A stretch of 36,136 nucleotides of DNA from Streptomyces coryli (GTDB lineage Bacteria > Actinomycetota > Actinomycetes > Streptomycetales > Streptomycetaceae), in NCBI RefSeq assembly GCF_011044975.1, contig NZ_JAAKZV010000058.1, positions 1 to 36,136 on the forward strand. The letters are read 5' to 3'. The translations under genes and the position numbers were made by a program. Below are positions 1-36,136 of this stretch, in pieces. The notes under the pieces were generated by a model. It did no database searches, was not told the origin of the DNA, and saw only the letters and a program-made list of their open reading frames with translations. The number at the start of each line of letters is the position of its first letter. The first letter of the stretch is position 1.

Positions 1-200
1 CAGCTGGAGTGTGACGGCGTCGCCTACCTGGAGCATTGCACTCGGTGGAGGCGAGGGTGAGGAGCGGGGTCATCCGCGCCTCGCAGGCGGGGCAGGGGAC
101 GGGTTCGGGGTCGGTCAGGCCCCAGGCGGGCAGCCGCCGGTCTTCGAACCGGGGGCGTAGGGCGGTGCAAGGTGGTTCGCGTGTCCAGCCTCTCGTCGCG
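1..200 (-). pseudogene. Degraded or edge-truncated Cys-motif protein fragment
   Basis: On the minus strand, roughly 190 down to 30, one frame reads like real protein: RFEDRRLPAWGLTDPEP, then a CPAC pair and RMTPLLTLASTE. This resembles the C-terminal half of actinobacterial proteins that carry a CPxC...MxPLLTxAS segment. I see no in-frame ATG or GTG with a ribosome site upstream. After STEC the plausible continuation (LQVGDAVTLQL, 36 down to 1) lies in a different frame, which suggests a frameshift or small deletion. The gene also runs off the left edge, so truncation by the window cannot be excluded. The family name is not certain; this is a low-confidence call. Confidence 0.3.
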
Positions 201-259
201 GCGCATGCGGGAGCCTTGACTCCGCATCGTGGCGCTCGGTAACTTCTGGCCCTTAGCTG

Positions 260-409
260 CTACGTATGAGCCGAGTCATCCCGGCGGACCTTGCACGCCG
301 GCGGCGGCTCGTCGGTGACCGTGTCCAGGCTGACCACCTCGACTCCCGGATTCACGCGGCCATCTTCGATCAGTTCTGCCCGCGGTGAGGCACGTTTCTG
401 ATCGGACAT
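260..409 (-). CDS. Small hypothetical protein (49 aa), possible
   Basis: A minus-strand ATG at 409 opens a 49-codon frame ending in TAG at 260-262. It begins MSDQKRASPRAELIEDGR and continues with an acidic stretch (VEVVSLDTVTDEPPP), then ACKVRR. Third codon positions are mostly G or C, as expected for a Streptomyces gene. An AGGA sits directly against the start codon, which is closer than normal and weakens the call. It lies upstream of, and on the same strand as, the degraded fragment at the window edge. No domain is recognised. It could be a remnant of a larger gene, a small accessory protein or a peptide precursor; nothing visible decides between these. Confidence 0.3.
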   Translation of the reverse strand: MSDQKRASPRAELIEDGRVNPGVEVVSLDTVTDEPPPACKVRRDDSAHT

Positions 410-605
410 TCCTGACGGATTCTCTAATTGATCGATTACTCATCCGTAGTTGACGTTTAGTGGCTAACATCAGTTCGCATCGCCCGCCCCAGCAGCACCT
501 CGCGTCGCGATGCGTCACCCCCCACCTGTCCGGATCGAGTCATAGGTCAACCCGCGTGTTATTAGCTCCACCGTGCCGCGCCCCCATACCCAACGGGGCC
601 GCCAG
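410..605 (+). other. Upstream region of the sensor-kinase gene
   Basis: No convincing gene lies in this 196-base stretch. It is visibly more A+T-rich (410-475) than its surroundings, as expected for a promoter region. A possible -10 TATTAG lies at 560-565, 17 bases downstream of a poor -35 (GAGTCA), which would give a leader of about 35 nt to the ATG at 606. A TTGACG at 460-465 has no good partner -10 at normal spacing. The promoter call is tentative. Confidence 0.3.
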
Positions 606-2993
606 ATGAGAATCAACAGACGGCTGATCCTGCTGGTCAGCATCCCCCTCGCAGTCGCGGTCGCGTTCTCCTTACGGGCCCTCGCTCCCGCGGTCGACCA
701 CGTGGTCCAGGCCCAGCGCCTGACGCAGATGGTCGACGCCGCCGACGCCGCCGGGCAGCTCAGCTCGCGCTTACAGGGCGAACGGGCGGCGGCCACCGCA
801 CTCGTCGCCGCCCAGGGCGATGAGGCCGCGTTCACCAAGCGGGCCGAGGCGACGGACACCGCGATCGCCAAGTACCGCGACCACCGTGAAGAGTTGTCCT
901 CCGTGCCGGAGAAGGCCGAGGAGGCTCTCCAGCGCGTCGACCGCTCGCTCGCCGAACTCTCCTCCTTACGTGCGCAGGTGCGTTCCGGCACCAGCACGCT
1001 GTCCGCGCTCACGTTCCGCTACCGGATCACCATCGCCGACCTGATCAACTACCGGGGCGGCATCGCACAGGCCGACGGGGTGGACGTAGACCTCTCCGAC
1101 CGCATACAGGCGGCCGCCGCGCTCTCCCAGGCCGGTGAATATCTCGCCCAGCAGCAGGTGGTCGTGCAGCGCGCGCTGCACAGCGAAGGTTTCACCCCGG
1201 CCGCCCAGCGGGCCTTCGACGCCACCAGCCTCGGCTACACCGCATCCCGCCGTGAAATGGCGGCAGTGGGCCCGCAGGAATGGCGGTCCTGGCTGGAACG
1301 CAGCCTCGCCGGGCCCGACGCCCTGGCGGCGCAGCGCCTGGAGGACGAGGTCAGCCGTACCGCCGGCGGCGACCAGCTCAGCGTCTCGGCGGGGGAGTGG
1401 CTCGATGCCACCTCCGGCCGACTGGCCCTCCTGGTACCCATCGAGCGCCGCGTCGACGGCTCCGTGCACGACGCGGTGATCGACTCCCGCTCTGCCCAGC
1501 TGTGGTGGGCCGTGGGCGAGGTGGCCCTGGTGCTGCTCACCCTCGTCGGTGCGCTGCTCGTCGCCATCCGCCTCGGCCGCGTCATGATCCGCCGGCTGCG
1601 CGAGCTGCGGAACGCGGCACGCGAGGTCGCCACCAAGCGGCTTCCGATGATCGTGGAGGACCTCTCCCAGCCCGGCGCTCTCGGCGGGGCCACGCCGGAG
1701 CAGGTCGCCGGCAATTCCGGCACGCCGGTGGGTGCCACCGGTGAGGACGAGATCGGTGAGGTGGGCCACGCGTTCAACGCCGTCCACTACGAGGCGGTGC
1801 GGCTGGCCGCCCAGCAGGCGCACGTGCGCGACCAGTTCGCCGAGACGCTGGTCGGTGTGGCCCGTCGCGGCGCTCAGCTGACCGCCGTCATGGTGTCCGA
1901 GCTGGACGCCGTGCAGCGTGACGAAGCAGATCCGGAACGCATGAAGGTGCTGTTCGCCCTGGACCACCTGGCCGTCCGGATGGAGCGCAACACCAACAGC
2001 CTGCTGGTGCTGGGCGGTTACGGCAACGCGCGGGTGCGTAATGCCGACTCGCCGTGCGCCACCGTCATCGTGGCCGCGGCCCAGCAGATCGAGCGGTTCC
2101 ACCGAGTGACCCTGGGCACGGTCGAACGCGGCATCGGCATCTCCGCACGCGTCGTGCACGACCTGGCCCACATCCTGGCCGAGCTGCTCGACAACGCCAC
2201 CCGGTTCTCGCCACCCGACCGGCAGGTCGGGGTGGCCGTCTGGTCGCTGGTGGACCGGGCGGTGGTGCAGATCGTCGACGAAGGTGTCGGCATCTCGCCC
2301 GAGCGCCGGGAGGTACTGAACGCCCGGCTTGCCGAGCCGCGGGCCGACGTCGGCAACGTACGGTCCATGGGCCTGCAGGTTGTTTCGCGCCTGGCCACCC
2401 GTCACGGCATCGTGGTCGAACTCCGTGACTCCTCGGGTCCTGGCACCATCGCCGAGGTCACGCTGCCGGCGAGCGTGCTGGTCAACGTCACCGGGCAGTC
2501 GCCGGCCGATCCGCAGGAGCTCGGCCTCGGCCGGCCCGGCGGCCTCGGCGATGGTTCGGTGTTCAGTCCCCGGCCCGGCCGGCCTGGTCAGGGGCTCGGT
2601 GAAAAGGTCGCCGCCGGGGTCGGCACCGCCGCACCGTCCGGCGCGGCCGGCCACGAGCAACCGACTGCTGAACGGGCCGACACGACAAGGCGCCTGCGGG
2701 TGCCCGAGGAGTACGACCCGGCCAAGCGCATCGCCGGGACCAGCTCCGCGGGTCTGCCGGTCCGGGCCCGCCAGTCGGCGGAGTCGTGGCCCCGCGTCCC
2801 GGAGCGTTCCGGGCCCGGACCGCGCGCAGCGACAGCAAAGAAGCCGCAGCGGCGCCGTGACTCCCGGCAGATTTCCGACGTGCTGGCCGCCTACACCCGC
2901 GGCGTCAGCAGGAGCACGGAGCGCCGCACGGAGTCCGGTGGCGCCAACCCCGGCCGTACCGCCAACGATGACGAGACACAACGGAGCAAGTGA
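606..2993 (+). CDS. Nitrate-sensor-like histidine kinase, CvnA type
   Basis: A 795-residue membrane sensor. An N-terminal TM helix (about 5-27) is followed by an extracellular helical domain of nitrate/nitrite-sensing type. A second TM helix (about 298-322) leads to a HAMP-like linker, a LDHLAVRMERN segment in place of a classical H-box, and a HATPase domain. That domain has an N box (ELLDNATRFSPP, about 524), a G1 box (DEGVGIS, about 558) and a G2 box (MGLQVVSRL, about 587). The last 170 residues are Pro/Gly/Arg-rich and probably disordered. The start is placed at ATG 606, because the helix begins right after it; an in-frame GTG 11 codons upstream adds nothing. The architecture matches the first gene of Streptomyces conservons. 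Codons 23, 56 and 121 are TTA, so translation should depend on the bldA tRNA. Its stop overlaps the next start (ATGA). Confidence 0.85.
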   Translation: MRINRRLILLVSIPLAVAVAFSLRALAPAVDHVVQAQRLTQMVDAADAAGQLSSRLQGERAAATALVAAQGDEAAFTKRAEATDTAIAKYRDHREELSSVPEKAEEALQRVDRSLAELSSLRAQVRSGTSTLSALTFRYRITIADLINYRGGIAQADGVDVDLSDRIQAAAALSQAGEYLAQQQVVVQRALHSEGFTPAAQRAFDATSLGYTASRREMAAVGPQEWRSWLERSLAGPDALAAQRLEDEVSRTAGGDQLSVSAGEWLDATSGRLALLVPIERRVDGSVHDAVIDSRSAQLWWAVGEVALVLLTLVGALLVAIRLGRVMIRRLRELRNAAREVATKRLPMIVEDLSQPGALGGATPEQVAGNSGTPVGATGEDEIGEVGHAFNAVHYEAVRLAAQQAHVRDQFAETLVGVARRGAQLTAVMVSELDAVQRDEADPERMKVLFALDHLAVRMERNTNSLLVLGGYGNARVRNADSPCATVIVAAAQQIERFHRVTLGTVERGIGISARVVHDLAHILAELLDNATRFSPPDRQVGVAVWSLVDRAVVQIVDEGVGISPERREVLNARLAEPRADVGNVRSMGLQVVSRLATRHGIVVELRDSSGPGTIAEVTLPASVLVNVTGQSPADPQELGLGRPGGLGDGSVFSPRPGRPGQGLGEKVAAGVGTAAPSGAAGHEQPTAERADTTRRLRVPEEYDPAKRIAGTSSAGLPVRARQSAESWPRVPERSGPGPRAATAKKPQRRRDSRQISDVLAAYTRGVSRSTERRTESGGANPGRTANDDETQRSK

Positions 2994-3403
2994 TGAGCAC
3001 CCCCTCCACCGCCGACCTGAGCTGGCTGCTGTCCGACTTCGCCGACCGGCTGCCTGAGGTCACCCACGCGATCGCCGTCTCCGTGGACGGTCTCGCCGTC
3101 GCGCACACCGAGATGCACCAGGACGACGCGGACCGGCTGGCCGCCATCGCCTCCGGCATCGTCAATCTCCTCAACGGGGCTGCGCAGCTGATCGAATCCG
3201 ATCCGGTGGAGCACAGCCTCACGGCGATGGAGGGCGGCTACATGTTCTCCATGGCGGTCTCCAGCGGCGCGTCCCTCCTGGTGACCACCACCCGGGACGC
3301 GGACATCGGTGAGGTCAGCTACATGATGTCCGAGCTGATCAACCAGGTCGGCGATGCCCTGACCCCGGGCGTACGCGCCGACTTCGTGCAGCGCTCCTCG
3401 TGA
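2993..3403 (+). CDS. Roadblock/LC7 domain protein, CvnB type
   Basis: A 136-residue protein (MSTPSTADLSWLLSDFADRL...) with the roadblock/LC7 fold signature: an N-terminal helix, then a VTHAIAVSVDGLAVA strand pair, and later a SLLVTTTRDADIGEVSYMMSEL strand-helix. Proteins of this type act as small regulatory partners of Ras-like GTPases, and in conservons they sit between the sensor kinase and the DUF742 protein. The ATG at 2993 overlaps the kinase stop (ATGA), implying coupled translation. A GTG one codon earlier (2990) is also in frame. Unusually, no DUF742 gene or conservon GTPase follows; the next gene, 51 bases on, is a transporter lipoprotein. Confidence 0.85.
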   Translation: MSTPSTADLSWLLSDFADRLPEVTHAIAVSVDGLAVAHTEMHQDDADRLAAIASGIVNLLNGAAQLIESDPVEHSLTAMEGGYMFSMAVSSGASLLVTTTRDADIGEVSYMMSELINQVGDALTPGVRADFVQRSS

Positions 3404-3454
3404 CGCTTGCCTACACCCCCACCCAGCACCCACTCACCCCCTCCGGAACTTTTC

Positions 3455-4681
3455 ATGGGAGCCCTTGTGTTCGTTGATCAGTCCATAGCGCGCCGCCCGG
3501 GCCGCAGTAGCCGCCGTGCGGCCGGTGTCATCGCCCTCAGCCTGGCGTTGGCCGCCGCGGGGTGCAGCGGCAGTAGCAGCGGCTCAGACGACAACACGGT
3601 CAAGGTCGGCCTGCTCGCCTCGCTGTCCGGTACGTACGAGGCCGTCGGCACCGACCAGAGAAGGGGCTTCGAGCTCTATCTCGACACCCACAAGGGCGAG
3701 CTCGGCGGCCACAAGGTGAAGCTGTCGGTGGGTGACGAGGGCGACGGCCCGCCCACCGCGGTGCCGGCGGCGACCAAGCTGGTCAAGAAGGACCGCGTCG
3801 ACGTGCTGACCGGCATTGTCGCCAACGGATCGTACAAAGCCGTGCTGCCCCTGGTCGAGCAGCAGAAGATCCCGCTGGTGAGCTCCAACGGCCGCCCGCC
3901 GGTCGAGGACGTCAGCCGCGTGTGGCACACCAGCTTCCTCTCGGACGAGCCGGGCAAGGCGATCGCCAAACACCTCAAGGACAAGGTCGACGGCCCCGTC
4001 TACGCGATCGGCCCGGACTATCAAGGTGGTTACGACCAGGTCGGCGGCTTCACCGACGCCTTCAAGGCGGCCGGGGGCAAGCTCGCCAACCCCGGCGGCA
4101 AGACCACCTGGACGCCGTTCCCCAAGACCACGAACTTCACCCCGTACCTCAACAAGATCGCCAGGTCGGACGCCAAGGCGGTGTACTGCTTCTACGCCGG
4201 CAAGGCCGCGCTCGACTTCGTCAAGCAGTACGCCCAGTCCGACGCCGCCGACCTGCCGCTGTACTCCGCGGGCTTCCTCACCGAAGGCAGCCTGCTCACC
4301 GCGCAGGGCGACGCGGCGAAGGGCATCTACTCGGCCCTCAACTACGCGGAGGACCTGGACAACGACGCCAACCGGAAGTTCGTCGCGGACTGGACCGCCA
4401 AGTACGACACCCCGCCCACCGAGTACGCGATGGCGTCCTACGACGCCGCCGCCGTGCTGGATCAGGCCATCGCGGACGCCGACAAGGCCGGCGACGTGAC
4501 CCCGGAGGCCATCAACAAGGCCATCGGCAAGCTGGGGCAGATCGACAGCCCGCGCGGCTCCTGGGAGTTCGGCAAGAAGTCCCACTCGCCGGTCCAGAAG
4601 TGGTACCTGCGCCAGGTCCGGCGCGACGGCAAGCAGCTGTCCAACGTCATGATGCAGGACCTCACGACCCTCGGCAGCTGA
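3455..4681 (+). CDS. ABC substrate-binding lipoprotein, branched-chain amino acid/amide type
   Basis: A 408-residue periplasmic-binding-protein type I (Peripla_BP_6) lipoprotein. An Arg-rich n-region and a hydrophobic stretch lead to the lipobox LAAAGC, with acylated Cys at about residue 37. A Ser/Gly linker follows, then the mature fold starting VKVGLLASLSGTYEAVG, which is typical of LivK, AmiC and urea-binding UrtA relatives. ATG 3455 has GGAA six bases upstream. GTG 3467, with GGGAG five bases upstream, is an equally good start and would remove four residues. It begins the LIV-type importer and follows the sensor and roadblock genes closely. The ligand cannot be read from the sequence: amino acids, amides, urea or aromatic acids are all used by this family. 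Confidence 0.85.
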   Translation: MGALVFVDQSIARRPGRSSRRAAGVIALSLALAAAGCSGSSSGSDDNTVKVGLLASLSGTYEAVGTDQRRGFELYLDTHKGELGGHKVKLSVGDEGDGPPTAVPAATKLVKKDRVDVLTGIVANGSYKAVLPLVEQQKIPLVSSNGRPPVEDVSRVWHTSFLSDEPGKAIAKHLKDKVDGPVYAIGPDYQGGYDQVGGFTDAFKAAGGKLANPGGKTTWTPFPKTTNFTPYLNKIARSDAKAVYCFYAGKAALDFVKQYAQSDAADLPLYSAGFLTEGSLLTAQGDAAKGIYSALNYAEDLDNDANRKFVADWTAKYDTPPTEYAMASYDAAAVLDQAIADADKAGDVTPEAINKAIGKLGQIDSPRGSWEFGKKSHSPVQKWYLRQVRRDGKQLSNVMMQDLTTLGS

Positions 4682-4682
4682 C

Positions 4683-6683
4683 GTGGACGTCCTGGACGCC
4701 CAGCTGGTGCCGGCGGTCGATGGGGTGGCCTACGGGCTGCTGCTGTTCGTCGTCGCCGCCGGCCTGAGCCTGGCCTTCGGCACGGCCGGCGTGCTGAACC
4801 TGGCGCACGGCACGCTGTACGCGGTCGGCGCCTACGTCGGGGCCGAGTTGAGCGACGGCACCTGGGGCGGCCTGGCGATCGGCCTGGTGGCCGGCACCGC
4901 GGCGGCGTGCGCCGCGGGGGCCGTACTGGCCGCGGCGACGGCTCCGCTGACCCGCCGCGGCCATCTTGATCAGGCGTTGCTGACCTTCGGTCTCTCGCTG
5001 ATCGGCGGCAACCTGCTGATCGACCTCTTCGGGGCGGACGAGAGGCCGGTGCGCATCCCCGCCCAGCTCGACACCTCCGTGTCCCTGCTCGGGCACCGGT
5101 ATCCCGCGTACCGGCTGTGCTTCATCGCCATGGCGGTGGTGCTGGCGGCGGTCGGCACCTGGGTGCTCACCCGCACCCGGGCCGGCGCCGCGGTGCGCGC
5201 CGCGGCCGACGATCCGCAGATGCTCGCGGCATCCGGGATCAGCCCGCGACTGGTGCACACCGGCATGCTCGCCGCGGCCGGGGCGCTGGCCGGCGCGGCG
5301 GGTGTCCTCGGCGCGCCGATCATCGGCCCCGGTCCTGGGACGGCGGAGAACGTGCTGATGCTCTCGCTGGTGGTGATCGTGCTCGGCGGGCTGCGCTCGC
5401 TGTGGGCCACCTTGGCAGCCGCGATCGGGGTGGGGGAGGTGCAGACGCTCGGGGTCTCCGTGGCCCCGGACTGGGCCCCGTACCTGCTGTTCGCGGCCAT
5501 GGCCGCGGTGCTGGTGCTACGGTCCCGGGCCGGTGTGCTGGCGGCGCCCGGCGGCCACGGCGCGGACGGCGGCGAGCCGCCGAAGGACCCGGCGGCCTGG
5601 CTGCGGCGCCGGGTGACGGCGGTGGTCGCGCGCGGCCGGAGCGCCGCGGTACGTGCGCCCGGACCTGCCGCCCGCGCCGCGCGACGGGCCGCGCCACTGG
5701 GGGCCCTGCTCGCGGTGCTGGTGGCGCTGCCGTGGTTCGCCGATGCGTACTCCCTCTCGCTGGCCGGATACGCCCTGGCCCTGGGCCTGCTGGCGGTCAG
5801 CGTCACCGTGCTGACCGGTTACGCCGGCCTGCCGACCCTCGGTCAGACGGCCCCGTTCGCCGTCGGCGCCTACACCACGGCGCTGATGGCCGACGCCGGC
5901 TGGACGGTGGGGCCGGTGCAGGCGATCGCCGCCGCGGCCGCAGCGGCCGTATTTTCTGCGCTGACCGGGCCCGCGGTGATACGTACCCGGGGCACCACCG
6001 TGCTCATGGTGACCCTGGCGGTCGGCGAACTCACCGGCACGGCTATCGGCCAGTGGAAGTCCGTGACCGGCGGCACCGACGGACTCGCCGGCTTCCCGCT
6101 CTCGCGCCCCCTGTGGGGATCGGGCGAACTGCTCGAGGAAGGCGACCTCTACCTCTACGCGCTCGTCGTCGCGGGCTGCGCCGTGGCCCTCACCCTGCTG
6201 CTGCTCCGGTCGACGGCGGGAAAGCTGCTGACCGGCACCCGCGGAGCCGAGGAGCGGATGCAGGCCTCCGGACATCCCGTATCCCGCTATCTGCTGCTGG
6301 CCCACATCGGCGCCGGCGCCCTGGCCGGCGTCGGCGGCGCGCTGATGGTCACCGTCCAGCAGTATGTCTCACCCGCCGACGTCGGCTTCGAGATCGCCGC
6401 ACTCGCGCTGCTCGCCGCCGTCATCGGCGGGACCACCTCCGTCGTCGGTGCGATGCTCGGGGCCGGGCTGATCGTCTATACCCGTGACTGGGTGGCCGGC
6501 TCCTGGCCGGGCCACGGCCCGCTGTTGCTCGGGGCGTTGTTCGTGGCCGCCGTCTATCTGCTGCCTCGCGGTCTGGCGGGTCTCGCACGCCGACCGCCCG
6601 ACCATGGCGAGCAGCGGGGGGCCGCCGCGGAACGCGTCGCACCCCCGGAGAAGGCGCGAGCGGAGCAGGGGGTCACTTCATGA
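4683..6683 (+). CDS. Fused LivH-LivM ABC permease
   Basis: A 666-residue membrane protein joining both permease subunits of a branched-chain-amino-acid-type importer. Residues about 10-285 form a LivH-like domain (AAGLSLAFGTAGVLNLAHG near the N terminus). A linker rich in Arg, Ala and Pro spans about 285-340. Residues about 340-650 form a LivM-like domain (VTVLTGYAGLPTLGQ, then IGGTTSVVGAMLGAG). The GTG start at 4683 lies one base after the lipoprotein stop. The 3' end overlaps the LivG start (ATGA). Separate livH and livM genes are the usual arrangement; fusions occur in actinobacteria and do not change the expected function. The single chain should supply the whole transmembrane pore for the two ATPases downstream. 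Confidence 0.88.
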   Translation: MDVLDAQLVPAVDGVAYGLLLFVVAAGLSLAFGTAGVLNLAHGTLYAVGAYVGAELSDGTWGGLAIGLVAGTAAACAAGAVLAAATAPLTRRGHLDQALLTFGLSLIGGNLLIDLFGADERPVRIPAQLDTSVSLLGHRYPAYRLCFIAMAVVLAAVGTWVLTRTRAGAAVRAAADDPQMLAASGISPRLVHTGMLAAAGALAGAAGVLGAPIIGPGPGTAENVLMLSLVVIVLGGLRSLWATLAAAIGVGEVQTLGVSVAPDWAPYLLFAAMAAVLVLRSRAGVLAAPGGHGADGGEPPKDPAAWLRRRVTAVVARGRSAAVRAPGPAARAARRAAPLGALLAVLVALPWFADAYSLSLAGYALALGLLAVSVTVLTGYAGLPTLGQTAPFAVGAYTTALMADAGWTVGPVQAIAAAAAAAVFSALTGPAVIRTRGTTVLMVTLAVGELTGTAIGQWKSVTGGTDGLAGFPLSRPLWGSGELLEEGDLYLYALVVAGCAVALTLLLLRSTAGKLLTGTRGAEERMQASGHPVSRYLLLAHIGAGALAGVGGALMVTVQQYVSPADVGFEIAALALLAAVIGGTTSVVGAMLGAGLIVYTRDWVAGSWPGHGPLLLGALFVAAVYLLPRGLAGLARRPPDHGEQRGAAAERVAPPEKARAEQGVTS

Positions 6684-7516
6684 CGCCGCCGGCCGAAAGG
6701 GACGTAAAGACGATGGGGCGGCCGCCCGCTGACCCAGTGCTTTCCCTGTCCGGTCTCACCCGGCGGTACGGCACCCTCACCGCCGTGGACGACGTCAGCC
6801 TGCACCTGGCCACCGGCGCCCGCCACGCCGTCATCGGCCCCAACGGTGCCGGAAAGACCACCCTGTTGAACCTGATCGCGGGCACCGCCCGTCCCGATGA
6901 AGGCGCCATCACCCTGGCCGGCCGGGACATCACCCGCAGGGCGCCCGCCCGGCGCAGCCGGCTGGGCATCGCGCGCAGCTTCCAGCAGCCCTCCGCCATC
7001 CGGGAGTTGACGGTGCTGGAGAACGTCATGCTGGCCACGTGGCGGCACCATCCGCTGCGCCCCGGTGCGTGGCGGCGCCCGAAACGCCTGCGGCAACTCG
7101 CCGCGACGGCCTCCGGCCAGTTGGAGGCGGTTGGCCTGGCCGACGTGGTGCACCAGCCAGCCGGCGCCCTGTCGCACGGCCAGCGCCGGCTGCTCGACCT
7201 CGCGGCCGCCCTGGCCGCCCGTCCCAGCGTGCTGCTGCTCGATGAGCCCGCGGCGGGACTGACCGACCGTGATGTCGTCCGGCTGCTCCGCGTGCTGGAC
7301 GACATCTCCGACGATGTCGCCGTCCTGCTCGTCGAGCATCACACCGACCTGGTCGCCGAGTTCGCCGACACCGTCACCGTGCTGATGGCCGGCCGCGTGC
7401 TGGTCTCGGGTCCCACCCGGGAAGCGCTGAGCCATCCCGAGGTCCGCGACGCCTACCTCGACCCGGTCGCGACCGCAGCCGACGCCCCGGCGTCCGACAG
7501 CGACCGGAAAGGATGA
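6680..7516 (+). CDS. ABC transporter ATP-binding protein, LivG type
   Basis: A 278-residue ATPase with a complete set of nucleotide-binding motifs: Walker A GPNGAGKTT (53-61), Q-loop FQQPSAI (about 101-107), a signature of LSHGQ form (164-168), Walker B VLLLDEP (184-190) and switch His in VEHHTDL (220-221). The LivG-specific long insertion after the Q-loop is present (WRHHPLRPGAWRRPKRL). It starts at ATG 6680 inside the permease stop (ATGA), and its own stop overlaps the start of the second ATPase. It is expected to pair with that ATPase as a heterodimer driving the fused permease. Confidence 0.9.
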   Translation: MTPPAERDVKTMGRPPADPVLSLSGLTRRYGTLTAVDDVSLHLATGARHAVIGPNGAGKTTLLNLIAGTARPDEGAITLAGRDITRRAPARRSRLGIARSFQQPSAIRELTVLENVMLATWRHHPLRPGAWRRPKRLRQLAATASGQLEAVGLADVVHQPAGALSHGQRRLLDLAAALAARPSVLLLDEPAAGLTDRDVVRLLRVLDDISDDVAVLLVEHHTDLVAEFADTVTVLMAGRVLVSGPTREALSHPEVRDAYLDPVATAADAPASDSDRKG

Positions 7517-8274
7517 CGGCGCCGATGACCGCAGAGGATGTCTCGCCCATGCTGAGAGTCAGCGGACTGACGGCCGGCTATCACGGCGGCACGGTGCTGC
7601 ACGCCCTCGACCTCACCGTGCCGGCGGGCACCGTGCACGCGGTCGTCGGCCACAACGGCGCCGGCAAGACGACCCTGGTCCACGCCATCGCCGGGCTGCT
7701 GCGCCCCACCGCGGGCGGCGTCTTCGTGGACGGCCAGCAGGTGACGGGCCGGCCGACCCACCACATAGCCCGTGCCGGGGTCGGGCTGGTCCCACAGGGC
7801 CGCCGCGTCTTCGCACACCTCACCGTCGCCGAGCATCTGCGGCTGGCCCACCGTCCGCCGCGCCGCCCGCGCTCCGGTACGGCGTGGACCCCGGACCGCG
7901 TCCTTGAACTGCTGCCCCGGCTGGGCGAACGCCTCGGCCACCGCGGCGGCGACCTGTCCGGCGGCGAGCAGCAGATGCTGGCGCTGGCCCGGGCCCTGCT
8001 GGGCACGCCGCGGGTGCTGCTGCTCGACGAGCCGACGGAGGGCCTCGCGCCCGTGCTGGTCGGCCAGATCCGGAAGTTGATTGTGGCGCTCGCCGACGAC
8101 GGCATCGCCGTGCTGCTGGTCTCGCCCAGCCCCGGGCTGGCCGCGGCCTGCGCCCGTACCATCACGGTCCTGACGTCCGGGCGAGTCACCGACCGGCTGG
8201 ACGGCGCCGCAGCCAGGGCCAACCCCGCGCAGTTGCACGAAGCATTGGCCCTGGCACCTGCCGCGAAGGCGTGA
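7513..8274 (+). CDS. ABC transporter ATP-binding protein, LivF type
   Basis: A 253-residue ATPase, second of the heterodimer. Walker A is GHNGAGKTT (46-54), Q-loop VPQGRRVF (93-100), signature LSGGEQQM (148-155) and Walker B VLLLDEPTEGL (168-178), where the TEGL end is typical of LivF. The switch region is odd: family members read VEQN after LLV, but here the sequence is LLVSPSPGL (201-209), with no His, Gln or Glu. The start at ATG 7513 overlaps the LivG stop; ATG 7525 is an alternative. The stop (8272-8274) directly abuts the stop of the convergent monooxygenase gene, with no base between. Confidence 0.88.
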   Translation: MTAPMTAEDVSPMLRVSGLTAGYHGGTVLHALDLTVPAGTVHAVVGHNGAGKTTLVHAIAGLLRPTAGGVFVDGQQVTGRPTHHIARAGVGLVPQGRRVFAHLTVAEHLRLAHRPPRRPRSGTAWTPDRVLELLPRLGERLGHRGGDLSGGEQQMLALARALLGTPRVLLLDEPTEGLAPVLVGQIRKLIVALADDGIAVLLVSPSPGLAAACARTITVLTSGRVTDRLDGAAARANPAQLHEALALAPAAKA

Positions 8275-9486
8275 TCAGGAGCGGTTCATGGCGTGTCCGC
8301 CGAAGCCGCTGCGCTGGTCGGAGCCTTGGTTCTGCTCCGCCCACCACGCCTGGAGGTCGGCCTCGTGCATGGCCGCCCAGTCCGGGGCCTTTTCGACCTG
8401 GGCGCGTCCGAGCCGCCGGCCGAGCGCGACGACCTGGGTGCCGACGGCGGTACGGTCGGCGTCGTAGGCCGCCGCTATCTCCGTCCAGTCGCTTCCCGAC
8501 GCTCCCGCGTTCTCCAGGGCGGTGGCGTCCTGGAGCGCCTTGACCGTGCCGCCGCCGGTGTGCGGCCGGGCGACGGTGGCGGCGTCGCCGACGAGCAGCA
8601 GCCGTCCGGCCGCGTAACGCGGCACCTCAAGGTCGTATATCGGCTGGAGGAAGGTGCTCTCCGGCGGGGTGCCGAGGATGCGATCGGCCCAGTAGGGCGG
8701 GAAGTGCTCGGCCACCAGGGAGCGCAGATACTGCGTCAGGGCCGAGGCCACCCGCCCCGGCGGCAGCGACGTCGGCGTCCGCAGGTCGAGCTCGAACTCC
8801 GGCGGCGGGGTGGCGTAGAGCACCCAGTTCAGCCGATGGCTGCCGCCAGGACCGGGGATGACGTAGAGCATGCAGTGACCGCCGGGGAAGCCCACCACGT
8901 GCGCGTCATCGCCATCCGGCCCCGGTGCGGGTACGTCGTCGAGGGTGCCGCGCCAGCCGACGTAGCCGGCATAGGCGGGCGCGAGGCCGGGGAACATCGA
9001 GGTCCGGACGACGGAGCGATAGCCGTCGGCACCGATGACGGCGTCGAAGTGCTCGCTCCCGCCATCGGCGAGCTGGACGGTGACGCCGTCGGCGTCCGGC
9101 TCAACTCCGGTGACGGTCGCGTCGGTGCGGTAGTCCACCGTGTCCGGCACGCGGCGACGCAACTCGGTCCACAGCGAGCCCCAGTTGTAGCCGCGGAACG
9201 GGAAGGGCTGAGAGCCGATGTCCCGGCCTCGCTCGGCCGCTCCGTCCCGCACCGTCCACACCCGCCGGGTCAGCCGCACCCACGGCGCCGCCGAATCCAC
9301 ATAACCGGCCGCTTCCAGCTCGGCGAAGCGGGCCTCGTGCACCCCGATCCCGACCCCGCGGTCCCGTAATTCCTTCCCGGCCCGCTCGAACACGGCAATC
9401 GCCCCGGCACTACACCGGTGCGCCGCCAGCGCCGCCGCGCACCCGGCTATGCTGCCGCCAACTATGGCGACGGCACCTCCACGCAT
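8275..9486 (-). CDS. FAD-dependent monooxygenase, dihydroxypyridine hydroxylase-like
   Basis: A 403-residue flavoprotein hydroxylase. The N terminus has the dinucleotide fold GGSIAG with a following acidic residue (FERAGKEL). A mid-protein GADGYRSVVR is the DG motif, and LLLVGDAATVARPHTGGG is the GD motif that closes the FAD site. The middle block (AYAGYVGWRGTLDD, then HMxxx-type PGPGG segments) recalls bacterial 2,6-dihydroxypyridine 3-monooxygenase and related ring hydroxylases. The start at 9486 is chosen for its GAGGGGAG ribosome site; an in-frame upstream extension is Pro/Arg-rich and looks non-coding. Codon 40 is TTA (9367-9369). The aromatic or heterocyclic substrate is unknown. Proximity to the LIV-type importer makes uptake plus ring hydroxylation possible, but the two are on opposite strands. 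Confidence 0.82.
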   Translation of the reverse strand: MRGGAVAIVGGSIAGCAAALAAHRCSAGAIAVFERAGKELRDRGVGIGVHEARFAELEAAGYVDSAAPWVRLTRRVWTVRDGAAERGRDIGSQPFPFRGYNWGSLWTELRRRVPDTVDYRTDATVTGVEPDADGVTVQLADGGSEHFDAVIGADGYRSVVRTSMFPGLAPAYAGYVGWRGTLDDVPAPGPDGDDAHVVGFPGGHCMLYVIPGPGGSHRLNWVLYATPPPEFELDLRTPTSLPPGRVASALTQYLRSLVAEHFPPYWADRILGTPPESTFLQPIYDLEVPRYAAGRLLLVGDAATVARPHTGGGTVKALQDATALENAGASGSDWTEIAAAYDADRTAVGTQVVALGRRLGRAQVEKAPDWAAMHEADLQAWWAEQNQGSDQRSGFGGHAMNRS

Positions 9487-9560
9487 GATCGCTCCCCTCA
9501 AGCACTTTTCAAGATCCCTCATAATGTCATCTACGGGGCACCCAGGGGGAGTTGGCGGCC

Positions 9561-10292
9561 TTACGGCCGGTCCGGCTCGTGGACGCGGCGTTCGACCAGG
9601 GTGCGGCAGCGGTCGGCGCGGAGGATGGCGCGGGCGGTTTCCACCGGGCGGTCGCGTTCGTCGTAGGTGGTGCGGGTGAGCATGAGGGCGCACTGCTGCG
9701 GCTGCTCCTCCAGGGCCGTGGCCTCGGCTTCGTGGAGCAGCACCGGCTCGAACGACTCGACGGCGCGCACCAGCACCAGGCCGTAGCGGTCGCGCAGGGT
9801 CTGGTAGAGGCCGGCCTCGCCGATGCCGGTCTCGGCCAGGCCCGGGACCAGGGCGGTCGGCAGCCAGGTGCGTTCCAGCATGAACGGGGCGCCGTCCACG
9901 GTCCGCAGCCGCTCCAGTTCGAAGACCTCGGCGCCGGCGTCCAGGCCGAGTTCGCGGGCGATCTGCGGCAGCGCGTCGACCACGGACTCGTTACGGGTCG
10001 CGGTGCCGACCTTCGCCCCGGCCTGCCGCAGCGACTCGACGATGGAGAAGTGGCTGAGCAGCGACTGCTCGAGTTTGCGGGGCGCGACGTACGTGCCGCT
10101 GCCATGCCGGCGGACGACCAGGCCCGCGCGTTCGAGTTCGTCCAGTGCCTCCCGTACGGTCTGCCGGCTCACCTCGTGGGTGGCGGCCAGGCTGCGCTCG
10201 GCCGGGATCTTCATGCCGGTGGGCCAGCGGCCGCTGTAGATCCGGGTCTCCAGCGCCGCGGCCAGCTCACGGCCCAGACGGCTGTTGTTCAC
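9561..10292 (-). CDS. GntR-family regulator with UTRA domain (HutC subfamily)
   Basis: A 243-residue repressor. A winged helix-turn-helix (about 5-70) includes IYSGRWPTGMKIPAERSLA, VSRQTVREALDELERAGLV and a GSGTYV wing. The rest is a UTRA effector domain (FELERLRTVDGAPFMLERTWLP). Start at GTG 10292 with GGAGGAA seven bases upstream; it overlaps the SDR stop as GTGA. It is the last gene of the overlapping operon and probably regulates it together with the divergent FAD oxidoreductase genes. UTRA regulators usually sense sugars, sugar phosphates, amino acids or fatty acids. Given a kinase and SIS protein in the operon, a phosphosugar ligand is a reasonable inference. The GGACCACTT repeats near 14230-14393 are candidate operators. 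Confidence 0.88.
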   Translation of the reverse strand: MNNSRLGRELAAALETRIYSGRWPTGMKIPAERSLAATHEVSRQTVREALDELERAGLVVRRHGSGTYVAPRKLEQSLLSHFSIVESLRQAGAKVGTATRNESVVDALPQIARELGLDAGAEVFELERLRTVDGAPFMLERTWLPTALVPGLAETGIGEAGLYQTLRDRYGLVLVRAVESFEPVLLHEAEATALEEQPQQCALMLTRTTYDERDRPVETARAILRADRCRTLVERRVHEPDRP

Positions 10293-11044
10293 GCTTCCTC
10301 CAGTGCGGGATCGAGGGTCCAGCCGGCGTCCACGGCGAGGACCTGGCCGGTGATGGCGGCCGCGTCCTGGCCGCACAGAAAGGCGATGGCGCCGGTGACC
10401 GCGCCGGTGTCCATGACGCCGCCGGTGAGCGGCTGCCGGTCGCGTACGTAGGCGGCGACCGCCGGGTCGGTGACGCCGCGGGCGGCGAGGGGGGTGTCGA
10501 CCAGGCCGGGCGCCACGCAGTTGGCCCGCACCCCGGCGCCGCGCCCCTCGGCGGCCAGCGCCCGGGTGAGGGCCACCAGGCCGCCCTTGGCCGCCACATA
10601 CGCGTGGCTGCGGAACGGCCCGCCGCCGCCCGTGAGTCCGAGCACCGACGACACGGTGACGACCGTGCCGCGCGCCGCGACGAGCGCGGGCCAGGCGGCG
10701 GAGGCGGCCAGGAACGTGCCGCGGAGGTTGATGCCGACGACGGTGTCGAAGGCGGACCCGCTCGATCGCGCCACCGGCCCGTCCCCGGCGGCGCCGCCCG
10801 AGACGCCCGCGCAGCAGACGAGGGCGTCGAGGCGGGCGGACGCGCCGATACGGTCGCGCAGCGCCTGCTCATCGGTGACGTCGGCGATGACAGCGGTGCC
10901 GGGGAAGTCGGCGGGCGGCGGCTGCCGGTCGAGGCCGGTCACCGACCAGCCGTCCGCGGCCAGGCGGCGGGCGGTGGCCAGGCCGATGCCGGAGGCGGCG
11001 CCGGTGACGAGGGCCGTGCGCGCGGCCATCTCCTCGGTATTCAT
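10289..11044 (-). CDS. SDR-family oxidoreductase
   Basis: A 251-residue classical short-chain dehydrogenase. It has the cofactor motif TGAASGIG (14-21), an acidic D39 at the end of strand 2 that favours NAD over NADP, the CAG motif (78-80), the catalytic serine region VSS (131-133) and YVAAK with Tyr149 and Lys153. The C terminus (ITGQVLAVDAGWTL) is typical of the family. The start at 11044 has AGGAG seven bases upstream and overlaps the kinase stop (ATGA). As part of a kinase/SIS/hydrolase operon it probably interconverts a sugar or polyol and its keto form. The exact substrate cannot be read. Confidence 0.88.
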   Translation of the reverse strand: MNTEEMAARTALVTGAASGIGLATARRLAADGWSVTGLDRQPPPADFPGTAVIADVTDEQALRDRIGASARLDALVCCAGVSGGAAGDGPVARSSGSAFDTVVGINLRGTFLAASAAWPALVAARGTVVTVSSVLGLTGGGGPFRSHAYVAAKGGLVALTRALAAEGRGAGVRANCVAPGLVDTPLAARGVTDPAVAAYVRDRQPLTGGVMDTGAVTGAIAFLCGQDAAAITGQVLAVDAGWTLDPALEEA

Positions 11045-12492
11045 ACGCCGCTCCTGGTCGCCTCGTAGAGTGCGCTCGCGACCCGCTGCCGGGCGGCCGC
11101 CGCGCTCTGCCCGGCCGGATCCGGCTGGTACGTCGCCTCAACTCGGCTGTGAGCCCGCACCAGTTCGGGCAGCGCACTGTCCGTACCGGCCGCGGCCAGC
11201 AGTGCGTCGCCGAGCGGTGCGCCGTCGCCGGTGTGGACCTCCACGGGCACGCCGGTGGCGTCGGCCACCGCCTGCATCCAGGCGCCGGACGCCGTCGGCC
11301 GGCCGGTGGCGGCGAGGCGGGCCGGGGCGGCGCCGGCGGACCGGGCGACGCTCAGGTTGTGGGCGATCGCGCCGGCCGAGCCCTCGACGACGGCGCGGGC
11401 GAGCTGCGCCTGGCCGGTGACGAGGGACAGGCCGGAGAAGGCGCCGCGGGCCGCCGGGTCGTCGATGGGGTGAAGTTCGCCGGCCAGGTACGGCAGGAAC
11501 ACCACGCCGTCGGCTCCGGGCGGCGCCGACTCCGCGGCAGCCAGCAGCCCCGCCGCGTCGGTGCCGGTGACCTCCGCCAGCCAGGCGATGGCCGCGCCCG
11601 CCGAGGTCATCGACCCGGACAGCAGGTCGAGGCCGTCGCGTACATGCGGAAAGGTCAGCAGCCGCGGCTCGTGGCGCGCGTCCGGACCGACGGCGACGCC
11701 GACGACGCCCGCCGTGCCCAGGCTCAGATACGCGTCGCCGGGGTGCAGGACACCGACGGCGAGGGCGGCCGCGGAGGTGTCCTCGCCGCCGGCCACGATC
11801 CGTACCGCCGGCGGCAGGCCCAGCTCGCGGGCGGCCGCGGGGGACAGCTCGCCGATGGTCTCGGTCGGTGCGTACAGCGGGGGCAACAGCTTCTCGGAGA
11901 GCCCCAGTTCGGCCAGGATCTGCCCCGACCAGCCGCGCGTGCCCAGGTCGAACAGATCGGAGATGCCGGCGTCGCTGACGTTCTGCGCCTGCCGTCCGGC
12001 CAGCCGGGACAGCACGTATCCGGCCGCCGAGGTGACGGTGGCGGTACGGGCGAGGAGCCCGGGCTCGTGCCGGCGCACCCAGGTCAGCTTGGCGGCCAGG
12101 TTCCAGGCGCCGACGCGGTTGCCGGACGCCGCCATCACCGCGGCCCCCGCGCTCGCGCCGCTCAGTTCGGCCGCCTCGGCCGCGGCCCGCTGGTCGAGGT
12201 GGATCAGCGCCGGGCGCAGCGGCTCCCCGGAGTCGTCCAGCAGGACGAGCGCGGCGCCCTGGCCGCTGACGGCGATCGCCGACACGTCCTCCGGCCGTAC
12301 GCCCGCGGCCGCCTGCCGGATGGCGGCGACCGTCGCCGTCCACCACGCCCGCGGGTCCTGCTCCGCCCGTCCGGGCCCGGGAGTGTGCGTGGGGTGGGCG
12401 GCCGAGCCGCGGCCGACGACGCCCGTGCCGGGGTCGAGGACGAGCGCCTTGGCCGCGCTGGTGCCGATGTCCACGCCGATCGTGAGTGCCAC
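11041..12492 (-). CDS. FGGY-family carbohydrate kinase
   Basis: A 483-residue sugar kinase of the xylulokinase-like branch. The N-terminal ATPase fold starts GVDIGTSAAKALVLD; a ISVSGQ-like segment reads IAVSGQGAALVLLDDSG. The second domain has GGEDTSAAALAVGVL, then LSLGTAGVVGV, and near the C terminus LAATGRPTASGAWMQAVADATG, the FGGY nucleotide-binding signature. GTG start at 12492 follows the SIS stop by three bases; the 3' end overlaps the SDR gene (ATGA). FGGY enzymes phosphorylate ketoses, polyols and some aldonates; the residues visible here do not fix the substrate. With the neighbouring SIS protein and hydrolase it should act on a free sugar after uptake or hydrolysis. Confidence 0.88.
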   Translation of the reverse strand: MALTIGVDIGTSAAKALVLDPGTGVVGRGSAAHPTHTPGPGRAEQDPRAWWTATVAAIRQAAAGVRPEDVSAIAVSGQGAALVLLDDSGEPLRPALIHLDQRAAAEAAELSGASAGAAVMAASGNRVGAWNLAAKLTWVRRHEPGLLARTATVTSAAGYVLSRLAGRQAQNVSDAGISDLFDLGTRGWSGQILAELGLSEKLLPPLYAPTETIGELSPAAARELGLPPAVRIVAGGEDTSAAALAVGVLHPGDAYLSLGTAGVVGVAVGPDARHEPRLLTFPHVRDGLDLLSGSMTSAGAAIAWLAEVTGTDAAGLLAAAESAPPGADGVVFLPYLAGELHPIDDPAARGAFSGLSLVTGQAQLARAVVEGSAGAIAHNLSVARSAGAAPARLAATGRPTASGAWMQAVADATGVPVEVHTGDGAPLGDALLAAAGTDSALPELVRAHSRVEATYQPDPAGQSAAAARQRVASALYEATRSGV

Positions 12493-12495
12493 CCG

Positions 12496-13254
12496 CTACA
12501 CGCCCCTGGTCCGCTCGCGGTGCGCCGCGTAGTACTCCGCCAGGTTCTTCCGGGCGCTGGTCTCGTCGCTGAAGTGCGGGCTGCCGAGCACCACCGGCTT
12601 TACGCCGCGGGCCACCAGCCCTTCGGCCAGCAGCGCGTTGATGGAGTGCGCGGCCACCACCGTGCCGATGGTGGAGGTGGGCCCCACCGGGTAGTCGCAG
12701 CCCTCGACGTGGACGGCCGCGTCGCCGGGCGGCGTGCAGTTGTCCACCACGACGTCGGCCACCTCGTACAGGTGCTTCCCCGAGGGATGCCGGGAGTCGA
12801 CGCCGGACGAGTGCGCCACCGAGGTGAGGGCGACGACCGGCAGGCCGCGCGACTTCAGCCCGAGCGCCACCTCCACGGGTACGTTGTTGATGCCGGTGGA
12901 GGAGATCACCATGGCCGCGTCGTGCGGCCCGAACGTGTACTGCGACAGCAGCAACTCGCCGAAGCCGTCCTGCCGTTCCAGGAACAGCGCCTGCGCCAGG
13001 CCCATCGTGCCGACGACATTGGTGTAGTACGACAGCGACAGCTCGACGATCGGGTGGTAGCCGACGATCGAGCCGATGCGCGGGAAGATCTCCTCCACGC
13101 CCATCCGCGAGTGCCCCGCACCGAAGAGGTGCACGAGGCCGCCGGCGGCGATGGCATCGGCGAACACGTCCGCTGCGGCGCGGATGGGCTCCTCCTGGGT
13201 CGCCTCGATACGGTCGACGATCTCCCGGGCTATCTGCGGGTACGCGAGGCTCAT
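12496..13254 (-). CDS. SIS-domain sugar isomerase/aldolase-like protein (UPF0309 type)
   Basis: A 252-residue cytoplasmic SIS protein. The SIS core includes LVHLFGAGHSRMGVEEIFPR (about 42-61), a VISSTGINNVPVEVA segment that binds the phosphate end of phosphosugars, and PVVALTSVAHSSGVDSRHPSGKHL. These sequences, with the long VVVDNCTPPGDAAV tail, match the UPF0309 subset, which has no settled reaction. The start at ATG 13254 overlaps the upstream hydrolase stop (ATGA) and gives the expected length; a longer in-frame reading into the upstream gene is Arg-rich and rejected. Expected role: binding or isomerising a phosphorylated (amino) sugar made by the adjacent FGGY kinase. Confidence 0.85.
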   Translation of the reverse strand: MSLAYPQIAREIVDRIEATQEEPIRAAADVFADAIAAGGLVHLFGAGHSRMGVEEIFPRIGSIVGYHPIVELSLSYYTNVVGTMGLAQALFLERQDGFGELLLSQYTFGPHDAAMVISSTGINNVPVEVALGLKSRGLPVVALTSVAHSSGVDSRHPSGKHLYEVADVVVDNCTPPGDAAVHVEGCDYPVGPTSTIGTVVAAHSINALLAEGLVARGVKPVVLGSPHFSDETSARKNLAEYYAAHRERTRGV

Positions 13255-14210
13255 CGCGTCATCTCCATACGGTCGAGGACTCTGCGGGGCGTATCGACGA
13301 GGACCGCGCGCACCTGGTCGGGCGAGAGTCCGGCGGCGGCCAGTTGCGGTACGACGTTGGCGAACAGGTTGCGCATGCCCGGCTCGCCGCCGTAGGCGTG
13401 CCAGTAGCCGCGGCGGGCCAGGTCCTGCCCGAGTACGACGCGGTCGCCGTGGCCGCGGCGCACCAGTTCCACGACGAGGTCGACGATGAAGGCGTCCGGG
13501 CGCCGGTCGGTGCGGCCCAGCCAGTCCAGGCACACCGTGGCGCCGGTCTCGCAGGCGGCGGCGAGGGTGTCGGCGTCGCCGTGCCGGTCCATGTGGGAGA
13601 GGATCACGCGCTCGGCGGGCAGTCCCTCCGCGGCGAGCGCGGCGAGCTGCGCCGGGGCCGCGTCCGGGTGCTCGGTGTGGCTGATGACGGGCAGCCCGGT
13701 GGCAGCGGCCGCGGCGCCGACCGCGCGGAGTGTGGTGTGCTCCATGGCGGTCGGCTCCGGGGCGCTGGTGGCGACCTTGATGATGCCGGGCCGGGCCTCG
13801 ACCCGCTCGACGAACGGGTCGCCGTAGCCGGAGCGCTCCATGCCCTCGCGCGCCTCGGCCACCAGCAGCTCCGTGATCCGGTCGGCGGGGTAGCGGCGCA
13901 CCCAGTGATCGGCGGCGTAGAAGCGGTCCTTGTGGAAGCCGGTCGCGGCCACGAGGGTGAGCCCGGAGCGACGGGCGGTCTCGACCAGCCCGGCGGCGTC
14001 GCGGCCGACGCCGAGCGGCATGCAGTCGATGACGGCGTCGCCACCGGCGGCGAGCAACTCCTTGGCCTCGGTCACCGCGGCGTCCACGGAGTCGAGCAGG
14101 AACTCGGGTTCCAGCGCGACCGGCAGCCCGCCGCGGATCAGCAGATGGCCGTGGCAATCGGTCGGCCCCAGCCGGTCCACCGGGATGTCGCCCAGGACGG
14201 TGGTGATCAC
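13251..14210 (-). CDS. Phosphotriesterase-like metal hydrolase
   Basis: A 319-residue amidohydrolase-superfamily barrel of the phosphotriesterase/Php group. All metal ligands are present: the HxH pair in DCHGHLL (His20, His22), the carboxylated Lys in GIIKVAT (Lys145), His178 in ISHTEH, His206 in LSHMDR and Asp263 in LGQDLARR. Members cleave lactones, phosphoesters or cyclic sugar derivatives. In a sugar operon, a sugar-lactone or phosphosugar ester is more likely than an organophosphate. The start is GTG 14210, preceded by GGGAGG; an in-frame ATG at 14258 would place the start inside the operator repeats and is less likely. First gene of the five-gene operon. Confidence 0.85.
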   Translation of the reverse strand: MITTVLGDIPVDRLGPTDCHGHLLIRGGLPVALEPEFLLDSVDAAVTEAKELLAAGGDAVIDCMPLGVGRDAAGLVETARRSGLTLVAATGFHKDRFYAADHWVRRYPADRITELLVAEAREGMERSGYGDPFVERVEARPGIIKVATSAPEPTAMEHTTLRAVGAAAAATGLPVISHTEHPDAAPAQLAALAAEGLPAERVILSHMDRHGDADTLAAACETGATVCLDWLGRTDRRPDAFIVDLVVELVRRGHGDRVVLGQDLARRGYWHAYGGEPGMRNLFANVVPQLAAAGLSPDQVRAVLVDTPRRVLDRMEMTR

Positions 14211-14229
14211 CGCACCTCCCTTGTTGAAC

Positions 14230-14266
14230 GGACCACTTGGGCGTTGAGTATCACTCAAAGTGGTCC
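14230..14266. promoter_or_regulatory. Candidate operator: inverted GGACCACTT repeats
   Basis: GGACCACTT at 14230-14238 is mirrored by AAGTGGTCC at 14258-14266, a perfect 9-bp inverted repeat with a 19-base spacer. Nested inside is a second palindrome, TTGAG-TATCA-CTCAA (14244-14258). On the minus strand the sequence GATACT in this spacer could be a -10 of the phosphotriesterase operon, though no good -35 is seen. A third GGACCACTT copy lies at 14385-14393 beside the promoter of the divergent gene. The set is the best candidate for the binding site of the GntR/UTRA regulator encoded in the operon. Confidence 0.55.
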
Positions 14267-14342
14267 GCCAGGGAATGGGCTGACGCGATCAAATGTCCCT
14301 GTCTACTTGGGCGAACCTCAAGTGTGGGCGGTGCGAGTGGTA

Positions 14343-14372
14343 TTGACACCGTTGGAAGGGCCGCCTTACGTT
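14343..14372 (+). promoter_or_regulatory. Promoter of the FAD oxidoreductase gene
   Basis: Consensus -35 TTGACA (14343-14348), an 18-base spacer, and -10 TACGTT (14367-14372). The predicted start near 14379 puts the GGACCACTT element (14385-14393) immediately downstream of the start site, where a bound repressor would block transcription. The leader would be about 30 nt, with GGGGGCGGAG just before the ATG at 14409. Confidence 0.6.
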
Positions 14373-14384
14373 CATCGCACTGAC

Positions 14385-14393
14385 GGACCACTT
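14385..14393 (+). promoter_or_regulatory. Third GGACCACTT operator element
   Basis: An exact copy of the 9-bp arm found twice at 14230-14266, here flanked as TGACGGACCACTTGTGG. It lies just downstream of the TTGACA/TACGTT promoter, in the orientation of the gene it precedes. Three exact copies within 165 bases of a divergent intergenic region suggest one regulator controlling both directions. Confidence 0.5.
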
Positions 14394-14408
14394 GTGGGGG
14401 CGGAGCAC

Positions 14409-15770
14409 ATGGAAGACACACGACTCGCCGCCACCGCCGACGTGGTCGTGGTCGGCTCCGGTTCGGCCGGCGCGAGCGCCGCCATCGCCGCCGCCCGTAC
14501 CGGCGCCTCGGTCGTCCTGATCGAGCGCAACGCCTTCCTCGGCGGCACGTCGACCGCGGTGCTGGACACCTTTTACGGCTTCTACACCCCGGGCTCCCGG
14601 CCGCTGAAGGTCGTCGGCGGGATCGGCGACGAGGTGGTCGAGGCGCTGACCGGGCTCGGCCCGGTCATCCGCCGCCCCAACTCGTTCGGCGCGGGCACGG
14701 GTGTTACGTACCACCCGGAGCATCTGAAGGTCGCCTGGGAGCAGTTGGTGCTCGACGCGGGGGTGCGCGTGCTGCTGCACACCACGCTGCAGGGGGTGCG
14801 GGTCGGCAGCGACGACGCGGTGCAGAACCTGATCGTTGCCACCAAAGCCGGTCCGGCCCGGGTCGAGGGCCGCGTCTTCGTGGACGCCTCCGGCGACGCG
14901 GATCTGTGCCACTTCGCCGGCTTCGGCTACGAGCTGGCGGGCGAGCGCGAGCCGGCGCAGACGCTGACGACGACCTTCCGGATGGCCAACGTCGATCTGG
15001 ACCGGCGCCGTCCGCTGCCCAAGCGTGAACTCGCCGCGCTCATGCGTGAAGCCGCGGCGAGCGGCGCGTACGACCTGCCCCGCCTGGAGGGCAGCGACCA
15101 CATCACGCCGGTCGACCACGTCACCGCGACGATCATGACGCGGCTGCCGTCGTACCGCACCGAGAACGGCCGCACGGTCAACGCCACCGACCCGGACCTG
15201 CTCACCGCGGCCGAGATGGCCGGCCGCCGCCAGGCGCTGGAGTACGTGCGCTTCCTGCGCGACCGGGTGCCCGGCTACGCGCACGCCCAACTGATCGCCT
15301 TCGGCAGCCAGATTGGCGTCCGCGAGACCCGGCGGGTGTACGGGGACTACCGGCTGACCCGCGAGGACGTGCTGGGGGTGCGGCAGTTCCCCGACCAGAT
15401 CGCGCTGTGCGGCGCCCCGATCGAGGACCACAACGACGGCGTCGGCACCGGCTGGACGTACCTGCCGGACGGCCAGGTCGTGGGCGTCCCGCTGCGCACG
15501 CTGGTGGTCAGGGACGCGGCGAATGTGCTGGTCGCGGGCCGCTGCTTCTCGGCCACCCACGACGCGCACGCGTCGGTGCGGTCCATGGCGCAGTGCATGG
15601 CGCTCGGCCAGGCGGCGGGTACGGCGGCCGCGATGGCCGCGACCGGCTCCGGCAGCACCCGCGACGTCGATCCGGAGTCGCTGCGGCGCCGCCTGCGCGC
15701 GGCGGGTGCGGTGGTGACCGGGGACGACGTGCGGGAGGCAGAACCAGAACCCAGCTTGGTGAAGGGATGA
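14409..15770 (+). CDS. FAD-dependent oxidoreductase (FAD_oxidored family)
   Basis: A 453-residue flavoprotein. The N-terminal Rossmann motif is DVVVVGSGSAGASAAIAAAR (GSGSAG at 16-21), with Glu39 at the end of strand 2 for the FAD ribose. FLGGTST follows, then a VDASGDADLC segment and a C-terminal FAD site NVLVAGRCFSATHDAHASVR. This pattern is the FAD_oxidored family, common in glycan and sugar catabolic loci and including enzymes that oxidise sugar hydroxyls. ATG 14409 follows a GGAG; longer in-frame readings extend through the operators and are rejected. It is divergent from the phosphotriesterase operon and probably co-transcribed with the glycosidase four bases downstream. No signal peptide, so cytoplasmic. 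Confidence 0.82.
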   Translation: MEDTRLAATADVVVVGSGSAGASAAIAAARTGASVVLIERNAFLGGTSTAVLDTFYGFYTPGSRPLKVVGGIGDEVVEALTGLGPVIRRPNSFGAGTGVTYHPEHLKVAWEQLVLDAGVRVLLHTTLQGVRVGSDDAVQNLIVATKAGPARVEGRVFVDASGDADLCHFAGFGYELAGEREPAQTLTTTFRMANVDLDRRRPLPKRELAALMREAAASGAYDLPRLEGSDHITPVDHVTATIMTRLPSYRTENGRTVNATDPDLLTAAEMAGRRQALEYVRFLRDRVPGYAHAQLIAFGSQIGVRETRRVYGDYRLTREDVLGVRQFPDQIALCGAPIEDHNDGVGTGWTYLPDGQVVGVPLRTLVVRDAANVLVAGRCFSATHDAHASVRSMAQCMALGQAAGTAAAMAATGSGSTRDVDPESLRRRLRAAGAVVTGDDVREAEPEPSLVKG

Positions 15771-15774
15771 CCGC

Positions 15775-17979
15775 GTGACGCAGCCGGTAATCGACGACGA
15801 CGGCACCTGTGTACGTATCGAGGCCACCGCCTACACCTGGCGCTGGTCGCGCGCCGACGACGGCTTCGTCTTCCGGGACGCGCGGGGACGCGAGGTCGTC
15901 CGCGGCACCGGGCAGCCCACGGTGCGAGTACGCCGCGATGGTGAGGAAGTGTGCTCGGCGGGGACGGCGACCGCCTGCGACGTCGACGGGGACCGGGTGC
16001 GGGTCACGTACGAAGGCGTGAACGGCACCGCCACCGTGCGCTTGTGTTGGCGGTTTGACGACGACGGGTGCTGGATCGAGCCGCTCGGTTACGCCGCCGC
16101 GCGGGACGAGGACATCGAGTCGGTGCACTGGTTCGCCACGGCCGGGCCTGACCCCCGGCCCACCCTGGCGGCCGCCTTCCTGGTCCACCCGGGCATCTGC
16201 GAGGCGCCCGTGCTCAGCCCGATCGTGCCCGCCATCACCGGCCTTGATCTGACCACCTGGCTGGGCCGCGGCGCCTGCGACGTGGACAGCCCGATGCAGC
16301 AATGGGGGCTGCCCGCCCACTACTTCGGCGGCTTTCACGCCGACGGGATGCCGCTGCTGGCCGGCAGGGTGGAGGACCGGGTGTCCGCCGCGTACTGCTG
16401 CGGGCTCGCCGAGCTGCCCGACGGCGATCTGATGCTGCGGATCGCGGGCGGCAGCGCGGCGCCGGTGCTGCGGCTGGCTGGCAAGCCGTGGTCCGCCGCG
16501 CGCGGGGAGCAGTTGCTCGGGCCGCGCTGGCGGATGTCCTTCGGCGCTGATCAGCGGGCCGCCGTGGCCGCGTACCAGCGCGCGCTCGTGGCCGCCGGGG
16601 TGGTGTCCGGCAGCCACCGGACCCCGGTCAAGGACGAGACGCTCGCGCTGCCGCAGTTCACCACCTGGGCCGCCCAGTTGGCCCTCGATGCCGACCAGGA
16701 GCGGCTCGATCAGGACAGCCTGGAGACGATCCACGCTGCATACCGGGCGACCGGCCTGACCCGCGGCCTCTTCGTCATCGACGACAAGTGGGAGGGCAGC
16801 TACGGCGTCCTCGAGCACGACACCAAGCGGCTGCCGGACTTCGAGGACTTCCTGCGCCGGGTGCGCGCCGACGGCGACCGGATCGGGCTGTGGGCGGCGT
16901 TCCTGCGCTGCGACGACCCCGGCGCGCTTGGGCTCACCGACGCGCACATGCTCCGCGGCGCCGACGGCCGGCCGATCGTGCGGCCCGGCGGCTACCGGCT
17001 GTACGACGTGACGCATCCGGAGACGGCGGCGGCGCTCACGGCCTGCATCGGGCGGTTCGTGCGCCGCTACCGGCCGAGCCTGGTGAAGTTCGACTTCGGC
17101 TACGAGCTGCCGTCGCTCGCCACCGCCCGGCCGCATGATCCGCGGCTCGGCGGCGAGCGGATCTTCGGCCACGCCGTGGAGCTGGTGGTCGACGCCCTGC
17201 GCGCGGCCGACCCGGACATCGCGGTCATGTACTACTCGCTGTCGCCGCTGTTCGCCTCCCGGCTGGACCTGGTCAGCGCCGACGACCTGTTCCTGGCCGC
17301 GGGCGAGATCCCGGCCGAGGTGAACCGGCGGCTGTACTTCTCCTCCGTGCTCACCGAGCTGGGGGTGGCGAGCTACGGCTCCTCCGGCTACGACGCCGCC
17401 GACCTCGAGCAGATCTGGTTCGACTCGATCGCCTCCGGACCGCTCGGCTCACTGGGGTCGTTCGCCACGGGCCGCCCCGCGGACCGGCTGACGCCGCATC
17501 AGGTCGCCGCGTACAACGGGCTGTCACGGCTCGTCCGCCCGAGCCCGCTCGGCACGGTGGCAGCGCTGGGCGGCGTCCCGCACGCGGTCTCCACCGGCGC
17601 CCGCGCCGCCTCCTGGGTCCGTTACGAGGACGGCGAGCCGGCGCTGGCGGCGCTGCGCCCGCACGGCTTCGCCGGCGTGCCCGGCCACGAACGCCTCGAT
17701 GACGTGGTGGAGACCGACGCCCAGGCGGCCGTCGCCTCCCTGACCGCGCAGCCCTTGACCCGCAGCGACCACCTCGCCGTCGTCGCCTTCCAGCCGGCCC
17801 GCCTCGTCGTACGCCACGAGGGGCCGGCCACCCAGGCACACCTCACGGCACACCTGCCGGGCGGCCGCACTCGCCCACTGGACACCTTCCCGGTCGAGCA
17901 CGGCCGCGTACGGATGGACGTGCCCGACCGGCTGCCCGACGGCACGCCGGTGGAGCACGTCGAGGTGCGCTTCGACTGA
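15775..17979 (+). CDS. Clan GH-D-like glycoside hydrolase (alpha-galactosidase-related)
   Basis: A 734-residue enzyme without a signal peptide. The first 250 or so residues look like a beta-sandwich (TAYTWRWSRADDGFVFRD...). A barrel follows, with LFVIDDKWEGSYG (about 335), LYDVTHPETAAAL (about 409) and SLVKFDFGYELPS. Asp440 in KFDFG is the expected nucleophile by analogy with GH27/GH36/GH31 enzymes. The acid/base is less clear; DLVSADDLF (about 500) is a candidate. GTG start at 15775 with AAGGG seven bases before it. It shares an operon with the FAD oxidoreductase. An oxidation-assisted route to a glycoside is possible, but the linkage and sugar are unknown. It could equally be a dedicated alpha-glycosidase of an unassigned family. 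Confidence 0.65.
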   Translation: MTQPVIDDDGTCVRIEATAYTWRWSRADDGFVFRDARGREVVRGTGQPTVRVRRDGEEVCSAGTATACDVDGDRVRVTYEGVNGTATVRLCWRFDDDGCWIEPLGYAAARDEDIESVHWFATAGPDPRPTLAAAFLVHPGICEAPVLSPIVPAITGLDLTTWLGRGACDVDSPMQQWGLPAHYFGGFHADGMPLLAGRVEDRVSAAYCCGLAELPDGDLMLRIAGGSAAPVLRLAGKPWSAARGEQLLGPRWRMSFGADQRAAVAAYQRALVAAGVVSGSHRTPVKDETLALPQFTTWAAQLALDADQERLDQDSLETIHAAYRATGLTRGLFVIDDKWEGSYGVLEHDTKRLPDFEDFLRRVRADGDRIGLWAAFLRCDDPGALGLTDAHMLRGADGRPIVRPGGYRLYDVTHPETAAALTACIGRFVRRYRPSLVKFDFGYELPSLATARPHDPRLGGERIFGHAVELVVDALRAADPDIAVMYYSLSPLFASRLDLVSADDLFLAAGEIPAEVNRRLYFSSVLTELGVASYGSSGYDAADLEQIWFDSIASGPLGSLGSFATGRPADRLTPHQVAAYNGLSRLVRPSPLGTVAALGGVPHAVSTGARAASWVRYEDGEPALAALRPHGFAGVPGHERLDDVVETDAQAAVASLTAQPLTRSDHLAVVAFQPARLVVRHEGPATQAHLTAHLPGGRTRPLDTFPVEHGRVRMDVPDRLPDGTPVEHVEVRFD

Positions 17980-18001
17980 ACCGAGGTCTGGTACCGACCG
18001 G

Positions 18002-18043
18002 ACTGGGTAGGTGGGCCCGCTGGTGTGGGCCCACCTACCCAGT
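18002..18043. terminator. Strong bidirectional hairpin terminator
   Basis: A perfect 17-bp stem, ACTGGGTAGGTGGGCCC (18002-18018) pairing with its complement at 18027-18043 around an 8-base loop. It sits between the stop of the plus-strand glycosidase (17979) and the stop of the minus-strand VOC gene (18062), so it can end transcription from both sides. There is no U-tract, which is common for actinobacterial terminators. Confidence 0.85.
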
Positions 18044-18061
18044 GCTGGTGAACGGAGCGCC

Positions 18062-18409
18062 CTAGAGGTCGCCGACGATGTTCACGGTGTTCTGCTCGGT
18101 GTCGATGAACGACGCGTAGACCATGCCGATCTCGGGGATCTCCGTGCGCCCGACGGACAGCCGGCCACCAGCCGCGGTGATTCTCTCGATCGTTTTGTCG
18201 ATGTCGTCGACGCGCACGACCAACCGGGGCTCTTGCAGGGCCTCATCACGGGCCGCGATCTCTCCGTTGATCGCGCCCGCCCGCACCTCGTTGGCGTAGG
18301 CATCCTCCTGACGCCAGCCGAAGACGTCACCGTAGAAGCGCCAGGCCCGCTGGACATCATCGGCGGGCAGCTGAAACCAGGTCACCCGGTTCGCCGGAAT
18401 CTCACTCAT
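18062..18409 (-). CDS. VOC/glyoxalase-family protein
   Basis: A 115-residue single VOC domain. It opens VTWFQLPADDVQRAWRFYGD, the typical first beta-alpha unit, and continues FGW, LVVRVDDIDKTIERITAAGG and a final FIDTEQNTVNIV strand. The start at 18409 has GAGGAGAAGG upstream. VOC proteins of this size include metal-dependent lyases, dioxygenases and antibiotic-binding proteins; nothing visible chooses between them. It lies 38 bases after the GH20 gene on the same strand and could be the last gene of that operon, or a separate small gene. A link to glycan use is not evident. Confidence 0.8.
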   Translation of the reverse strand: MSEIPANRVTWFQLPADDVQRAWRFYGDVFGWRQEDAYANEVRAGAINGEIAARDEALQEPRLVVRVDDIDKTIERITAAGGRLSVGRTEIPEIGMVYASFIDTEQNTVNIVGDL

Positions 18410-18447
18410 CGCCTTCTCCTCTGCAGATGGTCCGCCGATTCTCGCCC

Positions 18448-20052
18448 CTAACGGATGTTGCGCGTGTCGTGCGCGACCCCCGCCAGGTAGTCGGCCATCT
18501 CCACCGGGCGGCCGCGGACGCCCGGGCGGCGTTGCCACGGGTGTGGGCCGTCCAGGGGGCGGTACTCCACGTCCAGCGCGTCCAGGCGTGGGAGGTGGTG
18601 TTCGGTGAGGCGGGTCATGAAGGAGGCTGCGTCGCGGTCCGCGGAGCTCCACACCGTTTCGGCGAAGGCGCTCATGCGTGGGAAGGCCTGGAAGTCGAGG
18701 ACCCGGACATTGTCGATGGCTTCCGTCCACAGGCCGCACTGTGCGCCCAGGACGCGCTCCTCCGCCTGCGTGCCGGCCAGCTCTTCCGGCACCGGCTCGA
18801 AGGCGTACACCTCCTCGATCGGCAGCACCGTGCCGACCGGCACCGGCTCGTCGGGGCTCGCTGACTGGCGGTAGTCGAGGTAGACCTCGCGGGCCGGGCT
18901 GGTGATCACGTCGTGGCCGGCCCGCGCCGCTTTCACCGCGCCGTGGTGATCGCGCCACGACGCCACCGTGGCGCCCGGCGGCAGGCCGCCCTCCAGGATC
19001 TCGTCCCAGCCCAGGAGGCGGCGGCCGCGCGTCGCGAGGTGGTCGGAGACCTGGCCGATGAACCAGCTCTGCAGCTCGTCCTCGTTGCGCAGGCCGAGCG
19101 CGGCCATCCGCGCCTGCGCCGCCTCGGACGCCTTCCACTCCTCCTTCGGGCACTCGTCGCCGCCGACGCCGATCAGGGTGCCGGGGAAGAGCTCCACCAC
19201 CTCGTCGAAGACGTTCCGTACGAAGTCCAGGGTGGCGTCGGAGACGTTCAGCACCCGGGTGCCCACGCCCCAGCCGGTCGCCACCTGCAGCTGCTCCCCG
19301 GTGTTGCCCAGCTCCGGATACGCCGTGATCGCCGCCTGGGTGTGGCCGGGGACGTCGACCTCGGGGATGACGGTGACGTGCCGGGTCGCGGCGTGCGCGA
19401 CGATCTCGCGGATGTCGTCCTGGGTGTAGTAGCCGCCGTGCGGGCGGCCGTCGCCGCCGGGGTCCCAGCCCTGCTGCGACTCGTGCCGCCAGCAGCCGGC
19501 TTCCGTCAGCCGCGGATAGCGCTTGATCTCCAGGCGCCAGCCCTGGTCGTCGGTGAGGTGCAGATGCAGCACGTTGAGCTTGTGCAGCGCCATCAGGTCG
19601 ATCATCCGCAGCACGTCGCGCTTGGTGAAGAAGTGCCGGGCGACGTCCAGCAGTACGCCGCGCCAGCCGAATCGCGGCCGGTCCTCGATCTCCGTACAGC
19701 CCACGAGGACGGGGCCGGCCGACAGGGGAGCGCGCCGGAAGGTCTGCGGCGGCAGCAGCTGGCGCAGCGACTGCACGCCGTAGAAGACGCCCGCCGCGTC
19801 GCCTCCGGCGATCCGGATGCCGTCGGCCGCCACCGTCAGCTGGTACGTCTCCGCGCCGAGGCCGGCGTCCAGTGCCAGCTCGATGCCGCCGCGGCCTGGC
19901 GGGAAGTGGCAGCCGGTGGCGGGCGCCAGCTGCTCGCGCAGCACGGCGGCCACCGGGGCCAGTTCCGGGTCGGGGACGTGTAGCGGGGTGTCCGGGCCGA
20001 GGGCGAAGGTGCCGGTGCCGGGCCGGGTGCGCGACGGTGCCGGGATGATCAA
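18448..20052 (-). CDS. Beta-N-acetylhexosaminidase, GH20
   Basis: A 534-residue enzyme. An N-terminal GH20b-like domain (about 1-125, ending GVFYGVQSLRQLLP) precedes the barrel. The barrel has RGVLLDVARHFF, LNVLHLHLTDDQGWRLEIK, VIPEVDVPGHTQA and the catalytic pair Asp299-Glu300 in GVGGDECPK, used for substrate-assisted removal of terminal GlcNAc or GalNAc. There is no signal peptide, so it should act on imported oligosaccharides in the cytoplasm. The start is TTG 20052: AAGGAGG lies six bases upstream and no ATG or GTG fits better. Only one base separates it from the PhoD stop. It is the last glycosidase of the ROK-controlled operon. Confidence 0.93.
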   Translation of the reverse strand: MIIPAPSRTRPGTGTFALGPDTPLHVPDPELAPVAAVLREQLAPATGCHFPPGRGGIELALDAGLGAETYQLTVAADGIRIAGGDAAGVFYGVQSLRQLLPPQTFRRAPLSAGPVLVGCTEIEDRPRFGWRGVLLDVARHFFTKRDVLRMIDLMALHKLNVLHLHLTDDQGWRLEIKRYPRLTEAGCWRHESQQGWDPGGDGRPHGGYYTQDDIREIVAHAATRHVTVIPEVDVPGHTQAAITAYPELGNTGEQLQVATGWGVGTRVLNVSDATLDFVRNVFDEVVELFPGTLIGVGGDECPKEEWKASEAAQARMAALGLRNEDELQSWFIGQVSDHLATRGRRLLGWDEILEGGLPPGATVASWRDHHGAVKAARAGHDVITSPAREVYLDYRQSASPDEPVPVGTVLPIEEVYAFEPVPEELAGTQAEERVLGAQCGLWTEAIDNVRVLDFQAFPRMSAFAETVWSSADRDAASFMTRLTEHHLPRLDALDVEYRPLDGPHPWQRRPGVRGRPVEMADYLAGVAHDTRNIR

Positions 20053-20053
20053 G

Positions 20054-21592
20054 TCAGGCCTCCTTGAGATGCGGGCTGCCGGCCTCGATGACGTACGAGC
20101 CGGAGGTGTAGGCGGGTGCGCCGGGCGTCGATACGTACTTCAGTGAGCGGAAGTCGACGTGCATGGCCTCCGCGGTGACCCGGGTCCTGACGTAGCCGCG
20201 GCGGCCGTTGAAGAACTTCACATGCGGGTTCTCGGCCAGCAGGATGTCGGTGTTGGGGTACTTGTCGAGGCCGTCGCGGGCCGAGGTCACCGACGTGGTC
20301 ACCAGCTCCACGGCCACCGACTCCGAGTCCGGATCGCCGAAGTCGCGCTTCACCTCGCCCGCCCAGTGCGAGTGCACGTCGCCGGTGAGGACGACGCCGT
20401 TGCGGCGGTAGTTCGCGATCGCGTCAGTGACCTTCGTACGGGTGGCCGCGTAGCCGTCCCAGCCCTCGTTGGAGAACTCGACGGCGTCGCCGTTCTTCCA
20501 GTCCATCTGCATGAAGAAGACCTGCTGTCCGAGCAGGTCCCAGGTGGCGCCCGAGGTGCGCAGCCGGGAGTCCAGCCACGCCTCCTGGTCCGCGCCGAGC
20601 ATCGTGCGCTTGGGGTCCAGGCGCTCCGCGCAGTCCGCCGGGATCATCCCGGGCTTGCCGGTGCACGCGTACAGGTCGCGGTACAGGTGCGTGTCGAGCA
20701 TGTGCAGGTTGGCGACGGCGCCCCAGCGGATGGTCCGGTACAGGGTCATGTCCGGGCCGGTGGGGCGCTGTGCGCGGCGCAGCGGCATGTTCTCCCAGTA
20801 CGCCTGGAACGCCGCCGCCCGGCGCGGCAGGAACGGCGGGTCCGGCTGTTCGGGGATGTCGCCGGCCCAGCCGTTCTCGATGTCGTGGTCGTCGTAGACC
20901 GGCGCCCACGGCGCGATCGCGTGCGCCTGCTGCAGGTCGGGGTCGGAGCGGTGGAGGGCGAACCGCAGCCGGTAGTCGGCGAGCGTGAAGCACTCGCCGC
21001 CGGTCACCGGGCGGATCACGTTGGAGGCGTACGGGCCGTATTCGTAGAAGTAGTCGCCGAGGAAGGCGATCAGGTCCGGGGCGTCCTCGGCCATCCGCGC
21101 GTACGGGGTGAAGTAGCCGGTCTGCCAGTCGGAGCAGGAGGTGAAGGACAGGTTGAGGTCGCGGGTGCGGGTGCCCGGGCGGGGCGCGGTGACGGTGCGC
21201 CCCACCGGGGAGAGGTCCTGGCCGGTGCGGAAGCGGTAGAAGTACTCGCCGCCGGGCGCGAGGCCGTCGACCTCGACGTGCACGCTGTGTCCGGCGGCGG
21301 CCCGGGCCTGCGTCGTCCCCTCCCGTACCACCCGGCGGAAGGACTGGTCGGCGGCGACCTGCCACTGCACGGGCACGTCCGCGTCGGGCATGCCGCCGCT
21401 GCCGTCGAGGGCGAGCGGGTCGACGGCGAGCCGGGTCCACAGCACCACCCCGCCGGGGGTGGGGTCGCCGGAGGCGACGCCGAGGGTGAACGGGTCGGCG
21501 AGCCGCCGGCCGTCCGCCCGTGCCGGGGCGTTGATGAGCACGGGCAGGGCGACGGCACCGGTGGCCGCCATGAACGCGCGTCTGGATGGCAT
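20054..21592 (-). CDS. Tat-exported PhoD-family phosphodiesterase/alkaline phosphatase
   Basis: A 512-residue metallophosphoesterase. The N terminus SRRAFMAATGAVALPVLINA followed by PARA is a twin-arginine signal, so the enzyme is exported folded. A PhoD N-terminal domain follows (DPFTLGVASGDPTPGGVVLW, about 32-51, ...PVGRTVTAP). The catalytic part has SCSDWQTG, FLGDYFYEYG, VYDDHDIENGW and LTGDVHSHW, which hold the metal ligands. PhoD enzymes are Ca/Fe-dependent phosphomonoesterases and phosphodiesterases, and Bacillus PhoD attacks teichoic acid. Sitting inside a glycosidase and sugar-importer operon is unusual for a phosphate-starvation enzyme. ATG 21592 gives a complete Tat signal. Confidence 0.92.
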   Translation of the reverse strand: MPSRRAFMAATGAVALPVLINAPARADGRRLADPFTLGVASGDPTPGGVVLWTRLAVDPLALDGSGGMPDADVPVQWQVAADQSFRRVVREGTTQARAAAGHSVHVEVDGLAPGGEYFYRFRTGQDLSPVGRTVTAPRPGTRTRDLNLSFTSCSDWQTGYFTPYARMAEDAPDLIAFLGDYFYEYGPYASNVIRPVTGGECFTLADYRLRFALHRSDPDLQQAHAIAPWAPVYDDHDIENGWAGDIPEQPDPPFLPRRAAAFQAYWENMPLRRAQRPTGPDMTLYRTIRWGAVANLHMLDTHLYRDLYACTGKPGMIPADCAERLDPKRTMLGADQEAWLDSRLRTSGATWDLLGQQVFFMQMDWKNGDAVEFSNEGWDGYAATRTKVTDAIANYRRNGVVLTGDVHSHWAGEVKRDFGDPDSESVAVELVTTSVTSARDGLDKYPNTDILLAENPHVKFFNGRRGYVRTRVTAEAMHVDFRSLKYVSTPGAPAYTSGSYVIEAGSPHLKEA

Positions 21593-21603
21593 CCCGGGGG
21601 TCC

Positions 21604-22911
21604 TCACTTCAGCTTCGCGTTGCCGTCTTGGACCGCCTTGTCGGCGCCGTCCTGCGGGCTGGTCCTGCCGAGGTAGACGGAGTTCATGTTCTGGTTGAGG
21701 CCCTTCTCCGCCGCCGAGAAGCCGGACACGATCGGCAGGTTGAAGGTCTTGCCCTCGGACTCCTCGACGTACGGCTGGACGTCGATGCCCTTCTTCTTCC
21801 AGTAGTCCACGTAGGTGTGGTTGAGGCTGGTCAGCGCCGGGAAGACGTACCCGTCCTCGCCCATGATCTTCTGGGCGGCGGGGGTGGCGAGGAAGCGGGC
21901 GAGCTTCTTGGCCTCTTCGGGGTGCTTGGACTTGGCGTAGACGGCCTCGCTGAGCCCGTTGATGTTCACGGCGCGGCCGGCCGGGCCCTCGGGCATCGCC
22001 GCGGCGCCGATCTTGAAGTTGGCCTCCGGCTGCACGAACGGCAGCAGCGCGTTGTTGGCCGGGAAGATCGCCACCTGGCCGCGCTGGAACATCTCGGTGG
22101 CCTGCGCCGACGGCGGGTTGGTCTGGGCGGCGGGCGGGGAGACCTTCCACTTGTTGATCAGGTCGACGCCCCACTTGAGGGCCTCGACCTCCTTGGGACC
22201 GTTGAAGGCGAACTTGCCGAACGGCTTGTCGGTGATCTTGCCGCCGTTGGAGACCATCCAGTTCATCCACTGCGTCTGGTAGTGGTTCCAGGAGGCGAAG
22301 CCCCAGTTCTTGACCTGCTTGGCGTTGAAGCCGGACTCGCCGGGGTGCTTGCCGGACTCGTCGACGGTCAGCTTGCGCAGCAGCGGCAGGAAGGTGCCGG
22401 AGCCGTCGGGGGCCCAGGTGAGCTTCTCCGGCATTTCGACGCCGGCCTTCTTGAACAGGTCCTTGTTGTAGAGCAGTCCGACCGCGCCCCAGTCCTTGGG
22501 GACGCCGTAGAGCTTGCCCTTGTACGTGTAGGACTGCACGACGTTCTTGTTGTACTGGGACGGGTCCTTGACGACGTCGGAGACGTCGGCGAGCACGCCC
22601 TTGGTGACGAATTCGGGGAACTGCGGCACGCTCATCCAGAACACGTCGGGCGCGGTGCCGGCGACCACGTCGGCGGTGAGCTTGGTCCAGTACTGGTCCC
22701 AGGGCAGCAGCTCGATCTTGACCTTGATGCCCGGGTTCTTCTTCTCGAAGGCGGCCATCACCTTCTCCAGGCCCTTCTTCTGCTGCTCGTCCCAGGTGCG
22801 GTAGACCAGTTCGCCGTCGCCGGAGCCGCCGGTGCCGCCGCCGCAGGCCGCGCTCAGTCCGAGGAGGGCGCCGCTGAGCACGGCGGCGCACAGCCGGGTC
22901 GTTCTGTTCAT
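21604..22911 (-). CDS. Carbohydrate ABC transporter substrate-binding lipoprotein
   Basis: A 435-residue extracellular sugar-binding protein of the MalE/UgpB type (SBP_bac_1/8). The signal peptide ends in the lipobox LSAAC (Cys23), followed by a Gly/Ser linker. The mature part starts LVYRTWDEQQKKGLEKVM and has the usual family segments VVAGTAPDVFWM, KLYGVPKDWGAVGLLYNKDLFKKAG and EEAKKLARFLATPAAQKIM. Start at ATG 22911, with AAGGGC before it; a GTG five codons upstream has no ribosome site. Genes for both permeases precede it and PhoD follows 11 bases later. No ATPase gene is present, so the importer probably uses a shared MsiK-like ATPase encoded elsewhere. Confidence 0.9.
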   Translation of the reverse strand: MNRTTRLCAAVLSGALLGLSAACGGGTGGSGDGELVYRTWDEQQKKGLEKVMAAFEKKNPGIKVKIELLPWDQYWTKLTADVVAGTAPDVFWMSVPQFPEFVTKGVLADVSDVVKDPSQYNKNVVQSYTYKGKLYGVPKDWGAVGLLYNKDLFKKAGVEMPEKLTWAPDGSGTFLPLLRKLTVDESGKHPGESGFNAKQVKNWGFASWNHYQTQWMNWMVSNGGKITDKPFGKFAFNGPKEVEALKWGVDLINKWKVSPPAAQTNPPSAQATEMFQRGQVAIFPANNALLPFVQPEANFKIGAAAMPEGPAGRAVNINGLSEAVYAKSKHPEEAKKLARFLATPAAQKIMGEDGYVFPALTSLNHTYVDYWKKKGIDVQPYVEESEGKTFNLPIVSGFSAAEKGLNQNMNSVYLGRTSPQDGADKAVQDGNAKLK

Positions 22912-22933
22912 GGGTAGGCCCTTCACGTTGAAG

Positions 22934-23752
22934 TCACTTCAGGCCCGTGAGAACCACGGACCGGACGATGAACCGCTGGAAGAACAGGAAGATGAGCACC
23001 ATCGGCAGCAGGGCGATCAGGCTGCCGGCCATCATGAGGTTGTAGTCGCTGCCGATGTTCTGCTTGAGCGTGGCGATGGCGACCGTTGCGACCTTGGTGT
23101 CGTCGCTGCTGGTGATGATCAGCGGCCACAGGAAGTTGTTCCAGGTCGTGACGATGGTGATGATCGCGAGGGTGCCGAGCGCCGGCCGCGACAGCGGCAG
23201 CAGGATCCGCCACAGCACGGTCAGCGGCCCGGCCCCGTCGATACGGGCGGCGTCCTCCAGGTCGGCGGGGATGGTGCGGAAGAACTGCCGCATCAGGAAG
23301 ATGCCGTACGGGGTGCCGAGCAGATACGGGGCGAGCAGCCCGAACCAGGTGTTGACCAGCTCCATTTCCCGCATGATGAGGAACAGCGGGATCATGGTGA
23401 CGGCGTTCGGCACCATCATCGTGGCGAGGTAGCACCAGAACAGGAATTCGCGGCCCTTGAACTTCATCCGCGCGAACGCGTAGGCCGCGAAGGTGGTGAA
23501 GACCAGCTGCCCGAGGGTGAGCACCGTGGTCATGAGCGCGGTATTGCCGACGTAGGTCAGGAAACCCGAGTCGATGAGCTTGTCGATATTCGAGGTCGTC
23601 GGCGGAAAAGCGGGCAGCCAGGGAGCGGTGGAGAACAGCTGCCCACGGTCCTTGAACGCGGTGAGCGCGACCAGGAGATACGGAAACAGGGTGAGCGCCG
23701 CGCCTACCACCAGCGCCACGTATATGAGGGATTTCTTCGGGATGGTGCGCAT
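22934..23752 (-). CDS. Carbohydrate ABC permease, MalG type
   Basis: A 272-residue inner-membrane permease with six predicted TM helices. The first is LIYVALVVGAALTLFPYLL. The cytoplasmic EAA loop, which contacts the ATPase, reads EDAARIDGAGPLTVLWRILL (about 178-197). The protein ends RFIVRSVVLTGLK, as CUT1 MalG proteins do (xGLTxGAVKG-like). GAGGAGG lies upstream of ATG 23752. It lies 15 bases after the MalF-type gene and pairs with it to form the pore. The substrate is inferred to be an oligosaccharide or glycosyl-polyol from the neighbouring glycosidases. Confidence 0.9.
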   Translation of the reverse strand: MRTIPKKSLIYVALVVGAALTLFPYLLVALTAFKDRGQLFSTAPWLPAFPPTTSNIDKLIDSGFLTYVGNTALMTTVLTLGQLVFTTFAAYAFARMKFKGREFLFWCYLATMMVPNAVTMIPLFLIMREMELVNTWFGLLAPYLLGTPYGIFLMRQFFRTIPADLEDAARIDGAGPLTVLWRILLPLSRPALGTLAIITIVTTWNNFLWPLIITSSDDTKVATVAIATLKQNIGSDYNLMMAGSLIALLPMVLIFLFFQRFIVRSVVLTGLK

Positions 23753-23767
23753 GGAACGGCCGCCTCC

Positions 23768-24712
23768 TCAGCTGATGTCGTACGTCGTGCGCCGGTTGAA
23801 GAAGCGGACCTGGACCACGGTGAACACCAGGATCAGCGCGAAGAGCAGCATCGCCATCGCGGAGGCGTAGCCGAAGTCGAATTCCTGGAACGCGGTCTGA
23901 ACGATGCGGAAGTTGAGGACCTCCGTGGATTTGTCAGGGCCGCCCTCGGTCATCACATAGAGCGTGTCGTAGACCTGGAAGGAGCCGATGATGTTCGTCA
24001 CCAGCACGAAGAACATGGTCGGGTTCAGCAGCGGCAGCGTGATGTGGACGAATTGGCGGAGCTTTGATGCGCCGTCGGTGTCGGCCGCGTCGTACAGCTC
24101 GCCCGGGATGCCCTGCAGGCCGGCGAGGAAGAAGAGCATGTTGTAGCCGGCGTACTGCCAGACCTGCACGGCGGCGACGGCGGGCAGCGCGAAGGCGGTG
24201 TCGCTCAGCCAGTTGGGGCCGTCGACGCCGAAGACGCCGAGGAACTTGTTCAGCGCGCCGTTCGCCGGGTCGAAGATCCAGGTCCACACCACGCCCATCA
24301 CGATCGGCGTGGCCATCCACGGCACGACGAAGAGGGCGCGGAAGAACTTCACCCCGCGGATCTTCTGGTTCAGGAGGAGGGCGAGACCGAGCGCGATCAC
24401 GGTCTGCACGGGGATGGAGAGCAGGACGTACAGGACCGTCACCCACAGGGAGTGGCGCACGTCGCCGTCGCCGGCCAGCTTGCGGTAGTTCTCCAGGCCG
24501 ATGAAGGTCGGGCTGTCCAGCAGCTCCCACTTGAACAGGCTGACCACGGCGACGATCGCCACCGGCAGCAGCAGGAAGGCCAAGACGCCGAAGAGGCTGG
24601 GGGCCAGGAACAGGTACGGGGTGAGATTGAGCTTCCGGCGGCGCTTGGCGGGCGCGGGCCCGGTTGTGTCCGGCGCCGTCTCGCGCGGCTTGGCTATGGT
24701 CGTCGTCTTCAC
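23768..24712 (-). CDS. Carbohydrate ABC permease, MalF type
   Basis: A 314-residue permease. A basic cytoplasmic N-tail (PAKRRRKLN) is followed by LTPYLFLAPSLFGVLAFLLL, and six TM helices can be seen. The EAA loop is ELYDAADTDGASKLRQFVHI (about 210-229). YVMTEGGPDKSTEVL near the end is a family hallmark. GTG start at 24712 overlaps the GH36 stop (GTGA), showing coupled translation with the alpha-galactosidase. Forms a heterodimer with the MalG-type protein. Confidence 0.9.
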   Translation of the reverse strand: MKTTTIAKPRETAPDTTGPAPAKRRRKLNLTPYLFLAPSLFGVLAFLLLPVAIVAVVSLFKWELLDSPTFIGLENYRKLAGDGDVRHSLWVTVLYVLLSIPVQTVIALGLALLLNQKIRGVKFFRALFVVPWMATPIVMGVVWTWIFDPANGALNKFLGVFGVDGPNWLSDTAFALPAVAAVQVWQYAGYNMLFFLAGLQGIPGELYDAADTDGASKLRQFVHITLPLLNPTMFFVLVTNIIGSFQVYDTLYVMTEGGPDKSTEVLNFRIVQTAFQEFDFGYASAMAMLLFALILVFTVVQVRFFNRRTTYDIS

Positions 24713-26025
24713 TGCGGCGGCACCCCTGAGCTCGGGCGCAGCAGCCGTTTCGTGGTGGCCAGTCCCCAGGCGTCGAGGTCGCCGAGCCGGTCGCTGGAGC
24801 CGCGCAGTCCGGGGGAGGAGGCGATGAAGCCGGCCCAGTCCTCCCGCGCCTCCACGCCGGGGGCCGCGATGAGGCAGTCGGGGTCGTTCACCCACCAGCG
24901 GCCGTGCAGGAACTCTCGCGCCCGGCTGCTCAGTCGGGCGCCGTGCTGCGAGGGCTGGCTGATGTCGCCGGACCGGGGCTCGACCGCGGTGGAGGTGTCG
25001 GGGCCGACCCGCATGATGTCCACGTGCCCGAGGCTCGGGATGAGCGGCGCCCCGCAGCCGTGCAGGGTGGCGTCCGGCCCGGCGGCCTCCCGGATGATCT
25101 CCAGGCCGCGGCGGTACGCGGTGACCGGGTCGGCGTCCCCGTGCCGGCGGCCGGCGAGGGCACCGGCGTAGATGAAGTCGAGCTTGAAGTGCGAGAAGCC
25201 GTGGCCCGTCAACTCGCGGAAGACCTGGCCGAGATACTCGGCGGCCGCGGGATGGGTGACATCGAGGACGGCGAGGTCCTGGTCCCACATCCGGCCGGCG
25301 TCCGCGCCGCCGACGAGCCAGTCGGGGTGCTCGCGGAAGAGCCGGCTGCCGCTGCCGACGAGGTACGGGGCCAGCCAGATCCCGGCGCGTCTGCCGGTGT
25401 CGGTGATGCGGCGGGCGGTGGCGGCGAGGTTGCCGAAGCCGGGGCGGATGTCGAGCCAGTCGCCGATGCCGGCCTCGTAGCCGTCGTCGAGGAGGACCAT
25501 GCCGGCGTCGAGGCCGTAGCGATCGAGGTGGCCCAGCTCGGTGGCGATGTCGGCCTCGGTGACCTTGTCCCAGTAGCCGTACCAGCTGCACCACATGGGG
25601 TCCGCGACCGGTATCGGCCCGATGCCGGCCTGGGCGGCCAGGGTGTCCGCCCAGGCGGCGAGGGCGGCGTCGAGGCCGCCGTCGTGCGTGGTGTGGCAGA
25701 CCGGGCCATCGGCGGTGACGAGCAGCCGATTGCCCTCGGGCCTGGCCCGTATCGACGGGATGGCGTCGGGGTCCGGCGTGGAGAAGACGTGTGCGGGACC
25801 GCCGTCGCCGGGATCGAGGGCGAGCAGGCCCTCGCCCTGAAAGCTGCCGTCGGGGACCGGCGTCTCGGGCCGGTAGCAGAGAATCTGGATGGTGTCGGTC
25901 GCGGGGCGCGGCGGGCGTTCCCCGATCCGGTACGCGGAGGTGGGGCTCCACGACTGCCAGCCCTGCTCGAAGATCCGTGCCCGGCCGGGGTCGTGATCGA
26001 CCTCCGCCACCTCGCTGAACCGCAT
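24709..26025 (-). CDS. Alpha-galactosidase-like glycosidase, GH36
   Basis: A 438-residue melibiase-type enzyme. GWQSWSP (22-28), WCSWYGYWDKVTEADI (145-160), GMVLLDDGY (175-183), FKLDFIYAG with nucleophile Asp283, and GCGAPLIPSLGHVDIMRVGP with acid/base Asp343 are the GH36/clan D hallmarks. It is much shorter than the 700-residue GH36 enzymes, lacking most of the large N-terminal domain. No signal peptide, so intracellular. ATG 26025 is preceded by GGGAGAG at good spacing; GTG 26055 is the alternative. First gene of the ROK-controlled operon, directly upstream of the permeases, so it should cleave the imported sugar. Confidence 0.9.
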   Translation of the reverse strand: MRFSEVAEVDHDPGRARIFEQGWQSWSPTSAYRIGERPPRPATDTIQILCYRPETPVPDGSFQGEGLLALDPGDGGPAHVFSTPDPDAIPSIRARPEGNRLLVTADGPVCHTTHDGGLDAALAAWADTLAAQAGIGPIPVADPMWCSWYGYWDKVTEADIATELGHLDRYGLDAGMVLLDDGYEAGIGDWLDIRPGFGNLAATARRITDTGRRAGIWLAPYLVGSGSRLFREHPDWLVGGADAGRMWDQDLAVLDVTHPAAAEYLGQVFRELTGHGFSHFKLDFIYAGALAGRRHGDADPVTAYRRGLEIIREAAGPDATLHGCGAPLIPSLGHVDIMRVGPDTSTAVEPRSGDISQPSQHGARLSSRAREFLHGRWWVNDPDCLIAAPGVEAREDWAGFIASSPGLRGSSDRLGDLDAWGLATTKRLLRPSSGVPPQ

Positions 26026-26081
26026 GAACGCTCTCCCGGGGGTTGCCAGTTGCACTCAACAGGACTTAAGACTGGACGAGC

Positions 26082-26163
26082 TTTACGAAGGAGACCATCA
26101 TTAGTAGCCATCAACCAGGTTGTGGTCAACGGTTGTTGCAGGAATTTCCGAAGGAGACCTTCA
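26082..26163 (+). repeat. Duplicated 19-bp ribosome-site-like element
   Basis: TTTACGAAGGAGACCATCA (26082-26100) and TTTCCGAAGGAGACCTTCA (26145-26163) match at 17 of 19 positions and lie 63 bases apart. The second copy supplies the ribosome site for the ROK gene at 26168. The first has an identical AAGGAG but no ATG or GTG after it. The spacing is close to six turns of B-DNA, so the elements could also be paired protein sites. Confidence 0.5.
26101..26129 (-). promoter_or_regulatory. Promoter and ROK operator of the GH36-ABC-PhoD-GH20 operon
   Basis: On the minus strand, -35 TTGACC (26124-26129) and -10 TACTAA (26101-26106) are separated by 17 bases. The perfect palindrome CAACC-A-GGTTG (26112-26122) lies between them, the best place for a repressor to exclude RNA polymerase. 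Further short CAAC/GTTG inverted pairs occur at 26128-26136 and 26049-26060. The divergent ROK gene starts at 26168, so autoregulation from the same region is likely. Confidence 0.6.
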
Positions 26164-26167
26164 ATAC

Positions 26168-27328
26168 ATGGCTTCCGCAGCGCCTACCGGCGGTGACCTG
26201 TCCCGGCTGCGCCAGCTGAACTCGCTGGCGGTCTTCGGCGCCCTGCGCGCCGACGGACCGCTCACCCTCACCGCCGTCGCGGAGCGGACCGGGCTGTCCC
26301 GGCCGTCCACGAAGGAGGTGGTCGACCAACTCGTCGAGCTGGGCTGGGTGGTGGAGGTGGCGCCCTCCGCCGGCACCATCGGCCGCCCGGCGCGGCGCTA
26401 CCGCTTCCGCGCCGAGGCCGGCCACATCGCCGGCATCGACCTCGGTGTGCATACGGTCAGGGCCGTCGTATCCGACCTGGACGGCACCGTCCTCGCCGAG
26501 ACCCGGCAGGCGGTCACTCCGGCCACGCCCAACGACGAGCGGATCGCCGCGGCCGAGCGCGCGGTCGAGGGCTGCCTCACCATGGCGGACCTGGCCCGCG
26601 AGGACCTGTGGACGGTGGCCGCCGGCACCACCGGCATCGTCGACACGGCCGGCGTGGTGCGGATCTGCGCGGGCATCCCCGGGTGGGCGGGGGTCGACCT
26701 GACCGCCCGCCTCGGCGAGCTCTTTTCCTGCCCCATCGAGATCGAGAACGACGCCCGCCTGGCCGCCCTCGCCGAACGCGAACGGGGCGTCGCCAAGGGC
26801 ATCAGGGACGCGGTCTTCGTGCACGCCGGGCGGCGTACGGGCGCGGCGCTGGTCATCGGCGGGGAGGTGCACCGCGGCTTCGGCGGGGCGGCCGGCGAGA
26901 TCGGCCTGCATCCCGTAGCGCACTGGGAGCGCTCGGCCGACCACATCCACGACTGCCCTGCGGTCCCCGCCGGGGTGCCCAAACGCGACGCCGCCCGCCA
27001 CACCTTCGCCGCCGCCCGGGACGGCGACCCGGCCGCGCTGGCCGCGGTGGACCGCTACTGCGACGAACTGGCCGTCGGCGTCTCGGCGATGGTGATGACG
27101 CTGGATCCCGAACTGGTGGTTCTGGGCGGCGGCTTCTCACCGGCGGGGGACGTGCTGCTGCCCCGACTGCGAGCCCGCCTGGAGGAGGTGTGCCTGCGGA
27201 TGCCGGAGCTGCGGGCGTCCACCCTCGGAGAGGAGTGCGTCGCCGTCGGCGCGGTGGGGCGGGCGGTGGCGCGGCTGGACGCGAAGCACTTCGGGCTGAC
27301 GCCCGGGGGGATCGCGCCGGCTCGGTAG
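26168..27328 (+). CDS. ROK-family transcriptional repressor
   Basis: A 386-residue regulator. A winged helix-turn-helix at about 15-75 (LNSLAVFGALRADGPLTLTA, then LSRPSTKEVVDQLVELGWV) is followed by a ROK domain starting HIAGIDLGVHTVRAVVSDLDG. The sugar-site Asn-Asp is kept in IEIENDARLAALAE, and AAGEIGLHPV corresponds to the ExGH segment. The usual CxCGxxGCxE zinc motif is replaced by HDCPAVPAGVPKRDA, so structural zinc binding is probably lost. ATG 26168 has AAGGAG upstream. Divergent from the glycosidase operon, which it should repress until an imported sugar binds. Converges on the reductase gene with four bases between stops. Confidence 0.9.
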   Translation: MASAAPTGGDLSRLRQLNSLAVFGALRADGPLTLTAVAERTGLSRPSTKEVVDQLVELGWVVEVAPSAGTIGRPARRYRFRAEAGHIAGIDLGVHTVRAVVSDLDGTVLAETRQAVTPATPNDERIAAAERAVEGCLTMADLAREDLWTVAAGTTGIVDTAGVVRICAGIPGWAGVDLTARLGELFSCPIEIENDARLAALAERERGVAKGIRDAVFVHAGRRTGAALVIGGEVHRGFGGAAGEIGLHPVAHWERSADHIHDCPAVPAGVPKRDAARHTFAAARDGDPAALAAVDRYCDELAVGVSAMVMTLDPELVVLGGGFSPAGDVLLPRLRARLEEVCLRMPELRASTLGEECVAVGAVGRAVARLDAKHFGLTPGGIAPAR

Positions 27329-27332
27329 GGGG

Positions 27333-27896
27333 CTAGCGGTTCTTCGGGCGGTAGATGCGGCCGAAGGTGCGGGGGCTGTCCGTGAAGATCTCGACCAGTT
27401 CCCAGTCGATCCGGCGCCCGCCGGGGACGTCGAAGATGCGCACGCCGTCGCCGAGGAAGACCGGGGCGACGAAGACCTGCAGCTCATCGATGAGGTCGTG
27501 CTCAAGCGCCTGGCGGGCGATGTCGGCACTGATGATCTGCACGTCCCGGTCGCCGGCGACTTCCTGAGCGCGACGGATCGCCTCCACGATGTCGCAGTTC
27601 AGCGGAATGACCGCCGGGTCGTCGGCGAGCTCCTCCGGACGGTGGGTCAGGATGAACTCCGTGCCGGACCACGCGCCGCCGTAGGCCTCGGAGGTCGTCT
27701 CGTCCCGCTCGTCCTGCTGCGCTTTCGCCGCGTCGTAGCCGGCCCGGCCGGAGATGATGACCGCGACCTCGCCTGCCATGCGCTCCGTGGTGCCGTCGGC
27801 CAGTGGCTCGGCCGCGGACATCCAGCTCATGTCGTGCCCCGGCCCCGCGATGAAGCCGTCGATCGAGCACGTGAACCCCCAGGCCACCTTGCCCAT
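27333..27896 (-). CDS. DHFR/RibD C-terminal-like reductase
   Basis: A 187-residue protein of the dihydrofolate-reductase-like (RibD_C) fold. It begins KVAWGFTCSIDGFIAGP, the typical xxxxSLDGxIA opening. EVAVIISGRAGYDAA, a VQIISADIARQALEHDLIDEL helix region and VFVAPVFLGDGVRIFD follow. These bind NADPH in the family, whose small stand-alone members have unknown substrates. AGGAGGAG lies directly upstream of ATG 27896. No functional link to the glycosidase operon or the metal exporter is evident. Confidence 0.87.
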   Translation of the reverse strand: MGKVAWGFTCSIDGFIAGPGHDMSWMSAAEPLADGTTERMAGEVAVIISGRAGYDAAKAQQDERDETTSEAYGGAWSGTEFILTHRPEELADDPAVIPLNCDIVEAIRRAQEVAGDRDVQIISADIARQALEHDLIDELQVFVAPVFLGDGVRIFDVPGGRRIDWELVEIFTDSPRTFGRIYRPKNR

Positions 27897-27962
27897 GTCT
27901 CCTCCTGGCTGCCGGGAACGCCAGAAGAAGATATCGCGGTCGGGTGTCAGCCGAGCCGCGCA

Positions 27963-29000
27963 TCAGGCGGTGTGGTGGGCCAGCGCGTGGTGCGGGTCGG
28001 GTGCGCCGGGGAGGGGTTCCGGGTCGGCGTGGACGAGGGCGGCGGAGAGCTTGGGGACGGCGTGCAGCAGGGCGTGTTCGGCCTCTACGGCGACCGTGTG
28101 CGCCTCCCGTACGGTCAGCTCCCCGTCGACGACGATGGCGACCTCGGCGCGCAGCCGGTGGCCGATCCAGCGCATCCGCAGCTCGCTCACGGCCCGTACG
28201 CCCGGGGTGTGCCGCAGCGCGTGTTCGGCGGTGTCGACGAGTGCCGGGTCGACGGCGTCGAGCACCCGGCGGAAGACCTCGCGGCAGGCGTCGCGGAGCA
28301 CCAGCAGGATCGCGGCGGTGATCAGCAGGCCGACGATCGGGTCGGCGAGCCGCCAGCCGAGCGCGGCGCCACCCGCGCCCAGCAGCACGGCGAGCGACGT
28401 GAAGCCGTCGGTGCGGGCGTGCAGCCCGTCGGCGACCAGCGCGGCGGAGCCGATGTCGCGGCCGACGCGGATGCGGTAGCGGGCCACCCATTCGTTGCCG
28501 AGGAAGCCGATGACGGCGGCCGCGGCGACGATGGGCAGGTGGGAGATGTCGCGCGGGTTGATCAGCCGGTCGATGGCGGTCCAGGCCGCGAAGGCCGCGG
28601 ACGCGGCGATGGTCGCCACGATCACCAGGCCCGCGACGTCCTCGGCCCGCCCGAATCCGTACGTGAACCGGCGCGTCGCCGCGCGGCGGCCGAGGACGAA
28701 GGCGATGCCGAGCGGGACGGCGGTGAGCGCGTCGGCGGCGTTGTGCACGGTGTCGCCGAGCAGCGCGACGGAGCCGGACAGCACGACGACCACGGCCTGC
28801 GCGACCGCCGTCGCGCCTAGGACGGCCAGGGAGATCCACAGTGCGCGCATGCCGCGGGCCGAGGACTCCAGGGCGGCGTCGGTCTTGTCGGCTGCCTCGT
28901 GCGAATGCGGGGTCACCAGATGACCGGCCCGGTGCCGCAGCCGCGCCCAACGGCCGGGGGCATGCGGGTGGTGGTGGGCGTGGGTGTGCTGCTCGCTCAC
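27963..29000 (-). CDS. Cation diffusion facilitator, Zn/Cd exporter type
   Basis: A 345-residue membrane exporter. A His-rich N-tail (HTHAHHHPHAPG) leads to six predicted TM helices and a C-terminal cytoplasmic domain (VRAVSELRMRWIGHRLRAEVAI). The transport site is HNAAD in TM2 and HARTD in TM5; HxxxD at both positions is typical of Zn/Cd-selective members rather than the DxxxD iron/manganese group. GTG 29000 is chosen, with GGGAGG upstream; a longer reading would run into the arsR operator. Divergent from the ArsR gene, which probably represses it in the absence of metal. Confidence 0.9.
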   Translation of the reverse strand: MSEQHTHAHHHPHAPGRWARLRHRAGHLVTPHSHEAADKTDAALESSARGMRALWISLAVLGATAVAQAVVVVLSGSVALLGDTVHNAADALTAVPLGIAFVLGRRAATRRFTYGFGRAEDVAGLVIVATIAASAAFAAWTAIDRLINPRDISHLPIVAAAAVIGFLGNEWVARYRIRVGRDIGSAALVADGLHARTDGFTSLAVLLGAGGAALGWRLADPIVGLLITAAILLVLRDACREVFRRVLDAVDPALVDTAEHALRHTPGVRAVSELRMRWIGHRLRAEVAIVVDGELTVREAHTVAVEAEHALLHAVPKLSAALVHADPEPLPGAPDPHHALAHHTA

Positions 29001-29034
29001 GAGGCGGCCTCCCGGCTCGTAGGGACTGGGGGAG

Positions 29035-29063
29035 TGGACACTCGGGGGTCCTGCGGCCATTAT
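29035..29063 (+). promoter_or_regulatory. Promoter of the leaderless arsR-type gene
   Basis: -35 TGGACA (29035-29040), a 17-base spacer and -10 CATTAT (29058-29063). The transcription start would fall at about 29070, exactly on the ATG of the ArsR gene. No ribosome site precedes that ATG, which fits a leaderless transcript, a common arrangement in actinobacteria. Confidence 0.55.
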
Positions 29064-29082
29064 GTGCGTATGAGCGCACGCA
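29064..29082. promoter_or_regulatory. ArsR operator candidate
   Basis: Two overlapping perfect inverted repeats, GTGCG-N6-CGCAC (29064-29079) and TGCGT-N8-ACGCA (29065-29082), cover the ATG of the regulator gene. Imperfect GC-type palindromes of this kind are typical of ArsR/SmtB sites. Binding here would block the regulator's own start and lies upstream of the divergent exporter. Confidence 0.5.
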
Positions 29083-29429
29083 TGCACCTATCAACTGCGC
29101 ATGGCTCGCATGAGCAAGACCCAAGCGACGAGCAACTGTCGTATGCGGCCCAGGTCCTGGGCCTGCTGGCCGACCGCACCCGCCTCGCGCTGCTGCACGC
29201 GCTCGACGGGAATGAGGCGGATGTCACCACGCTCACCGCGGCGTGTGGAGCCGCCCGGCCCGCCGTCAGCCAGCACCTGGCCAAGCTCCGTCTCGCCGGA
29301 CTGGTGACCGCCCGCAAGGAGGGCCGCCGGATGATCTACGCCCTCCCCGACGGCCATCTGCGACGCCTGGTCGGCGAGGCGCTGAGCCTCGCCGACCATC
29401 ACCTCAGCGGCGAGGCGTCACACGATTGA
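29070..29429 (+). CDS. ArsR/SmtB-family metalloregulator
   Basis: A 119-residue winged-helix repressor. DNA-binding segment: VTTLTAACGAARPAVSQHLAKLRLAGLV, followed by the wing ARKEGRRMIYAL. The last helix carries DGHLRRLVGEALSLADHHL, a DxH...DHH pattern like the alpha-5 metal sites of Zn/Ni/Co sensors. N-terminal His residues (HLSTAHGSHE) could add ligands. No CxC arsenic site is present. ATG 29070 is preferred because promoter spacing predicts a leaderless mRNA; ATG 29082 is possible. Divergent from the CDF exporter. Confidence 0.88.
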   Translation: MSARMHLSTAHGSHEQDPSDEQLSYAAQVLGLLADRTRLALLHALDGNEADVTTLTAACGAARPAVSQHLAKLRLAGLVTARKEGRRMIYALPDGHLRRLVGEALSLADHHLSGEASHD

Positions 29430-29433
29430 TCAG

Positions 29434-31122
29434 CTACAGCCCGAGCCGGGCGGGCTCCGGCCGGTGGACGCCGGCGGGGCGGTAGCCGAGCGGCTCGGCG
29501 ATGCCCAGGTGGTCGGCCAGCAGCCAGATGACGGCCAGCCACATCTCCGTACCCTGCAGGCCGGGTTCGCGCCGCGGACCGGTGCCGGGCTCCAGGGCGA
29601 AGGGGAAGCCCGCCCCGTCCTGCCAGTGGCCGAGCATCCGGTCCAGCTGCTCGCGGGCCCAGCGTCGGCCCTCGTCGAGGCGGTGCGGGGTCTGGCGGGC
29701 GCACAGCCACAGCGGGTGGATCACGTCCAGGACGTTGCAGGCGTTGCCCCGGCCCGGGCCGAAGAAGGCCGTGTCGCGGCTGTGGGCGAGGACCGTGTCG
29801 ACCGTCCGCTCCGGGTACGGCAGCGGCAGGTCGAACTGGGCGAAGGTGCCGCGGGTCGCGCGGTAGAAGCCGTTGACCGGCTGCAGCCAGCGGTCCTTCG
29901 CCGTCGGGCGGCCCCACAGGCCGTTGCCGGGGTTTGCGTGGGTGAGCAGCCACCCGAAGAGGGTGTCGGCGGCGGGGGCGCGCAGGCCGAAGTCCTCGGC
30001 GTTGCGCAGTACGGCCGTGCCGATGCCGTCCACCCAGTGGCCGCTGCGCCAGGCCTGCCGCTCCCAGGGCAGCGCGTTGAGGCGGGCGGTGAGCTGCTGC
30101 GGCGTCAACTCCTGGACGGCGCGCACGGGGTGGTCGAGGCGGGAGCCGAGGTGCTGCAGGGCGTAGCCCACGGAGAGGATGTGGTAGAGCGCCGCGTCGT
30201 CGTCCAGGGTCGGGGGAGTGGCTCCGTATTCGGGGATGAGGCCGGTGCCGGGGTCCTGGAGGCTGCGTAGGTGGGCGGTGAGATCCTCGGGCGCGAGCTG
30301 CGGTGGTGGGCCTCCGAGCAGCAGCTGGGCGACTTCGACTGCGTCGCACTGCGCCCGTACGGTCGGCTCGGCGCCGGGGCGGTCGGTGAAGAGCGGCATC
30401 CCGGCGGGGTCAGGGTCCGTGCAGCGCGCGAGGATATCGGGCGCCTGCTCGCGCGCTCGCTGCGTGAACCGGGCCAGCCGGTCGGCGAGTTCGGCGCCTG
30501 TCGCGCCTGTCGCGCCTGTCGCGCCTGTCGCGCCCGTCGCGCCCGTCGGCGCCCCACGCCGATCCCGCAGCCGCCGCGCCGGATTCCCCGCCGCCACCGA
30601 CCACTCCGGCAGGTCCTTCGTCACCACGGCGCCCGCGCCGATCACCGAGTGCGCCCCGATGCTCACCCCGTCCACGACGACCACCTGCGAGCCGATCCAC
30701 ACATCGTCCCCGATCTCGATGCCCTTCGAGGTCAGCGGCTGCTTGTACACCGGCCGCCCGGGATCGGTCGAGTGGTTGAAGCCGAGCGCCGAGCTGTGCG
30801 CGCCGATGCGCACGCCGTCGCCCAGGCGGACCTGGCCGCGTACGGTCGCGAAGGGGTTGACTGTGCAGTCGCGGCCCGCGGTCACCTCCCCGGTGACATA
30901 CGCGTGCGCGGCGACGTACGAGCGGCGGCCCAGGCGCAGCACGTCGGTGAAGACGCCGGCCCAGGGCGAGACGAAGACCTCATCCGCCAGCTCCAACTCG
31001 CCGCCCTGCTCCGCCAGTCGCCGCTGCCACGCCGCCTGCTCCGCCCGCTCCTCCGCGCTCGCCGAGGCGAAGAACAGCCAGGGGCAGTAGTCGTAGCGGC
31101 CGGGGCGTTCGCCGTCGCTCAT
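29434..31122 (-). CDS. Hexapeptide acyltransferase fused to an alpha/alpha-barrel-like domain
   Basis: A 562-residue two-part protein. Residues about 50-188 are a left-handed beta-helix acyltransferase: hexapeptide repeats (VTGEVTAGRDCTVNPFATVRG, GVRIGAHSS) and the ending IGDDVWIGSQVVVVDGVSIG...SVAAGNPARRL of the LacA/Maa type. A linker of six exact Thr-Gly-Ala repeats (193-210) follows. The C-terminal part (about 211-560) has helical repeats with LRSLQDPGTGLIPEYG and ALYHILSVGYALQHLG, as in alpha/alpha toroids of lyases, glycosidases or cyclases; I do not recognise the family. Its ATG overlaps the stop of the GH28 gene. Probably cytoplasmic. Confidence 0.75.
   Translation of the reverse strand: MSDGERPGRYDYCPWLFFASASAEERAEQAAWQRRLAEQGGELELADEVFVSPWAGVFTDVLRLGRRSYVAAHAYVTGEVTAGRDCTVNPFATVRGQVRLGDGVRIGAHSSALGFNHSTDPGRPVYKQPLTSKGIEIGDDVWIGSQVVVVDGVSIGAHSVIGAGAVVTKDLPEWSVAAGNPARRLRDRRGAPTGATGATGATGATGATGAELADRLARFTQRAREQAPDILARCTDPDPAGMPLFTDRPGAEPTVRAQCDAVEVAQLLLGGPPPQLAPEDLTAHLRSLQDPGTGLIPEYGATPPTLDDDAALYHILSVGYALQHLGSRLDHPVRAVQELTPQQLTARLNALPWERQAWRSGHWVDGIGTAVLRNAEDFGLRAPAADTLFGWLLTHANPGNGLWGRPTAKDRWLQPVNGFYRATRGTFAQFDLPLPYPERTVDTVLAHSRDTAFFGPGRGNACNVLDVIHPLWLCARQTPHRLDEGRRWAREQLDRMLGHWQDGAGFPFALEPGTGPRREPGLQGTEMWLAVIWLLADHLGIAEPLGYRPAGVHRPEPARLGL
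30493..30546 (-). repeat. Six 9-bp tandem repeats coding (Thr-Gly-Ala)6
   Basis: A nearly exact 9-bp unit (minus strand ACAGGCGCG, with small third-base changes toward one end) is repeated six times in frame. It codes the hinge between the acyltransferase and toroid domains. Unit number could change by replication slippage without breaking the frame, altering linker length. Confidence 0.85.
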
Positions 31123-32435
31123 CGTGCTCCGTTCCACGTCAGGCCTTCGACATTACGGACCTGGTCCGCCTCGGCCATCTCGCCGAAGGTGCAGCCCGCC
31201 ATCGTCAGCCCCCGGATCGGTGCGTGCGGATAGCCCTGCGCCAGCAGCGCCCGCCGGGCTCGGGCCACGCTCACGTCGCGGATGCCGATGTCGGACACCC
31301 GCGGCGGATAGCCGCCCGTATCGCCTTCGCCGCGATAGAAGTCGCAGGTGACGAACTCCTTCGTCAGATGCGTGACCGTGATGTCGTCCAGCTGGATGTT
31401 CTCGGCGAAGCCGCCGCGGACGGAGTTGGTCTTGATGTAGAGGCCGAAGTACAGGCCGGGGCCGCCGATGCGGCAGCGGCGGGCGAAGACGTTGCGGATG
31501 CCGCCGGTCATGTCGCTGCCCAGGGTGATGGCGCCGTAGCGGTGCCGCATCTCGCAGTCTTCGATGAGGATGTTCTCGCTGGGTACGTTCACCCGGCGGC
31601 CGTCGGCTTCGCGGCCGGACTTGATGGCGATGCAGTCGTCGCCCGCGTTGAAGGTGCACCCGCGGATGACCACGTCCCGGCAGGACTCCGGGTCGCAGCC
31701 GTCGTTGTTGGGGCCGATGCTGTCGACGGTGACGTTCTGCACCAGGACGTTCTCGCAGAGGACGGGGTGCATCACCCACATCGGGGAGCGGACGAAGGTC
31801 ACCCCCTCGATCAGCACCTTGCGGCAGGCGTATGTCTCCAGGAAGTTGGGGCGGAAGTGCCGGCCGGCCGCGTGCACCCGCTCCTCGACCGGGACGCCGT
31901 CCTCGGCCTGCTGCCACAGCCGCGGCCAGTCGTCCTCCTGTTGCGGCATCCCGGGCCGCCAGCCGAACTCCTCCTGCCCGGACCAGGGCCACCAGTGGGT
32001 CTCGTCCGCCCGGCCGTCGAGCACACCGGCGCCGGTGACGGCGATGTCCCGCTCGCCGTGGGCGTAGATGAGAGGGGCGTAGCCATACATCTCCACGCCC
32101 TGGAAGCGGGTGCGTACGGGCGGCAGATACGCGGCCGGGTCGCGGCTGAAGGCGAGTGTCGCGCCGGCCTCCAGGTGCAGGTCGACGCCCGAGCGGAGCC
32201 GGACGGCGCCGGTGGCATACGTGCCCGGCGGCACGGTCACATGGCCGCCGCCCGCGGCCGCGCACTCCTCGATCGCGGCCTTGAGGGCGGCCCTGCAGTC
32301 CGTGGTGCCGTCGCCGACCGCGCCGTATCCGGTGACGGGAAAATCCCGGTCGGGAAAGCGCGGCGGGCGCACCCGCGCGGCGATGGCGTCGGCCTGCTCC
32401 TTCGCGGCGGCCGCGGTGGTGGCGGTGGTGGTCAT
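31119..32435 (-). CDS. GH28-family protein with altered catalytic motifs, no signal peptide
   Basis: A 438-residue right-handed beta-helix of the polygalacturonase family. It opens DFPVTGYGAVGDGTTDCRAAL. The acid pair regions are kept: GPNNDGCDPESC (Asp245) and GDDCIAIKSG (Asp266, Asp267). However, the GHG motif reads RYGA (Tyr300 for His) and the RIK motif reads YIK (Tyr333 for Arg). Its neighbour paralogue keeps both. No signal peptide, so it should act inside the cell on imported oligomers, or has a different specificity such as rhamnogalacturonan or unusual galacturonides. The start at 32435 overlaps the paralogue's stop (ATGA). Confidence 0.85.
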   Translation of the reverse strand: MTTTATTAAAAKEQADAIAARVRPPRFPDRDFPVTGYGAVGDGTTDCRAALKAAIEECAAAGGGHVTVPPGTYATGAVRLRSGVDLHLEAGATLAFSRDPAAYLPPVRTRFQGVEMYGYAPLIYAHGERDIAVTGAGVLDGRADETHWWPWSGQEEFGWRPGMPQQEDDWPRLWQQAEDGVPVEERVHAAGRHFRPNFLETYACRKVLIEGVTFVRSPMWVMHPVLCENVLVQNVTVDSIGPNNDGCDPESCRDVVIRGCTFNAGDDCIAIKSGREADGRRVNVPSENILIEDCEMRHRYGAITLGSDMTGGIRNVFARRCRIGGPGLYFGLYIKTNSVRGGFAENIQLDDITVTHLTKEFVTCDFYRGEGDTGGYPPRVSDIGIRDVSVARARRALLAQGYPHAPIRGLTMAGCTFGEMAEADQVRNVEGLTWNGAR

Positions 32436-33901
32436 GCGGGCGCCGTCCCGTCCTGGACCGGCTCGCCGTTGACCGTCACCCCGTGCAGCGTCAGCCCCTC
32501 GACGTTCTCGCTCACCCAGCCCTCCTCGATCCCTTCGAAGGCGCAGTCGCGCAGCAGCACGTCGCGGATCGGGTTCGCGTCGTTGCCGATGAGGTTCCAG
32601 GCCAGCGGGCCCGAGGCGGCCGTGACGCGGTGGAGCTCGATGCCGTGGACGTCCGGGTAGTAGTCGCCGGTGTCGACGTTCTCGTAATCCAGGGCGATCT
32701 CGAGGACGGCGTCGCCGACCGTGCCGACGGTGATGTCGGTGAAGACCACGTCGGTGATGTAACCGCCGCGCAGCGGGTTGGACTTCAGGCGCAGGGCGCG
32801 GTCCAGCTGCGGGCTGTCCATGTGGCAGTTGCGGGCGAGGATGTTGCTGACGCCGCCGGTCATCTCGCTGCCGATGGTGACGCCGCCGTGGCCGTCCTGC
32901 ATCCGGCAGTCCTCGACGAGGGCGCTGTGGCAGGGCACGTCGACCCGTCTGCCGTCGGCGTCCCGGCCGGCCTTGAAGGCGATGCAGTCGTCGCCGGTGT
33001 TGAACGTGCAGTCGGTGATGTGCACGTACGCGCAGGACTCCGGGTTGCAGCCGTCGTTGTTGGGTCCGTCCGGGCTCTCGACGGTGACGCCGCTGACGGT
33101 GACGTTGCGGCAGAGCACCGGGTGGATGTTCCACATCGGGGAGTCCTTGACCGTGACGCCCTCGATGAGGACGTCGCGGCAGTCGTAGAACTGGATCATG
33201 TTCGGCCGCAGATGATGGCCCGCGCCGAAGACCCGGTCCGCGACCGGCACCCCCTCCTCGGCCCAGGCGCGCAGCTGATCCTTGGAGACCCGCTCCGGGG
33301 AAGGGGAGCCGTCCTGGCCGCCTTTGGTCCAGTCCCACCAGTGCGTGGCGTCGCCGCGGCCGTCGATCACGCCGCTGCCGGTGAGGGCGATGCCGCGGCG
33401 GCCGTGGGCGTAGATCAGCGGCGAGTAGTTGCGGCATTCCATGCCCTCGAAGCGGGTGTGCACCACCGGGAGATAGGCGGCCGGGTCCTGGCTGAAGGCG
33501 AGGGTGGCGCCGGCTTCGAGGTGGAGGTCGATGCGGTCGAGGAGGTGGATAGCGCCGGTGCGATACGTCCCCGGCGGCACGATCACGTGGCCGCCGCCGG
33601 CTGCCGCGCAGTCCTTGATGGCCGCCCGGAGTGCGGCGGTGCAGTCGGTGGTGTCGTCGCCGACGGCGCCGTAGTCGGTGATGGTCACGCTGTGGTCGGG
33701 GAAGCGGGGGCGGCGTACGTGCGCGAGGATCGCGGCGGCCTGCTCGTCGATGGCGCGGCGGTGGGCGTCGGTGCTCGACGTGGTGCTCCCGGTGCTCGAC
33801 CTGGCGCCCGCGGCGCCCGCCGTGCTCGCGGTGCTCGCGCCGAAGGCGGCGGCCGCCGCGGTGCCGGCGCCGAGCAGGAAGACGCGGCGGCGGCTCACCA
33901 T
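32432..33901 (-). CDS. Tat-exported GH28 polygalacturonase-type hydrolase
   Basis: A 489-residue beta-helix enzyme. The twin-arginine signal is SRRRVFLLGAGTAAAAAFG at the N terminus. The mature domain opens VTITDYGAVGDDTTDCTAAL. All GH28 motifs are intact: NND (281-283), GDD with Asp304-Asp305, GHG (His338) and RLK (Arg371, Lys373). The family hydrolyses alpha-1,4-galacturonan or related pectin chains by inversion. ATG 33901 gives a short overlap with the upstream gene; GTG 33898 is also possible. The intact signal suggests it is the extracellular member of this operon. Confidence 0.9.
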   Translation of the reverse strand: MVSRRRVFLLGAGTAAAAAFGASTASTAGAAGARSSTGSTTSSTDAHRRAIDEQAAAILAHVRRPRFPDHSVTITDYGAVGDDTTDCTAALRAAIKDCAAAGGGHVIVPPGTYRTGAIHLLDRIDLHLEAGATLAFSQDPAAYLPVVHTRFEGMECRNYSPLIYAHGRRGIALTGSGVIDGRGDATHWWDWTKGGQDGSPSPERVSKDQLRAWAEEGVPVADRVFGAGHHLRPNMIQFYDCRDVLIEGVTVKDSPMWNIHPVLCRNVTVSGVTVESPDGPNNDGCNPESCAYVHITDCTFNTGDDCIAFKAGRDADGRRVDVPCHSALVEDCRMQDGHGGVTIGSEMTGGVSNILARNCHMDSPQLDRALRLKSNPLRGGYITDVVFTDITVGTVGDAVLEIALDYENVDTGDYYPDVHGIELHRVTAASGPLAWNLIGNDANPIRDVLLRDCAFEGIEEGWVSENVEGLTLHGVTVNGEPVQDGTAPA

Positions 33902-35616
33902 GCCCACTCCGACGCGGGTACGTGCAGCGCGCGGTCGCGCTCGGGGGCCTTGGGCTCCAGGGTGCGGTGGCGGTACATCGGGCGGGACCTGCCTTCCGGT
34001 TCGATGCCGACGACGTCGTCGCCGCGCCAGCGGGTGCGGTATTCGCGGCCCGCGGCGGTCTCGACGGTCTCGGCGGCGACGAGGGGAAATGTGATGGTGA
34101 TCCGCTCCCCGGCGCGGGGCCGGGCGAGGCGGAGGCAGCCGTCCGGCGCCCACAGCTCCGGCTCGCGGCCCGCGGCGGTGACGGCGGGGCCGGAGACGGG
34201 ATGCCGGACGACGGCGACGTGGGCGTAGCCGGCCCACGGCGGAATGCGCAGCCGCAGCTCGCGGCAGTCGGCGCGCACGTCCAGATCCACCCGGCCTTCG
34301 TACGGGAGGTGGCTGAGCACATCGACGTACCGGCTGCCGCGGTTGAGCAGCAGATTGACCCGTACCAGCTGGTCGTCGCCGGTGACGATGGCATTCCAGC
34401 CGGTGAACAGGCCGCGCACGCCGGAGCCGACGCAGCACGCCTGCACATCGCTGGTGTGGCCGCGGCCGAGCACGGCGTCGGAGACGTAGTCGTTGGGCGC
34501 GCCGTAGCCGGCGAAGGCGCCCTTGACCCGCTCGCCGACGCGGTAGTGGGTCTGCCAGCCGGGGATGTCGAGGGAGCGGTCGGGTGCCGAGCGGACCCAG
34601 TCTGTGTCGTCGAGCTGGGAGGCGGTCAGGTGGTTGCGCAGGAAGCGCTCGACGACCGTCCAATAGCCGGTGTGTCCTGCGCGGGCCAGGGTGGCGCCGA
34701 TGCCGATGAGGTCGACGAGCGAGCAGGTCTCGTGCTCGTAGCGCTGGTCGGCGAGGTCGCCGGGCGTCCATCCGAAGGCGGTGGCCTGGGTGAGCGCCCA
34801 GTCGAAGGCGGTCTTCACGAACTGGGTGAGCGCGTGATCGCCGCTGAACCGGGCGTACTTGGCGAGCCCGTCCAGGGTGCCGAGCCGGGTGTGGAAGTGG
34901 CCGCTGCGGTAGGCGAGCGCCGGGTTGAAGCTGCCGTCGGGGAGGAAGACCCCGCTGCGCTCGGTGATCAGCCGGGTGAACCAGGCACACAGCTCGAGCG
35001 CCTCGGCATGGCCGGTGGCCTGGTGGAAGCGGAGGAGCGGCATGATGAGCCGGCCGCAGAAGGAGGCCGGGTCGGGGGCTAAGTGCAGCTGGACGGCATT
35101 GGCGGAGGGCCAGCCGTCGCGGGTGTACTCGGAGGCGGGGTAGTACCAGGCGTCGCGCTCCTTGATGGCGATCCGGTACAGGGCGGCGACCTGCCGCTCG
35201 GCCGCCCGCCGGACCTCGTCGTCGCCGGTGTCGAGATACCAGGTGGTCAGGGCGAGCAACGTGGCGCGCTGATCGACGAGATGGGCATGCGGCGCCCAGT
35301 TGCCGCGCGGGTGGGTGCGGCGGTAGGTCAGGCCGTCGTCGGCGAGCAGGTCGAGGAGCGTTGCCTTGTAGCGCTCCTCGGTCTCCGCCCACCAGTCGGC
35401 GCCGGTCATGTGCCGGGCCAGCAGGCAGGCATCGGTGAGGCGGCCGTGGCTGGAGCCGTAGTCCCAGTCGCCGTGGGTGAGCAGCGCGGGCTCGGCGAGC
35501 AGGTCCGCGCTGAAGAACGGGATATGGCCGAGCTCGGGGTCGGCCAGGCCGGTGACCGCGTGCATCGCCTGCTCGGCGCGCTCTTCGAGCAGCAAGGTGG
35601 CCGGAATGCTGGACAT
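33895..35616 (-). CDS. GH127-like beta-L-arabinofuranosidase
   Basis: A 573-residue protein, an alpha/alpha barrel (about 1-400) then a beta-sandwich (ADCRELRLRIPPWAG). The cysteine-zinc site of GH127 is recognisable: ETC (Glu296, Cys298) and a CC pair (Cys394, Cys395) in QACCVGSGVRGLFTG, where the first Cys of the pair is the nucleophile in the characterised family member. The usual upstream GE acid region appears as PGDLAD, so the acid/base is uncertain. No signal peptide. Codon 179 is TTA (35080-35082). First gene of the pectin operon, with a divergent promoter and zinc dehydrogenase upstream. Confidence 0.75.
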   Translation of the reverse strand: MSSIPATLLLEERAEQAMHAVTGLADPELGHIPFFSADLLAEPALLTHGDWDYGSSHGRLTDACLLARHMTGADWWAETEERYKATLLDLLADDGLTYRRTHPRGNWAPHAHLVDQRATLLALTTWYLDTGDDEVRRAAERQVAALYRIAIKERDAWYYPASEYTRDGWPSANAVQLHLAPDPASFCGRLIMPLLRFHQATGHAEALELCAWFTRLITERSGVFLPDGSFNPALAYRSGHFHTRLGTLDGLAKYARFSGDHALTQFVKTAFDWALTQATAFGWTPGDLADQRYEHETCSLVDLIGIGATLARAGHTGYWTVVERFLRNHLTASQLDDTDWVRSAPDRSLDIPGWQTHYRVGERVKGAFAGYGAPNDYVSDAVLGRGHTSDVQACCVGSGVRGLFTGWNAIVTGDDQLVRVNLLLNRGSRYVDVLSHLPYEGRVDLDVRADCRELRLRIPPWAGYAHVAVVRHPVSGPAVTAAGREPELWAPDGCLRLARPRAGERITITFPLVAAETVETAAGREYRTRWRGDDVVGIEPEGRSRPMYRHRTLEPKAPERDRALHVPASEWAW

Positions 35617-35664
35617 GAGGGCGTCACACCGTCCCAGGAGTGCCGGCGAGCGTGAATGCCATGC

Positions 35665-35693
35665 ACGCTAAATGTGCTTCGTTGGCGCGTCAA
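35665..35693 (-). promoter_or_regulatory. Promoter of the GH127-GH28 operon
   Basis: Minus-strand -35 TTGACG (35688-35693), 17-base spacer, -10 TAGCGT (35665-35670). The predicted start near 35658 gives a leader of about 42 nt before ATG 35616. The element is an exact match to the divergent promoter at 35745-35773. Confidence 0.7.
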
Positions 35694-35704
35694 GAGCGCG
35701 CGAC

Positions 35705-35744
35705 CACCTGCACAAATATGTAAGTGCCAGTGGTATGCCAGGTG
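35705..35744. promoter_or_regulatory. Inverted-repeat operator candidates between divergent promoters
   Basis: Three nested signals lie between the two -35 boxes: CACCTG (35705-35710) mirrored by CAGGTG (35739-35744), GCAC-N10-GTGC (35710-35727), and TGGTATGCCA (35731-35740), which is close to a perfect palindrome. Any could be a regulator site controlling both operons. No regulator gene is adjacent within the window. Confidence 0.4.
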
Positions 35745-35773
35745 TTGACGCGGCGCCGGTGTCGCTCTAGCGT
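35745..35773 (+). promoter_or_regulatory. Promoter of the zinc dehydrogenase gene
   Basis: -35 TTGACG (35745-35750), 17-base spacer, -10 TAGCGT (35768-35773). The leader to ATG 35811 is about 31 nt and contains GGAGGG. It duplicates the sequence and spacing of the opposite promoter exactly. Confidence 0.7.
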
Positions 35774-35810
35774 CGAAGGCGATCCACCGGCGTCGGGGGA
35801 GCGGAGGGTG

Positions 35811-36136
35811 ATGAAGGCCGCCGTGTTACGGGCGGTCGGGCGCATCGGCATCGACGAGGTCGAGCAGCCGGCGCCCGCCGCGGATGAAACGCTGCTGGAG
35901 ATGCGGTGCGTGGGCCTGTGCGGCTCGGATCTGGCCGCCTTCCGCGGCCGGCATCCGTTCCGCCGCCCGCCGGTCGTGCTCGGCCACGAGGGCGCCGGGC
36001 GGGTGGCCCGCGCGGCCGCCGGCGGCCGGCTGCGACCCGGTGGCCGGGTGGCGCTGATGCCGCTGCTGTCCTGCCGGGAGTGCCCGCGTTGCGAGTCGGG
36101 CCTGCCGCATCTCTGCGCGCGGCGCCGGGTGCCGGG
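35811..36136 (+). CDS. Zinc-dependent alcohol dehydrogenase (MDR), 5' part
   Basis: The first 108 codons of a medium-chain dehydrogenase that runs off the right edge. It opens MKAAVLRAVGRIGIDEVEQP. The catalytic zinc residues Cys37 (CGSD) and His59-Glu60 (GHEGAGRV) are present, as are the four structural zinc cysteines at 88, 91, 94 and 102 (CRECPRCESGLPHLC). The start has GGAGGG upstream. Codon 6 is TTA (35826-35828), so bldA dependence is likely. Divergent from the pectin operon; a sugar or polyol dehydrogenase such as one acting on a released sugar is plausible. Confidence 0.9.
   Translation, partial: MKAAVLRAVGRIGIDEVEQPAPAADETLLEMRCVGLCGSDLAAFRGRHPFRRPPVVLGHEGAGRVARAAAGGRLRPGGRVALMPLLSCRECPRCESGLPHLCARRRVP

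Follow-up and report, generated by a model that had tools for sequence, protein, structure and literature searches.

Why should a sugar-uptake operon encode an exported phosphodiesterase? The question arises at positions 18448-27328 of a 36,136-nucleotide stretch of Streptomyces coryli DNA (contig NZ_JAAKZV010000058.1; hereafter the window), where a ROK-family regulator diverges from a tight operon with the order GH36, permease, permease, sugar-binding lipoprotein (SBP), PhoD and GH20 (Table 1). Sugar-utilisation operons of the ROK/CUT1 class combine a regulator, an importer and intracellular exo-glycosidases; the locus described here differs in enclosing a clade-specific exported PhoD, joined in relatives by a GH27 enzyme. 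We propose, at roughly even odds, that it is a substrate-induced scavenging operon for a phosphodiester-containing glycoconjugate decorated with alpha-galactosyl and N-acetylhexosaminyl (HexNAc) residues.

Operon layout and putative control

The ROK, GH36, importer, PhoD and GH20 genes named in an initial sequence-only reading were all recovered in place, with every family confirmed. By coordinates, the GH36 and first permease genes overlap by 4 bases, and the gaps that follow the first permease are 15, 22, 11 (SBP to PhoD) and 1 (PhoD to GH20) bases. The three-gene importer of that reading stands as an SBP with a PF01547 domain and two PF00528 permeases, the features of a CUT1 importer, with the correction that no ATPase gene lies between 18062 and 27328; the ATPase is assumed to be encoded elsewhere and shared. 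By eye, PhoD begins with the twin-arginine sequence MPSRRAFMAATG, the SBP leader contains a lipobox-like LSAAC, and no signal sequence is seen in GH36 or GH20.

Table 1. Features of the locus, with positions in the window
Feature	Position	Strand	Evidence
ROK-family regulator, divergent	26168..27328	+	PF00480 E 5.4e-35 and winged HTH
ROK-proximal operator-like site, overlapping ROK start	26143..26168	-	core GGTCTCCT
Operon promoter-like TTGACC-N17-TACTAAT	26100..26129	-	sequence
Operon-proximal operator-like site CTACTAATGATGGTCTCCTTCGTAAAGC, overlapping -10	26080..26107	-	pattern matches
GH36-type (T. maritima GalA-like) alpha-galactosidase, cytoplasmic (predicted)	24709..26025	-	PF02065 E 3.2e-12
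ABC permease, UgpA/MalF-like	23768..24712	-	PF00528; NCBIfam UgpA best, 161 bits, below cut-off
ABC permease, UgpE/MalG-like	22934..23752	-	PF00528; NCBIfam UgpE best, 141.8 bits, below cut-off
Sugar-binding lipoprotein (SBP), UspC-like	21604..22911	-	PF01547; 5k2x E 3e-66, 5k2y E 5e-66
Tat-type PhoD-family metallophosphoesterase, operon-type clade	20054..21592	-	PF09423 E 4.5e-101, PF16655; 2yeq E 1e-138
GH20 beta-N-acetylhexosaminidase, cytoplasmic (predicted)	18448..20052	-	PF00728 E 3e-114, PF02838; 3rcn E 2e-169
VOC/glyoxalase-fold gene, 3' of GH20, same strand	18062..18409	-	PF00903

The GH36 protein matches the Thermotoga maritima alpha-galactosidase GalA (1zy9) and 5m0x at E 2e-54. Only the catalytic region aligns with GalA and the specificity is a prediction, although both catalytic Asp motifs are shared: KLDF corresponds to KIDF of 1zy9, and GPDT is the same in both proteins (GPAT in the 6gta chain), and we take their aspartates to be the nucleophile and acid/base. 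The GGDE motif of GH20, containing the Asp-Glu pair, is aligned with 3rcn.

A promoter-like pattern of the form found in the window is present in 40 of 42 ROK–operon gaps, and the core of the ROK-proximal site recurs by eye near ROK in many of them. All 16 matches to the operator pattern fall inside the ROK gaps of these loci, in 10 of the 13 relative genomes searched, and a reversed-pattern control gave a single match. The conserved operator-like site over the promoter supports the earlier description of the operon as ROK-controlled, and in our model the ROK protein would occupy the site over the -10 and keep the operon off when substrate is absent. No Pho box was recognised in the window operon; the scan is uninformative because it rarely scores upstream of 44 paralogue PhoDs either. 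The best-scoring 'Pho boxes' of operon-type genes coincide with the PhoD start codon.

The VOC gene probably lies outside the system, with no VOC-family match beside orthologues of the operon. Genes upstream in the window (GntR, SDR, FGGY, SIS, PTE, FAD oxidoreductase and GH31/36-like) were rejected as partners, as they do not stand beside orthologues; exceptions at the level of family are a 32% PTE-like match at L001 and a GntR-like match at both L029 and L138. Other neighbour families that recur outside the operon do so mostly in Nonomuraea loci and carry no functional hint.

Conservation and separability of the PhoD linkage

A ROK orthologue is present at all 38 orthologous loci. At 35 of these, spanning eight genera by record title, PhoD directly follows the SBP and an exported GH27 alpha-galactosidase is also encoded; GH20 follows in 33 of the 35, with the remaining two stopping at a contig edge. 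The GH27 is absent from the window, and its secretion in the 35 relatives adds a second exported enzyme to the alpha-galactose theme. In an order sample of 297 genomes, 38 carry the SBP together with an operon-type PhoD, 5 the PhoD without the SBP and 254 neither. An operon-type PhoD is thus found in 38/38 SBP genomes (Fisher p 6e-43, for genomes related to one another), and it adjoins the SBP in 29/30 loci of this sample. Loci of other PhoDs have none of these gene families (0/66, within flanking stretches of roughly 1 to 1.5 kb). On the adjacency counts, the 0/66 control and the order-sample co-occurrence, we reject the idea that PhoD lies here by chance. The linkage between the genes, which the sequence-only reading had offered as inference, is now backed by 35 of 38 loci and by every SBP genome of the order sample; absence of PhoD from most orthologous operons, named by that reading as the outcome that would count against it, is not what is found. 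No description of a PhoD–alpha-galactosidase–ABC transporter operon was encountered among titles and abstract openings of the open-licence literature, a negative that carries little weight.

The importer can do without PhoD, which is absent from the operons at L001, L131 and L025. The first two are the nearest operon relatives of the window, and the genome of L001 has no PF09423 match; at L025 an apparent GH27 3' stub lies, by eye, between SBP and GH20. The operon of genome G002 lacks PhoD-GH27, and a second, pruned locus in that genome carries both, alongside a ROK gene, both operator-like sites, a GH36 5' stub and an SBP 3' stub. This second copy resembles a Nonomuraea locus, which suggests that G002 reacquired PhoD-GH27 under unchanged control. 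In the reverse direction, the five order-sample genomes with PhoD and no SBP include three whose PhoD frame is intact while the surrounding operon has decayed or is gone; L218 and L220 retain an intact PhoD with the SBP reduced to stubs. PhoD and importer can each occur without the other.

Importers lacking PhoD at three loci, PhoD lacking an importer in 5 of 43 genomes and intact PhoD beside mere SBP stubs are all compatible with PhoD being an independent phosphate-acquisition enzyme or general phosphodiesterase, which would share the promoter of an alpha-galactoside/HexNAc uptake operon and not its substrate. We consider this unlikely in view of the upstream operator-like site and the 11-base distance from the SBP, the operon-type PhoD in every order-sample SBP genome, the placement of PhoD-GH27 under a second ROK in G002, and the lack of such genes around other PhoDs.

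The metal site of operon-type PhoDs

Both domains of the window PhoD score above cut-off (PF09423 338.8 bits, PF16655 110.8 bits), and the operon-type PhoDs form a separate clade (SH-aLRT 100). The window protein shares with Bacillus subtilis PhoD (2yeq) its family, a twin-arginine leader (by eye) and six of seven mutagenised metal ligands, but replaces Asn272 and stops before the C-terminal cap helix; its gene also differs in having an operator-like site, no recognisable Pho box and a link to sugar uptake. The ligands C180, D207, D265, D266, N271 and D436 are identical in the window and the operon-type rows, two of which are gapped at D436. At Bacillus H204, E268 and N272 the window has F177, D237 and G241, and the corresponding changes H204F, E268D and N272A/G occur in 43/43 operon-type PhoDs. 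Position 272, at which the Ca-B ligand was taken to be N or sometimes D, is Ala in 32 and Gly in 11 (including the window), and Ala or Gly also in the five importer-less genomes. All 42 paralogues retain Asn272, with F204 in two, D268 in two and A/G272 in none; Asn272 is likewise invariant in a further 27 PhoD sequences, four of which have F204. Tyr210 is conserved in operon-type PhoDs and may serve as the Fe tyrosine.

So uniform a set of replacements, with A/G272 in 0/42 paralogues and Asn272 in all 27 further sequences, could reflect a protein that has left three-metal chemistry behind, whether for two-metal hydrolysis of another ester or for binding only. Conservation of the six other ligands makes this improbable, as does the solved PhoD-family protein 9uya, which in alignment has Ala at 272 as well. 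An operon-type PhoD acting on phospholipids or GIPC could draw on soil fungi and plants, which provide such lipids. Yet beta-HexNAc head groups suited to GH20 are, to our knowledge, not typical of them, and among solved structures the nearest is B. subtilis PhoD at 467 bits, in a comparison that left S. chromofuscus PLD outside. A lipid substrate seems improbable, despite S. chromofuscus PLD belonging to the PhoD family (PMC4223295, excerpt).

According to the excerpt of the same article, the N272A substitution left Bacillus PhoD without activity on pNPP. The missing N272 argues for caution on wall-teichoic-acid (WTA) cleavage and, like the separability of the modules, counts against simple teichoic-acid cutting. 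In B. subtilis, PhoD is implicated with GlpQ in WTA degradation under phosphate starvation. Cleavage of glycosylated WTA by this enzyme is also reported, second-hand, in an excerpt of PMC7086022, which cites another paper. Transfer of this activity to the window protein, as first supposed, is unsupported because the operon PhoDs branch apart as their own clade and lack a Ca ligand that the Bacillus enzyme needs.

Candidate pathway and substrate

Our data are consistent with a pathway in which an inducer sugar relieves repression and PhoD, exported via Tat, would cut phosphodiester links of an extracellular glycoconjugate, assisted outside the cell in most relatives by the exported GH27. The UspC-like lipoprotein and two permeases, powered by an ATPase from elsewhere, would import an alpha-galactosyl/N-acetylhexosaminyl fragment, from which GH36 would take off alpha-galactose and GH20 beta-HexNAc inside the cell. 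The likeliest substrate class, at about one chance in three, comprises teichoic-acid-like wall polymers made of glycosylated polyol phosphates, from the producer or from other organisms, and this is the weakest step of the proposed explanation. The earlier idea of teichoic-acid scavenging is partly supported: the PhoD linkage and the alpha-galactose theme hold up, and a Bacillus-type PhoD activity is unsupported. Excerpts describe a poly(GroP-GalNAc-beta-GroP) polymer in Nocardiopsis halotolerans (PMC6801904) and galactosylated ribitol WTA with GlcNAc in the chain in Listeria (PMC6779246), and polymers of the right kind therefore exist. In Streptomyces hygroscopicus, however, the lipoteichoic acid, said in the abstract of PMC3196553 to be close to its WTA, has alpha-linked HexNAc, which GH20 should not cut and which speaks against the proposed explanation. 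The absence of a polyol kinase or dehydrogenase from the operon also counts against the proposed explanation.

More tentatively, operon-type PhoDs may constitute an unrecognised subfamily whose rebuilt, Ca-B-less site is dedicated to phosphodiesters of galactosylated/HexNAc glycopolymers, within a sugar-induced locus that would use phosphate-linked wall polymers for carbon rather than solely as an emergency source of phosphate. Teichoic-acid-like polymers are plentiful in soil as dead cell walls, and filamentous actinomycetes would then possess a dedicated, inducible carbon-scavenging route for them. The PhoD family, commonly seen as phosphate-starvation enzymes, would gain a branch that belongs to sugar operons and has a different active site. 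The binding protein, the operator and the PhoD clade markers allow a direct test in cultured Nonomuraea or Actinomadura species.

The closest solved protein to the SBP is UspC of the mycobacterial UspABC importer (5k2y, 228 bits, with the runner-up at 118). The UspC ligand residues D145, Q218 and Y292 cannot all be placed on the alignment with one numbering offset. The excerpt of PMC4929945 describes uspABC as an operon of three genes, with neither hydrolases nor PhoD, whereas the window operon has both, and UspC as favouring free over N-acetylated amino sugars, a preference that counts against the proposed explanation. Among more distant SBP relatives, four of the five best-scoring lie near a GH36-like gene and the fifth lies by GH4.

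Conservation of the operon and of its PhoD gene

The window PhoD is part of a genuine and conserved system, a variant form of sugar-uptake operon that follows a conserved operator-like site. The gene set that the sequence-only reading had described was accurate, with all seven gene families assigned by Pfam (Table). The minus-strand run from GH36 to GH20 contains one 4-base overlap and otherwise gaps of 1 to 22 bases by coordinates, with the ROK gene divergent from it. GH36 belongs to the short T. maritima GalA class and contains the two catalytic motifs, and GH20 is matched by 3rcn over nearly its whole length. The nearest solved relatives of the binding lipoprotein (SBP) are UspC proteins (228 bits; the next scores 118), and that of PhoD is B. 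subtilis PhoD.

Features of the window
Feature	Coordinates	Strand	Content or remark
Operon with ROK gene	18448-27328	- (ROK divergent)	Pfam: GH20, PhoD, SBP_bac_1, BPD_transp_1 x2, Melibiase, ROK
Operator-like site	26080-26107		
VOC/glyoxalase-fold gene	18062-18409	-	
734-aa protein	15775-17979	+	adjoins FAD_oxidored gene
Compact cluster	9561-14258	-	GntR/UTRA, SDR, FGGY kinase, SIS, phosphotriesterase-family protein
GH28 pair and neighbour	31119-35616	-	two adjacent GH28 (pectinase-type) genes; protein with sub-threshold GH127 similarity only

A single scan of genome contigs with the window SBP, which reaches close relatives only, yielded 38 loci, by record title one from Actinacidiphila and 37 from genera that we take to belong to the Streptosporangiales. 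ROK, GH36, both permeases and SBP occur together in all 38, and GH20 in 36, the remaining two stopping at a contig edge. PhoD is kept in 35, and every one of these also carries GH27, an exported alpha-galactosidase (Melibiase_2 in the three tested by Pfam, with NPCBM too in two of them). L001, L013 and L025 have neither PhoD nor GH27. Two loci were added to the 38: L131, from the Streptomycetaceae draw, lacks PhoD, and L138 has PhoD without GH27, as in the window. Close SBPs were found in 2 of 394 Streptomycetaceae genomes (E 1e-100), in 3 of 394 genomes class-wide at at least 66% identity, the draw's own centre among the three, and in 38 of the 297 genomes of the order sample (E 1e-120). PhoD adjoins the SBP in 29 of the 30 order loci listed, genome G002 being the odd one out. 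Operon-type PhoDs (E 1e-185) occur in 43 order genomes, namely all 38 with the SBP and five more, in a 297-genome draw that is apparently the same as for the SBP count; this co-occurrence has a Fisher p of 6e-43 among genomes that are related and hence not independent. The flanks compared at 66 loci of other PhoDs, about 1 to 1.5 kb, contained no SBP, permease, GH36, GH20, GH27 or ROK homologue.

Among 42 collected ROK-GH36 or ROK-PhoD gaps, 40 contain a promoter-like TTG(A/C)C-spacer-TA.TAAT element. By eye, an operator-like site overlaps this element and a second site near ROK is often seen. The pattern TAATGWAGNNCTCCTNNGTAA, at no more than two mismatches, gave 16 matches in 10 of the 13 genomes searched (none in G001, G132 or G008), all 16 inside the ROK gaps, and the reversed-pattern control gave one. 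Since the pattern was derived from the very gaps later matched, matches there are expected and the actual result is their absence elsewhere. We infer that ROK binds at the operator-like site.

A changed metal-ligand position in the operon PhoD

According to PMC4223295, the pNPP activity of B. subtilis PhoD is abolished by C180A, D265A, N271A, N272A and D436A and drastically reduced by D207A and D266A. The window PhoD keeps C180, D207, D265, D266, N271 and D436, and has Gly241 in place of N272. At this position the 43 distinct operon-type genes (labelled before the tree by at least 60% identity to the window PhoD) carry Ala (32) or Gly (11), against Asn in all 42 distinct paralogues (PhoDs close enough to be detected in a limited number of genomes, either with the window protein or with PF09423); Asn is also found in all 27 further PhoD sequences, from 25 Actinomycetes loci. 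H204F and E268D are each present in 43/43 operon-type genes versus 2/42 paralogues. Replacement of N272 could reflect loss of activity or a change in either the metal site or the substrate; the solved protein 9uya, which also has Ala here, cautions against calling operon-type PhoD dead. As a Ca ligand position is changed throughout the clade, the activity of B. subtilis PhoD on teichoic acid, taken as a guide in the sequence-only reading, cannot simply be passed to the operon PhoD.

Apparent loss and regain of PhoD, and its separability

Operon-type PhoDs form a single clade (43 rows, SH-aLRT 100) with the window PhoD as its deepest branch, in a tree made by a quick method under one model, where the program flagged long branches meeting among paralogues. 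In a six-protein operon tree the window groups with L001 and L131, both without PhoD, and three PhoD state changes are required, most simply read as losses. Shuffled labels did as well as the real ones in 46 of 500 trials, so the operon tree alone does not demonstrate clustering. L025 and genome G002 reveal the manner in which PhoD was lost. At L025 an apparent GH27 3' end is left between SBP and GH20 (by eye).

The best individual indication that the operon has a need for PhoD and GH27 is a second copy in G002. One locus of this genome, L013, holds the operon without PhoD-GH27; the other, L137, comprises a second ROK gene with both sites, then remnants of GH36 (5' stub) and of SBP (3' stub), and after these PhoD and GH27. 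Among 40 loci compared, L137 is closest to a Nonomuraea ceibae locus rather than to L013, which suggests that it was acquired and then pruned to the genes missing from L013. The two loci are complementary in gene content, the operon being split over both. A second operon-type PhoD copy also lies beyond ROK in Nonomuraea terrae (L016, 2-1393) and N. aridisoli (L021, 3-1406), and these extra copies form their own branch inside the clade.

Five genomes of the order sample have an operon-type PhoD, with the clade residues kept, and no SBP. G917 keeps PhoD-GH27, in G971 and G980 the PhoD frame is intact and SBP is reduced to stubs, with GH27 and GH20 fragmentary in G971, G975 has PhoD alone, and in G1008 the gene lies on a contig of 5.5 kb. 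The operator pattern was absent from the stretch around PhoD in all five. As PhoD without importer and importer without PhoD both occur, each can be useful alone. This leaves room for PhoD as a hitchhiker, an independent gene travelling with the uptake operon and sharing no substrate with it; we favour a role that is shared yet separable.

Substrate and neighbouring genes

Alpha-galactose is indicated as part of the substrate by GH36, the relatives' GH27 and distant SBP relatives, beta-HexNAc by GH20 and a phosphodiester by PhoD. Of the five SBPs that score best after the orthologues, four have a GH36-like gene nearby (one of these four genes checked by Pfam) and one lies by GH4; a sixth distant locus, L136 (35%), has a GH36-like gene too and was selected because the match was already visible. 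These relatives may represent a wider alpha-galactoside importer family. SBP relatives of 35-41% identity lie near GH36-like genes at L132, L133, L134, L139 and L136, with LacI-like regulators nearby at L133 and L134 (by eye).

Such components do occur in wall polymers. Nocardiopsis halotolerans has poly(glycerol phosphate-GalNAc-beta-glycerol phosphate) (PMC6801904) and Listeria a ribitol-type polymer with in-chain GlcNAc and galactose decoration (PMC6779246); the HexNAc of the S. hygroscopicus polymer is alpha-linked (PMC3196553), which is at odds with GH20. The enzyme set as a whole was not matched to any one known polymer, and the teichoic-acid-like substrate proposed earlier therefore remains a candidate.

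The VOC/glyoxalase-fold gene lies 38 bases past GH20 on the shared strand and has no counterpart beside the orthologous loci compared. The compact cluster looks like a separate sugar-catabolic operon and is not conserved alongside the ROK–PhoD operon in orthologous loci. For the 734-aa protein, no Pfam or NCBIfam model passed the thresholds applied; its best solved relative is the GH31 alpha-galactosidase 8j53 (38.8 bits), and it is thus probably a divergent clan-D glycosidase.
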